From positions 1,914,273 to 1,978,272 of the forward strand of contig OX291561.1 in the NCBI GenBank assembly GCA_946406115.1: 64,000 bases of DNA, read 5' to 3'. The notes under the pieces were generated by a model that was given only the letters and a program-made list of their open reading frames with translations, made no database searches and had not been told where the DNA came from. Source of the stretch: Apoda limacodes. Lineage: Eukaryota > Arthropoda > Insecta > Lepidoptera > Limacodidae. Within the stretch, counting starts at the first letter, position 1. Every line of letters begins with the position of its first letter. Of the stretch, positions 1 to 64,000 are shown piece after piece. Position numbers and translations under genes: made by a program.

Positions 1-1060
1 TTTCAAGTTACATGTGTGTACTACTTACTACAATCATGTGCCAATACGGAACTGATTATGGATTATTATGTATAAGTATAAGTTTATACATACATACCTA
101 TATAATATTAACGTTATTGAAAAAATGTTAAGTGCGAAGTGCACCCGTGTACTTAGAGAGAACCACAATTAAAAGGCGTTTGGTTTTACCGCGTGCACAT
201 ACTGAGTATATGCGCTCAAAGGAAATTATTTCTTTGAAATTATTGTGTCGACATCAATTAAGATAATCAGTGACGTAAAAGGTTGAAAAAAAAATTAAAG
301 TAAATCATTCCACACGGCAAATTAAAAAGAAAATTACTTTAGGAGTATATCTCGATATTTTTTTCGTTTCGGATCGCGTGATGGCACGATTACCTCGCGG
401 TGCCACAGTAAAATTAAGTCACTGAGTCGAAAACGTATTTTTATTCCCAAAGGTTTTAAAAAGCTCTATTATGCTTAATTTCCGTATATACTATTTTAAA
501 GGAATTATTTTAAGAATAAGTATTTAAAACCCCAACGCATATGACACAAAAAAATGTATATTCGATTGTCGATTAAAAGAAAGAGAATTTGAGATCAGAT
601 ACACATATATCACGCCGCTGTCGGACTCTTCGTCTCACGAATCCACGAAATCTTGTGATATATTTAATAAAAGATTCTTGTAGGAGCACTTGAAATTCTA
701 TTGGTAAATAGAGATTAGGTTGAAGAGGTCAAAAATGGACCAACAAAAAATAGAATCTAAACAATGATGTTAGTTTCACAAATCGCAAAACTGACTAACT
801 TAAAACAAACAACAGTCAGTATTCCTATTGAAAAATAATTTTGAATTTGAAAATTAGACCAAAATGCAAGTAAAAATTAAAAGCAAAGCATTGTGGGGGG
901 CGGCTCCCACCTCTACAAAGGTTTTATGCTACATATATTCAAGTAAATCCATGTCCCAAAATGCGAATGACAAACGGTTGATAAGTTCTCCTTACTTACG
1001 TGCATAGGTTCATTTAGTTGACCTGGCGAACAAAGTAATTGATGACAGAAATAATAAAAT
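1..1060. other. AT-rich non-coding stretch, nothing recognised
   Basis: No open frame of useful length, no RNA gene and no repeat family that I recognise. A G-run with 'ggctcccacc' near 893-910 is the only compositional break. Confidence 0.6.
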
Positions 1061-1400
1061 AAAACATTTAAAATTGTGTCATCTGGTGCGTTTGCAATTG
1101 AAACGGATCATTTCTTACCGACTGCTTACCGCACGCTCTTGCGGGACTTACTGCGTGCGCCTACTGCCCGCTACTTGCGTTGCGAGGCTTCTGGAAGTAG
1201 GCTGACTCCACACCGGATATCTCGGGGCGAGCTGCAGCTACTACACCGAGCATCATAGCAACCGCGCCCGAGTACCTTCTCTCGGCGGGTCGCCGGTGTT
1301 CATCGCTACTTACCATTACCAACCATATCGCTCGAAGCTCGCCGGGGAGTCATGATGCTTCGCGTACTACTTTCTTCTGATGTCTAATGGCGGCTTAATC
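1061..1400. other. GC-rich island of unknown nature
   Basis: About 340 bases are clearly richer in G and C than the surrounding AT-rich DNA. A 60-codon frame on the + strand lies inside it (1076-1258), but it has no recognisable domain and does not start in a convincing context. The base composition resembles the GC-rich retroelement remnant at 3065-3560, so a retroelement fragment is the likeliest explanation. I cannot assign a family. Confidence 0.35.
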
Positions 1401-2600
1401 TAGCAGCCTACTTGTGAGAGGACATCGTGCAAGGCCATATTTCGCCTTAGGCTAAAGAACGGTACCACCGTATTTCTGTTCGTAAAGATAATCAACCTTT
1501 GTAAAACCTCCCATCGCCTTCTCTTAGGTAGGCTTACGGTTTTTATCGGTCTTGTTAGTTTCGTAGAGAAAGATTGTATTATATTTTCTCTATTATTCTT
1601 TATATAAGGGCTAGGAATCACCTTTAGTAATTAAGTAATCTTAATCAATAAATAACTTGTTGAGTAAGCTTGGATGAGTATATTATAATTGAACCTTGTC
1701 CTTACGAACCCTTCTTTCTTTTCTGATCCCTCGTTTTAAGCACTTAGTCGGTGTAAAAGTGACTTAGGGGTATCTTCTGTTACTTCAAGTGTTTCAGTGT
1801 ATCACGGGCGGTACGGAAATTAAAAAAATCTAGTCATTTTAGCTTTCGGCTTTTGGCGTTAGACTTATAAATAGCCTCTCGTTAGTAACTTTCTCCTTAC
1901 CGCCCTTAATACACAACAAAGCCTTGGCTCAAGGTTAACCTTTTGACTGCATCTTTGCTATAAAAATACTCATTTATATTGATGAAGCAGCCATAAATAT
2001 AGCGTTTATGATATGTTTCTTTGAAGTCTCCAACCATCAAGGACTCATTATTGAAGAAAATATATCTATTTACATCTGTATATTTATAATGTATTTCTAA
2101 ATACTATGAATATTTGTATATTTATAAGACTGATGGTCTTTGACTTCATTAGTTTCTATCAGTTGTGTGTATTAGAATAATACTAAATTGAAATAACACA
2201 AACTTTGGTAACGTATGCGTTTTAACCGACCTTTTTTATACTGTGGATAAATGGGAAAATTGAACATGCAGTAAAGATATATGTGGCTAATTAAATTGGT
2301 ACAATTTATTTAATTACTCTCATTTTTTGGTATAATTAATGTAATTACTCTAATTATTAGTATAATTTTCAGTTGAATTGAAACAAACAAATAAAATATT
2401 TGTATTTGATACAAAGTTAGGTACTCTACTGTACTATCACAACTGTACTTTACTGTACTATAAAAAAATACTTAAATTACTATTTAAATAACTTAAAAGT
2501 CAGAAGTATATAAATTTTCGTTTAAATATAATTCACTAAATATAATATTTTGTAGTCATACAAACCTTATAGTACATTGTGTATCTAGGTAAGTAGAAAA
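1401..2600. other. Non-coding AT-rich stretch
   Basis: Nothing coding is supported. A 73-codon minus-strand frame at 1400-1621 has low-complexity content and no family resemblance. Confidence 0.55.
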
Positions 2601-2609
2601 TTACTAATG

Positions 2610-2670
2610 AAAGGCTGTTTAGAAGCCTAAGGCCGAAGGCCGAAGGCTTTTATGACTCAAGTTTGTAAAG
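2610..2670. repeat. Short dispersed repeat, copy 1
   Basis: A block containing 'gcctaaggccgaaggc' recurs with changes at 14305-14355 ('gcctaaggctggaggccg'), in both cases preceded by an 'aggct.tttaga' stretch. The two copies share about 45 bases. The family is unknown. Confidence 0.5.
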
Positions 2671-2774
2671 ACGAAAGGCTATATTCAATGCCTTCAATTC
2701 AATCTCTTACTGTTGGCCTCTAAAGTAAGCTAAGAATCGCTAAGCGACCTATGTAAAGAGCTATGCTTGGTGTA

Positions 2775-3010
2775 TCTTTACACGATAGAATCCAAAAAGA
2801 AGAAATTCAGCAAAGAACTAAGGTCACCGATATAGCTCCAGCAGTTAGCAAGCTGACGTAGCAATGGGCAGGCTACATCGCTCATCGAACCGTTAATCGA
2901 TGGAGAAGAAAGATTGTCGAGAAGCGACCACGGATCGGAAGACGCAGTGTGGGTCGGCCTCCTACCAGGTGGACAGACGATCAAGGGCGTAGCCAGCTTT
3001 TGGGACTAGG
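2775..3010 (+). pseudogene. RTE-type non-LTR retrotransposon, 3' coding fragment
   Basis: The + strand reads, with interruptions, as the C-terminal tail of an RTE-type endonuclease/reverse transcriptase: a 'QWAGYIAHR' block, then 'GRRSVGRPPTRWTDD'. This tail is abundant in lepidopteran genomes. An internal stop follows the first block and the upstream reverse transcriptase domain is absent, so this is a truncated dead copy. Related tails occur at 9715-9815 (+) and 62965-63225 (-). Family known from the tail motif; no activity is implied. Confidence 0.7.
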
Positions 3011-3064
3011 TTGGGAAATGTTATTTTCATACGGCAAAAAATGGCATTGTAGGAACTTTACTTC

Positions 3065-3575
3065 ATTATTATTCATATGTTAAAACTCTATATCCGTGGA
3101 GCTACTTCTACCCTTCATCCCCCCGACCGACCTCGGCACGGTCGAAAAACTATTGTTAGGCGGCCTCGGCACGTAGTCGGACGACTTGGCCCCAGACGAC
3201 GATCTCGCTATCCTGATAGTGAGATTGGTCTCAACGACCTCCCCTAATAGGGCCCTAACGACGCCGACGTCCCAAGGTTCGTCGGCAAACGAACGAATAC
3301 ACAAAGTATCAAAGAGTGCCGGGGTGGTTCTCGCCTCCACTCTCTCGCAATCGCAACCACGTAACGGGGAACTAGCGCTGACTCACCTTCGGGTTCAAGC
3401 TCACACTGGTCGAAGGGACGACCCCAAGAGCGGCAACCCAAGCTGAGGCTCCACCCGCGAGGAGCCCTTGAGCGTTGAGCGCTATATGGGCTGAGACTGC
3501 TTCAGAGTCTCGCCCCAAAAGCTCGGTGGAGCAGTAATGGCTACATCAGCCAACTGCATATTCAGTAAAAAAAAA
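3065..3575 (+). repeat. GC-rich retroelement 3' fragment with A-tail
   Basis: A GC-rich block of about 500 bases ends in a 13-base A run at about 3568-3580. That is the usual 3' end of an inserted non-LTR element or SINE on the + strand. Overlapping frames on both strands (3080-3446) come from the low stop density of GC-rich DNA and have no recognisable domain. I infer a retroelement 3' region but cannot name the family. Confidence 0.5.
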
Positions 3576-3581
3576 AAAATA

Positions 3582-4215
3582 CTTCTGCTCTTGATTTTGA
3601 TACATGACATTTTGAAACGGGAGATAACACCCAGCTAAAAAATATTGCCAGCTCTTTCCACGTTTATAAGCTATTTCAAGGGTTATTATCACAAATAGAT
3701 TTGAAATCTTCTTGCCTTTATTGAACGATTTTCAACCACCTGCATAGGGGGGTTACAGCACTATGGCACATTCAAACAGTGAGGCAGACTATACAAAAGA
3801 CGTTCTCGGACATCAGCCCACGTGTCAAGCCTCTGTGGACTATGAGAATGTTGACTGGCAATGCGTCGAGGTGCTTGAGATGTTTGTGTGATAAGACAAC
3901 GAAATCAGTTCTACGAAACAGTCAAACATGACCTATCCAGCTACAAAAAGGAGTGAACCCGTTTATCATATCCTCGATTTGTTTACAATCGCACTGATGT
4001 CTTTAAGTCTTGATAACTGGAAAGGACAAGGCATAAGTAACAGCTAGTAAATCTCATATCTACAATTATCTGACGATGATATTATAGTGCAGTTGGGTAA
4101 AATTCATTTCAAAAAAGAAGCCCTATTTAGGTTAGGCAGGATTTAGGAAGCTTCGTCACGTCTTTACGTCATCCATACAGCAGTGCTCTTACCTGTTCTT
4201 TCTGAGGCAAGTAGT
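3582..4215. other. Non-coding stretch, nothing recognised
   Basis: No coding frame, RNA gene or repeat family could be supported here. Confidence 0.5.
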
Positions 4216-4219
4216 CCAT

Positions 4220-4476
4220 ACTAATATCATAAATGTTGTCTGTCTATTTTTCTCACATAGGCTACTTGAAAACGTCAAGTATGACTCTTTTTTTTTTCTA
4301 TAGTTGCCGTATAAATCCGACACCGATAATTGAACTTAGGGCGGGTAGAACCGCGGGAAAATTTGGCATAGAAATAGTTTGAGTCAATGGGAAGGACATA
4401 GGTTACTTGAAAACGTTAAGCGCGAGTAAGATTTTTCTATAATTAAGGGCGGGCGAAACCGCGGGCAAAAGCTAGT
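4220..4476 (+). mobile_element. Non-autonomous Helitron (Lep1-like)
   Basis: The block begins 'ctaatatcataaatg' and ends with a GC-rich palindromic segment ('gggcgggcgaaaccgcggg') followed by CTAGT. This is the end structure of short lepidopteran Helitrons: a 3' hairpin then CTRR/CTAGT, with no inverted repeats and no target duplication. There is no coding capacity. An internal near-copy of the terminal hairpin sits at about 4338-4356, suggesting a tandem or rearranged end. A second member lies at 31849-32110. Confidence 0.65.
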
Positions 4477-4566
4477 AGATAAAAAAATAAATTATCGCGT
4501 CTCAACACGGCCTTGCTTCATCAAATACTGAGGAACTTCTTCTCTACTCGTGAAAAGTTTGGCGAA

Positions 4567-4590
4567 CATACATACATACATACATAACAT
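4567..4590. repeat. (CATA)n microsatellite
   Basis: Five to six tandem copies of the tetranucleotide. Confidence 0.9.
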
Positions 4591-4604
4591 CACGCCTGTA
4601 TCCT

Positions 4605-5070
4605 AGAGGGTTAGGCAGAGACCAAAGACTGCCACTTGCTACGATCCTGGCATACCTCTCTTGCCTCATCTATACGCATCAATGCTTTCATACATTTCCT
4701 ACGGTTCCGAGTACTCCTGACCTGGCCTTTTCTGAGAACGTACTCAATTTGATCTACATACGTTTGCCGAGGTCTACCTCTACCAACCCTACCAATTGCT
4801 TCAGATTCATAAATCTGTTTCGTGCATCTATTTTCGTTCATTCTTTCAACATGTCCAACCACCTTAACATACCTTTCTCAATCTTTGTCACCACACTTTC
4901 TTTCACACCGCCACGCTCTCGTATCACTCTATTTTTAATCCTGACATTTAGAGTCAAACCACACATACTTCTCAATGCTCTCATCTCCACTGCATTAATT
5001 CTACTTTCGTGCTTCTTTTGCCTTACCCAACATTCACTTTCATACATCAGTGTTGGAACCAACATGTACT
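4605..5070 (-). pseudogene. RTE-like retrotransposon C-terminal fragment
   Basis: On the minus strand two overlapping frames (4838-5065 and 4611-4862) read as one degraded C-terminal region of an RTE-type polymerase: 'LVPTLMYESECWV', then 'EMRALRSMCGLT', 'RIKNRVIRERGGVKESVV' and 'GRVGRGRPRQTYVDQIE'. A frame change near 4840-4862 separates the halves. Only the domain downstream of the reverse transcriptase is present, so this is a 5'-truncated dead insertion. A more decayed relative lies at 61365-61725 on the opposite strand. Confidence 0.75.
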
Positions 5071-5780
5071 GCCTTTTCCGACAATTTTTGATTGCTCATA
5101 AAGTTGGCGAATAGTTGACTGTTAAGCTGGGCCTAGTATAGTATTATATAATTTGTGGTTGGGCACAGATTATTTGAAACACAAGATGCAATGCAACAAG
5201 AATATATGTGGAAGGTCTTGCACTGCGCGCCTCAACAGTCAACGACGGCCATTCCTGGCAGGGTCCAGCGCGCACGCCATTGAGCCGTTTAATTTTGAAG
5301 TGTACGGTCAGTTGCAGAACTGCATATAGAATTTCAAAACAAATAGAATGGCAGCAAGGCGTAGTCAATCACACACTTAAAGAAATAAAGTAATATGTCT
5401 TTTAGAACCTGAGTAATATTAGTTTAATTTAATATTGTATATAATAATTTCACTAAGAAAATTATCGTATCCGTAGCCTAGTGGATGGACGTATCAGATT
5501 TAATACGTGTACTCAGTGGTAGTGGATTCTAATCTCACGTTATGCCTTTCTTTTTGTTTTTGTTACATTTTACGAATTATGAATATTTTGTTTCGTTAAA
5601 CAGCTTGGACCAATTTTTTAATAGCTATTCAGTTAGATGTGGATACTACGTAGGTAGACAATTAATGTTTCTCGTTCGTTGCCGATTTGTTTCTGGGGTA
5701 TGTGCTGACAAGTTTGTTTGGTGTTACTGTAGGTGCTTGTGTTGATAAGGTTATTTTGTTTTTTTATTAAATTTCTTTGC
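5071..5780. other. Non-coding stretch with a weak tRNA-like patch
   Basis: A sequence at 5468-5556 begins 'gtatccgtagcctagtgg', like the A box of a tRNA-derived SINE, but the B box is too degraded to support a call. Nothing else is recognised. Confidence 0.4.
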
Positions 5781-5791
5781 TAAAAATAATA

Positions 5792-8275
5792 TGCAGGCCA
5801 ATATTCATATTCAAGAGAGGATGCGTATTATAGAACTACATAATGAGACTAGTTTTACCGTAAGTATTTTATTTGATGTTAATGTTATATCATAATTTAT
5901 TAAATTTAAATTTCTAAAAAAAAATTAAAATATAGTTTCAGTAGTTTGAAAAATATTTATTTTAATCTGGCTATTTGGTTTTTAGTGGATTACCGTAAAG
6001 CGTTGGGTCTCGCGCAACCAAGAGGAGAGGAGTTTATCAACTCGACCTCGAAGTGGATGCCCGCAGCACATTGATACGACTCAAAGAAGATTCATGGTGG
6101 AACAATACGAGAACAATGGTTTCAAACCGACTGCTGTGTTTGGATGTTTCATACATCTACACACACAGTTCGTCGAGCTCTGCATATTGAAGGACTGTAT
6201 CATAAAAGCCAGCTAAAAAACCATATTTAACTTTTTTTTTTTATACCACTAAGGTGGCAGACAAGCGTACGGTCCGCCTGATGGTAAGCGGTCACTGTAG
6301 CCTATGGACGCTTGCAACACCAAGGGCGTCACTCGCGCTATGCCGACCCTTCAGAAATCTTATAACTTCTTTTTTTTAGAACCGCATACTGTAGTCCTTA
6401 GAGAAAACCTTGGCAGGGAGCTCATTCCACAACCTAGGAACCTAGGAACTACACCAAGGCTTTTGGACGCCAGCTTTACCTTGTCTAGCAAGTGATCTCG
6501 GAACTGAACATCGCTGGAGATATGAACACCAAGGATCCCAATGCTCTTGGAGATCGAGAGGGGAGTGTTCTGGAATTGTGGGACTACAGTGAATGAGGTT
6601 TTCTTAGCGGTGAACGCGCAGACTTGTGTCTTTGAAGGGTTGAATCGGACCAAGTTTTCCCGTCCCCAGTCAGAGACCTTGGACAGACCGATCTCGATTT
6701 GAGACGCAAGTTTTTCACGTTTTTCCTTCACAACAGAACGAGGGATGCTTGCACGGCCCGTGTAATAAGCGTCTCCAGTACTGTCATCTGCATAGCAATG
6801 TATGTTGTTGATCTCCAACATATCATTGATGTGCAGTAGAAACAGCGTAGGAGACAGCACAGAGCCTTGCGGGACACCAGCATTAATGTCCATGCCATCA
6901 GAGCAACTACCGTCAACTACGGCTCGTATGCGTCTGCCGGACAAAAAGCTAGCCACCCATTTGCACAAACCCTCGGGCACTCAGTAAGATGGCAACTTCG
7001 ATAGAAGACCCCGGTACCAGACCCGATCGAACGCCTTCGCTATGTCTAGGCTACATGCCAATGCCTCCCCCTGACTCTCAATGGCTAGTGCCCATCGGTG
7101 TGTGAGATACACTAGAAGGTCACCAGTGGAGCGACCGTGGCGAAAGCTATATTGACGGTCGCTGATCAGGTCATGCTTTTCTAGGTATCTCAAAAGCTGT
7201 GTGTTGATCACACGCTCCATCACCTTGGAGAGGAGAAAGGTAATAGCGATAGTCCTGTAATTCGATGGATCTAATCTATCGCCCTTTTTGGGCACCGGAT
7301 GCACATTAGCAGTCTTCCATGAAGACGGAAATTGCCTATTATGGTAGGAAAGCGCGAAGAGGCGCGTGAATACAGGACATAACTCAGGAGCACACTGCTT
7401 GAGCACCACTGCTGGTATACCGTCTGGCCCACTCGACTTATGAACGTCTAGGGAAAACTGTCGGCGACTCAAAGAGAGCTCTGGCAACCTTACTCACCGC
7501 CAGGAACACAGCACTACTCAATGTTAGTGTTATTGTGGTCGCGGTTTTCTGTAAGGTGGAGGTACTTCCCCAGTTCGGGCCGCTCATTCGAGCAAGTACT
7601 CGCTATGCCCCGCTTTATTTGTTGGGGCAGCTTATTCGAGCGAGTACTTGCAGTGCCCTACCTCTCTTATACTCATAAACAAAATAAATTGTTGTTTGAA
7701 AGGGAGTATTTAGATTTTGATTAGGAGCACACATTATTCACCGGAGAAGTCGTTCGTATCATCTGAAAACGGGAGGCTTCATTTGTGGCGCAGAAATGGA
7801 ACCCGTTATGCAGAACAAAATGTTGTCCCAAATATGGAATCTGGACAGATATCACTAAATATGTGGGGGTGGATGACTGCGGCTGGTCCTGGTGAATTAA
7901 TCTCGATAGCAGGCCGCGCTAGAGCTTCACATTATGTGGAAGTGTTAGACGAGATCATGTTGCCAACAGCGCGGTGTGATTATCCATTAGCTGATATGCC
8001 ACAAATACAGTTTATGCAAGATAACTGTCCTGTGCATCGCATGCATGCAAATCACCAGATTTAAATCCCATAAAAAAACCTATGGGGTTTGATGGTGCAA
8101 AGATGGGACATGCAAAATGAAAGAACTACAGAGTCATTAGAGGCTAACTGTTTAGAAATTTGGAATAATATTAGAGGAACAGATATCTGTTCTAAAATAG
8201 TCGGATCTATGCGGCGGCGCTTGCTTGCTGTGATTGAACATAAAGGAGGTTATATTAAATACTAAAAAATCGCGC
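5792..8275 (+). pseudogene. Tc1/mariner transposase, split by a Jockey insertion
   Basis: The first part, 5792-6230, starts M-Q-A-N-I-H-I-Q-E-R-M-R-I-I-E-L and continues after an apparent intron (gtaagt at about 5860, tttttag at about 5984) as 'WITVKRWVSRNQEE', a Tc1-type helix-turn-helix. It ends at 'PAKKPYLT', where the Jockey-like copy begins. The frame resumes near 7657 ('THKQNKLLFEREYLDFD'), hits an in-frame TAG, then gives 'EKSFVSSENGRLHLWRRNG', 'NMWGWMTAAG' and 'MQDNCPVH'. A frameshift precedes 'SPDLNPI'. Two of the three expected catalytic acids are changed: the first Asp reads Gly in 'FTGEKSF', and the residue after 'LNPI' is Lys instead of Glu. The middle Asp in 'QDNCPVH' remains. 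Inactive. The terminal inverted repeats were not resolved. Confidence 0.8.
6229..7650 (-). mobile_element. Jockey-like non-LTR retrotransposon, 5'-truncated
   Basis: The minus strand encodes reverse transcriptase in two frames. 7487-6981 carries 'KSSGPDGIPAVVLKQCAPEL', 'PVPKKGDRLDPSNYRTIAI', 'YSFRHGRSTGDLLVYL' and 'LDIAKAFDRVW'. 6980-6360 carries 'GVPQGSVLSPTLFLLHIND' and the catalytic 'CYADDS'. A stop/frame change at about 6981 breaks the frame. Part of the C-terminal region is deleted compared with the copy at 52762-53955. The 3' end faces left: an untranslated segment ('taccactaaggtggc' on the + strand) and an A-tail, seen as a T run at 6230-6240. The endonuclease domain is missing. It sits inside the Tc1-like transposase, so it inserted later. 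Confidence 0.85.
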
Positions 8276-8314
8276 ACGAAGGGTTTTCCATTATCTATAA
8301 AAACGGCAAAAAAA

Positions 8315-8660
8315 ATCACGTTTGTTGTATCGGAGCCACCCTTAAATTTTTGTTTTATTTTAATTTAATTATTTATTTTTAAAGTAACTATATAACTAAA
8401 TATTTTGTAAATATTTTAGGCGTCTATCTGTTGCAAATATCAATGTCGAGCAAAATCGAGCAAAGAAATCACGTTTGTTGTATCGGAGCCCCCTTAAATA
8501 TTTATTTTATTCTGTTGTTTAGTATTTGTTGTTATAGCGGCAACAGAAATATATCTTCTGTGAAAATTTCAACTGTCTAACTATCACGGTTCATGAGATA
8601 CAGCCGGGGCCTTAGTAATAGGGTTCCGCTAATTACCCTTTGGGTACGGAACCCTAAAAA
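8315..8660 (+). repeat. Dispersed retroelement tail plus internal direct repeat
   Basis: Two copies of a roughly 35-base sequence containing 'tcacgtttgttgtatcgg' lie at 8316 and 8467. From 8530 the block runs into the widespread lepidopteran repeat tail that ends 'tttgggtacggaaccctaaa' (8638-8657). A shorter copy of that tail is at 23520-23605. Family name not resolved. Confidence 0.6.
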
Positions 8661-8884
8661 TAAAGTACTATTTATTTTACAGATATTATTTTACATTTCA
8701 ATATATTTAAGACATAACATATTTTTTTTACTTTGTTGTTTTTTCTAAATATAGCAGCGTTACCGAATGAATGGTGACTTTTTTTTTTTTCTTATGGTTA
8801 AGTTCTCATAAAAATTGGTCCTTTTCAGAGAGAACTAGATGTCAAAACATTAAAAAAAAGTAATTCCTAACAAAAATACTTAAT

Positions 8885-8970
8885 ACGGAAGTAGCGAGAT
8901 TTGAACCATAGGCTCGTCAAATTAAGTCGCAGCGTCTATGGATCATACCACGGGGCCACGGGGCAGACAA
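8885..8970 (-). repeat. tRNA-derived SINE head (degenerate)
   Basis: On the minus strand the segment has a good Pol III B box ('ggttcaaatctc') and a weaker A-box-like start ('tggccccgtggta') at tRNA-like spacing. The stems do not pair well enough for a functional tRNA. Confidence 0.45.
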
Positions 8971-9714
8971 CATTTAATGCGAAATAAACAGTACTTATGT
9001 AGAACAACACTGCTGTTTACACCTAATTAATTTGTTAGGATAAGAAACCAAAAGATATAAGAACGGTTTAAATGAACTGGTTAGTAAAAAAAAACTAAAC
9101 CTAATTTCGTCGATTTAAGGTTAATATTATTGACAGTTCTGATAATGTTAATGTATAAGTGCGAGATTCACAGAAGGGCTTCACGCAATTTTAACCTTTA
9201 CACTATGCATGGACTTTAGCAAATGACTGTACATGTTTATATTGGTGTTTCAATTATTTTATTACACCAGTGTATACTAAAAGACCTAGTCGTCATCTCC
9301 ACCCATTTTAACAATCGTCAATTCAAATATGGCGGGCAGTAGGCAGGTCCGCCGCGAATTAGCCGTCCTGATGACACTGCGCACACTCAAAGCGTTAGTC
9401 GAAAAACGCCGACAATAGGCAGGAAACAACGCGCGCCCTGCGAATGAACGTAGCGTGGTCGCAGTTGATCTTTGTGCGTTCGCGAACATATTAAAATGTA
9501 CGGGAAATGTTGCATTGCATGTTGTGTTGCAAATAATCTGCACGCACCTTTAGACGATCATCAAAACACTTACGAATTGCCTCTACATGTGGAAGTTTGA
9601 GCGAACGACTGTTAAAAGACTGTGCAGTTTAGTAGCAGTAAAAAATGCGGGCGATCCGAAAAGGTACGTTTGATATGACTAAATTATCCCGAAAATATGC
9701 CCCCTGCCCGTACC
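8971..9714. other. Non-coding stretch
   Basis: Frames at 9286-9543 (-) and 9645-9869 (+) lack any recognisable domain; the latter only overlaps the RTE tail at 9715-9815. Confidence 0.5.
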
Positions 9715-9815
9715 TGGCTACGCCCATGCAGACGATCTGGTCAGAGCCGCAGGAAGCGGGGGAGACGTATGAGGGAGGCCTACGTTTAGACGTCTTCCGG
9801 TTGAAACAAACGAAT
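9715..9815 (+). pseudogene. RTE-type tail fragment
   Basis: A short stretch reads in part as the tail of an RTE element: 'DDLVRAAGSGGDV', then 'EGGLRLDVFRLKQTN'. It matches the tail at 62965-63225 in part. An AT dinucleotide-rich run follows (9820-9868), the usual 3' microsatellite end of RTE insertions. Confidence 0.6.
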
Positions 9816-10061
9816 CATTATATATATATACATATATATTGTATTTTGTGTAAATATATATATATATAAATTTAGTGGGGTCAACAAACAGTGCTTACAA
9901 TGAGTCTCATAAAGTACCTAGATAGTTTTAAAATAATTTTATTATTGTGCCACCAGCACCGTTAATCACGAATTTAAAATAGACATAGGTAGTTTATTAC
10001 AATAATCTGTAGGACTTAAGACTAATTAGCAAAATTCAGGCTTCAGTGTGTAACAAAGTTT

Positions 10062-10575
10062 AATAAAAACCGGCCAAGTGCGAGTCGGACTTACGCACCA
10101 AGGATGCCGTACAAACCTGTAGGTATGTAAGAGAGTAGTTGCGAGTTTGAAAATATGCGTCTTAAATTGCTGTCTCTTGTGAGTGCGTTGACATGAAGTT
10201 TGATTTTGTTACAGCTTAAAAGTATAAAAGACCTGAGTATTTGGTATGAATTTCAATTTATTACATCTACGCGCTCATGAGGGTAGTAACTGAAAAAATA
10301 TTAAAAATATTTTTATTATATGATATAACTAAAAATTTACGGTTTTCGCAATTTTTTCTATATCTGTGCTATAAGACGATCCTTTGTACCAAATTTCAAG
10401 ATTCTGAGTTCACGGGAAGTACCCTGTAGGTTTTGATTCCTTTGCGAAATGCAAAAATAAACGCCAAGGGACAGTAGACCTGAGTATTGGATATAAATGT
10501 TTGATACCTCCACGCGTTCCTGAGAAAAAGGGTCTTAGCAGACGGAAGGACGGACAACAAAGTAATCCTATTGGG
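10062..10575 (+). repeat. Dispersed repeat family A, + copy
   Basis: It opens with 'ccggccaagtgcgagtcgga', a start seen in a very common lepidopteran interspersed repeat, and continues to 'gggacatcctgtataatg'. The core (10300-10440) reappears inverted at 18940-19255, sharing for example 'aaatttacggttttcgcaat' and the complement of 'cctacagggtacttcccgt'. No coding capacity. Confidence 0.65.
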
Positions 10576-10934
10576 ACATCCTGTATAATGTATATATTTT
10601 TAGCATGTGCCATGCTTTGTAGACAAATTATATTATTTTTTTTATGGTGACATCGATGTATTATTTTTCATGTCATGACAAGGTTACGCTTATCAGCTCG
10701 ATAAAACCTTTTAAAATAAACAGGTTATTCTTAAAAAACAATGTTGAATAACGAAGCGAATCAAAACGGTTGAATCACGCAATCACCTCATTACAAAGTT
10801 AGACGACCTTTGCATTAGAAAATAGTCCGTTATAAAATGTTGGCGCGTGACCAAAGTTTTAAACCTGCTTTGAGTTTATTCGGGGTCAACAAAGTCAGCT
10901 GTATATAAAACTAGCTAACCCGACATACAAAACT
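10576..10934. other. Non-coding stretch, nothing recognised
   Basis: AT-rich, without supported features. Confidence 0.5.
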
Positions 10935-11450
10935 AGATGTACTAAACAGAGCGAGGCAGTACTTCACGTCGGAGCGGAGGTTGCTGCTTTACAAGTCGCA
11001 AGTTCGACCCCATATGGTGTACTGTTGCCATCTCTGGGCTTGGCCAGCCAGCTTGGCCCTTTTGACTCGGTTCAACGATGGGCTGTGAGAATTGTCGACG
11101 ATTCCAAATTCACTTGCCGTATCGAACCCTTAAGTCTGAGGAGAGACTTTGGCTACCTTTGTGTGTTCTACCGCTTGTACAATGGGATGTGTTCTGAGGA
11201 ATTGTTCGAAATGATGCCCATGGCTTTTTTCTATCATCGCACCGTTCACCATCGGCAGGGAATTCATTTTCACACTCTAGAACCAAAATGTTGGGTTGTG
11301 GAATGAGCTTCCTGCCAAGGTTTTCTCTAAGTACTACAGTATAGGGTTTTTCAAGAAAGAAGTTATTGAATTTCTGAAGGGTAGCAACGCGCGAGTGATA
11401 ACCCTGGTGTTACTAGCGTCCATAGGCCACGGAGACCGCTTATATAAAAA
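10935..11450 (+). pseudogene. Jockey-like element, 3' fragment
   Basis: The + strand matches the C-terminal region of the Jockey-like family, as in the minus-strand copy at 52762-53955: 'FDSVQRWAVRIVDDSKFTCR' then 'LRRDFGYLCVFYRLYNGMCS'. Several indels break the frame and the 3' untranslated segment ends at about 11450 in an A-rich run. The upstream domains are missing. Confidence 0.8.
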
Positions 11451-11814
11451 AAATTAAAAAACAAAACATATATGTAATTGATACATAAAAATCGTAATTA
11501 GTTGCCAAAGACACGGGCCTTTAGTGAAGGTTAAAGAGCCGTACAGAATGATATAAACCCAGCCGAACGCATGAGCGTTTCTCTTACTGGAAGAGTTTGT
11601 ACTAAGAAAAATCGTATAAGAACCCAGTAATTAAGAATAGCTCGTTGCATTGACAAACTATTATTGCAATGGATAACTTCAGTCTTCTCTTCAGTCTGGA
11701 AAATGCAATGTAGACCATCAGATGGATTGGCAATCAACTCGGGGTAAGAAAAAATCAGTGGATGCAAATAACTCACTTATAGAAATCATCTGATGTAAAT
11801 ACAATTTATGTTGT

Positions 11815-11930
11815 CAGTGGACAACATATCATTGATATGCGTAGGAAACAGCACGAAACCTTTAAAGACACTAGCATAAATGTCCATGATATAAGTACTA
11901 ACGTCAACTGCCATATTAAGATAGACGGCA
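11815..11930 (-). pseudogene. Jockey-like element, internal fragment
   Basis: On the minus strand this block corresponds to the reverse transcriptase core of the copy at 6229-7650. On the + strand 'caacatatcattgat' is followed at the expected distance by a diverged 'gcataaatgtccatga'. It is heavily mutated and non-coding. Confidence 0.65.
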
Positions 11931-12560
11931 GCATTGAAATCATACGTTAAAATTTAGTGTAAAAAAAAACATTTACTTCAAAGTCAGTGACTTAAATTAT
12001 GTCATTAATGTTGTGCGAGTCGTTAAAACAATCAAATTTCGTTTGTTTTCCCGATTCGCCATAAAACCGGTAAACCGATTTAGAGAACGACCGCGACCGG
12101 AACACGTCGCCGAATACTATTTTATCGTTCCCGGTTTATTTTCCGACTGTTTCCGCAACGGTGCACATTTGTTTGTGTTTTGATTCGAACCGTTTTGTAA
12201 AACGTATTTCTCAGTTTGACACTTTATCGCACACGGTGGTTTTCATACTTTTGTGTTGAACAGTTTATGGGTAAAATCTAGAATTTACGTTTCAGTTATA
12301 TAACCGTTACACAATAATACTTATTAGGAAACGAAGGAATATATTTGTTATATTAATTATACGAAATGGGATAGTGTTTGAAAATTTAAAACTTCTTAAA
12401 AAATATAATTGTAAATATATTTGAGTAGAACTCATGTTTTGAACGTTGTATTTAATATGTTAATTAAATATTGTAGCATAATTACTTAGATTTTGGACAA
12501 TATTAGTTTATGAATTTCCGATTTAGCTCTTTTATATGAACTACGAAAAATAGAGCTCAT
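11931..12560. other. Non-coding stretch
   Basis: No features supported. Confidence 0.5.
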
Positions 12561-12564
12561 GGTT

Positions 12565-12755
12565 TAGTCCCGGGAACGATAAGCTAAGTAAGGCAGCGTC
12601 GGGCTTAGTCAGTACTTTTTCTGCAAGGTTGACCACCTCGTGGGACATGTAGATATCTGTGGTCCTCCGTGCTTCGGAGGGCACGTTAAACCGTCCCGTG
12701 GGTATTGGCTACGTTGTTATAATATGACAGCAGTCTTAAAGCCAATTTAGGAGCC
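12565..12755 (+). repeat. SINE-like interspersed repeat
   Basis: The block contains 'gtgcttcggagggcacgtta' followed by a 'ccgtcccgtgggtattgg' segment. This is the body of a common lepidopteran short interspersed element. The head is not clear and no target duplication was seen. Confidence 0.5.
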
Positions 12756-14290
12756 ATGGAAGCCTTTGAAACTCTGACAGTCGAGTGGCCATCAGATCAA
12801 CAAATGTTCGCGAATTTGCACACTGTGGTGGACTATGGCCTCAGCCTTCTTCTCCAAGGAGAGCCCCCTGCAGTGTCGCGTACAACGGCTGAAGTACTAT
12901 TCCTGGTTAAAACCAATAACAACAGAAGCTACAAAATACGTAAAACCGACAAGGTATCTATATCTACATCGTATTAATCGAAGACTCACCCATCAAAAGC
13001 TATTAACACCGAAAACGGTGTAGAAATTGAATGATACTTGTAAGAAACATCCATCAACGCCAAATTGAAAGCGCACTCCGGGCCCTTTAATGGGAACACT
13101 TCGTTTGCAGAACAACCATTAACTTCCTTTCTCATCGCTGATTCACGTCAAATTAGTGCTGGAGCTGAACAGAGTACCGATAGGTACGGGAACTGGTTTA
13201 ATTAGGGTTCAATGTTTACAGGTGTTCTCAACCATTTTTTATTTTCTTATTGATGTCAAAAATCATTGTAAGCCTTTTGTGTTTAATTTAATCGTGACCA
13301 TAGGCATAGAGAAATTTTACAAAAAAATGGTTGCAAATGTATGACAGAGAAAAAGCAAAACTGTGGTGTCTTGTCTATGAGAAAAGATACCATAGATTAC
13401 TTTGTCTCTTTTTAAAGTGTGGCCAATATTTTGAGACTAATAGGCAGTCCATAGTACAGATTACGGAACTCTTAGTCTATGATCGTGACCAAAATGTTGC
13501 TGTCCTCTTTTTTTTTTGTTTTAGTGTAATTGAAAACTGTAGTGTTACTGTTACTGATATTAGTCCAATGTCAATAAAACCAGGTATTTTTTAAAGTATA
13601 GTTGTACATAAAACATTTAGTTTATATTACACAATATAATTTATACTTCGCTTAGACATTCTTTGGTTGGTCAAACTTGGGTGTGGGAGCCATAAAATGT
13701 AAAAAAGCTATTATATCTTTCAATACGAATTGTGTAGTTATTGGCTTTTGCCACTACAGTAGCGCCACGTTGTTTATACTTTGTGGACTGTAAAGATAAT
13801 TGTAACTTCTTTTTTGTTTTTGTTCTGTCACATTCATTTTAGATAATTTTGTTACGTACAAAAGTGATTGCCACCTAGCACAGAACTTTTCGTGGTCCCG
13901 TTTAAATAAAATCCTGACAAAAAATACCAAGTTCGCTTATCTAGGACGAAAACTGTCTACCTAATTTCACTGTAACAAAGCGCTCTTTAACAGCTTATAG
14001 ACTTTATTAAAATACTTTACTAAAGGTAACTAAAATTAAAAACAAAGAAGAAATGTTTTTAATTAGTGAGTTTGTTCGTGAGTGAAGTTCTGCAATAAGC
14101 CGTCGCAGTGACGAGGGTGCGACGGGCACAAGTTGTTGTTATTTGAAATATTTGTTTATATACATATATTGGAATTACTGCAATGGAATAATCTTACACA
14201 AAATTAGGTTGCCAAAAAATATCTATTTTGTGGTGGTAAGAAGAAAATTATAAGTGAACTAGATTTTGCCAGCGGCAACTTTCACATTTA
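12756..14290. other. Non-coding stretch
   Basis: Several 60-90 codon frames exist (12756-13594) but none shows a domain, a plausible start context or splice structure. Nothing further is supported. Confidence 0.5.
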
Positions 14291-14299
14291 TAATATTAG

Positions 14300-14355
14300 T
14301 AGGATGAGAGGCTATTTAGATGCCTAAGGCTGGAGGCCGAAGGCTTTAATGCCGT
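14300..14355. repeat. Short dispersed repeat, copy 2
   Basis: Counterpart of 2610-2670 in the same orientation. Confidence 0.5.
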
Positions 14356-15357
14356 TAAACAACGCCTGGTCGATTTTAATAAAAAAAAATAACTATCAAT
14401 GTGTCTATGTTGAATAATGGCATTATAAGCGAGGTCAACGTTCAATAATGGACGTCTTCTAGCTGAGACGAAAGAACGACACAATATTTATAGCCGCGCA
14501 CTTGTAGAAATCAAAAGAAATATATGGATGATAAAAAACTGCAAAAACTACTTAAATAAAAATAAATTATAAAGCGTCTTTGACTTTCAACGTAAATTAT
14601 TTTTCATCAGATTTACTCGTAAACAGTGTCATTACGTACAGGTAAAGCGGGTGCAGGTAAAGACCTTAATTACTCCCACAGGCTTTTTCTTTGTAAATAT
14701 TACTTTTTCAAAGCCAAACGCATTCATAGAACCCACTGACGATAATGACGCGCTTGTTCTAAGAAATATGATTAAAAGCTGTGCTGTTGTTCAAAATAAG
14801 TTTTGTATGTTTAACTTCAGCCAAAACATTTTATTCATAATCTGGCGGTGGCGTTGTTTCCTTTGCTTCTAATCCCACCATTTTAATTGTATTTTGGTGA
14901 GTTTGCTTTTTGATTCACCTTATATTTTTATTTATTTACTCGCAAATGTGATGAAAAACATTGTGTTAACACGGGTGTTATGGAAATTACAAACTCGAGT
15001 CATTATACCCATATCTTAACAACGGTAGTATTTGTCTCCATAACTGCCTAACCAAGTTGTCGTTCCATTGGCTAGGAGGCCGCCCCACGCTATGTTTTGC
15101 GATCCACGTTGGCCACTTAAGTTCGACAAGCGATGAGGTCTGCCAACTGCCATTTCAGCTTCCTAACTATTTGAGCTATGTCAGTGAGTTTGGTTGAATA
15201 AACAGCCTACTACGAATGTTCTTAGTTGGCAGAGGTCACAGGTTGTGTAGTCTGAAATCCTCTGCTAACTGAGATATTGCTAAGCATTATGAATTAATTC
15301 TTTCATTGTCATTGCCTTCATCTACTAAAACCTTGCATAAATCCTGACAAACAACAC
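14356..15357. other. Non-coding stretch
   Basis: The frame at 14651-14872 (+) has no family resemblance. No other features. Confidence 0.5.
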
Positions 15358-15360
15358 TTA

Positions 15361-15965
15361 GGCTACGTTCACACGGCGCAATTTTTCTCGTATACCGTAT
15401 ACGAGATTTTATCGAATATCGTAGAGACAACAAAATTTGTATGGCAACTCTGAAAATAGATCACACGGTATCTATGCGCGAAAATCTCGTATTCGAAACA
15501 TATTTTTTCCCGTATACCGTAGGGTTTTGCTACCGCGAATGCGAGATTCTCGAAACAATTTTATCGAATGCGATGCTCAGTGGCGCTTATGTTTACGTTG
15601 ATTCGTTGACACGGACAAACTGGTTTCTAGTATACGAGACTCGCACCGGGGCAGGCAGCAGGCAGTTGTGTTTATGATATCTGTGGCGAAGTGGATTGCC
15701 GATTACGATCGAGTTATTTATCACGCCTATCGAGGATCGACCCATAATATGGGATAAATTATTAGACAACTATAAAAAAAAATGTCGTGCTCTCAACAAC
15801 TGGCAGTGTGGCGGCTGGCAAGGCGTATCGAATAGATAGATGTGTGAACGGCGGCCACGTATACGGGAAGTCCGCATACGTGAAAAAAAATGGACCTCGC
15901 ACCGTGTGAACGGCCGTCTTGTATACGGTAAAACCGTATCGAATAGTCACCGTGTGAACGTAGCT
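15361..15965. mobile_element. Harbinger-like MITE, 605 bp, TTA target duplication
   Basis: The left end reads 'ggctacgttcacacgg' and the right end is its inverse complement except for the first base (15 of 16 match). TTA flanks both sides (15358-15360 and 15966-15968). Three-base TWA duplications are the hallmark of PIF/Harbinger transposons. There is no transposase frame; the interior is built from palindromic 'gtatacggta'-type and 'tatcgaata'-type motifs, and copies of 'gtgtgaacg' recur inside the right third (about 15842 and 15904). It is therefore a non-autonomous element needing a transposase in trans. A Tc1-type TA duplication cannot be excluded formally. Confidence 0.75.
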
Positions 15966-16119
15966 TTAGGTCACCGTTAGTTAAAATATAACCTGGAAGA
16001 TCGAGCTTTTCTTGTTTTTATAACAACGCCATCTTTTGTCAAGTAGCTTTGGTGTTACTACTCGCTAATAGATGTCAGGAAGAGTCATATTTTTCAGTTT
16101 ATCATTGCCTGAAAACGAC

Positions 16120-16260
16120 GTTTTCTTAAAATGAAACCTAACTAGATCGATTTATCGCCCCTGAAACCCAGTGCATACTAAATTTCATGAAAATCGTTGG
16201 AGCCGTTTCCGAGATGCAGATTACATATATACAAGAATTGCTCGTTTAAAGGTATTAGAG
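16120..16260 (+). repeat. Interspersed repeat core
   Basis: It contains 'aaatttcatgaaaatcgttg' and 'gccgtttccgagatgcag', a block found in many lepidopteran Helitron/SINE-type repeats. The ends are not defined. Confidence 0.45.
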
Positions 16261-16339
16261 AAATATATAGAATAAAGACGTTGCACACAGTGTAAGTAAG
16301 TGAAAGTTTCAGATCAGTCCATTAAGCCATTCCAATAAT

Positions 16340-16572
16340 AGAACCGAATGCGAACGCTTGGGTTATGGAATGAGCTCCCTGCCAAGGTTTTCTCTAAGGA
16401 CTACATTATGGGGTTCTTCAAGAAATAAATTAATAGATTTTTGAAGGGTCAGCAACGCGCGACTTATACCCCTGGTGTTGCAAGCGTCCATAGGCTACGG
16501 CGACCGCGTACCATCAGGCGGACCGTACGTGTGTTTGCCACCTTAGTGGTATATTTAAAAAAAAAAAGAACT
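16340..16572 (+). pseudogene. Jockey-like element, extreme 3' fragment
   Basis: It encodes the family's last residues ('LWNELPAKVFSKDY' before frame breaks), then the 3' untranslated segment and an A-tail at 16558-16569. It is the mirror counterpart of the 3' end at 6229-6500. 5'-truncated, not functional. Confidence 0.8.
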
Positions 16573-17690
16573 AACAAATATTTTATTGTTCCATTTTATA
16601 ATATTAGCATAATATATAAGCTACATTAAGGATGTTTTTGAATACTTATTATTTTTTACATATAAGAAGATAAATGTTACGATTACAGATAAAATTCTCG
16701 TATCCACCTATAAAATATCTACCTGTATTTTTATAATAGCCGATCATTACTTATATTTTAAAATTGTGTAATCACATAAATCCATTAATAAATTAAGAAA
16801 AAACTCCATATAAGGCCTGAAATGTAAAATTGTTACTTTATTATATAAACCATTCAAATTTGCAGATCTTAATGGAATGGAAAGTTAGTAATGGAACTGA
16901 ATAAAATTGCCGCTTCAGCTAAGAAAAGCGCTCGGTCTGCGATTGTTTCTGCTCAGTGGAGCGTTTATGTTGTTTAAATATTACTGTTATTTACAAAAAC
17001 TGTAGAAATGATAATTTTTTGAAATTAAAATATATGTTTGGACGTTTGTTTGTTGCTTTATCACGCTGCGTGTATGTGAATTCACTGTCGGATACATTAT
17101 ATTTCTTGTTGGATAATTTCAAATTTCTCTTTATAATTTGAATTTTATATCAATTTATTTTTATCGAAGCCTTACGATGTGAAATATCCTATTTATAGAC
17201 TGGGTCTGTTTTATAGCTTTTATTTTAATGTAAAAATGTGTTTTTAGCAAATAACCTGATTCGGTGCTGAAACGCGACTTTTTAAAACTTGAGTAATAAG
17301 CTCTGGAGCGCGGTGACGAGGGTCCGACGGATACAATTTGTAGTCTCCAATAAATATTTATTTTGACTTCAAAAACAAATTATTTTGAATATGTAATGAA
17401 TTAGATAGTCATATCATTTATGTATTTTAAAAAAACTTTCTTTAAATTTGAGAAGGATTGAAATTTCAAAGAGTTTCTTAACTTAACCATAAAAATAAAA
17501 TTCTAAGAGAATGAAAATGTCTGTACTATAAAAGTGGAAATTTAAAAATAAAATCCAACTTCCCAAACGACATTCACGACTTGTATCAACAATTTATTTA
17601 CTGACATAAAACCAATTCCAACGTCAATTACAAGCAATATAATAAGTTTTATAAAAAAAGAATAGTATACTTAAAAGGATTTTTATTCAT
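16573..17690. other. Non-coding stretch
   Basis: No supported features. A short motif 'gacgagggt.cgacgg' is shared between about 17318 and 14112. Confidence 0.5.
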
Positions 17691-17699
17691 ACTAATTAC

Positions 17700-20366
17700 A
17701 ACTGAACGGATTGAATCATTTAAATCAAACTTATTGCATAAACTTCCGGATTCACTTAATAATGGCAACCCAAATTATATTTCCAATGCTGTTCTTAACA
17801 ATATTACTACAGAGTAAAATAAAATATTTTCAACAACAAAGAAAGTTATTTCCGTCGCTTTAGTTTAAGTGAAAGGGTTACCCCAGGTATTTATAAAAAT
17901 AGGCGTAAATTGTATAAATTATATAAAGAAAGAATATGCAATAATAACCAAATATTCAGGAAATGTGTAAATGAATACTCAAAAAGCTTTGAAAAAGCCT
18001 TTCTTGTTGCAAAATCAATTCACCTCAAAAGTAAAGTAAAAAAATCAACAAATAAAATTAAAACTACATGATATACAACAATAAAATAAATAATGAAACT
18101 GTTAAAGCTAGGAATTCTTGTCAAGACTTTGAGTTGACCGAAAATGATACTAGTTTAAAAACAAATCTTGAGATAGCTGTTGTTATAGAATTTTTTTTAA
18201 GCAATATTCCATTCAAAACAACTGCACATCTTAAAGTCCAATTTTAGCGGAATAAAATCTGATCAGGAAGCTTCATCACTATGGTATTAGAGACAAAGCT
18301 GTCGACCTTTTGATCTCTAACATGAGTAGCAGAGTACAGAAAATAGATGTCAATGGTGAAAGATTTTCGGGTTCAACAGTCACTATGGGAGTCCCTCAGG
18401 GCTCAATTTTTCTATATCTTACTTACATTAATAATCTACCATATCTTCTTCTCTTCTTCTATCATATCTTATTTGCTGATGACACCCCTTTTACTTCCAT
18501 AAGTAAAGAGAATTGTCTCCTTGTTTTAACATGTTATGATTAATTAATAACCTAGCCAAAAATCTTAGCTCTGCTGCGTATGCGACCAAGAAAATAAGAC
18601 AATTAACCGAGGTCGACACTGCAAAAATATTATATTTTAGCTATATCCATAGTTTATATGGTACATATGTCAATATGGTATCTTATTGTGGGATAGCGCT
18701 GCTGATGTAAATACAATATTAGTGTTACAAAAACGGGCAATTCGTGCTATTTACAAATTAGGATCTAGGATAGGTTTAGGGAAGTAATTATTTTAACTTT
18801 AGTGTCACAGTACATAATATGAAAATCTTTTAATGTTCAAAAAATGGTAATAGTTTCAGCAAGAAAAATGACGTTCACAAAGCAAACACAAATATTATAA
18901 AAAAATAGTATTTCATAACTTTGATGATTTGATACCAAACACGAAAATTCCGAACCTTAAAGGAAAAAACGGAGTGGAGGTATCAAGCTAAAATTTATAC
19001 CAAATCCTCGGGACAATAGTCCCTTGGAGTTGTAAAAAAATCAAATTTCTAAGCCAACGCAATCAAAAGATTATGTTTATGCCGCAAATTGTCAAAACTT
19101 GATAGGGAATCAAAACCTACAGGGTACTTCCCGTCAACTCAGAATCTTGAAATTTGGTACGAAGCAACAAATTATAGTACAGATAAAGGAAAAATTGCGA
19201 AAACCATAAATTTTTAGTTAAATCATATAATAAAAATATTTTTAATAATATACATTATATAATAAGTTTGCACGGTACCATGCTGTCATACATATATAGA
19301 TTACTAAAATTATAACCCTATACCTTCCTTAACCTATACAAGATATATAGCAAAGGTTTTTAAGCACTTGGATTCGTTTTAGGAAATTCTAAGAACTTTA
19401 AGAACGCCAAGACTAAGATTTCACTCTACAATGCCCTTTTTCGCAGTGTCCTAGAATTTTGCAGTGTCGTTTTGAGCCCTCATTATCAAATATATATTCA
19501 AATAATAGAGAGTATTCAAAACAGATTTCTTTGGCACCTGGCATATAGCTGTAAATTACTAAAAAAAATGCCTAAATATGAGGACAAACTTAATTTATTT
19601 AAAATGATCACTTTATCCGATGGAAGACTAGTGCTTGAGAGCATGTTTCTGTACAAATTTGTTAATGGTATTTTGGATACTCCTAAGTTTCTAGAACAAT
19701 TTAACTTCTCTATACCACTGAGATTAGCTAGACCTTCAGCATTTAAACTACATATTTAAAACTGATTTAGCTAAAACAAACTAGGACATTTTTCTTATCT
19801 TAACAGAATCGCAAGACAGTATAACAGTATAACTTATCCTAACCCGGTGTAATTATTCTTCGACTCAGAGCGCAGTTTTCGCTTAGCTAAAGTTTTAGAG
19901 TCTATTGCTTAAGAGATTTAACAAACAATTTATTTTAAACTTTTTTTAACATCTTGATTAATTTTAACATTATTGTATAATTACTCTTAGTTTAGTTTTA
20001 TATTGTAATTTTATTGATTTTTTATTTTTAGTATCATTATTTTCCTTTAGTTTTAGTTTAAATTATTTATTTATTAAAAAGACATGTTTCATTATTTTTA
20101 TTTATTTTATATTTTATTATTTTTTTTTTCAAAAATCTATTCATCTTAATTGTTATTATCGTAGCCGCCTTCTCTATTAACCATTTTTAATTTTGTTAAA
20201 ACTTATTAAATATGTTATAACAAATTGTTAAATCATTTTACGTTTTAGCTAGTGCATGTTGTCTTCACCTATAACTATAGCGGCATTTACCTAGTTTAAA
20301 TATTCTATTGTATCTAAAATATTGTATCAGTGTAAGCCGTGTTGGTGATCGAATAAATAAATAAAC
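17700..20366 (+). pseudogene. Decayed non-LTR retrotransposon (second family)
   Basis: The + strand carries pieces of a reverse transcriptase. Around 17885-18060 it reads 'KLYKLYKERICNNNQIFRKC'. Around 18265-18495 it reads 'HHYGIRDKAVDLLISNMSSR', 'TMGVPQGSI' and 'FADDT'. After 18557 come 'NLAKNLSSAAYATKK' and degraded C-terminal matches, and a further C-terminal block is at 19420-19760 ('VLEFCSVVLSPHY', 'ESIQNRFLWHLAY'). Repeat family A interrupts it at 18940-19255 in the opposite orientation. The element seems to end in an 'aataaataaataaa' tail at about 20353-20366. Many stops and deletions show it is dead. A related fragment flanks the Polinton at 51438-52115. Confidence 0.7.
18940..19255 (-). 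repeat. Dispersed repeat family A, minus copy
   Basis: Inverse-complement counterpart of about 10250-10440, including 'attgcgaaaaccataaattt'. It is inserted between the two halves of the surrounding non-LTR element. Confidence 0.65.
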
Positions 20367-21140
20367 CCTCTGTAGTGGGTTATAAATTTTCATTAAATAG
20401 TTCAACATAGATGACCAATGGCCTAAGCCTATTCTTTCGAGATGTCTGTACAAAAATAATTAATAATTGGTAATATTAAGAATATTACGATTTTCTCTCA
20501 TTTACTGTTTATGCTGATAATGAAATACACGAAGATATTTAATAAGGTACTTATTTTCATCTCTATTCACCTAAAAATAAATTTTCTCAAATTGGAAAAT
20601 ACTTTCCGTTCATGTAATATGAAAGACCTATTCCATAAAAGTAATAAGGAAAATCAGAAGCTGCCATCTGAATGGTTCTCCACACCTTCGAGTATCATTG
20701 AAGATCCCCGTTTATTTTCAAGCCAAAGTAATCCATAATAGTTTTGGGTTAAGGTTTAAGATTCTTCCTTAGACTAAGTAATTACAGCGACGCCTAGCTG
20801 CAAGAAATAAGTAGCAAGAAGCTTGTGAAATGATGCGGGACAATAACCTATTTTCCTTCGAGCTTCATTAGTGACGTGCCATTCGTCGATATTAAGGAAT
20901 GATTCATTAGAGATAGGTGAGCGAGTATCGTCTAATGAATTTTTAATAACAGAGATTAAGTGTATCTTATTTTAATTATTAATTTATCAATGTTTTGGAA
21001 TATTTGATATTCATAGTATACTTATTGTAGATTATGTTTTTCTCTCGAAATATACTTTTCGTTATTTCTTTATTGACTTATTGACTTTTTTATTTATTGC
21101 AAAGTTTTGTCTTCTTTTAAAGTTATATTTTTAGTATTAA
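20367..21140. other. Non-coding stretch
   Basis: No supported features; a 75-codon frame at 20511-20738 has no domain. Confidence 0.5.
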
Positions 21141-21144
21141 ATTT

Positions 21145-21345
21145 TCTGATGGGTGCTTTTTACCCGACTGCTGGAAGAAAGGAAGGTAATGTTATTCGAG
21201 CGTATGTATGTATGTCCATTTCTTTGGCACGCTCTACAGCCTGAACAGCTTGACGGATTTTGACATGCGAGGTTTCATTTGATTCATCGTGATTGTGTGT
21301 ATGACACTAGATAATTTCTAAAAAAACAAAATGGCTATTTTTATG
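21145..21345 (+). repeat. Interspersed repeat, Helitron-like body
   Basis: It contains 'gggtgctttttacccgactg', a short 'gtatgtatgtatgt' run and 'cttgacggattttgacatg', the layout of a common lepidopteran interspersed repeat. The ends are not resolved. Confidence 0.45.
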
Positions 21346-21399
21346 CGTGTTAAAAAATGCAAGAAAAATAGTAGTACAGTTTGCTCACAATATAGCAGT

Positions 21400-22080
21400 T
21401 ACCCTAAAATGAGTTCTGCCTCCTTTTAGTTAAATATATGGTATGTTTTAGGGGCAATTTTTTACTTCTTGCAGTTAGGTTTTTTTTTATTAATTTAATT
21501 ATTTACTTTTTCTTTATTACAAAATACTTAATATGCAACTGAAATAGTTGAAATAATTTGTACTTTACTAATAAAAAAACTATTTTTTATTAGAGACATT
21601 GTATAAACTGCCATAATGTTATATATGAAACTAATGTTCCAACAGTTAATTTTTTTGGTTAATTTTATTTACAAATTTCCAAAATACTAAACTATTTTAA
21701 AACCCGAAGGGTATACTACAATAAGCTGTTCGATATGGACATTCGACATTCATAGTAAAATTGTTTGAGGCGTTAAGTGGATTTGAGGAGTTATTCTTTA
21801 AAACAACAATTTTAATGGGTAATATTCATGAAGCTTTATTATAGTACACCTAATTTTTATCAGATTTTAGAGCACGCGGTTTTAAATTAAGAATTAGAGG
21901 AGTAAACAATTTGTTTAAATTTGAACTCAAAAACTTCAAATGCGTTTTTACAGCCCTTTCCAACGATACCTTAAATGATGGGGTGTGCCAAAAAATGATT
22001 ATTACCCGGTTCAATGACTAGAGAGCTACCCTAAAAAAAACACAAATCTGCATATGTAATTCTGAGATAACTGTGATTTG
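21400..22080. other. Non-coding stretch
   Basis: No supported features. Confidence 0.5.
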
Positions 22081-22087
22081 CAGTGCT

Positions 22088-22185
22088 TATTAGTCGATGA
22101 TTAGATTTTTAAAGGATCAGCAACGCGCAAGTTCTGCTCCTAACGGACTGTTATCTTGCTTGCCGCCCTAGTGGTATAACAAAAA
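22088..22185 (+). pseudogene. Jockey-like element, 3' tip
   Basis: About 95 bases match the end of the family ('aaaggatcagcaacgcgc', 'ccgccctagtggtata'). Confidence 0.65.
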
Positions 22186-22960
22186 TTTTATTGAATATTA
22201 GTTTGTGCCACAAGGCACAGTCTTTGGAATAAGTAAGCAATTTTAAAATTAAAGCCAATTGCGCAATAAAATTAAATTAATATACAACACGGAATGCCAT
22301 CTATCTATGCGATGACTTTAGTATCTAAGTACTGTTGTCCATCAGCGCCATCTAGCGGAACCGTGTCTCACCTAGCTTTTTAGAACGGTTTGTAAGTCCA
22401 TACTTTTCCAAAAACTTTGCTGAAATACTACTATGATAATAATAACACTAATACTTTTGATTTTTTAATTCGAAAATTAAGTATTACAATTTAAAATTAT
22501 TTCAGTTATTTTCTCACATGTTGTATGATCAATATTTAAAAAATTTAAATATTCTAAATACAAATATAAATTATGTATAAATTTTGTATATAAATATACA
22601 AAAATAAATAAAACGTTTCAGAGATGCCTCATTTAACATTAACAATAAATTATCAAAAAAAATAAACACACAAAACACGCACGTGAAAAAGGGAGTGTCA
22701 TAAATAGAAGGAATAGAAACTGCTTTTCAACACGGAACGCCATGGATCGGTAACGTTATGACGAGCTGTCTCATGTGTTGGAATGCTTCGTGAACTATGG
22801 ACTTAAAACGAGTTCTAGTTTTTATAGTAGAAGTAGAAGTATTTATTTATTACGTACTTAGTTGCTGTTAGTACGCTTGAAATCGGGAATTAAAATCTTT
22901 ATACCTACTTTGTAGAAGATTGGGTTATATAATTTTGGGATCGAATTACTTTACGAGAAT
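22186..22960. other. Non-coding AT-rich stretch
   Basis: No supported features. Short look-alike motifs ('caacacggaa.gccat') occur at about 22285 and 22728. Confidence 0.5.
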
Positions 22961-22974
22961 GAATTATGAATGCT

Positions 22975-23220
22975 AATTGTCGTACCTAGCCTCAGCCGTT
23001 GTTTATTCCGCCTCAGGGGTACACTCCTCTCTTTAGAGAAAATAGGCTTGGGCTATAGTCCACTGTCCTGGCCCACTGTCCATTTGCGATGTTGACGTTG
23101 TCGAGCCAGTGACTAGTGGCTACTACTAGACATTTGTCGAGAGTTGTCTAGCCGCCCATAAGGCCTCTGACTTGGCTTAAAGAATGTCGTATTTCTGACG
23201 TCTATGATTCCCTGTTCATT
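22975..23220. repeat. SINE-like interspersed repeat
   Basis: A block with 'cctcaggggtacactcctct' and 'ggcttgggctatagtccact' resembles a common lepidopteran short repeat. The boundaries are uncertain. Confidence 0.4.
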
Positions 23221-23519
23221 TAAATCTATTTCTTGTTATAAAAGATGAAACGTATGGAATGTTGAAATTGAATTTGTTACGAAAGAAAAAACCATTTTTT
23301 CGATATTTTGTTCAGTGTGTATGTTAGCACAGTTTGGGAATATTTTTGCAAAAATTATGAGTCAATACTCTTTCCAAAAAACTGAAGTCATATGTGAATA
23401 ATGTCCCTTGTGCATGACCGCTTAAATTTTTACTTTTTGAATTTTTATTATTTGTTAGGTCATCCGCTTTTATAACACATATTCTGTTGTGGCCTGTAAC
23501 TAGTTCGGTCTTAAAAGAT

Positions 23520-23605
23520 AAAGCCCTTTAATATTTGGACAGACAGACAGCGTAGGGTTGGTGATAGCGCTCCGTTGGCATCCTTTTGGGTACGGAACAC
23601 TAAAA
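23520..23605 (+). repeat. Retroelement tail copy
   Basis: It ends 'tttgggtacggaacactaaa', matching the tail at 8638-8657. Confidence 0.55.
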
Positions 23606-25165
23606 TATTGATTGAATTTCATTAAAAATGACAGCATAGTCTCTTATTTGTAATTGTGGTGTATATTTAGTTTAATTAATCAAACTTATATTCATATTTA
23701 CATAATTTTAAAAACGGAATTTATTATTAGAGAACAGCAGGCACACGTACATATGGTTTTTCAGATTGAGTTATCTTTTGAATCAAAAACCTTTGCCACA
23801 GTATGTACGAGTATAGACCTACCATTAAACACGTAGCAAGAACAATGCATTAGTTTAATCCATCAGAGTTATTTCTTGGTCTCTAGACAGAAAGTGCCAT
23901 TCGTTTGTGCACCGCGCCCGCACAAGAAGAGGGTCGGACATTAACAAGACGTATTTCGTTGGACCAACATTTGTCTTGAAGGGTTGCTTTGCTCAGAGTG
24001 CTGCTCACTTGATTTAAAACGATATATGACACACTTAAACTATATCTATTGATATCATTATATGAACAGTAGATAAGCTATTTGATAAGAAGTTATTAAG
24101 AAAACGGTGACCGATAAGGTCAAGTTTTTTTTAAATAACAAAAAGCGATCGTAGATCGTTACTATCTTCCAGAATTTAAAATTGTAACTTTTGTATTATC
24201 TTAAGACCTTGCAGAAAGTTGCTGAAAGCTTGTTTTGATTTTTGTTTTTGTTTAATGGCAGATGTGGTGGTGAGCTAAAAACCACTGCGTGTTTTTTCAT
24301 TTATTTATAATGATTATTACAATATTATTGATCTTTTATCTACCGCAGTTCCTTTTCTTATAATTTTGTTTCGAAATTTTTTACCCTAAGCGTGAGATGT
24401 TTTGGTTATTCCTTTTGCAGACTATATCAGCTAATACTTTAAATGCAACAGGGTGCTTGTATTGTAATGTTACACTTTCGCTCTCTACGTGTGTAACCAT
24501 TTTGGTTTAATTTTGGCATAGATATAGCAGATATAGAATTTGTATAATTTCCCCATAAAATAATAATAAAGCTTATTTTCATTTCATTTCAAAACTTATC
24601 ATCTCGGGAGATAACTAAACCCTTTTTGTTACAATTTATGAATTTAGTCTCCTCAAGATTTGTTACTTTGTACAAGTCAATATTTGTGTTTGTTTCCAGT
24701 TCCAGGAGCAACATAAATCAAATAATCCGTTAATAAAAATACTAATAATTTTCTTTTTCAAAGCATTTATAAATGAAAATAGAGCGTAAAAAGACGAAAA
24801 GATAAGAATATCTAAAAGAGGCGTCTAACACGCAACGCCGCCATTACAGAAACATAAATAAGTGATACGCGACGCCCTTGAAAGCTCCTGTTAAAGCTTT
24901 CGCGTTTATATCTGAAGTTAGCAAAATCACAGGAAAGGTAGCATGCCTCGTTGTCAGATGTGTTTTTTTTTACCTAATTTAAATGTTGTACTCGAATTCA
25001 ATAGAAATCCAGTTCTAGGCTAAGAAATTATTTATAGAGTAAAAAATATATTTAACAATAAATGCAGCGCGTAAGCCGTGACCAAAGTGGTAATGGTAAT
25101 TTTGTATACTACGAAGTCACTATAATATAGTCACTATTGGCCGTTATTTAGTTTACTTTAACTGC
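23606..25165. other. Non-coding stretch
   Basis: No supported features. Confidence 0.5.
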
Positions 25166-25174
25166 ATGTTTTCT

Positions 25175-25850
25175 CTTTGCCACTATGGTGGCAAACAAGC
25201 TTGCGGTCCATCTAATGGTAAGTGGTCATCGCGGGCTATGGACGCTTGCAACACCTGGGGCATAACTCGCGGGTTGCCGTCCCTTCAAAAATCTAATAAC
25301 TTCTTTCTTGAAGAACCCCATACTGTAGTCCTTGGCATGAGCTCATTCCACAGGCTAAGCGTTCGCGATAGGAAATTTCTTTGAAACCGCACTGTACGTG
25401 ACCATTTGAGTTCTAAGGTGTGTGGTTGAATTCCCTGCTGATGATAGATAGATGTAGATAAATGATTTCTTTGTTGCACACCAAAAATTTACTTAAAACT
25501 AATTATACAACGTTATATTGGAAAGCATACAATAAGGGGGCCTTATCGCTTAAGAGCGATCTCTGCCAGGTGACCTTTGGGTAGAGGAAACATTGATCTT
25601 AAAAATAAGCCGTATAAGGTAGGTGATGCAATATAAAAAAAAAATTAAATTAAAACATAATATAGGTATATGTGAATATAAACCTACATATACAAATATA
25701 AATGATGGTGAGCGGTGCTAGGGTTGAAAATAGCCGTGGGCATCATTTCGAACAATTCATCAGATCACATCACATTATACAAGTGGTAGAACACACATAA
25801 CATATAAGTTGAGGTGTTTATTTTAGTTTTCTTTAGAAGTTTTTTCACCA
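25175..25850 (-). pseudogene. Jockey-like element, 3' fragments
   Basis: Two blocks of the family lie on the minus strand. 25175-25445 carries the 3' untranslated segment and 'TLSLWNELMPRTTVWGSSRKK'-like remnants; 25700-25850 carries upstream C-terminal sequence. About 250 unrelated bases separate them. Both are mutated. Confidence 0.65.
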
Positions 25851-25914
25851 GATGTAATGAGTGTTGATTATAGTTTCATCTTGCTTTTGATAATAATAAA
25901 TAAATAGATTGAGT

Positions 25915-26190
25915 TATAATAATAAATAAATAAATATTTTTAGACGTTACACACAGCTCTATCTGGCCCCAAAGTAAGCAAAGCTTGTGTTATGGATACC
26001 ACAAAACGGATACAAATACATATATTATAAATTACTATTTTTGAAAATACATACATTTAATGCATCAATACACCCAGACTCAAGATAAACACAATTTTTT
26101 ATCACAATAATGTTTTTCCAGTACTGATATCGAACCCACACTCTCTTAAGAGCAGCCAGCTACACTACGACCTAGGCTGCCAGGGAATAA
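25915..26190 (-). mobile_element. tRNA-derived SINE
   Basis: On the minus strand the head (26190-26115) has an A-box-like 'cctaggtcgtagtgtagc' and a B box 'gggttcgatatc'. A body follows, containing the complement of 'gctctatctggccccaaagt', and then an (AATAAATA)-type tail at 25894-25935. This layout matches a common lepidopteran SINE, transcribed by Pol III and moved by a LINE partner. Confidence 0.65.
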
Positions 26191-26199
26191 ATAGATTAT

Positions 26200-26910
26200 G
26201 TGATGTAGTTTAGTTCTCAAGTAAAAAATAGTAACAAAACCTTCAGCCATGTAATGCTCAGGTCGATTGCCCAGATATTAATTTATTTAATAAATTTCTT
26301 TTCACACAGCTGAAGAAATAACCTCCTGTATAAGCAATCCAATATTCTTAGATTTGGTAGATTTATTAGTTTGCTAACTTTACTGAGACCTTTGGATTTA
26401 ATTAAAATTATTGACATGAACATGGTGTAAAAAGACATTATAATGTCGGTTTCCAATTAAATACCAAACACAAAACCCCTTAATGAGCACATAAATGACT
26501 GCATTGCTCGCAATAATTGAGTTAAACACCTGAATGCTCAATTCGGTGGCTGCGGCGATCGTACGACAAGGGGCTCCATTGTGGCGTCAATCGGTACAAA
26601 CCTCATTTGTCATTTTAATCATAAACCATACTAGCATTTCCCTAGGGGGTGGTTTGATTGGCTGTTTTCAGTTTTTGAAATGTAAATAGCTTAATTAATC
26701 ATTTATGCTTAGTAGATCAATTAGACATCTGGTGGGGCACGATCGCCACACAGGACAAACATTTATGTGATGAATGTGTGTTTGTCTTGAGTCTTTTCTA
26801 TGTACCATATGTAAATAAATGTTTGCAAAGAAAAGGGTTTTATAAACATGATTTAAATGTTACTGACGAATAGGTTTCCTGACCTTACTCAATTAATAAA
26901 AAATTTTGTT
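26200..26910. other. Non-coding stretch upstream of the kekkon-like gene
   Basis: No coding frame. It may hold distal intron or promoter sequence of the gene that follows, but no motif is clear enough to call. Confidence 0.45.
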
Positions 26911-26918
26911 TGTTTCAG

Positions 26919-26964
26919 ATATGAACTCCGTCTGAGATCCAAGACTTTGCTGAAATAGATTTCG
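26919..26964 (+). other. Probable 5' non-coding exon of the kekkon-like gene
   Basis: A 46-base segment is bounded by a pyrimidine-rich acceptor (tttgtttgtttcag, ending 26918) and a donor (gtaaga from 26965). The only ATG in it opens a frame of four codons, so it would be untranslated. Its use is inferred from the splice signals; the exon further upstream is not identified. Confidence 0.4.
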
Positions 26965-27254
26965 GTAAGAAAATTTAGAAATTTAAATAAATTACTCACT
27001 CTTTACTTCTTTTTTTAATAATTATAATCCTAATTTTATATTTAAATATTATTTTGTCCTGCATCCTTGGCAAAGCTTGTGTATTATTTTATTAAAAAAG
27101 GTTTTATGAATTTGATACGTTCACCGAGGGAACCGTGCAAACTAGATACATTTTTAATTTTTTGTATTGCTAATGTGGTAAACAACCATACCATTAGCAT
27201 GATATTTATTATAAATACTCCTTATAATTAAAAAAGACTACAGAAATAACACAG

Positions 27255-27415
27255 TTGTCTCTTTGGCGTCCACCCGTTTGCGACAAAACTATCTTAAGTT
27301 GTGCCTTTTCTGAATATTGCTTGTGCAACCACATATACTATATATACAAGCAATATTCAGAAAAGGCACAACTTAAGATAGTTTTGTCGCAAACGGCTGA
27401 ATGCCAAAGAGACAA
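27255..27415. mobile_element. Long hairpin, MITE-like, in the kekkon-like intron
   Basis: Two arms of about 70 bases are near-perfect inverse complements. The left arm starts 'ttgtctctttggc', the right arm ends 'gccaaagagacaa', and the central loop is near 27330-27345. No target duplication was found at the ends. An (AT)n run follows at 27438-27468. It has no coding potential. It could be a foldback MITE or the source of a hairpin RNA. Confidence 0.7.
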
Positions 27416-27433
27416 TATACTAATATATACTTA

Positions 27434-27437
<4 letters not shown>

Positions 27438-27468
<31 letters not shown>
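27438..27468. repeat. (AT)n microsatellite
   Basis: Uninterrupted AT dinucleotides. Confidence 0.9.
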
Positions 27469-28134
27469 ATTAAAGATATTGACAGTTTCCACTTTATTAT
27501 TTTACTCTAAACTAATAAATATAAGTGTTTGGATATACGTGCGGATATTATTTACTATTTATAACTGCTGTGTCGTTTAATAGATACAATAAATTAGGTT
27601 GCTATGTTTGATGAAATTATGAACTATTATTGTATTTTTTTTCCGCAATAGGTATATAAGCCGACGAAGTGGAGATGGAAAACTAAATTACATGAAATCT
27701 TACGTTATCCACACTCACGATTTCCCAGAAACCATTTATCGTCTCATAATTCGGAATTCAATTTCGATTCAAAATCAATAAGATTTATAGTCCGCCATAC
27801 TTTTTAGCAAAGCTACAACTGTAGCTGGCTAGATTTGTGTAATAAAATGACAAAAAACTAATTCTGTTTAAATTCTTTGAAATTTCTAATAAAATACCGA
27901 CATTGTCGTGATTTATGCGGCATCTTAGATAAATTTTCTTGTCTTTTTAATTTCCTGTTTGTATCACGTGCAACGTCGGGGAACTCACCTACTGATTTCG
28001 ATGTGTAATAAGTAGTAGTATTGAAGCACAATGTGCCCTCAATCTTTTCCATTGTTTCAGGATACCAATGCGTCCAGCGACAATATACAGTCAGGAATGC
28101 AACGACACGTGGCAATGACCAGTGTCATTACAAA

Positions 28135-31126
28135 ATGGCTCATAAACATTGGGAGACATGGATGAAATTCGCTTACCTGCCCGTCCTGCTATTGTCAACC
28201 ACCGTCGCAGATTTCACCACAGAATGCCAGAGGCCATGTGATTGCAGATGGCAATCAGGAAATAAAGCTGCAATTTGCTCAAATTCAAGTCTAAAAACTG
28301 TACCAGCTAACCTAAGCAGTGACATACAAATACTAGACCTATCAAACAATCATTTAAGAGCTCTTAGTGAAGAAGAATTCAAAAAAGTTGGCCTAAGTAA
28401 TCTTAAAAAGTTATTTTTGAAGGATTGCTATATAGAATCTGTTCATAAAATGGCTTTTACAACATTAGCGATCATGATTGAACTAGACTTATCTAGAAAC
28501 CGAATACGACATATCCACCAAGACACATTCAGGGGTACTGAGAAACTGAGATTAATAAACTTGAGCCATAACTTAATTGATAAGCTAGAGGACGGGCTAT
28601 TTCGTAATTTGAAATATCTCCAGAAGGTAGAGTTGAGTAGTAACAGGATAGTGAAAATCGGAACTAAAGCGTTCGTAAACTTACCTCAACTAAAGATACT
28701 TCGAATCGATGGGAATAACTTAAGTCATATGAAACCTGAAACTCTGATGGCTTTGAATAATTTATCGGGCTTAGATTTACATAATAACCCTTGGCGATGT
28801 GACTGTAATTTACAAACTTTCAGGGAATGGGTTATGAGTCATAATTTATACACCCCTCCTACGGCTTGTACTGAGCCACCAGTTATTACGGGAAAACTAT
28901 GGAATGAATTAGATTCCTCAAACTTTGCGTGTCGACCCACTATACTTGAACCTTTACCAGATACCACGCTTAGAGCTTACGAAGAAAATGTTACTTTAAT
29001 ATGCAAAGTCGTAGGTAATCCAACACCTGAAGTTGTTTGGCGATTTAATGGTAAGATGATTGAAATGAGAACGTTTGGTGAAATTAGATATGTTGTATCG
29101 GAGAATACTATGGATCTCATACGTTGGGTTAATTTAACAATATTATACGCCCGATATAGTGATAGAGGGAACTATACCTGTGTAGCTGAGAACCCTGGAG
29201 GACGTGATGAAAAATCCCTTATACTTATCTTGTCTAAATATGGTGCAATTGGAACTATAGCCGGGTTAGACACTGATTCGTTTGCAATCTTAGTGGGTTG
29301 CTTTATTGCTATTGTCGTTATATTCGGAGCGGCGTCAATATTTTTTTATTTCACAACGCAGAAACATGATTCTAAAAGAATGATTAAAACACATACAAGT
29401 TCTTCAAATGGTGAAGCGTTGATAGAAGGATCTATGGCTTCCGAATTAGAGAAAGGAAATAAGGTTGAAATAAATCCAGTAATAAAACCTCAGAGAAAAT
29501 ACGATGCGCAACCGTCTTTAACAAGTCAAGTAAATGAGATGTCAGAACTCAACAAAACTTTATTAGACAACGAATTAGGTTTAGGTAAGTAAACTTTTGT
29601 CCTTATTTATATGATACATTTTAAAATTAATACGCTTATCTTATTATGGCCATTAAAAAAAAAAGTTATTATAAATTAAGGTAGTTCTTTTATAAACGTT
29701 TAAAATGCCTTACAAATTGTGAATTTAAAAAGTCCATGTCTTTTCACCTAGATACCTTATAAATTGAAAAGTTAAAGACATGAGCGTCCTGTATATCTTT
29801 TTATTCGAATCTCAACTTCATAATATAACTGGCTACGGAGCAAGCACGATTAAAAAATTAAAAATTAAATAGTAAATATGTTGTTTACAGCCAAAAAGCA
29901 AAATTAAATCTAAAATTAAATTAACAAATTTATCACATCGTCTGGTTATCACTATATAGGCGACAAAAGGACTGGCGCTTTTCTTGCTCAGAGAATCAGC
30001 ATATATTTGCAAACTGTCACATAGACAATCAATTTTTAACATTATTTTTAATTTTCAGATGATTTTATGATTAATTTTGCTTTTAATGTTTGGGTATATT
30101 AAGTACATCCATGAGGAAAGGTATTTTTGTGACTTATCATTTGAATATTTACCAATATATTGACTCATTTTACTAGTACATATTCCAAATCATAACTTCA
30201 TATTAAATTTCTTTTCAGCGTCCAACGAAGATAGCAGTTGTTACTTAGATGCACATTTGCCAAATTTATCACAAGAACTAACTGAACGAATATCACGCGA
30301 TCAGACATACCCTCCAGATCTTTTAACATTTCCACTTCGTGGAGGATCTCAAATTTCTCCAGCCAGCGGTACATCATCGGGACAAGACAGACCTAGATCA
30401 AGCCAAACTCAAAAAGAAAGTCCAATTAAATCACCAGGGTATACAGTGACAGGTACGGGCCCTAGTTTTCATAAAAGATTCCAATCACCCAACTCTCAAG
30501 GCGCAGAGTCTCTTTCTAGTCCTAGAGGTGGTTATGTCACTCTTCCAAGGAGACCAAAAATGAATTGGTTCCCAGAACACTATTTGCAGCCTCAAATCTT
30601 TTCAACAATAAATGGAGTAATTCCTTACCAGGATAACTTTAGCATGAGGTTGTTTGGACATGGAAATAATTACTATAGTTTAAATAAAAGTGAATTGGAC
30701 TTAGGACCTGTTAGTAAAATGAGCCAGAGTTTCCATACCGACTCTGGGGAACTAGAACCGGCTCCATCTCCAGCACCTGGAACTCCGCACGCTCATATCC
30801 CTAGAAACAGTATTAGTTCGCCAAACATTCATAATCAGTTACAAGCATTACAAGCTTTATCAATGAATTCAATTGATGCTGTCCAAGGAAGATTTGTGAA
30901 AAGTTCAAACCAAAGACCTTTAAAAGTCGTGTTAAAAGAAAATGAATACTTATTTAAGAGTTCCTCAAGAGATTTAAAACTAGACTATGGTGTAAATATC
31001 GTCAGTGATACTTTAGGTAGGACACGAACAGCGCCCAAACCTCTCCCAAAACCAAGAAAAAGAAACTTAAACGAACTGAAAGATCCATTATTTTTAAATA
31101 ACAGCGAAACGGCTACACAAGTATGA
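28135..31126 (+). CDS. Kekkon-like LRR-Ig transmembrane protein
   Basis: There are two coding exons: 28135-29584 and 30219-31126. The second starts after tttcag and restores the frame at an Ala codon. The exon containing the start opens after tttcag at 28061. The product is 785 residues. Residues 11-26 look like a signal peptide. A cysteine-rich LRR N-cap (C31-C48) comes first, then about six leucine-rich repeats (60-215) and a C-cap with 'NPWRCDCNL' (218-268). One Ig domain (about 270-366) has Cys290 and Cys349 in 'GNYTCVAENPGG', and a single membrane helix spans about 383-406. The long cytoplasmic tail ends T-Q-V, a class I PDZ ligand. This order defines the insect kekkon family, type I neuronal/epithelial receptors; Drosophila Kek1 restrains EGFR. 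An in-frame Met at 28162 is an alternative start. The orthologue number cannot be assigned by eye. Confidence 0.9.
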
Positions 31127-31590
31127 CTTTCATAGCAATTGAGCGTTTCAATTTCAATAATTGAATATTCATAGTTTTTTTACGTAGGTAACATTTATAT
31201 GAATTGAAATCTAATCGCTTGCATTAAGAGAATTTTTTTTTTTATTCAATCACACTTAGTTGAAAATTTTCGTTTATAATTCTTTATATTTGATTGTGTA
31301 TGTTACTAAGCAGTTTAAAATTTCTTTGGCTAGCAAGTGGAATATTACTCTTGTTATCAAATTAAAAATTTTTTAGTAAGCTTTTTTAAAAATATTGCTA
31401 TCAATTTGAAAGCACATGTATCTAAATTTCATTTGATCCTTACTTGAGTTTTAATTAATAATTTGTATTATTAAGGTTTTTTTTTCCAAAAGACAAAAAC
31501 TGATATTTAAACTTGTATCAAGAATTCAATGTTGAAATATATTGTTTTTATGGTCCTATATATATAAATTTTATATATCTTACCAAAACA
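31127..31590 (+). other. Likely 3' untranslated region, kekkon-like gene
   Basis: AT-rich sequence after the stop at 31126. No clear poly(A) signal can be chosen. Confidence 0.35.
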
Positions 31591-31848
31591 GGGCCAAATG
31601 GCGCAGTGGTAGAGCGTAAGGCTGCCATGTCGCAGGTCCCGGGTTCGATTACCAGTAAAGGCAACCAATATTGTTATAATTTGTAAATTGTCAAGTTGTG
31701 TCCACTCTTATTAGTGCCCGCTTCGTTGTTCGTGGGTTAGAATATCATTTGTGAAACGTGGACGTTACAAGCATAGCATACAATCGTAATATCTCCGACA
31801 CCCGTTTGTCAATAAATGTCGTGATGGTACAATATACTGGTGGTGGGT
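31591..31848 (+). mobile_element. tRNA-derived SINE
   Basis: It starts 'gggccaaatggcgcagtggt', with an A box at 'tggcgcagtgg' and a B box 'gggttcgatta' about 45 bases later. The acceptor and T stems mispair, so it is a SINE head and not a tRNA gene. An unrelated body follows up to the Helitron. Confidence 0.6.
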
Positions 31849-32110
31849 AATATTATAAATGTTCACGCTTTACCCACTGGACGGATCGGGATAAAACTTG
31901 GCATACATATAGGTTAGGTCCTGGAGTAGCGTATTTATCCCTAAAAATTTAAAACTTCCTGCGGGAATAGCTATAACAGAGTTAAACGAGCTATTGCTGC
32001 ACCTATAGCAATTCACTGGTATAACTTATTAATTTAATTGGAGTTAATAAAGGAGTTCCACGCCGATAACCGCCGATTAAGGGCGGGCGGAGCCGCTGGC
32101 AAAGCCTAGT
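31849..32110 (+). mobile_element. Non-autonomous Helitron (Lep1-like)
   Basis: It begins 'taatattataaatg', continues with a typical 'actggacggatcgggataaa' body, and ends with a GC palindrome ('gggcgggcggagccgctgg') followed by CTAGT at 32106-32110. It is the same type as 4220-4476. No coding sequence and no inverted repeats. Confidence 0.7.
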
Positions 32111-33280
32111 AATATAATAATTTCGGAAACGTAAATAATAAAATTATAATTTTTTTTGTGTTTTTGTGTTTTGGTTTTCGGAAATGAAGAATCTAAATCC
32201 TTTAAAGATTTATATTTAATAGAATCATTGAATTTTATATTAAGTAAAAATCATTTATGAAACAACAATGAGGAGTAACAATGAGTTTAAGTTTTAAAAT
32301 TATGATAGAATTGAATAAATTGGTGCTTATGAGAATAATAAATGAAAATTGAATATAAACTTCCATGCTGTAAAATGTTGTGTTGAATTATAAAAAATAC
32401 TATAGATGAATGTAAAATAAGAAATGTTAAATATACATAGTTCACATGTATAGCTAGCTCATTTGAAAAATCTTGTTTAATATTCATTAAAAAGAAAACA
32501 ACAAAACTTTATAAAAGGTTCTATGCTATTACGTTGATTGCATTTTATTATATAATACTGATACGTTAACCACAGTTGTATAATATGTAAATATTAAGTA
32601 ACGTTAGATATGGTAAGGAAGTAAAATATAAATATTGTACATTACATGTGAAAATGAATGAATGAGTGTCAGAAGGACCAAGAGATGTGAGCGGAAGTAA
32701 ATAAACAACAACTTTATGAATTATTATTATTATTGAAAATAAAAATATTTGAAAATTTCTACGCAGTTTGATTTTCCAGATCACCTTTATTAGTCACGGT
32801 GACAAACAAGCAAGCAGACATCACAACTTTTTATCTTAACTTTTCATACAGCAGATTTTACAATTTACTTTTCTCTATATCATGCATAATATTAATGATG
32901 GTATTACTACCAATACACTCACTTGCGTCTTATCACTTTATTTATTTTTCTTGCAGTTAACAAAACGTTATTTTCAGTTTATGACGTTAGAAACTAGTAC
33001 CATTAGTATAATCAATATTATGATAATTTATTGTCTAGTCCGTAAATATACCGTTTGTAGTGGAGTGTTTCTAAAAAAACGCTACGTCATTTGAGGAAGT
33101 CTTTGAGTAAGATATATCGTTTCCGGACATTTCGCCTTTGATGTGTAAAGGTATTGTAATGTAGGCTTTTTGTGTGGTTTATTTTACCATATTTATGACT
33201 ATTTATTAATTCTTTTAATGTTGTTTTTTTTTTCCAACTTTTACAAGAAATACTCACCACGAACTATTAGTTAAATAAAA
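32111..33280. other. Non-coding flank left of the Polinton
   Basis: AT-rich, with only shadow frames. No 6-base duplication matching the right flank was found next to 33281. Confidence 0.5.
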
Positions 33281-33885
33281 TCAAACCTCCTTAGATTAAA
33301 CAGTTTAAAGTGAAGGATATTACTATCACTAGAACATAGTTTTATTCTGTGCTAGAATGATGCAGCGATGCACGAAATATTTGAATCCACTGTTACCAAA
33401 AAAAACATTTTTTTAATAAAGTATACTTTTTACAAGATTTTCTTTTCTAGTATTGTTGGTGGTATTACTATCATTGCAGACCGTTGGTTAAGTAAATTCT
33501 ACAAAAATTAGTAGTTAAATGACGGTACAAAAGTGCTGTTTAGATTTTTCAGTTCGACTCAATTTACCTCTGGGCTAAAAATATGACATTTTAATATTTT
33601 TATTACGATGTGCTTAGTGACCTACACAGGGTTAATACAAGAAACAAGGATAAATTGGAAGTTCCAAAATATCGTCTTCAAAAGACGACAAAAAAAAAAG
33701 TTAAAATAATCCTTTCGTTATAAAAAGTATTTTTTTTTTCAGAACATGTTAATTTACCCTCGAATAAATTAAAAGTCTCTATAAAGCTGACGTAGCCAAG
33801 TCATAAGGCCACGATGCGACTTATACCACATTTTTTTGCTATTTCTTTGGTAATTTTTTGCCAAAAAATTGATTTTTTTGCTCTA

Positions 33886-33955
33886 CCGGTTCCGAGATAC
33901 CATGGTCCTGCTAGCTTTAGACTAAAGCTAGCGTAGCCACCTTCGTATCTCCGGA
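33886..33955. promoter_or_regulatory. Palindromic hairpin in the left repeat
   Basis: A perfect 23-base palindrome with a one-base centre (33910-33932, half-site 'gctagctttag') lies inside a wider imperfect inverted repeat whose arms are 'ccggttccgagatac' and 'gtatctccgg'. The same structure is at 50763-50832. Its role is unknown; an origin, packaging or recombination signal is possible. Confidence 0.6.
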
Positions 33956-34371
33956 TCTATTGCACCTATCAACACGAGGTTTGCACCCTATTATTTTGCT
34001 ATTACTTATAAAGTATGGTTACGTTGAAACTAAAAAAATACGAACTTGTTCAAATAACACATATTGATTTTGTAATTACTATTGCCAAATTATATAATAC
34101 TTTAGAGGTAAATACGCAAAAAAACCATAAGTCCTTTTGTCGTAAGCTTGTGCTAACTTATTAACTTGGATCACTGCATATTGATTAACATTTTTGTATT
34201 AATACGTAACGAAAGGCCGTTCCACAACCGATGCAGTAGTGGCACCAAATTTAAAGCCTGGGAGGATTCAAGTAGTAGGGAGGTACGGGAACTGGCTCAA
34301 CTTTGAGGGGCCTCTGAGGGGGTTATTGGGGGCCCGCGAAAAAGCTCTCTACACACTCGCGGATCATATGT

Positions 34372-34600
34372 GAATCAACTTTATTCGCGGTCTAATTATT
34401 TTAATTCGCGGTCCAATTATTTTAATTCGCGTGTGGGTCAATTTTATTCGCGGTCTAATTATTTTAATTCGCGTGTGGATCAATTTTATTCGCGGTCTCA
34501 TTATTTTCATTCGCGTGTGGATCAACTTTGTTCGCGATCTAATTATTTTAATTCGCGGTCCAATTATTTTAATTCGCTTGTGGATCAACTTTATTCGCGG
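34372..34600. repeat. TIR minisatellite, left copy
   Basis: Tandem units of about 27 and 42 bases are built from 'attcgcggtctaattatttt' and 'gtgtggatcaa' modules. Open frames on both strands (for instance an R-I-K-I-I-x-P repeat) follow from the repeat and are not taken as genes. The mirror copy is at 50125-50355. Confidence 0.85.
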
Positions 34601-35259
34601 TTCTATGAAATGTTCTGCGTGCAGTGTCAACAATGGTTTTTAACAACAATAGATAATTCATTATTTAGTTTCTTTCAGTTTCTTTTATCTACGAGGTTTA
34701 ATTTTTTGTAAGTCTCTGTGGGTAGCAACGATTTCTGGTAATAATGAATTGTAATAACAATAAGACGTTGATTTATTTCTTAAATGCCGTGGGAGGTCCC
34801 TGCTAACAGGTTGATACATGTTTTACTACGAAGAGGCGTCATCTTTAGAAATTTTTTCAATTGAAATTATTTATTTAAGCTCTGTGACAAGCAAATACAG
34901 CTACTTACAATGCCAATATGGATTGTGATAACAAAAGATAACTTATTGTTTGGTGTCCTTTATTTTGAACTTAAGCTTTAAAATTAAGACGACAGATTAT
35001 TTCTTCAATGCACTTCCGAGGAGGTCTGTTAACAATTAGACACATGTTATCTATAGAAATATTTTCTATTAAAAATATTTATTTAAGCTCTTCGTCATGC
35101 AAACATTCCGATACCAGGTACTTACAATGCCAATATGAATTGAGTGATAACAATAGATGGCTTATTGTTTAGTTTTTTTTTTTTCCGACGTTGATTCATA
35201 TCGTGTGAGGTCTCTGTCATATCCTGTTGGAACACGCAAAGACATGTAGGCTATAACCA

Positions 35260-35300
35260 TATATATAAGGAACCACAGTAAAATTCACACTGCAGTCTTA
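35260..35300 (+). promoter_or_regulatory. TATA box and initiator in the left repeat
   Basis: 'tatatataag' lies at 35260-35269. 'gcagtctt' at 35292-35299 resembles an arthropod initiator, about 30 bases downstream. The first ATG (35353) follows about 60 bases later and opens the two-exon gene. The mirror copy of the TATA box is at 49457-49466. Confidence 0.55.
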
Positions 35301-35352
35301 TTCGTGAGTTTCAAAGTTATACCTACAGTGTTTTGTGTTCATATTCCATCAA

Positions 35353-36421
35353 ATGGAGGTAAGTTTAATTACTTAATTTTCTCGATAGTGTATGTTTTAT
35401 TGTTTTTTCATAATGTATGTGTGTAATTGTTTTATTATTGTCCTGTTTGGTCAAGTGGTTAGTGCAGCTAGCTGCGGAGCCAAGGGTCACGGGTTCGAAT
35501 CCCACAAGGAGCAGGTGTTTTTTGTGATGATTAAACATTTGTTACCGAATCATGGATGTTGTTTATATGTAGTCTATGTACTGATATTCTATGGTTGTTG
35601 TTTCTGGTTACCATAACACAAGTTTAATACTTAGCTTGGGGTCGGAACCATCTATGTGTATACGTTTATGTATATTATTTTATAACGGTATTACATAATT
35701 AGCGTCTAACCAATAGTTAAAGTACTGAGTTCCAATATTATTATTTTTTTTTCTCTTATGTGCTTGTAACAGCAATTAATGTGTGTTAGTATATTATTCA
35801 ATCGAATCAAATAGTGAAGTTTGTTTGTTTATTGTTCTTTAACCCAGCAATAGAGATTATTAGCACTATAAGGAAATTTTATTAATACAATTTTATTAAT
35901 TTCATTTTTATTAACTTATTGTTTTATAATTTTTATTGTTCCAGCCTTTATCCCCGGAAAATTATACGTTAAAAAATTATTACTTTCCTTTGGATATGAG
36001 TCAAGAAGAAACTAAAGACTGTACTATTCAAAAAAATTTGAAAAGCACAACAAAGCGGAATATCAAAAGTATTGACGCATTTTTTGAAAATCCTAAGAAA
36101 AGAAAATCTCAAGCAAAGTCTTCGTGTGTCAGTCAAGGCAATGAAAATGGAATCTCTTATATTTCTACCAATAATGACGACACAACGTCTGCAAGTCACC
36201 TATTAAAAATTGAAATATATAATATGAAAAAGATAAAGGACATACCAGCTGAAGATCATTGGAAATACGCAGACTTAAAAGTTAAATATTATACACAATC
36301 ACAAGACGACCAGCATTATCTAAGTACCCGGGATTCCATATATAATATTACAAAACAAATAGCAATGAACTGTGATTGTAAAAAGTTCTTCATTGAAACT
36401 AAAGATAAGCGGGGATATTAA
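35353..36421 (+). CDS. TIR-encoded two-exon gene, unknown function (left)
   Basis: Exon 1 is only two codons (35353-35358, Met-Glu) ending at gtaagt. Exon 2 (35945-36421) follows a ttgttccag acceptor in the same phase. The product would have 160 residues. It is hydrophilic, with no signal peptide or membrane segment. Residues 42-49 read I-K-S-I-D-A-F-F, close to a PCNA-interacting (PIP) box whose first Gln is replaced. A basic stretch K-K-R-K at 53-56 places Lys at +4, as in PIP degrons, and could also serve as a nuclear signal. A C-x-C near the end (CDCKKFF) is notable. I do not recognise a family; a role in recruiting host replication factors is inference only. The right repeat encodes the same protein with one visible change (Gln to His in YYTQSQDDQ). 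Confidence 0.65.
35442..35515 (+). ncRNA. tRNA-like Pol III sequence in the TIR intron (left)
   Basis: 74 bases with a consensus A box (tggtcaagtgg, 35448-35458) and B box (ggttcgaatcc). The ends can pair as a 7-bp acceptor-like stem (cctgttt with gagcagg, two wobble pairs), but the T stem has two mismatches and no standard anticodon arm forms. It is therefore a tRNA-derived sequence and not a normal tRNA gene. It lies inside the intron of the TIR gene, same strand, and is conserved in both repeats. Confidence 0.55.
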
Positions 36422-36541
36422 TTTCATTCATTCATTTACAACTTCTTAACATTACTTAACAGAGAACGCCAAAGCTTAAAAACAACAATAGATTTACCCC
36501 CACGCTTCATTCAATAACAAGTAGCCATTGTCAGAGTCAGT

Positions 36542-36575
36542 GTATTTAAAGACGGGCAAAAGACTTCTAGTCAAT
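36542..36575 (+). promoter_or_regulatory. TATA-type promoter of the 82-aa gene
   Basis: 'tatttaaag' begins 55 bases before the ATG at 36597. The same 'tatttaa' begins 54 bases before the polymerase start on the other side (48192 to 48138), so the two inward-facing promoters are matched. Confidence 0.5.
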
Positions 36576-36596
36576 ATTTTTTCACCAGCAAACACC

Positions 36597-36845
36597 ATGG
36601 ATGTGTTCAAAGATCGTGAATACGACAAGGATTTGCTTAACATGTGTTTTGAAGCGGAAAGAAAATATTTGTTACTCAATAGTGGTTACTCACTTCCGAT
36701 ATCACAACCATACGAGGAACGTAAAATTAATATTTTGACGGTGATGGACCAGTTGGAGCAAGAAAGACTTGAAAAGGAAATGTGCATTTCATACACACAA
36801 GAAGATTTATCACCATCTTTCTATAGTCCTCAAGATTATGTTTAG
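36597..36845 (+). CDS. Small Polinton protein, paralogue of polymerase exon 1
   Basis: 82 residues starting at the first ATG after a TATA-type box. The frame is open further upstream but lacks an ATG. It sits just inside the left inverted repeat and reads inward, the mirror position of polymerase exon 1 on the right. Both start M-D, then share a Y/F-D-x-x-L-x-x-x-C-x-x-E-x-R-K pattern (here 'YDKDLLNMCFEAERK', there 'FDQQLYELCIQEERK'). The rest is acidic and probably helical. The function is unknown. Poly(A)-like 'aataaa' motifs lie at 36874-36882. It is the only unique-region gene on the + strand. Confidence 0.6.
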   Translation: MDVFKDREYDKDLLNMCFEAERKYLLLNSGYSLPISQPYEERKINILTVMDQLEQERLEKEMCISYTQEDLSPSFYSPQDYV

Positions 36846-36959
36846 CTTAAGAATGTAAAACACTGTTTATTAAATAAATAAATGTTGAATTAAAAATATC
36901 GTTTTTTTATGTAATAAGTTTCCAACAAATAAAACACATAAATTCATAAATCTATAAGT

Positions 36960-37403
36960 TTATTTTAAAAAAATTGCTTTATAAAGTGCTCTTAAAATTA
37001 GATCATTATACAGAGTGTTATTTGAAAAAATGTTTACAAAATCCATCATAGAAATACCAATAGATCTCATAAATAGATACACTAAACAATATTCACCACA
37101 AACTGATGTATAATAATTTTGTATCATTTTTGCATTAAAAAAATATTTTTTAGCGTTCCTTTGCATAAATATTTTATGATATCCAGTTGGTTTTCGGCCA
37201 TATGAATCGAAATATTCACCGAAACCATTTTTGTCTATGTGAATAGCAATCCAATGAGATCCTGGTTTAGTGTCAGGATCTAAGTTACTTACAATATATG
37301 ATGGATACGAAATGAAAACGGGCATGCGATTTGAAGCAAAAACATTGCATTCTGCTAATGGATTAATTTTTTTTAATAATTTACGTATTTCATAAGTATC
37401 CAT
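36960..37403 (-). CDS. PRO: Adenain-like cysteine protease (Ulp1/C5 type)
   Basis: 147 residues. The catalytic layout of adenovirus-type and Ulp1-type proteases is visible: His50 in 'GSHWIAI', an acid in 'GEYFDSYG' (Glu63 or Asp66), Gln95 in 'MIQNYYT' and Cys102 in 'SVCGEYC'. In adenoviruses and Polintons this enzyme matures capsid and core proteins during virion assembly; the role here is taken from the family. It is the last gene of the minus-strand cluster, 74 bases beyond the major capsid gene. Its length is somewhat below adenain (about 200 residues), but all catalytic residues are present and the frame is intact. Confidence 0.88.
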   Translation of the reverse strand: MDTYEIRKLLKKINPLAECNVFASNRMPVFISYPSYIVSNLDPDTKPGSHWIAIHIDKNGFGEYFDSYGRKPTGYHKIFMQRNAKKYFFNAKMIQNYYTSVCGEYCLVYLFMRSIGISMMDFVNIFSNNTLYNDLILRALYKAIFLK

Positions 37404-37477
37404 TACACCTCTCGTAACTACAAAAGTTATTTTCAGAATGAATAAAATAATAGCTTTAGAACAATATATATGTTTTT

Positions 37478-38791
37478 TTAACTATTATAATCTACACTTA
37501 CATCACGATTTTTATTAATTTCTATAATGTTGTCAAATTCTGCATATATAATACAATTTACTGTAGTTTTTAAAGAGTTTTCGAAGCGGACTTCCAATCT
37601 AACACTTCCATGTCTTATTAGATTCCAATGCGATTGTGAATTGGATGAAAGATCTGGGGTTAAATCAAAGGCTAATAAACAGTATCCATTGGCAAATTCT
37701 TCTCTAGATATATCATTACCTTCATTCAAAAAATGAATACCAGTTCCCGAATATAAAGTGTGATATGCTGATGTAAATAAACTGCTATCAAATGAAGGTT
37801 GCAATGTTTTAGAAGGTATTTGTTGGCCATCTACATATAAGCTAAACATATTTAAATTAAAGTTTTGAAAATTATATGGGTTCATATTAAAACTTCCATT
37901 AAAGGCTGAATTATTTACAAAACCAACTATACATCTTTTGGGAACTTGACCTAAAAAAATATTATCAAGTGTTTTTCCTTGGATTCCTGAAGGTAACGTC
38001 ATAACCTTGACTTCCGCACGCGTTATAGGGTATTTGGCAGTAGTGTTGGCTAAAACTTTTTGATGAGCTAATAACACAGAAGGACTTATCCTAGCCCTTC
38101 TTATTAAAAGTGTTGCATCATTGATTTGCACTTTTAACTTTAAATCTGTACTAGATGACATTAAGTTAAATGATTCTTTGGTACGTACTAATTTAATACG
38201 TAATTCAACACCGTTTATCAAAAATTTGTCTTGATTAAATATATCACCATGTAAATGACCAATCAATTCAACTTCCTTGCTATCTTTCGTAAACTGCTGT
38301 CTCTTGGTGTAGCCTTCATTGCTTTCATCAGCAGAATCCATTTTGTTTGAGGTATCTTTATACCACAAACCACATGTAAGATGTGATTTTTTTGCAGCAG
38401 GACCATAATTTAATAAAGTTTCAATATAAGAACGATAGGCATAGGTGTTGTTTGGTGGGGAAACAAGCTTTTGATTTAGATAAACATCCATTTGATTAAA
38501 AAGAGAATGTAACCAGTTATTAACTGGGGCAACACTTGTCGCTGCAGTTAATACAGTTGAATCATGATTTAAAACTCTAACTTTTAATTGGAGTAATGTA
38601 TTAGATAAGTCAATATAGTCTTCTCCTGTACCAGGAACTTGAAATTCTATGGGACCTTCATCACTCAAAGATGAAATCGGTTTATAATGAATCCACTGAC
38701 CATTCTCAATGCTTGTTTGTGTTGTTGGTAATGCAAATAAATCTAATTCAGACTTAGCACATTCACATGAAGTATTATGTAAGAACGACAT
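37478..38791 (-). CDS. MCP: Polinton major capsid protein (hexon-like)
   Basis: 437 residues starting 'MSFLHNTSCECAKSELDLFA'. It resembles the F54H12.2-like proteins, now recognised as Polinton/adintovirus double-jelly-roll capsid proteins. Features are the early 'IHYKPISS' and 'IEFQVPGTGEDYIDL' block, 'NNWLHSLFNQMDVYLNQKLV' in the first barrel, and 'RCIVGFVNNSAFNGSFNMNP' with 'FSLYVDGQQIP' in the second. By family it forms trimeric capsomers of an icosahedral particle. The start lies 15 bases after the previous gene's stop, so the cluster is compact. Uninterrupted and of normal length. The identification rests on remembered family resemblance. Confidence 0.88.
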   Translation of the reverse strand: MSFLHNTSCECAKSELDLFALPTTQTSIENGQWIHYKPISSLSDEGPIEFQVPGTGEDYIDLSNTLLQLKVRVLNHDSTVLTAATSVAPVNNWLHSLFNQMDVYLNQKLVSPPNNTYAYRSYIETLLNYGPAAKKSHLTCGLWYKDTSNKMDSADESNEGYTKRQQFTKDSKEVELIGHLHGDIFNQDKFLINGVELRIKLVRTKESFNLMSSSTDLKLKVQINDATLLIRRARISPSVLLAHQKVLANTTAKYPITRAEVKVMTLPSGIQGKTLDNIFLGQVPKRCIVGFVNNSAFNGSFNMNPYNFQNFNLNMFSLYVDGQQIPSKTLQPSFDSSLFTSAYHTLYSGTGIHFLNEGNDISREEFANGYCLLAFDLTPDLSSNSQSHWNLIRHGSVRLEVRFENSLKTTVNCIIYAEFDNIIEINKNRDVSVDYNS

Positions 38792-38806
38792 TATTATTTG
38801 TTTAAT

Positions 38807-39256
38807 TTAAGAAAAAATATCACAACTATTCTTGTTAAAAACTTTTTTAGTAGTTCTTCTTTTCGTTGCTTTCAGAGCAATGGCTGATCGTTTATTACGT
38901 CTCTTGTTTTTATACCCTGATCCAGTCATAATGCTATCAATTTTACTATCTGCTTTCCGTTTTAAATTACTTGTTGCATCTTTCATGCGAGATTTAATAG
39001 AATCATTCATAGGTTGTGCATTCATCATATCAGACAGGAGACCTACACCCATATTCAATGCTTCTTTACTGACTGCCTTTGCTCCACTCGATAGCAACGG
39101 AAGTACAGATCTAAACAATCCTCCTAAAAAGCTTCCGATTCCATGGCCTCGTTGATATGGGACACCTTTGTAAATGATCCCCACTCCTGAACCAGCTTGA
39201 TGAGAATAATAACTTTCATATGGACAAATACTATGATTACGATTATGAGAATTCAT
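38807..39256 (-). CDS. Polinton minor virion protein, pVI/core-like
   Basis: 149 residues. The N-terminal half has 'YYSHQAGSGVGIIYKGVPYQ', then 'RGHGIGSFLGGLFRSVLPLL', a Gly-rich amphipathic helix of the type proposed to disrupt membranes in Polinton and adenovirus minor proteins. The C-terminal half is very basic ('KNKRRNKR', 'KRRTTKK'), fitting DNA binding in the core. Cleavage by the element's protease near Gly-rich sites is plausible but unproven. Its ATG overlaps the penton stop in an ATGA. The family is widely conserved next to Polinton capsid genes. Confidence 0.78.
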   Translation of the reverse strand: MNSHNRNHSICPYESYYSHQAGSGVGIIYKGVPYQRGHGIGSFLGGLFRSVLPLLSSGAKAVSKEALNMGVGLLSDMMNAQPMNDSIKSRMKDATSNLKRKADSKIDSIMTGSGYKNKRRNKRSAIALKATKRRTTKKVFNKNSCDIFS

Positions 39257-40023
39257 CTTATTCGTTTAAAATGAAGTTTAGCACACGCAGTTCCAAATTG
39301 AAATGGTATTGTTGCACCTGTGTTTGTCCTTATATCTATTTCTATAGTATCAAACTCACGACGCATAACAGGTATATAGTGAGCTGGTGTAAACACATTC
39401 ATTTTATAACCACCGTAAATATATTTTGTTGGGTCTAATGGAACTATTCGTAATAGTGATGTCATTACATCACCCACAATTTGAGGTTGCACAATATCAG
39501 AGTACAAAAAAAGTTGTGAAGGCAATCCTAAAAACAAATTAACAGGACGTTTAGCTATGTTGTTTGCAATTAAATTAGTTTTTGGTCCAAAACCAAGTTG
39601 AAGACTTAGCTGTGGTGACATCCTTAAAGATAAAATGTTTTTATTTTGGGGTGTTAAAGAAAAGAGTTTTGATGTCTCATCAAAACGAAACTTTATACAA
39701 TCTTTTAAAAGGGGATTACTGTTAAGGGCATTTAGAAGCTGATCAATGTCATCATATGTTGTAGCGGGTATGTGGGTTTTATATTCTGCAACACTTTCAA
39801 TGTTGTCGACCAATATTTTTTTTCTAAGATATAGAACATTTTCATGTTCTCTGACATTTAAAATACTAAAAGGGTAATGAAATTCAACTAGTCCTACCAG
39901 CCACTCCCCTTCTAATTTAACTGTTTTAGGAAGCTTCGTCAAAAAGTTTGTTGTTGTATTGTTTGGGAAATAGGTCATTGAACTGTTACTTAACAGAGTC
40001 AAATAAAAGCTTTCTTGACTCAT
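39253..40023 (-). CDS. mCP: Penton-like minor capsid protein
   Basis: 256 residues beginning 'MSQESFYLTLLSNSSMTYFP', with 'NFLTKLPKTVKLEGEWLVGL' soon after. This opening is characteristic of the Polinton/adintovirus minor capsid (single jelly-roll, penton base equivalent at the fivefold vertices). Later 'LGFGPKTNLIANNIAKRPVN' and 'QLFLYSDIVQPQIVGD' also fit. It overlaps the integrase stop by four bases (ATGA) and the next gene start by four bases. Intact and of family-typical length. Confidence 0.85.
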   Translation of the reverse strand: MSQESFYLTLLSNSSMTYFPNNTTTNFLTKLPKTVKLEGEWLVGLVEFHYPFSILNVREHENVLYLRKKILVDNIESVAEYKTHIPATTYDDIDQLLNALNSNPLLKDCIKFRFDETSKLFSLTPQNKNILSLRMSPQLSLQLGFGPKTNLIANNIAKRPVNLFLGLPSQLFLYSDIVQPQIVGDVMTSLLRIVPLDPTKYIYGGYKMNVFTPAHYIPVMRREFDTIEIDIRTNTGATIPFQFGTACAKLHFKRIR

Positions 40024-41108
40024 ATTAATTCAATGTTAGATGCTGGAATCCAGGTATTGAATTTTGATGGATAACCTTTCCACTTGACCAACACTTCTTT
40101 TCTGCCTCTAATATACCTAAAACTTATGATTTTATCTATTTCGTGCTTAAGGGTGGGGTCGTATAAAACTTTTTGTAGTTCTTTAGCATAAAATGTACCT
40201 GATATTGATTCTCCTTCTAAATCATTAAGTGTATAAACTTTATAAGGCGACCTATGAATAATTGATGATATAACAAATACTTCATCACTCCAATTAGTTT
40301 CATAGCCTTTTTGAAATATATGTTTATGCTTAGTTATTCTTACATGGTCACCAATTTGAAACTTAGGAAGCTCTGGATATATATTTTGGTTTTTATTTTT
40401 CCTGTCATATAAATTAGACCAAACAGTCATAATATTACTAGAATTGACGTCACATGGACACATTTTTATACTCGAATGGTAACTGTGATTATATGAATAC
40501 ATCAAATCTTGCAAAATATCTACATATCTATATGTATTTTTGTGAGTGAAATAACGCCACATTTTCATCTTAAGAGTTCTTTGAAATCTTTCTACAATAC
40601 TTGCTTTAATATCTGGATTATTCGTTGTGTAGTAATTTATGTTTTTACTCTTAAAATACCTTCTAACATCTTTTGCAACGAATTCACTACCCTTATCAGA
40701 TTGTATATGTTTTGGAGTTGCGTTAGCTTCTGTAAATATACTTTCAAAGCATTGTATTGTAGTTTCTGAATTCTTTTTTTTCATACATCTTGCAAAAGCA
40801 TATTTACTAAAGACATCAATGACACAGATAATATATTTATAATTATCGTTATATTGACTATAGGTTCGCATATCGCTTAAATCAACTTGCCAAAGGTCGT
40901 TATAGTTAGATAAAATGTATTTATTTCTAGAAAACTTTCTCTGAACAGGTCTATGTAAAGTATATGTTTCTTGCGCCTGTAACCATTTTTTTACTTCTTT
41001 TTTATTCATCTTTCCATCCATAGCTTGGGTTAACTTATCAATACTACTATAACCAGCTGGATTAGAAACATCATAATATATTTTGTCTATATCTAATACG
41101 GTGACCAT
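40020..41108 (-). CDS. INT: Retroviral-type integrase with C-terminal chromodomain
   Basis: 362 residues. The DDE catalytic core is complete: Asp76 in 'WQVDLSDM', Asp138 in 'IQSDKGSEFV' and Glu173 in 'IVERFQRTLK', with 34 residues between the last two. A beta-rich segment ('FQIGDHVRITKHKHIFQKGY', about 250-290) follows. Residues about 322-362 form a chromodomain with 'IISFRYIRGRKEVLVKWKGY'. By family it inserts the linear element into chromatin, and chromodomains can steer such integrases to methylated histones. No clear HHCC zinc finger is seen at the N-terminus. The start overlaps the previous gene by 16 bases. Intact. Confidence 0.92.
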   Translation of the reverse strand: MVTVLDIDKIYYDVSNPAGYSSIDKLTQAMDGKMNKKEVKKWLQAQETYTLHRPVQRKFSRNKYILSNYNDLWQVDLSDMRTYSQYNDNYKYIICVIDVFSKYAFARCMKKKNSETTIQCFESIFTEANATPKHIQSDKGSEFVAKDVRRYFKSKNINYYTTNNPDIKASIVERFQRTLKMKMWRYFTHKNTYRYVDILQDLMYSYNHSYHSSIKMCPCDVNSSNIMTVWSNLYDRKNKNQNIYPELPKFQIGDHVRITKHKHIFQKGYETNWSDEVFVISSIIHRSPYKVYTLNDLEGESISGTFYAKELQKVLYDPTLKHEIDKIISFRYIRGRKEVLVKWKGYPSKFNTWIPASNIELI

Positions 41109-41857
41109 CTTTCCCAGTCAATTTTCTTGCTTTTTATATCTTTTAAAGACGTTCTCGGTGTTTCACTACTGGGCGTAGCATGTTTTTCAGGGGGAGAAGT
41201 TTCTTTAAATTTCTCTATATGTAGTTTCTTAACATACTCCAATGTTGTAGGATTACCGATACAATATAAAGGTAAACTTATATCAGTTAATAACTGAGAA
41301 AATTCTTCCCACCCCCTCGGTTTTGGACGTTTTAGCTGACGTAAGGTATCATTAATCAAATCTACAATATTGGTCCCAGGTATAACCTGCTCATTTATAG
41401 TGATTCTCCCTTGTGTATCCCATTTGACTTTATCATTATTTTCTATCAACGTTTTAATTAGCAGTTCACCTTTTTTTTTAAATTTCCTTGGAATTAATCT
41501 CATTAAATAAAAATAAGAATAGGGCTTATTGTAAACTACGTCCCTCTCTTTGGATGGTGACTGTGTAAGTAATGGTTCAGCTTTAATCTCTTCTTCTTTA
41601 TATTTTTCTGTTAATTCACTGTCATCCGACACCAAAGGCAATTTTAGTGGTTGTCTTTCTTCACCAGTAAAATACAAATATCTTTGTAATGTTTGTGAAT
41701 AGAGCTTCCACTTCTCACGGTCTTCTAATTTCCTACTAAGAATATCCCGCATTTCCTTATCTAGTCGCGACAAGGAAACTTCAGGAATAATTTCTCTACG
41801 TTTGAGCCTTTCTAAGACGTTAGGTTCAATTAATAACATCTTTTTAGCGTTCTCCAT
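41093..41857 (-). CDS. Conserved Polinton protein of unknown function
   Basis: 254 residues from the first ATG (MENAKKMLLIEP); the frame is open 42 bases further upstream but overlaps the previous gene and has no ATG. Features are 'LDKEMRDILSRKLEDREKWK', an acidic linker, and a C-terminal module with 'VIPGTNIVDLINDTLRQLKR' and 'PRGWEEFSQLLTDI'. Proteins with this tail occur beside capsid genes in many animal Polintons and adintoviruses, but no biochemical role is known to me. It starts 4 bases after the 106-residue gene and overlaps integrase by 16 bases. Confidence 0.7.
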   Translation of the reverse strand: MENAKKMLLIEPNVLERLKRREIIPEVSLSRLDKEMRDILSRKLEDREKWKLYSQTLQRYLYFTGEERQPLKLPLVSDDSELTEKYKEEEIKAEPLLTQSPSKERDVVYNKPYSYFYLMRLIPRKFKKKGELLIKTLIENNDKVKWDTQGRITINEQVIPGTNIVDLINDTLRQLKRPKPRGWEEFSQLLTDISLPLYCIGNPTTLEYVKKLHIEKFKETSPPEKHATPSSETPRTSLKDIKSKKIDWERWSPY

Positions 41858-41861
41858 TTTC

Positions 41862-42182
41862 TTATATGACAGAATTGAGCAAAGAACTAAGAACTGCACC
41901 CAAAATTACAGGTAAGAATGCACCACCTTTCTGTATAATTATCTTTTTTCTGAATTTATTTCTTCCTTTAGAAACTAATTTCCTGAGAACCACTTTGTGT
42001 TTTTTTAATTTAGACTTTTCTTGCTCCTTTAAAGGAATTTTACCATTTAAAACATTAAAAATACATTCACAGAGACAGTTTATTTCTTGTTCGTTACAAC
42101 TTTTTAATAGTGCCTCACAATACTTTGGTTTAAGTGTATGTAAAGCTTTTAATAATTCTTTATGTGCCTTAACTCGTCTCAT
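41862..42182 (-). CDS. Small conserved Polinton protein with hydrophobic tail
   Basis: 106 residues. The helical, Cys-containing N-terminal part ('ALHTLKPKYCEALLKSCNEQ') is followed by a basic stretch. It ends in 'IQKGGAFLPVILGAVLSSLL', a Gly-Gly-led hydrophobic helix that could be membrane-active. Related small proteins sit upstream of the conserved unknown in other Polintons. The 80-residue gene just upstream is a paralogue lacking this tail. A lytic or membrane-penetration role is only inference. Confidence 0.65.
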   Translation of the reverse strand: MRRVKAHKELLKALHTLKPKYCEALLKSCNEQEINCLCECIFNVLNGKIPLKEQEKSKLKKHKVVLRKLVSKGRNKFRKKIIIQKGGAFLPVILGAVLSSLLNSVI

Positions 42183-42235
42183 TATTATTAATTATTAAAA
42201 ACATTTGTTTAAATAAATTTTGATAAAATAACTGC

Positions 42236-42478
42236 CTATAATACTGTTGACACTAAACAATTTAAATTTAGGGACCTCAGTGAATATCTCTTCGTTTTTT
42301 TATTTGTTTTTTCTTTTAAATTAATTTTTTCTGCTAAAATAAAATTAAGCTGTTTACAAATATTGTTTAATTCTTCTTTACTAGTTGTTTCTTGTAAAGT
42401 TTTGCAATACTTTCGTTTCAATACTTTTAATATTACACTAAATGAATTATTATTACACGTTGTTACGGTTCCGTGCAT
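42236..42478 (-). CDS. Small paralogue of the 106-residue protein
   Basis: 80 residues. 'VLKRKYCKTLQETTSKEELN' followed by 'ICKQLNFILAEKINLKEK' aligns with 'LKPKYCEALLKSCNEQEINC' and 'FNVLNGKIPLKEQEK' of the next gene. The hydrophobic tail is replaced by a basic segment and a short end. The start overlaps the ATPase stop by 16 bases. It looks like a tandem duplication that diverged. The function is unknown; it could also be decaying. Confidence 0.55.
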   Translation of the reverse strand: MHGTVTTCNNNSFSVILKVLKRKYCKTLQETTSKEELNNICKQLNFILAEKINLKEKTNKKTKRYSLRSLNLNCLVSTVL

Positions 42479-43140
42479 GATGTTGAACTAATTGATATTT
42501 GATCCTTCATATTACATTTAAATCCTTTTTTTGGTATGTAAACAGTACAAAAAATATTATTGAGTGGAAATATATTACTTTTAAAGCGATACATGTCATT
42601 TGTTTTTTGTTTTAGATCTATCATCAAATAACCATGCGGATCACTAGTGGCATCTTTATAGGCTTCCTCTACAAATTTGGAATTATCAGGAAAAACTTGT
42701 CGTGCTAAATGGCGTATTTGAGTTCTGTCCCGAGGATTTTTGAAATAAATTATATAAGAAGAGTTTAGTGAAATATCACGTTGACCTTTACCTTGATGAA
42801 ATAAATTTTGAGTTATATAGAAAACGCTTAAATTTCTGTGATGGCTCCCTTTAGTAAAAATATCAACAACTCGTCCATCCGATTCTCGCATTAGGTCATC
42901 TATAACCAGTAATTGAGGTTCATTACCATCAAACATATTTAAATCTGGAATTCCTTGAGTGTATATAACATTACTAATATTATACAGTGGCTGCATTTCA
43001 TCGTAACACCAAAATATATGCTTAAAATCTGTGTCACATATTTTTTTAGCGCAGTTTATAAAATTTGTAACAAAATTAGATTTTCCACATCCACTCGGAC
43101 CTGCTACTATAGCTGTAAAAGGGTGTGAGAAATGAAACAT
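42463..43140 (-). CDS. ATP: Packaging ATPase (FtsK/HerA-A32 type)
   Basis: 225 residues. Walker A is 'GPSGCGKS' (14-21). Walker B is 'LLVIDD' (77-82), followed by a 'KGSHHRNLSVFYITQNLFHQ' sensor segment with the Asn-Gln typical of A32-like packaging ATPases. By family it powers DNA entry into preformed capsids. It heads the minus-strand morphogenesis cluster. Upstream lies about 600 bases without genes that should hold its promoter, though no TATA box stands out. Confidence 0.9.
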   Translation of the reverse strand: MFHFSHPFTAIVAGPSGCGKSNFVTNFINCAKKICDTDFKHIFWCYDEMQPLYNISNVIYTQGIPDLNMFDGNEPQLLVIDDLMRESDGRVVDIFTKGSHHRNLSVFYITQNLFHQGKGQRDISLNSSYIIYFKNPRDRTQIRHLARQVFPDNSKFVEEAYKDATSDPHGYLMIDLKQKTNDMYRFKSNIFPLNNIFCTVYIPKKGFKCNMKDQISISSTSCTEP

Positions 43141-43757
43141 CGTTTTTTTTTTTAATACGTGTTAGCTTCATAAGGATTTTAAGTCAAATGTCATTTGTTC
43201 ACATTGAACATTAGTTTTAAATAAAATATAGTAATACTATAAAAATCATTTATTAAATATTTTAAATAGTAAAATGTAAAGTTGACAAAACAAATAATTA
43301 GGGTTCCTTTTTCTTTTTTTTTTTATTAAATTAAAACAGTTTAATTCAGGCACAGAGAAAACCAATATACATTGTTAGACATGACTCATCAATACAAAAT
43401 TAAAACAGTTTAATTCAGGCACAGAGAAAACCAATATACATTGTTAGACATGACTCATCAATACAAAATTAAAACAGTTTAATTCAGGCACAGAGAAAAC
43501 CAATATAAATTGTTATACATAACTTATCAATACAAAATTAAAATTAAAATCAAGTCAAATTAGATGAAAATGAACATAACAGTTCAAATTAAAATTAAAT
43601 AATATTTTAACATAATACAAAAATAATTTTACAACTTCTTTACATTTCTTAAACAATAATATATTTTTTAATGAAACACAGTACTTTTTAATTAGATTTA
43701 TAAAAAAAAAATAGTTTTACAAAAAACAATTCAGAAAGTTTTTACATTATTTTCTAA
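43141..43757. other. Gene-free spacer between ATPase and polymerase
   Basis: AT-rich, holding the 69-bp tandem repeat at 43331-43545. It should contain the ATPase promoter and the polymerase transcript end; neither can be pinpointed. Confidence 0.6.
43331..43545. repeat. 69-bp tandem repeat, about three copies
   Basis: Copies start at 43331, 43400 and 43469 with 'ttaaaacagtttaattcagg'. The first two are nearly identical and the third has several changes. Each unit contains 'gacatgactcatcaa' or a variant; 'atgactcat' is an AP-1/bZIP-type palindrome. Confidence 0.9.
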
Positions 43758-46700
43758 CTAAACATTTTTTAAGCTATAATGACCCCATGCCAGAGTATCG
43801 GTAGAATTTGGTTTTATATACCTTTTGCTATCATTGTAAGATAAAGAAACTTTATTACATTTTTGAGTAAAAATTATATGTTTAATAGATTTAAACCGAA
43901 GCATTTTACAAATTTCATTAGTATTATTAAATAAACAATTTTTGTAATTGTCAATTTTAAAGTTTTTGACAATGCTTTTGTTTACACCCTTTGCTTTAGC
44001 AACAAATTTATCTTCCACGTCAATCGCATACATTTTTGAGCGTAGTCCTACAAACTCTCTAAATATTTTACCATTATTTTCATCTTTAAATAATCCTAAT
44101 TTTTTTTTATTTAACAAAGGTATACCATATTTATTGTTAATTTCATAGTCTGAGGTGTCGAAATGTATGGCAACATCTGATTTAATATCGGAATAAAAGT
44201 TTTTTGTAAATACTTGATAAACTAAACTATCTGTATCTGTGTAAAGTAGTTTTAACCTATTCTGAAACTTCACGTTCATATATTCGTAATGGAACTCATA
44301 CATTAGCGTTTTTGATATATCTAAAATACAAAAACCTAAATAAATTGGTTTGTTATATAACATTTTTACCTTTTTTAATTGTATAGCAACTAATGACTCT
44401 GAAAAGATAGATAAACTATGAAATTCAGGTCTTGCTAGCAGTGATTGAGCACCTTGAACATTTCCGCGATTCTCCCAATGAGTCACCAGCTTTACATTTA
44501 CTCTTTTTTCAATATTTTCCATAGTTTTACCGAAAACAGAGTTATTCATTAATTTATAAAAATCCTTTTGAAACTCAGAAACCGCCGATGCACGCAGGTT
44601 AGTATTTAAATCAATGTATTTTTTTAACCAATCACTTTGTTTAAATTTTAAAATTCTATGCACTTTTAGTAATTTTAGTCCAGTTTGTAAACATTGTTTT
44701 AAATTTCGATAATGTATTATGTAGTTATTTTTATTGTTTAAATTTAGAACTAATTTTTTTTCTTTTGTGTTACCAATACATATCTGATCAGGACAAAATG
44801 GAAAATCTGAATGTAAGTCATGTAAATGATCTGGATATTCTAAATCTACTTCCAATATATAACCATATTCTGAGTTATCAGGCACTTGAAAATTAGTATT
44901 TATGTCAACCCATTCAAACTCACTCGTCGGAAGGTATTGTGACATAGCCCAACCATATAGATTATTAGCATCAAGGTAAATTAAATAAGAAGAAGGTAAG
45001 TCACTATTATAATTGTCCATAAAAATATTGTTAGCTTTTGCATAACGGTTACTACATTGAGAAACCCCACCTCTTATTCCTTTTTGGATAAAAGCAAGTT
45101 TATCAAAATCTGTTAAAAGTTCTAACTTTTGTTGAGTATGTTTTAACATGGAATCCCAACTCAATCCAGGTGCAGTATAATACTGTGCAGCATCAAGACC
45201 ATATGTTTCAAGACATAAATTTCGAAAGTTTTCAAACACATCAGCTAATAATAATACATCAGTTTTTAAATACAGATTAGAATAATCTAACATATTTTTA
45301 CAGTTAAAATGATTCCAAACATCATTTGCATGTGCATAGTCCTCGTCAGATACATGCTCGTTATTCAAGGAACTAAAAAAAAATTCTTTTGTTGGTAGTG
45401 TCGTGTTTTGTAATTTTTCATAGGATGTCATAAACTCATAGGGATAAATGCCTTTACGTGTTAAACGGATGAAATCTTCGTTATTTGAAAAATTTTTACT
45501 AAGTTCATGAAATTGATTTGTATCAAGATTTTTTGCTAACTGAGAAAGACTACAAGACATGAATTTGAAAGAATCTACAAACCTTAATTTCATAGTATAA
45601 TTATTTATTTGAATGCACTTTGAAAATGATATGTATTTTTCTTTATTTTGAGGTATTATTTCTATTGCTCCGTCTACACTGTTCAGCGCATGTACTATAA
45701 AGTGACTATCATAATTACTCAAGTTATGCAAAAAAATTGGAACGAATCGCGGGACTTTATAATTTGAAGAGCAAATCGAATGAGCTATTCCTCTATATAA
45801 ACCCGTGTGTGTGTCATAATCTATAACAGACTCATTATTTAAATCTTTTTCACAAATGTAACAGGTTTTACTTTCTAATATATTTCTCTCATTCTCGACC
45901 GATAACGGTTGAGGACTTTTATGGAAACTGTTTTTTTTAGCAATTTGTTTTAAATCATCTACTAGAGACTGCATAAAAACCTTAGCACAGTCCTTTCCAG
46001 TATAGGTCCTATAAGTAGACAGACTATTATCGTACGAACATTTAATATAATAACCGAAGCTATATACTTCATGTTTTTGAATATTATTACTAAACGATTT
46101 GTTTGGGTCATTATCACAACTATGAATTGGTAATAAAAGGGCTTCAAAATCAGCATAAATGACAAATGGAATTTTCAATTTTCTATCAAATTTATCAAAT
46201 GACAATATATTATTTAAAATTGGTTCACCAAACCACATCTTTTTTTTGGGAAGTGAATTAGGTAAATCGGTTTTAATGTGATTACAATCAAACCTTTGAT
46301 GGTTAGTTAATTCATTTTGATTTCTAAATATTAACAAGCACCCGTCACAAATATGAACAGCTTCATTTTTTGATGAAATTTGTTTACTCACTAATCTAGA
46401 TAAATTTTTAATGTAACAATAATGATAATTAGAACCGGTATTAATTAAAAGTAGATTAATGTGTTTTTGTTTTCGACACTTTGTAAAATGAAGCGGTCCT
46501 ACTATTTTATTTTTTTTATTATTTGCATCGTACTCTAAACCAAAGACATTAATACTTACATCATTTAAATTTTCAAATTTATTTATATCCTTCAATTTAA
46601 CGGGAAATGGAATATTATTAAAATTTAATTTATTTTGGTGACTAAAATATGAACAGACTCTATCAGCGTTATTATTTACTGGATATAAGGCTGAAAGCAC

Positions 46701-48138
46701 AGCCCATTGAAAACATTGGTGGTCATAATTTTTCACATTAATTACCGCTTTTTTGTGTTTAATATCTAATGGTAAATCTATATACGATGAACCACGTAAG
46801 GGATTAAATTTATTAACATTCATATCTATATGTTTAATTGCACGTAAGCTCCAGCCGCTATCTTTTTTTTCAAAATTGGAAATCTTATTTGTTATCTCAT
46901 TAATAATCATTGAAAATATTATTTCAAAATCATCTCCACGACAATACACATAGTTAAAAGTTTGGAAATCGAAAGTATTTTTTAAGTTTTTTGTTGGTTG
47001 TATAAAATCAGCATTTAAATTAAAATTTACTTTTATGACGGTTAATTGATTAATGCAATCACTTATTAACTGAAACAAAGTTTCTTTAATACCTTGGAGA
47101 AACGAGTCAGGCGTCTCGAATTCTACCTGGGCTACAGTTTGTTTTGGGGTTATTCTATAGGTTATTATGCGTGCTCCAAATGCAGTTTCAATTAAATGAA
47201 CATTTGAAAACTTTTCATGACATATTATTACATTGTTTTTATGGGAATTACTTTTTAAATGACTAGTAAAATGTTTTTTGTGGATAAAAACTTTACATTG
47301 GGGGCATTCAATCTTATCAATATTTGAACTTACATCTAAAAGAAAAGTAGACGATGCAGCTGCTGATGATGTCGATGGTACTGCTTCAGGGCCACCCCTT
47401 GATGTAGTCGCTTGTGGTTCTGATGTACGAAGTCGTTTTTCCAGTACATTTTCTCCATCTAGAGCAATTTTTCTTTTTCCACCAACTTGGCTGTAAACAA
47501 TAGAAAAAAAAAAACACAATTATTATAAAAAATAAAACAGAAATATATAATTAGAAATTTAGAACATTATAAATAAGTCACATAAAAAAACCATCTCACG
47601 TTTATTTACTATTTTTACAAGAGGTGCAATATGCTATGACCGGTAATAATCCGTCAATTTCATCACCCCCACTGATTAAATGCGTATTACATGGCGTATA
47701 ATACGGTTTAAAGTCTGGATCCTCAATCATTGATTTAGAAAGTTTGCCATTTATAAACCAAAATCTAATATAACGATGGAATCTACTTAAAATAATTGCT
47801 TTGTCGAGTAAAATTATTTCCTCACTAGTAAGCGACCACATTTTGTTAAACTAACAGTAACAATAATCTCAAACCAAAATACATTCTTTTATATGATCCA
47901 CCCCTCCAATGCTATACAATAAGTTGTTACAAATAAAACAAGTCGAGACAAGACAGCTAGTAAACCCAAATACTTACAATGTCTGTTCTTGTTTGTTGCA
48001 CTGGTGATTTTTTTCTTCGTGTAGACATATTTTATAGAGCAATTGATCGTATTCATCAATGAGTTTTCTTTCTTCCTGTATACAAAGTTCATACAGTTGT
48101 TGGTCGAAGTAATCGTTTTGTAAATCTGAAGCGTCCAT
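43758..48138 (-). CDS. PolB: Protein-primed DNA polymerase B, two exons
   Basis: Exon 1 spans 48138-47978 and exon 2 spans 47490-43758. The donor gtaagt (47977-47972) and acceptor tttacag leave a split codon that joins in phase, giving 1297 residues. Two C2H2-type fingers lie near 116-139 ('CPQCKVFIHKKHF') and about 440. The exonuclease motifs are 'YADFEALL' (about 500), 'NYDSHFIVHAL' (about 645) and 'YLKTDVLLLADVF' (about 795). The polymerase motifs are 'YLDANNLYGW' (A, about 893), 'KLMNNSVFGKTMEN' (B, about 1035) and 'LLYTDTDSLVY' (C, about 1138), all with intact catalytic residues. It would replicate the linear element by protein priming. The alternative start inside exon 2 (47519) lies in the intron's polypyrimidine tract, so I prefer the spliced form. 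A small gene sits in the intron. Confidence 0.9.
47602..47841 (-). CDS. Small ORF nested in the polymerase intron
   Basis: 79 residues (MWSLTSEEIILLDKAI...), same strand as the polymerase and wholly inside its predicted intron. A TATA box ('tataaaag' on the minus strand, 47893-47886) starts 52 bases before the ATG. That is the spacing seen for the two other inner promoters. The product has a helical N-terminus and four Cys in 'YYTPCNTHL' and 'AYCTSCKNSK', with no known family. It could be a real small early gene or an alternative exon. Confidence 0.5.
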   Translation of the reverse strand: MWSLTSEEIILLDKAIILSRFHRYIRFWFINGKLSKSMIEDPDFKPYYTPCNTHLISGGDEIDGLLPVIAYCTSCKNSK

Positions 48139-48183
48139 GATGATGTTAGTTTGTATAAGAGTATTGAAAGTGAACGAGGTATC

Positions 48184-48195
48184 GCTTAAATATAA
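48184..48195 (-). promoter_or_regulatory. TATA box of polymerase exon 1
   Basis: The minus strand reads 'ttatatttaag'. The core 'tatttaa' begins 54 bases before the ATG at 48138 and lies just inside the right inverted repeat. Confidence 0.5.
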
Positions 48196-48304
48196 CTTGT
48201 AGCCTAAGTACCTGTGGACGAAGGTGTGAGAAATCTATTGTTGTTTTTAAGCTTTGGCGTTCTCTGTTAAGTAATGTTAAGAAGTTGTAAATGAATGAAT
48301 GAAA

Positions 48305-49373
48305 TTAATATCCCCGCTTATCTTTAGTTTCAATGAAGAACTTTTTACAATCACAGTTCATTGCTATTTGTTTTGTAATATTATATATGGAATCCCGGGT
48401 ACTTAGATAATGCTGGTCGTCATGTGATTGTGTATAATATTTAACTTTTAAGTCTGCGTATTTCCAATGATCTTCAGCTGGTATGTCCTTTATCTTTTTC
48501 ATATTATATATTTCAATTTTTAATAGGTGACTTGCAGACGTTGTGTCGTCATTATTGGTAGAAATATAAGAGATTCCATTTTCATTGCCTTGACTGACAC
48601 ACGAAGACTTTGCTTGAGATTTTCTTTTCTTAGGATTTTCAAAAAATGCGTCAATACTTTTGATATTCCGCTTTGTTGTGCTTTTCAAATTTTTTTGAAT
48701 AGTACAGTCTTTAGTTTCTTCTTGACTCATATCCAAAGGAAAGTAATAATTTTTTAACGTATAATTTTCCGGGGATAAAGGCTGGAACAATAAAAATTAT
48801 AAAACAATAAGTTAATAAAAATGAAATTAATAAAATTGTATTAATAAAATTTCCTTATAGTGCTAATAATCTCTATTGCTGGGTTAAAGAACAATAAACA
48901 AACAAACTTCACTATTTGATTCGATTGAATAATATACTAACACACATTAATTGCTGTTACAAGCACATAAGAGAAAAAAAAATAATAATATTGGAACTCA
49001 GTACTTTAACTATTGGTTAGACGCTAATTATGTAATACCGTTATAAAATAATATACATAAACGTATACACATAGATGGTTCCGACCCCAAGCTAAGTATT
49101 AAACTTGTGTTATGGTAACCAGAAACAACAACCATAGAATATCAGTACATAGACTACATATAAACAACATCCATGATTCGGTAACAAATGTTTAATCATC
49201 ACAAAAAACACCTGCTCCTTGTGGGATTCGAACCCGTGACCCTTGGCTCCGCAGCTAGCTGCACTAACCACTTGACCAAACAGGACAATAATAAAACAAT
49301 TACACACATACATTATGAAAAAACAATAAAACATACACTATCGAGAAAATTAAGTAATTAAACTTACCTCCAT
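48305..49373 (-). CDS. TIR-encoded two-exon gene, unknown function (right)
   Basis: Mirror copy of 35353-36421: exon 1 at 49373-49368 (Met-Glu), exon 2 at 48781-48305, same donor and acceptor, 160 residues. It differs visibly by one residue (YYTQSHDDQ). The PIP-like I-K-S-I-D-A-F-F and the K-K-R-K stretch are unchanged. The element therefore has two near-identical copies of this gene, both transcribed inward. Function unknown. Confidence 0.65.
49211..49284 (-). ncRNA. tRNA-like Pol III sequence in the TIR intron (right)
   Basis: Mirror copy of 35442-35515 with both internal promoter boxes intact. Confidence 0.55.
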
Positions 49374-49456
49374 TTGATGGAATATGAACACAAAACACTG
49401 TAGGTATAACTTTGAAACTCACGAATAAGACTGCAGTGTGAATTTTACTGTGGTTC

Positions 49457-49466
49457 CTTATATATA
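49457..49466 (-). promoter_or_regulatory. TATA box in the right repeat
   Basis: Mirror of 35260-35269, upstream of the right copy of the two-exon gene. Confidence 0.55.
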
Positions 49467-50124
49467 TGGTTATAGCCTACATGTCTTTGCGTGTTCCAAC
49501 AGGATATGACAGAGACCTCACACGATATGAATCAACGTCGGAAAAAAAAAAAACTAAACAATAAGCCATCTATTGTTATCACTCAATTCATATTGGCATT
49601 GTAAGTACCTGGTATCGGAATGTTTGCATGACGAAGAGCTTAAATAAATATTTTTAATAGAAAATATTTCTATAGATAACATGTGTCTAATTGTTAACAG
49701 ACCTCCTCGGAAGTGCATTGAAGAAATAATCTGTCGTCTTAATTTTAAAGCTTAAGTTCAAAATAAAGGACACCAAACAATAAGTTATCTTTTGTTATCA
49801 CAATCCATATTGGCATTGTAAGTAGCTGTATTTGCTTGTCACAGAGCTTAAATAAATAATTTCAATTGAAAAAATTTCTAAAGATGACGCCTCTTCGTAG
49901 TAAAACATGTATCAACCTGTTAGCAGGGACCTCCCACGGCATTTAAGAAATAAATCAACGTCTTATTGTTATTACAATTCATTATTACCAGAAATCGTTG
50001 CTACCCACAGAGACTTACAAAAAATTAAACCTCGTAGATAAAAGAAACTGAAAGAAACTAAATAATGAATTATCTATTGTTGTTAAAAACCATTGTTGAC
50101 ACTGCACGCAGAACATTTCATAGA

Positions 50125-50355
50125 ACCGCGAATAAAGTTGATCCACAAGCGAATTAAAATAATTGGACCGCGAATTAAAATAATTAGATCGCGAACAAAG
50201 TTGATCCACACGCGAATGAAAATAATGAGACCGCGAATAAAATTGATCCACACGCGAATTAAAATAATTAGACCGCGAATAAAATTGACCCACACGCGAA
50301 TTAAAATAATTGGACCGCGAATTAAAATAATTAGACCGCGAATAAAGTTGATTCA
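50125..50355. repeat. TIR minisatellite, right copy
   Basis: Mirror of 34372-34600 with the same number and order of units. Confidence 0.85.
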
Positions 50356-50762
50356 CATATGATCCGCGAGTGTGTAGAGAGCTTTTTCGCGGGCCCCCAA
50401 TAACCCCCTCAGAGGCCCCTCAAAGTTGAGCCAGTTCCCGTACCTCCCTACTACTTGAATCCGGTCGGAATGTCGAACGGCCTATATCGGTTGTGGAACG
50501 GCCTTTCGTTACGTATTAATACAAAAATGTTAATCAATATGCAGTGATCCAAGTTAATAAGTTAGCACAAGCTTACGACAAAAGGACTTATGGTTTTTTT
50601 GCGTATTTACCTCTAAAGTATTATATAATTTGGCAATAGTAATTACAAAATCAATATGTGTTATTTGAACAAGTTCGTATTTTTTTAGTTTCAACGTAAC
50701 CATACTTTATAAGTAATAGCAAAATAATAGGGTGCAAACCTCGTGTTGATAGGTGCAATAGA

Positions 50763-50832
50763 TCCGGAGATACGAAGGTGGCTACGCTAGCTTTAGTCTA
50801 AAGCTAGCAGGACCATGGTATCTCGGAACCGG
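50763..50832. promoter_or_regulatory. Palindromic hairpin in the right repeat
   Basis: Mirror of 33886-33955; the perfect core is at 50786-50808. Confidence 0.6.
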
Positions 50833-51437
50833 TAGAGCAAAAAAATCAATTTTTTGGCAAAAAATTACCAAAGAAATAGCAAAAAAATGTGGTATAAGTC
50901 GCATCGTGGCCTTATGACTTGGCTACGTCAGCTTTATAGAGACTTTTAATTTATTCGAGGGTAAATTAACATGTTCTGAAAAAAAAAATACTTTTTATAA
51001 CGAAAGGATTACTTTTACTTTTTTTTTTGTCGTCTTTTGAAGACGATATTTTGGAACTTCCAATTTATCCTTGTTTCTTGTATTAACCCTGTGTAGGTCA
51101 CTAAGCACATCGTAATAAAAATATTAAAATGTCATATTTTTAGCCCAGAGGTAAATTGAGTCGAACTGAAAAATCTAAACAGCACTTTTGTACCGTCATT
51201 TAACTACTAATTTTTGTAGAATTTACTTAACCAACGGTCTGCAATGATAGTAATACCACCAACAATACTAGAAAAGAAAATCTTGTAAAAAGTATACTTT
51301 ATTAAAAAAATGTTTTTTTTGGTAACAGTGGATTCAAATATTTCGTGCATCGCTGCATCATTCTAGCACAGAATAAAACTATGTTCTAGTGATAGTAATA
51401 TCCTTCACTTTAAACTGTTTAATCTAAGGAGGTTTGA

Positions 51438-52115
51438 ATGAGTAGCAGAATACAGAAAGGGCTCAATTTTAGGTCCTTTTCTATTTCTTATTTTCATTAT
51501 TCATTAATCATCATAACATTGTCTTATTTGCTGACACCTCTTTAATTTTTAAAGTTAAGAGACGACAGACATGTTGTGATAAATTAAATCATGGCATTTC
51601 TAAGTCTGTTAATATGTTTAAAGCTAATAATTTGTTACTGAATGAGAAAAAAACCAAATGTGTTAATTTTACATTACCAAATGTTAGTCAGATCCAGACA
51701 TGTATCAATATTAATAGAGAGCAATTACAAATTGGTAATTCAACAACATACATTCATATTCATAACCTAGCCAAAAACCTTAGCCCTGCTGTGTATGCGA
51801 TCAAGAAAAAGATAATTAACCGATGTCGACACTGCAAAAATAATATATTCTAGCTATTTCCATAGTTTAAAACTTATGGTATCTTATTGTGCGGTAGCGC
51901 TACAAAAACGAGCAATTCGTGCTATTTACATATTAGGATTTAGGATATCTCTGAGGAATAGGTTTGGGGAAATAAATATTTTAACTTTAGCGTCGCAGTA
52001 CATATATGAAAATCTTTTATATGTTCATAAAAATATTAATAGTTTCAGCAAGAAAAGTGACGTTTACAAAGTAAATACTAGAAGTAATATTAAAACAAAT
52101 TATGTTTCATAACTG
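51438..52115 (+). pseudogene. Non-LTR retrotransposon fragment abutting the Polinton
   Basis: It begins exactly at the Polinton boundary with 'atgagtagcagaatacaga', matching the reverse transcriptase at 18321 onward ('MSSRVQK'). It has an internal deletion, then reads 'LLLNEKKTKCVNFTLPNV', 'NLAKNLSPAVYAIKK' and 'LQKRAIRAIYILG'. It is the same family as 17700-20366 and broken by stops. The preceding part of the domain is not found on the other side of the Polinton. Confidence 0.75.
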
Positions 52116-52264
52116 TGACGATTCAAGAATGTTTGTTAAAACCTAATTTGAATAACAAAATTGACTTTGACGTTGACTTGTTACTTGTAGTAACAAAGTG
52201 TAAATGAGTCCTTCAATTCTTACTGCATCAAATAAATGAGTTTAGTTACGTGAAGAAATAACTT

Positions 52265-52505
52265 TTTAGTTCCAATAGATGGCAGTTAGGTTAGGATAGG
52301 TAATATTAGACCAGTTTTACAATAGATGGCAGTTAGGTACTAGATTAGACCAGTTATTACAAAAGATGGCAGTTAAGTTAGGTTAGGCTAGGTAAGGTAG
52401 TATAAGACTTAGTTATTACTATATATCGCAATAAGGTACTAGATTAGATCAGTTATTACAATAGATAGCTGTTAGGTACTAGATTAGACTCACAATTACA
52501 ATGCT
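52265..52505. repeat. Degenerate tandem repeat, units of about 40-60 bases
   Basis: 'aatagatggcagttagg'-type units recur at about 52274, 52321, 52360, 52420 and 52459, several followed by 'tactagattaga.cagttatt'. It is imperfect and AT-rich. Confidence 0.65.
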
Positions 52506-52609
52506 TTATTACGTTTAGTGAATATATGTATAGTTTTAAAAACTTAATGTTGCTATTATGAATTATTTAAGTGATTAAATAAAATGCGCACCAGTGCAGT
52601 TCAAGAACT

Positions 52610-52761
52610 CATATATAGCATTAACGAAATGAGGAGTGTCCAAATGAGGCGAGTATCGGCCTTGACGCGGCGCGGACTCTGCAATGCGGGCACATTAATG
52701 GTTAACCTACGCCCGTGTGTGGTGGGACACACGGCACAATCGTCTTAGCTTAATAAAGTCT
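52610..52761. other. GC-richer segment before the Jockey copy
   Basis: 'ccttgacgcggcgcggactc' and 'cccgtgtgtggtgggacaca' stand out from AT-rich surroundings. It ends at the T run (A-tail of the next element). No family recognised. Confidence 0.35.
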
Positions 52762-53955
52762 TTTTTTTTTTTATACCATTAAGGGGCAAACAAGCCTACG
52801 GTCCGCCTGATGGTAAGCGGTCACCGTAGCTTACGGACGCTTGCAACACCAAGGGCATCACTCGCGCGTTGCCAACCCTTCAGAAATCTAATAACTTCTT
52901 TTTCGAAGAACCCCATACTGTAGTCCTTAGAGAAAATCTTGGCAGGGAGCTCATTCCATAACCTAAGCGTTCGCGGGATGAAGTTTCTCTGAAACCGCTC
53001 TGTACGCGACCATTTCGGTTCTAAAGTGTGAGAATGAATTCCCTGCCGATGGCGAGCGGTACTCCATATGGGGCCGGAACACAACCCATTGTACAAGCGG
53101 TAGAACACACAAAGGGAGGCAAAGTCTCTCCTCAGACCTAGGGGCTCGATACCGCAAGTGAGTTTAGGATCGTCGACAATTCTCACAGCCCGTCGTTGAA
53201 CCGAGTCAAAAGTGCCAAGCTGGTATCCGGGTGCACCCGCCCAGAGATGGCAGCAGTACTCCATATGGGGCCGGACTTGCGACTTGTAAAGCAGCAACCT
53301 TTGCCCCGGCGTGAAGTACTGCTTTGCTCTGTTGAGTACACCAAGTTTTTTGGACACCAGCTTTACCTTGTCTAGCAAGTGATCTCGGAACTGAACATCG
53401 CTGGAGATGTGAACACCAATGCTCTTGGAGATGTTCTGGAATTGTGGGACTACAGTGAATGGGGTTTTCTTAGCGGTGCACGCGCAGACTTGTGTCTTTG
53501 AAGGGTTGAATCAGACCAAGTTTTCCCGTCCCCAGTCAGAGACCTTGGACAGACCGATCTCGATTTGAGACACAAGTTCTTCACGTTTTTCCTCCACAAC
53601 AAAACGAGGGATGCTTGCACGGCCCGTGTAATAAGCGTCTCCAGTACTGTCATCTGCATAGCAATGTATGTTGTTGATCTCCAACATATCATTGATGTGC
53701 AGTAGAAACAGCGTAGGAGACAGCACAGAGCCTTGCGGGATACCAGCATTAATGTCCATGCTATCAAAGCAACTACCGTCAACTACGGCTCGTATGCGTC
53801 TGCCGGACAAAAAGCTAGCCACCTATTTGCACAAACCCTCGGGCACTCCGTAAAATGGCACCTTCGATAGAAGACCTCGGTGCCAGACCCGATCGAACGC
53901 CTTCGCTATGTCTAGGCTACATGCCAATGCCTCCTTCTGACTCTCAATGGCTCAA
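52762..53955 (-). mobile_element. Jockey-like non-LTR retrotransposon, 5'-truncated
   Basis: The most complete C-terminal copy in the window. The minus strand reads 'MASFLSGRRIRAVVDGSC', 'GIPQGSVLSPTLFLLHIND' and 'CYADDSTGD' (53822-53511), then after frame breaks 'KLVSKKLGVLNRAKQYFTPG', 'YCCHLWAGAPGYQLGTFDSV', and 'WNELPAKIFSKDYSMGFFEK' to the end (53378-52821). The 3' untranslated region and A-tail lie at 52820-52762. The endonuclease and N-terminal reverse transcriptase are missing. It serves as the reference for the fragments elsewhere. Confidence 0.85.
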
Positions 53956-54865
53956 ATAAGGTTAGTATTATAATCGAGATGGCAGTGTGTATCGCAATCA
54001 TATTACCTGCATCGTGGTAACCGTAAAGTGGGTTAATGTGATATCTATCGTAACGTAAATTACTTCATTATGGGCTCTTTGTATTTCCCGACACAGTTTT
54101 GTCAACACATGGGATCGTTTATTTATACAGTAGATTGGTTTGAGGATTTCGTGTCGACATTGTGATTATACTGTTTACCGTAAATTATTTTTTACTTATA
54201 GTAAATGGAGCTTCTATTATATACTTTAGCGAGGAATACGAAGATTTTAATATTATAACCATTTTTACAAAGTCTCAAAATTTTATTTTTCTTTTTGTTA
54301 TCTAGTTTTATAGTAATACAAAAAATACTATTTCTCGCTCTTCTTTCGGAAGTTCGTTAGGTAAAACATCTAAAATAGTTCAGTTAAGTGTCAATTAAGT
54401 ATTGAATTCAACGGATTTTAAGAAATTTAAACAAGCTATTTAAATACTTGTTTAAAGTTTCCGACCGCAACAGGTTTTTTGGCCTTGGTCTCAGTTTTGG
54501 TCAAAACCGAAACTTACTTAAACATATTTAAAATTTCTATTGTATACTGAAATCTAGAGTTGATTTTTACACACTTATTCACACATAAATACATATGGTT
54601 AAAGGTTGTTAAATCCACAAAAAGTTAATATGTAAAAAAAAATATTAATGCCGTTAAACAGAGACTTGTAAGAATTAATCATACTGTAAAAGCGCAAACC
54701 AAAAAAAAAATGGTATTTATTCCTGCGTTTTTTGTGTGATTTATTTGTTATTTAATATTATTTTAAGGAAACTTTTGCCAGTCATCGTTACGACCACTGT
54801 AAGAGACTGATGGTAACTTGACAAAGCCAACATACTTGGCAATCTCTTTGCCTCAAAATCCAATA
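53956..54865. other. Non-coding stretch
   Basis: No supported features. Confidence 0.5.
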
Positions 54866-54869
54866 TGAG

Positions 54870-55240
54870 CGACGAAGGCGCTGTACCACCTACCATACCA
54901 TTGTGCAGTTAAACCATGCCGGAAATCTTTATAACACAGCGGCAGGTCCGGCCGGGCGGCGTTGTTTTCTCTGGACTTCATGAAAGACTGCGAAAGTGCA
55001 CCTTTTGCTCAAAGAAGGGCGATAAATCAGATCCATTGAATTACAGGCCAATTGTTATTACTTTTCTCCTCTTTAAGGTGATGGAGCTTGTGATCAACAT
55101 ATAGCTTCTAAGATACCTAGAAAGACAGAACCTGGTCAGTGACCGTCAATATGGCTTTCGCTTCGGTCGTTCGACCGTATCTCACAGAACAGTAAGCCTT
55201 TGAGCGACAGGAGGAGGTTGGCATGTAGCCTTAATTAAAA
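54870..55240 (+). pseudogene. Jockey-like element, left part (split by copia)
   Basis: The + strand reads 'KKGDKSDPLNYRPIVITFLL' and 'DRQYGFRFGRST', then degraded sequence up to 'ggcatgtagcctt', where the homology stops. The next part of the same domain is found at 59078. Confidence 0.75.
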
Positions 55241-55249
55241 TACAGGAGT

Positions 55250-55437
55250 TGTGGAGTAAATAACTTGCAGTAATTAATTAAATATATATTTATTGAGGAG
55301 AACAAAAGTTAAGTTCATACCACAGATCAAGGAAAGTTTATATATATGACAAAAAAAAAGCAAGTCTACCACAGACTAACTAGGCACATCTTAATAAATG
55401 AATCCTGTATTGCATTCAATTAAAAATAGTAAACAAC
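55250..55437 (-). repeat. Copia 3' LTR
   Basis: On the minus strand it begins TGTTGTTTACTATT right after a purine-rich tract ('gagggaggg') and ends '...ctccaca'. TG/CA ends and the tract are those of a Ty1/copia long terminal repeat. No partner LTR was found at the other end. Confidence 0.6.
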
Positions 55438-55815
55438 ACCCTCCCTCAATAAAGGTTTCATTTAGGTAGATACATACTACATACACAACTAGGTACACAA
55501 TGCAAAGTAAAAAAAATTTGACAAACCCTATATTTTTTATATTAATTAATACATAATTTGTAAGTACTTGTAGATATGTATGACAAGGTACAGACAGACA
55601 GTATACCTCACTTATTAAAATATGTTATTAAAAAACAAACGGTATAATTAACTTGTAGTAGGTAGGTATTGAACAAAATTAAATTATATTCTAATAAACA
55701 ATGTTTGATTGCTAGTTTAACTTATACATACACCTATAGTATTATTATACGTCCCACCCTCAATCAAAAACTTGTAAAAATAAGGAACATAAAAAAAATT
55801 AAAATTATTAGATTG
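55438..55815. other. Untranslated region between copia pol and 3' LTR
   Basis: AT-rich, no coding; a second purine-rich tract ('gagggtggga' on the minus strand) lies at about 55752. Confidence 0.45.
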
Positions 55816-55819
55816 AACC

Positions 55820-58800
55820 CATCAATTCTCTCAACTTAACAAAGCTTTGTCGAGGCAAAGGTTTTGTAAGAATGTCTGCTAGCTGATCACTTGTATGAAC
55901 GTATTGAACACTTATTATTTCTTCATTAAGTTTTTCTTTAATGAAGTGATATTTAATATCTAAATGTTTCATGCGTTTCAACTGTTAATGCGAATTACAT
56001 GCTTTAATAGTAGTTTGGTTATCTTCATATACAGTTATAACATTACAATCTATTTTTAACTCTAATAACAAATTCCTTTACCAGCAGGCTTCACTTATAC
56101 ACTGAGCTAGCAATACATATTCAGCCTCGCAAGAGGACAGTGCCACTGTAGGTTGTTTTTTTGATGTCCAGGCTACCAAGTTGTAGACAGAATTGTAGAC
56201 AGAAACCAGATGTAGATTTCCTATCAATTAAGTTATCTCCCCAGCTTGCATCTGCATAACCAGTTTAATAATATATTGTTTGAGCCTCTGCTATAGATGA
56301 GTTTTAATTCAATAGTTCCCTGAATATATCCAGACATATCCAGAGATCATTACTGGCATAGTTTTGAAACCTTGACAGAAAAGTTATGCTTGCACATAGA
56401 TCAGGTCTAGTACCTACCATAGCATACACGATGCAGCCAACAAGTTGCCTACACCTATGTTCCAGTTCTATATTTTCTGAATGATCTTTTTGCAACTTTG
56501 ATAAGTCAAATTTTGGATCCATAGGTGTAGACACACTGTGACTTTGTAACATGTTAAATTTTGCCAATACATTTTTAAGATACTAGGTTTGGTCCAGGGT
56601 GGTAATACCTTTTTCAATATCTTGTTTAATATTAATACCAAGATAAAAATTTGCTAGACCCAGGTCTCTCATTTTAAAAACAGTTTTCATTATTTTTATA
56701 ATATCACTGACCATTGGCCTAAATCCAGTACAAAGTAGATAATTACAAAAATAAGTATAAATACATGACAAATGTTACTTATGTAAGAGTACAGACAATT
56801 ATCACTTTTTGTTTTAATAAAGTTTTGATTCAACATGAAACTATTAAATCGTTCATACCATGACCTTGGTGCACCTTTGAGGCCATATAAGGCCTTATTT
56901 AATTTACATATTTTATTTTTAGGGACAAAGAAATTTTCTGGCAATGTCATCTTTGATAATACCATTTAAGAAAGCACTACATACATCCAATCGAAACACA
57001 GGCCACCCACTTTTAATACTCGAAGCCAATAAAGTTTTTACAGTAGCCAGTTTAATTAGGGGGGAATATACATCACAATAATTTAAATTATTTTGGACAA
57101 AGCCCCTAGCTACTAACCGACCTTATTATAAGTTAATTCCACCTTTTTTGTTGCGCTTGACTTTGAATACCCATTTTGTGTCAATAATTGTTATCTGAGT
57201 TTCGGGTTTTTGCACTAATGACCAAGTGTTATTTTCAGCAAGTGCTGCCATTTCTGTCTTCATTGCTTGTTCCTACTGATGTGAATTATTAGATGATATT
57301 GCCTCCTTCAAAAATACTGGTTCCTCTGGATCAATAGTTAGCAAGCAAAAATATGTTTCAAAATCATCAAACTTCTTTGGTAATTTTATCTCTCATTATG
57401 GTCTTCTTGCAGCGAGCTCTGGCTCACTCTCTTCAATTGCTTGCGGTTCATTCTCTTGTTCTTCCACCGTCACAGCCTGAGATTCTTCATTCATGCTTTC
57501 ATTTATCGAGGTCAGCTCACCATGGTTTGATCTTCTTCAAATAATATAATATTATTTTCACTTGAAATATTTTCAGTATTATTTGTCAATACCTCAGGTG
57601 CAAGTATGACTTCCCTTTCTATAGAGAAAGTATTGCTGTCAGGTTAATAAATTTTAAAGCCTTTAGGATTTTCACCATAACCAACAAACAAACCTTTTCT
57701 GCTCTTACTGTCCAATTTCAGTCGACGTTGTTTAGGTATACGTGTCCACACTTCAGTTACAAATGAAGCCTTTAGGTTAGAAATATCATACTTTTTATCA
57801 CAGTTCATATGGAGTCTTTTTATTTATGGAGCTTGTACCCGTTCTATTTATTATGAAAATGGCTGTATTCACAGCTTCTCCCCATAGATTCTTCGGTAAT
57901 GACTTTTCTTTTAACATTGATCTTGCTGCCTCAATAACTGTTCTCATCTCACGTTCGATTTCAGCATTTTGAGCAGGTGTGTAAGGAACTGTAATTTGGT
58001 GAATAATTCCTCGTTCCTCGAGTATATCTTTTACAGTTTTATTCATCTTTAAGTAAAAGAAAATATCTTGATCCTCCGAGTGTCTTTTCTTCAATTGGCT
58101 GACATAAATCAGCACATATACTCTCACCAGGGCTACAAGTCTTTGTTGAACTGCTTGGATGAGGTTTTCTGCTATGCTTTCCTTGAAGACACGCTGTGCA
58201 AAAATGATGTTTTGTACAAAAATTCAAAATTTTGTTTTGTTCAATTCAAAATGTACTGAAACATTTTTGACATAAATAAAGTTCTGATGACCAAGTTTAC
58301 AATGAAATTTATAAAGTTCACACTCATTGTTGCAGTAATTGTTTTGCATTGGTTTGACATTTATGTTTGACACATCAGAGTTCAGTGGCCCCGCAGTGTT
58401 GCCAACAATTGAAAGAGCCTGTTCGCATTTACTGAAATACATCTTATAAAGTTTTCCAAAACGTTTAGCAATCACAATAGTATTATTCTTCTTTTCAAAT
58501 CTGCACTCATGGCTGTCTGATGACATTTTTAAGGCACTTGAAACAGAAAACAGATTCATTTTCAAATCCGGGACAAAGAGTACATTTTCAAGGTTAACTA
58601 ATGACCACCCATGTCCGTCGAAAGCTTTCATGCGTATATTTCCTTCACCGATGACTCGAACCTTGGCGCCACCACCCAGTTGTACCATTCGCACATAGTC
58701 CAATAGTTTATAATCATCAAAATATAATTGATTTTTACCCATATGATGTGTACAGCCACTGTCCATGTTCCCAACAGTCAGTTGATTGTTCAAACTCGCT

Positions 58801-59077
58801 TGCGACTAAAGCTGTTACCTTTTTATTGTCCTGTTTCTTAGTTTTATTTTTCTTCCTGAAGAAACAGTATTTTAAAATGTGTCCTGTCGAAAGCTGTCTC
58901 ACACGATAAAGTGTGTGTTTGTGGCCCCTGTTCCATTCTTGTGACTATTATTGATTGAGCTTTAGCGTCATCCTTCAGCCATGTTAATTTTTGTCCTTTG
59001 TCATTTTACTCAGGTTTTTGCTGGTCCCCCGATGTAATATCGAAGAGCCCCTGGCCATTCAAGATAATTCTTGTTTC
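55820..59077 (-). pseudogene. Ty1/copia retrotransposon gag-pol, broken and truncated
   Basis: Reading leftward on the minus strand: a partial gag ('GKMETRIILNGQGLFD', 'LTWLKDDAKAQ'); protease with D-S-G ('MDSGCTHHMGKNQLYFDDY', 58793-58224); GAG-pre-integrase ('CTACLQGKHSRKPHPS'); and integrase ('YTPAQNAEIEREMRTVIEAA', 58127-57798). Reverse transcriptase follows ('KLNKALYGLKGAPRSWYERF', 56965-56696), then the connection domain (56567-56304) and RNase H to 'LADILTKPLPRQSF' near 55850. Many frameshifts and stops separate the pieces. The expected Y-V-D-D catalytic site reads F-V-I-I, so it is dead. The 5' LTR and most of gag are absent. It lies inside a Jockey-like copy. Confidence 0.85.
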
Positions 59078-59425
59078 CATCTTGCCATCTTACGTGGTAA
59101 TCCCAGGGGTTCGTTAACATGGGTCGCTAGCTTTTTGTCCAGCAGATGCATACAACGCGTAGCGTAGACAGTAGTTACTCTGATGGCATGACATTAATGG
59201 TGGTGTTCTGCAAGACTGTGTTGTCTCCTACGCTGTTTCCACTGCATATATAGAAATGTTTTCCATCAGCAACATACAATACTATGCATATATCAGTACT
59301 GGAGACGCTTATTACACGGGTCATGCAAACACCCCTTGTTTCGTTGTAAAGGAAAAGTGTGAAGCACTTGTGTCTAACATTGAGACCACTTTGTACAAGT
59401 CTAACACTGCGTAATTAGAGTACCG
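59078..59425 (+). pseudogene. Jockey-like element, right part (split by copia)
   Basis: It resumes at 'cttgccatcttacg' and reads a degraded version of the 'VASFLSGRR' to 'LSPTLF' to 'YYTGRA' stretch, with stops. It continues the copy at 54870-55240, which dates the copia insertion as later. Confidence 0.75.
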
Positions 59426-61360
59426 GAACCGGAACTATGGCCGAAAAAAAATTCTTGGCCGAAACTAGGCGAAACCGAAACCGAAATTTCGGTCGGTCAT
59501 TACTTATTTAATACGAAAGCGAAGCTCTTAGTGCGCGAGTCCAACCTACCACACCACACCTATGCCGTTTTCTTTATGAAAATACTTTTATTGATTCATA
59601 AAGCTCTTGTACCTTTTGATTCAAACCGTTCGTATTCACTGGTCCTTTTTTTAAGCATCTTTTGACACAAAATTTTTATACTTTTCTAAGTTGATTTCTC
59701 GGATGCATAAGAAGCAGCGAGGTACATATTAATTAGCATTAGCATTAGTTGATCTTTGTATCTACAACTTTAAACAGTAACCGCATTTTGTTTCATACTG
59801 TTTCAAATTTGGTACTTACATTTAGGCTAAATCCTCTTTTACGGGCCTTTACATTAGAATAGATCTAAGCACTTTACTTAAAGCTTTATCATATCTTTAT
59901 TGTTTAGAAAAAAAAAAAGAACATGTGTTTACAGTGTGGCCGCTAGAGTATTTTATATGCTCAATTTGTATTATTTCTTCCTTCATAGTACAATATCCGT
60001 TGGTTTGCTGATCAAATACATCAGTTTAGTATTTTCTTGCACATACAATAAATAAGACAGTGTATGTTAAAAAAAGTGAAAAGTAGAAAAGGCTATAAAT
60101 AATTATTTAACATGAGAATGAGAATGAGAATTAAATGAACTAATATCGTAATTTATGTGTACAAATAATTACAAACACATGAGTAATGTGTTCGACGACA
60201 GACGATGACATATAGTATATGCATATTGTTCATTTTCGGGTCTTATGTACGGGTAAAAACAAGATTCTTTTATACATAGTTTAACAATCAGTGAAAACAG
60301 GTCCATTTATTTATTTCATTAGACATAAGAATATTCACAAAAATGTCATTTAACCTTTTATTGCAAACGCAACATTAAATAAACTTTATTTTTAAACTAA
60401 ATATAACCAGTAAGTCGTTTATGTAGAGTGATAAGATCTTCAACCCACTTTACAACACTAGACATATAGACATTCTTCATTAATATGCATTTATGAAAGA
60501 CACAACAAATAGCAGCGTAATGTTCTCCGCAATGCAGCGAAACGTCAAATAGCTTGAAGCTTTTCTAAGCCGCGCGTGATTTCAACAAGCATTTTTCCAC
60601 TTCTTTGCTTCATATGAGCTGAAACCGCGTCAGGGTAATTAATATTTCGTGTTTCGCAATTTAGCGCTCTTACACTTCAGTGATAAGGTTTAGTTTGGGA
60701 TGAAACGTAGTGGTGTTCGTGATGATTCTTCGAGTGACTGACGCACTATTTATACAGCAGACTGATTTGCTTGATACTGAGCTCGTGTTTATTTACCTTT
60801 CATTTCGCTTTACTATAAAAATTATTTACATACGAAAATTTAATTTTCATTTCTCATATTCTAAAAGCAGACCATGGGTTTAAAAACTGAGTTGAAGTGA
60901 ATGATAGTGATTATAAATAAATCCTTACTCAGTGTGTCTTAATTGTAGTACATAATAACTTTACACATTTAACTTAGATTTTTTCATCTGTTACGAAAAT
61001 TAATATTGTTAACACAATAACATATGACATAGAGAAAGAGAACCATACATCGACAGTTTAGGAGTATCTGCGTTACTTTAGTATAAATATTAAAATCGGT
61101 ATTTAATTTTTTGCAAGTTACCGTTGTGAGAGCTTTTACAGTAATATATCCATCGTGTAGCTTTAAAGTTTTGCTGTGTTTATCATATAGCTACAGACTC
61201 GCCACTCGGATTTATCCTGTTACCAAAAAAAACCGTATAGTCAGAGACTTAAAACTGAAAATTGAACCAGAAGAGTGAATGCGGGTAATTATGTGAATTG
61301 GGGGTTGCATACGTTTTTGAGTAATCAGAAGTTGTCTCAAAAGACACGCTCAGCTGTTGA
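59426..61360. other. Non-coding AT-rich stretch
   Basis: A 'ggccgaaa..ccgaaac' purine-rich imperfect repeat sits at 59430-59500. No genes, RNA genes or clear elements. Confidence 0.5.
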
Positions 61361-61364
61361 TTCC

Positions 61365-61725
61365 AACAATGGTGTATGAAATCGTTGGGCAAAACAAATA
61401 TGAAAGCAAAGTTAATGTGAAAATGAGAGCACTAAGAAATATGCGTGGCGTAACCTCAAATGCAATAAAAAATAGCATGAAACGGAAACGTTGGGGTGTG
61501 AAAGAAGATAAGACAAAGTGCACCAAACAAATTTAAAAGACAATAAAAAAGTAAATGGAAGATTTGGCAGGGGTTGACCTCGTTAAAAGTATCTCAATGG
61601 AGGAAACGCGAGGTCAAAACTGCTCTAATCCGATAATCGAGTATAAAAGCGTTGATGCGAGTGGATGAGGTAAAAGTATCTGCCAGAATCGTAGCCAGTG
61701 GAATCTTCGGCCTCTGAATACCCCT
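61365..61725 (+). pseudogene. RTE-like C-terminal fragment, strongly decayed
   Basis: The + strand reads 'VMRALRNMRGVT'-like sequence and a remnant of 'RWGVKED' with scattered matches to the minus-strand fragment at 4605-5070 (for example 'atgagagcactaagaaatat'). Many stops. Confidence 0.55.
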
Positions 61726-62960
61726 TTGGGAAGCAAGCGTGAAATTATCTATGCATGTTTATGTTTCTAGCTATGCTTCATAAATGTGTAACAGACTTTG
61801 GACAACCTTATTATATATTTAATTTTATATAAAAAAAAATCTTTTTTTTTTGCAATTTTTTGTTAAACATTTAACAAATCCTTTTCTTAAAATATATCTT
61901 TAACGTTAGTACAAAAATCACTGCATAGTTTATTATTAGTATCATTCCACGTTCTGTAAATTGAAAACAAAAACTAATTGAAAAGAGCGAACGCTGACAA
62001 TTAATTGTACACAATTGTTCTCAGTGCCGTAGCACTATTGAATCCGATTTTGTCATTTAACTGTACGCGGTACGAACACGACGAAGCTAATTTCATTTCA
62101 TTGTCGGGTTTCGAAAAACTTTTGTTTGAGGACAAACAATGTTATTTAGGTTTCAGTTAATAAGGTAAGGGTTTTCAAAGTTTGAATCATCATTTGTAAC
62201 GAACAAAAAGTATGTATTTTTTATGACCATTTTTTTGTTTAAGTTTGTGATAAAGAATCAATTCTAATCATGTTTGGCCAAAATATACCAGAATTAAAAT
62301 ATTAAATAGACATCCCCGGCTATCATCATGGCGAATATCACTTTGCCGAGGGAGGTCTGAGTCAATTACCAATATATTCTTTATCAATTAATGGTTAAAA
62401 TTAAACTTAACAATCAGATGATTTTTGACATGAATCTAATTAAATTGTCATCAAATAACATATTTATTCATCCTCATGTGCCTTTACACAAGTTTTATTG
62501 GTATAGGTTATATATTTAGGCTTTTATTTTAAAGCAAATATTAATCTAAATTCATTGCTATTTTCCCTACGTAAATGACAAAATCAAATTTCCTTCTGAC
62601 AAATGCAACAACAAAAAATTACCATTCAATAAAATGTCCGGAAGCAACAAGCACGAATAACATGAATAATTTGTCAGTTTGACAGCGGCTCGGAGCTGTG
62701 TCTCCTCCGGTAACACGAAAGAATATCACATTTTATTTGATATTCGATATGTCTGTGGGATTAAATTATTTTTATTAAAAACAGTTATTCTTTGTTAGTA
62801 CTTAAGAGGTCGTAGTAACATGCGTGTGTGAGAGATGAGTATTTTAGCTCTTTGTTCATTGAGTGGATTTTTTTTGGATGGTTTCTGAATGATTTAGATT
62901 CATAATAAATTAAACTTAGAATTAAAGGACAAAATTATTTGTATTCACAATAGATGTGAA
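61726..62960. other. Non-coding stretch
   Basis: No supported features. Confidence 0.5.
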
Positions 62961-62964
62961 TATG

Positions 62965-63225
62965 AATTATTTAGTTCCTGTCTGCCGAAAGACGTCCACT
63001 GCTGAACGTAGGCCTCCCCCATATGTCTCCACAACGGCCGGTCCTGAGCCGACCGCGCCCATGTGCCTCCTGCGGCTCTGACCAGATCGTCTGTCCATCC
63101 AGTAAGAGGCTGACCCACGCTGCGTGTTCCGATCAGTGGTCGCCACTCGAGGAACTCTGAGCTTATTTAAGAGGCCAACAGTAAGAGACCATGTTTCTGT
63201 ACCATAAGTCATCACTGGCAACACA
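62965..63225 (-). pseudogene. RTE-type non-LTR tail fragment
   Basis: 85 open codons on the minus strand: 'MLPVMTYGTETWSLTVGLLN' at the start, then a jump to 'YWMDRRSGQSRRRHMGAVGS' and 'GGLRSAVDVFRQ'. These are two parts of the RTE C-terminus joined by a deletion. Related to 2775-3010 and 9715-9815. Confidence 0.7.
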
Positions 63226-63560
63226 CATTGACTATAGACTTTCGTCGCCTAAAGACGCAAATTATTTAGTACCAAAGATGAAAATTTGGTGGCGCTGCGG
63301 TCGAGAATATTTTTATAAACTATTTTCATTTATGCGTTTGTCTAATGCAATGAAAACTTTGGTGAGATGTGCGCACGCTGAATTACTTCAACCATTTTAC
63401 ACCCGGTGGAGCGTGAGTAATTTCAACAAATTAGAGTTTTTATTATTATTGTGGTGAAGTTTGTGTCTTTTTGGTGTGAATTAATTACGGAGAGGTGGCG
63501 AAGATGATAGAGGGATGAAAGGAAAGATAGGTTGTAGAGGTTGTATACAATTTATGGCAA
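63226..63560. other. Non-coding stretch
   Basis: An 88-codon frame (63191-63457, +) overlaps the retroelement tail on the other strand and lacks any domain. Confidence 0.45.
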
Positions 63561-63572
63561 GCTTATATAAGA

Positions 63573-64000
63573 CAAAATATTTTGTAGAATTTATGATATA
63601 ATGTTATACATAATTTATATGTACAATAAACTTTACAAAATATTTTGTAGAATTTATGTTATAATGTTATACATAATGTATATGTACAATAAACTTTACA
63701 AAATATTTTGTAGAATTTATGATATAATGTTATACATAATGTATATGCACAATAAATTTTACAAAATATTTTGTAGAATTTATGATATAATGTTATACAT
63801 AATGTATATGTACAATAAACTTTACAAAATATTTTGTAGAATTTATGATATAATGTTATACATAATGTATATGTACAACAAACTTTACAAAATATTTTGT
63901 AGAATTTATGATATAATGTTATACATAATGTATATGTACAATAAACTTTACAAAATATTTTGTAGAATAATGTTATACATAATGTACATGGACAATAAAC
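63573..64000. repeat. 63-bp tandem satellite-like array, cut by the window end
   Basis: Units start at 63573, 63636, 63699, 63762 and onward every 63 bases with 'caaaatattttgtagaattt'. Nearly seven units are visible with only a few changes; the last has a short deletion near 63967. Each unit holds the palindrome 'acaaaatattttgt'. The array probably continues beyond the window. Confidence 0.92.

Follow-up and report, generated by a model that had tools for sequence, protein, structure and literature searches.

Polintons (Mavericks) are already in print for moths, where Sf Maverick 1 and 2, two Spodoptera lineages that share a genome, combine small tandem ORFs with a large POLB and a weak endonuclease VII match in POL (PMC5803895, in the part of the text available). 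For noctuids, a high rate of horizontal transfer per Maverick copy is also in print, with a peak in Spodoptera frugiperda about 40 Mya. Intact vertebrate Mavericks are described with (AGT)2//(ACT)2 ends, a 6-bp target site duplication (TSD), a characteristic gene set and purifying selection on the core genes (Barreat and Katzourakis, 2021; PMC8097293); according to the accessible part of that survey, Polinton particles had not been observed. Drosophila-associated adintoviruses encode PolB, an integrase, a capsid protein, a maturation protease and an FtsK-type ATPase (PMC8363768). The accessible texts also describe a TP-vOTU-PolB layout for Polintons (PMC11071308) and a position of PX one gene away from the capsid gene (PMC4028283).

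The family to which the locus analysed here belongs has these vertebrate, Spodoptera and Drosophila traits in common, with polymerase, capsid and ATPase as putative assignments, the likeness to the two insect systems being one of description. The locus lies in the moth Apoda limacodes, in a window (the whole stretch of DNA analysed, 64,000 nucleotides) located in contig C24 of the 800.3-Mb, 31-contig assembly of the species' own genome. The window copy is part of a recent burst, in which its family (family 1) stands beside a second young family (family 2), and it is bordered by what looks like mirrored host DNA, which makes its inverted repeats look longer than they are.

Borders and genes of the element

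The locus had been taken, in a preliminary description, for one 18,157-bp unit with 3.2-kb inverted repeats. The repeats are indeed present: 33281-36495 and 48231-51437 (3215 and 3207 bp) are near-perfect (99.3% identity), the two sides being told apart by three isolated substitutions (33702, 33706 and 36304) and a single patch of replaced sequence, which measures 31 nt at the left and 23 nt at the right. The single unit was not upheld by the sister copies, whose ends were located by taking 39 other integrase places (from the best 40 of 325 candidates), predicting their ends and extracting 2401 bp around each. A Polinton end was present in 52 of these 78 stretches. Wherever an end was readable, the terminus was AGTAGTAGGGAGG or a slight variant of it, equal to window positions 34271 and 50455, and at intact ends homology to the window breaks off at, or a few bases from, these positions, at AGTAGTAGGGAGG. 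Because the homology of the sister copies ends there, the element is 16,185 bp long with 2,225-bp terminal inverted repeats (TIRs), which differ at one position and end in (AGT)2//(ACT)2 (Table 1).

Table 1. Features of the Polinton and of its flanks, with positions in the window.
Feature	Position	Strand	Remarks
Left mirrored host arm, 952 bp	33281..34232	+	outside the Polinton; contains a common ~233-bp repeat at about 33775-34007
Non-homologous patch, left, 31 nt	34233..34263	+	no template >11 nt elsewhere in the window
7 nt mirrored at 50456-50462	34264..34270	+	adjoins both Polinton ends directly outside
Polinton, family 1, 16,185 bp	34271..50455	- (strand of main genes)	terminus common to sister copies
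Left Polinton TIR, 2,225 bp	34271..36495	+	one substitution vs right TIR (36304/48422)
Subterminal 21-bp tandem repeats, 9.3 copies, in TIR	34383..34577	+	mirrored at 50149-50343
TIR-coded ORF, 141 aa	35996..36421	+	second copy 48305-48730; PIP-box-like IKSIDAFF and basic KKRK; no Pfam match
PRO, adenain/Ulp1-type cysteine protease	36960..37403	-	PDB match ASFV S273R, E 2.8e-4; His, Asp, Gln, Cys motifs
Probable major capsid protein, 437 aa	37478..38791	-	size, place; dN/dS 0.087 vs family 2
Minor virion protein, 149 aa	38807..39256	-	four adenain-type motifs, basic tail; 3/4 motifs conserved in family 2
Probable penton-like minor capsid protein, 256 aa	39253..40023	-	one gene from capsid gene
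RVE integrase with C-terminal chromodomain	40020..41108	-	PF00665 3.7e-14, PF00385 9.5e-11
254-aa protein, unknown	41093..41857	-	present in family 2, dN/dS 0.27
106-aa protein	41862..42182	-	QKGG/A adenain-type motif, then hydrophobic C-terminus; QRGG/A in family 2
80-aa ORF	42236..42478	-	open reading frame
Packaging ATPase-like protein	42463..43140	-	Walker A/B motifs
69-bp x 3.1 tandem repeat	43328..43543	.	between POL and ATPase genes
POL exon 2	43758..47490	-	zinc finger, vOTU-like Cys/His, Exo I-III, Pol A-C motifs, read by eye
Predicted POL exon 1, 161 nt	47978..48138	-	GTAAGT donor at 47977, acceptor before 47490, open frame
Right Polinton TIR	48231..50455	-	repeat comparison
Non-homologous patch, right, 23 nt	50463..50485	-	no template >10 nt elsewhere in the window
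Right mirrored host arm	50486..51437	-	inverted counterpart of left arm

On the minus strand, the genes follow in the order POL, ATPase, 80 aa, 106 aa, 254 aa, integrase, penton-like, 149 aa, capsid-like and protease; several neighbouring frames share 4 or 16 nt, and the 4-nt overlap of the integrase and penton-like genes recurs in the family-2 copy L099. The assignment to a Polinton with the usual gene set is supported by the integrase domains, the PRO match, the termini and the Polinton-like gene row. Confirmed, too, was the claim of open frames for protease, capsid-like, penton-like, integrase, ATPase and polymerase proteins with the expected motifs, which we take to be the catalytic ones in the protease, the ATPase and POL; the polymerase probably starts in an upstream exon. 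The profile searches proposed at the same time succeeded in part, with the integrase identified in Pfam and the protease in the PDB, but no credible match for the polymerase, capsid and penton-like proteins.

PRO had no match in Pfam; judged from its PDB profile match, it is related to S273R of ASFV. The capsid protein had no Pfam match and no credible PDB profile match (one row was an antibody chain, E 0.18), its single-sequence AlphaFold prediction reached a pLDDT of 27.6, and the penton-like protein had no PDB profile match. Position and selection suggest that these two are probably the capsid and penton proteins. For the ATPase-like protein, the Pfam match to RNA_helicase was just above the cut-off, and those to Pox_A32 (0.013) and IVa2 (0.017) were below theirs. 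In PHROGs, the integrase matched transposases only, and the rows were otherwise weak. Scans of viral contigs with the capsid, the integrase, a capsid alignment and the polymerase returned no relatives.

The polymerase gave no PF03175 match in Pfam and no match in the PDB, apart from which a weak endonuclease VII match was noted. Its frame (43758-47519) has no ATG before 46910, and POL is probably spliced, with a predicted first exon 48138-47978 joined to 47490; the same exon layout is seen in one family-2 copy, where the equivalent intron measures about 82 nt. Just inside each TIR, the short reading frames 36597-36845 (+) and 48138-47978 (-) start alike (MD...), and are possibly related first exons.

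Regarding the non-coding parts, the 69-bp tandem repeat between POL and the row of structural genes is a possible promoter or origin. The AP-1-like site TGACTCA occurs six times in the element, above the ~1.7 expected from base composition; two sites fall within the 69-bp repeat and two form a mirrored TIR pair. The function of the TIR-coded ORF may be hinted at by a PIP-box-like stretch, found under a loosened pattern; this is a lead only. Elsewhere in the window, two open frames occupy 28012-31126, the Polinton following ~3 kb downstream, and the first of them presumably encodes a kekkon-like membrane protein with leucine-rich repeats and an immunoglobulin domain. A 63-bp tandem array (6.3 copies, 97%, partly palindromic) lies at the window edge (63572-63968). 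Rfam and tRNA scans were empty.

Adenain cleaves at [MILNQ]xGx/G or [MILNQ]xGG/x. Four such motifs are present in the 149-aa protein (0.63 expected) and one in the 106-aa protein (0.11 expected), and four of these five are found at the same place in family 2. Cutting at one of the conserved sites would free a basic tail, and at another a hydrophobic one. The penton-like protein has two motifs, neither of which is conserved, and POL has two; none was found in the capsid, integrase, ATPase and protease of the window copy. Copies of the element would spread via protein-primed replication of linear DNA, the integrase would insert them with a 6-bp target duplication, and the element would probably be packaged in a capsid that owes its maturation to the adenain-type protease. 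The AGT repeat of the termini would fit a jump-back start of protein-primed synthesis, for which adenovirus is the analogue.

Copies, age and selection

The search for other copies in the same species, which had been suggested beforehand, revealed dozens of near-identical ones. Among the best 113 of 1966 candidates scored with the integrase, so that the counts are lower bounds, at least 42 loci match at 97-100% (family 1; 34 without and 8 with stops) and at least 66 at 73-74% (family 2; 60 without and 6 with stops), besides at least five relics at 81-83%, all five with stops. A broken integrase shared by family 2 was considered in view of the split frame in L099 and was dropped, the split not being general. 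The capsid search of the genome gave 97 rows (best 96 of 444 candidates scored, again lower bounds): at least 37 full-length rows at 98-100%, of which 36 have no stop, with one copy in two pieces; at least four at 82-83%, all with stops; and at least 54 at 78%, none with a stop and most with the same score. It had been stated that most genomic copies are broken; among the rows scored, this is contradicted by the 36 of 37 full-length family-1 capsid rows and 34 of 42 integrase rows that lack stops, counts which refer to single genes and not to whole elements. The inferred recent arrival or activity is, on the other hand, supported by the 42 or more integrase loci at 97-100% and by the near-identity of the two TIRs.

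Over a 4,089-bp core compared between eight loci (28 pairs), divergence averaged 0.17% (range 0.02-0.37%); because these loci are the best-scoring ones, the family-1 mean is probably higher than this. The penton-like, integrase and 149-aa frames are open in all eight, and the 254-, 106- and 80-aa frames in seven. At a mutation rate of 2.9e-9 per generation, a butterfly value, the core divergence of the eight best-scoring loci corresponds to some 300,000 generations, and the single difference between the TIRs of the window copy to some 80,000; gene conversion could make the TIRs look younger than they are. In the literature searched, of which coverage was partial, no comparable recent Polinton burst in Lepidoptera was found.

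Selection between the families was estimated by the Nei-Gojobori method for six genes, a set from which POL, the ATPase and the protease were left out. Against L099, dN/dS of the window copy was 0.087 for the capsid (0.084-0.086 against L100 and L101), 0.131 for a 252-aa part of the integrase, 0.151 for the 106-aa, 0.191 for the 149-aa, 0.201 for the penton-like and 0.269 for the 254-aa protein; these ratios are rough because dS (1.2-1.9) is near saturation. Of the six values, that of the capsid is the lowest, at a dS of about 1.8. A value of 0.41 for the 80-aa ORF was discarded, its comparison partner being a non-orthologous ORF.

A probable origin of the outer arms

Outside the Polinton, the two 952-bp arms (33281-34232 and 50486-51437) differ at 2 of 952 positions (99.79% identity), and are separated from the Polinton terminus by 31 nt (left) or 23 nt (right) plus the shared 7 nt. 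The arm search was crowded because the embedded ~233-bp repeat (33775-34007) is common, with 1,222 first-look candidates in the genome; among the best 40 of these scored, the full-length arm occurs at only two places in the 800-Mb assembly, both of them here, and the further rows match only arm part 483-728, which is the common repeat. In places, a stretch of 1-2 kb holds several units of this repeat, in both orientations. The outer 492 bp of the arm and its repeat are absent from all 78 ends of the 39 sister copies, where the sole arm-like match is one of 34 nt (88%) to the inner part, in L054.

No 6-bp target duplication flanks the window copy, although both its ends are intact (0 of 6 positions agree, 34265-34270 vs 50456-50461). 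Among the 39 sisters, 23 are left out of the TSD counts, at least one end not being found in the fetched stretch. Of the other 16, eleven have an exact TSD, one more (L049/L050) an exact TSD with extra terminal bases, two match at five of six positions, and two have no TSD and a damaged end; all 14 intact-ended sisters thus have a TSD, which is exact in 12 and has one mismatch in 2. In these 16 copies, the mirrored match adjoining the terminus is at most 3 nt long, and a 7-nt match like that of the window copy would arise by chance with a probability of about 6 in 100,000. The right arm breaks off at a LINE fragment that lacks its upstream part. In our reading, the TSD disappeared when one flank was lost after insertion, and its absence characterises this insertion rather than the family.

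The window copy belongs to a young Polinton family; we consider it probable that the family spread by replication and integration and that this copy later lost one flank by mirroring. After insertion, repair or replication would have switched between the two TIRs and copied about 1 kb of host flank, either side of which may be the original, to the other side as a mirror image; this would have removed that side's target duplication and left a false 3.2-kb inverted repeat. Replacement of one flank by a mirrored copy is indicated because full-length arms occur only here among the best 40 of 1222 candidates, the TSD is missing between intact ends, 7 nt are mirrored and the LINE is cut. The 7 nt carry weight because a normal insertion would not give them. 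The 31/23-nt patch counts against this account, since plain TIR-primed copying does not predict it, and no template for either patch was found in the window.

Alternatively, a palindrome or foldback element may already have been in place and have received the Polinton in its short loop; the patches are non-homologous, like the two halves of a split loop. This unlikely reading is a live alternative because a family-1 copy in C13 (L027, L028, L103, L104) also sits between long inverted arms (2 kb). These arms look like an older element because they contain polymerase-like fragments (about 70% identity) and, further out, repeated sequence, perhaps from a foldback-like Polinton relative; on their inner side, roughly 410 and 350 nt are unmatched, and the left Polinton end there is damaged. 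Nested insertion leaves unexplained why intact ends lack a TSD and why 7 nt are mirrored at both of them, and full-length arms occur nowhere else among the best 40 of 1222 candidates. Dozens of near-identical copies could also have tangled the assembly, the walk turning back through near-identical TIRs or meeting a fold-back chimera; such an artefact is very unlikely, in view of the 2 differences in 952 positions, the patch and the coincidence of the right arm's end with a LINE junction. Highly improbable, finally, is a mobile 18,157-bp element with extended TIRs: its mirrored ends TCAAACC//GGTTTGA would suit it, but the outer borders of 33281-51437 show only a 3-nt match, the sister termini lie at 34271/50455 and no second full arm copy was found among the best 40 of 1222 candidates, on which grounds this candidate was rejected. 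In three other sisters (L053/54, L065/66, L071/72), flank-to-flank matches are of only 70-78%, in one or other orientation, apart from one 28-bp piece, and a further one (L085/86) has a 341-bp LINE match between its flanks (96%).

A further question is whether the families are now purely transposons, whose capsid genes look intact only through the youth of the copies. Eight family-1 loci, compared over six genes (capsid not included), vary at 9 nonsynonymous and 7 synonymous codons and give no hint of purifying selection, which would agree with this reading on a short scale; the capsid ratio between the families, the lowest of six genes, speaks against it, and we judge it unlikely. It is a more speculative, quite unlikely proposition that both capsid-conserving families are live endogenous viruses, now expanding within a single insect species, and that the mirrored flank is a footprint of TIR-primed synthesis. 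If true, such synthesis from an integrated Polinton into host DNA would be a way in which these elements make palindromes.

Significance and comparison with known systems

Two young, high-copy families in which the capsid has the lowest dN/dS of six genes are a good natural system for asking whether Polintons still assemble into particles and pass from host to host. The mirrored flank is also a warning that searches for inverted repeats alone can misplace Polinton borders, for the correct placement of which sister copies and target duplications are needed.

The family differs from vertebrate Mavericks, which are described as intronless, in that its POL looks spliced; those are described with at most 38 intact copies per genome, whereas more loci with open capsid or integrase frames were counted here, a comparison of single genes that is not like for like (PMC8097293, in the part available). 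The Sf Mavericks, likened by description and not by sequence, are reported to have a PLA2-type CAP, and the authors found no PY protein in them (PMC5803895); no match to any PLA2 family was obtained here at E 0.1 for the ten proteins scanned (80-aa ORF excluded). The Drosophila-associated adintoviruses are known as contigs of 13-15 kb (PMC8363768, likewise in part). The Polinton kind itself is known; what is notable here is the recent two-family burst together with the mirrored flanks.
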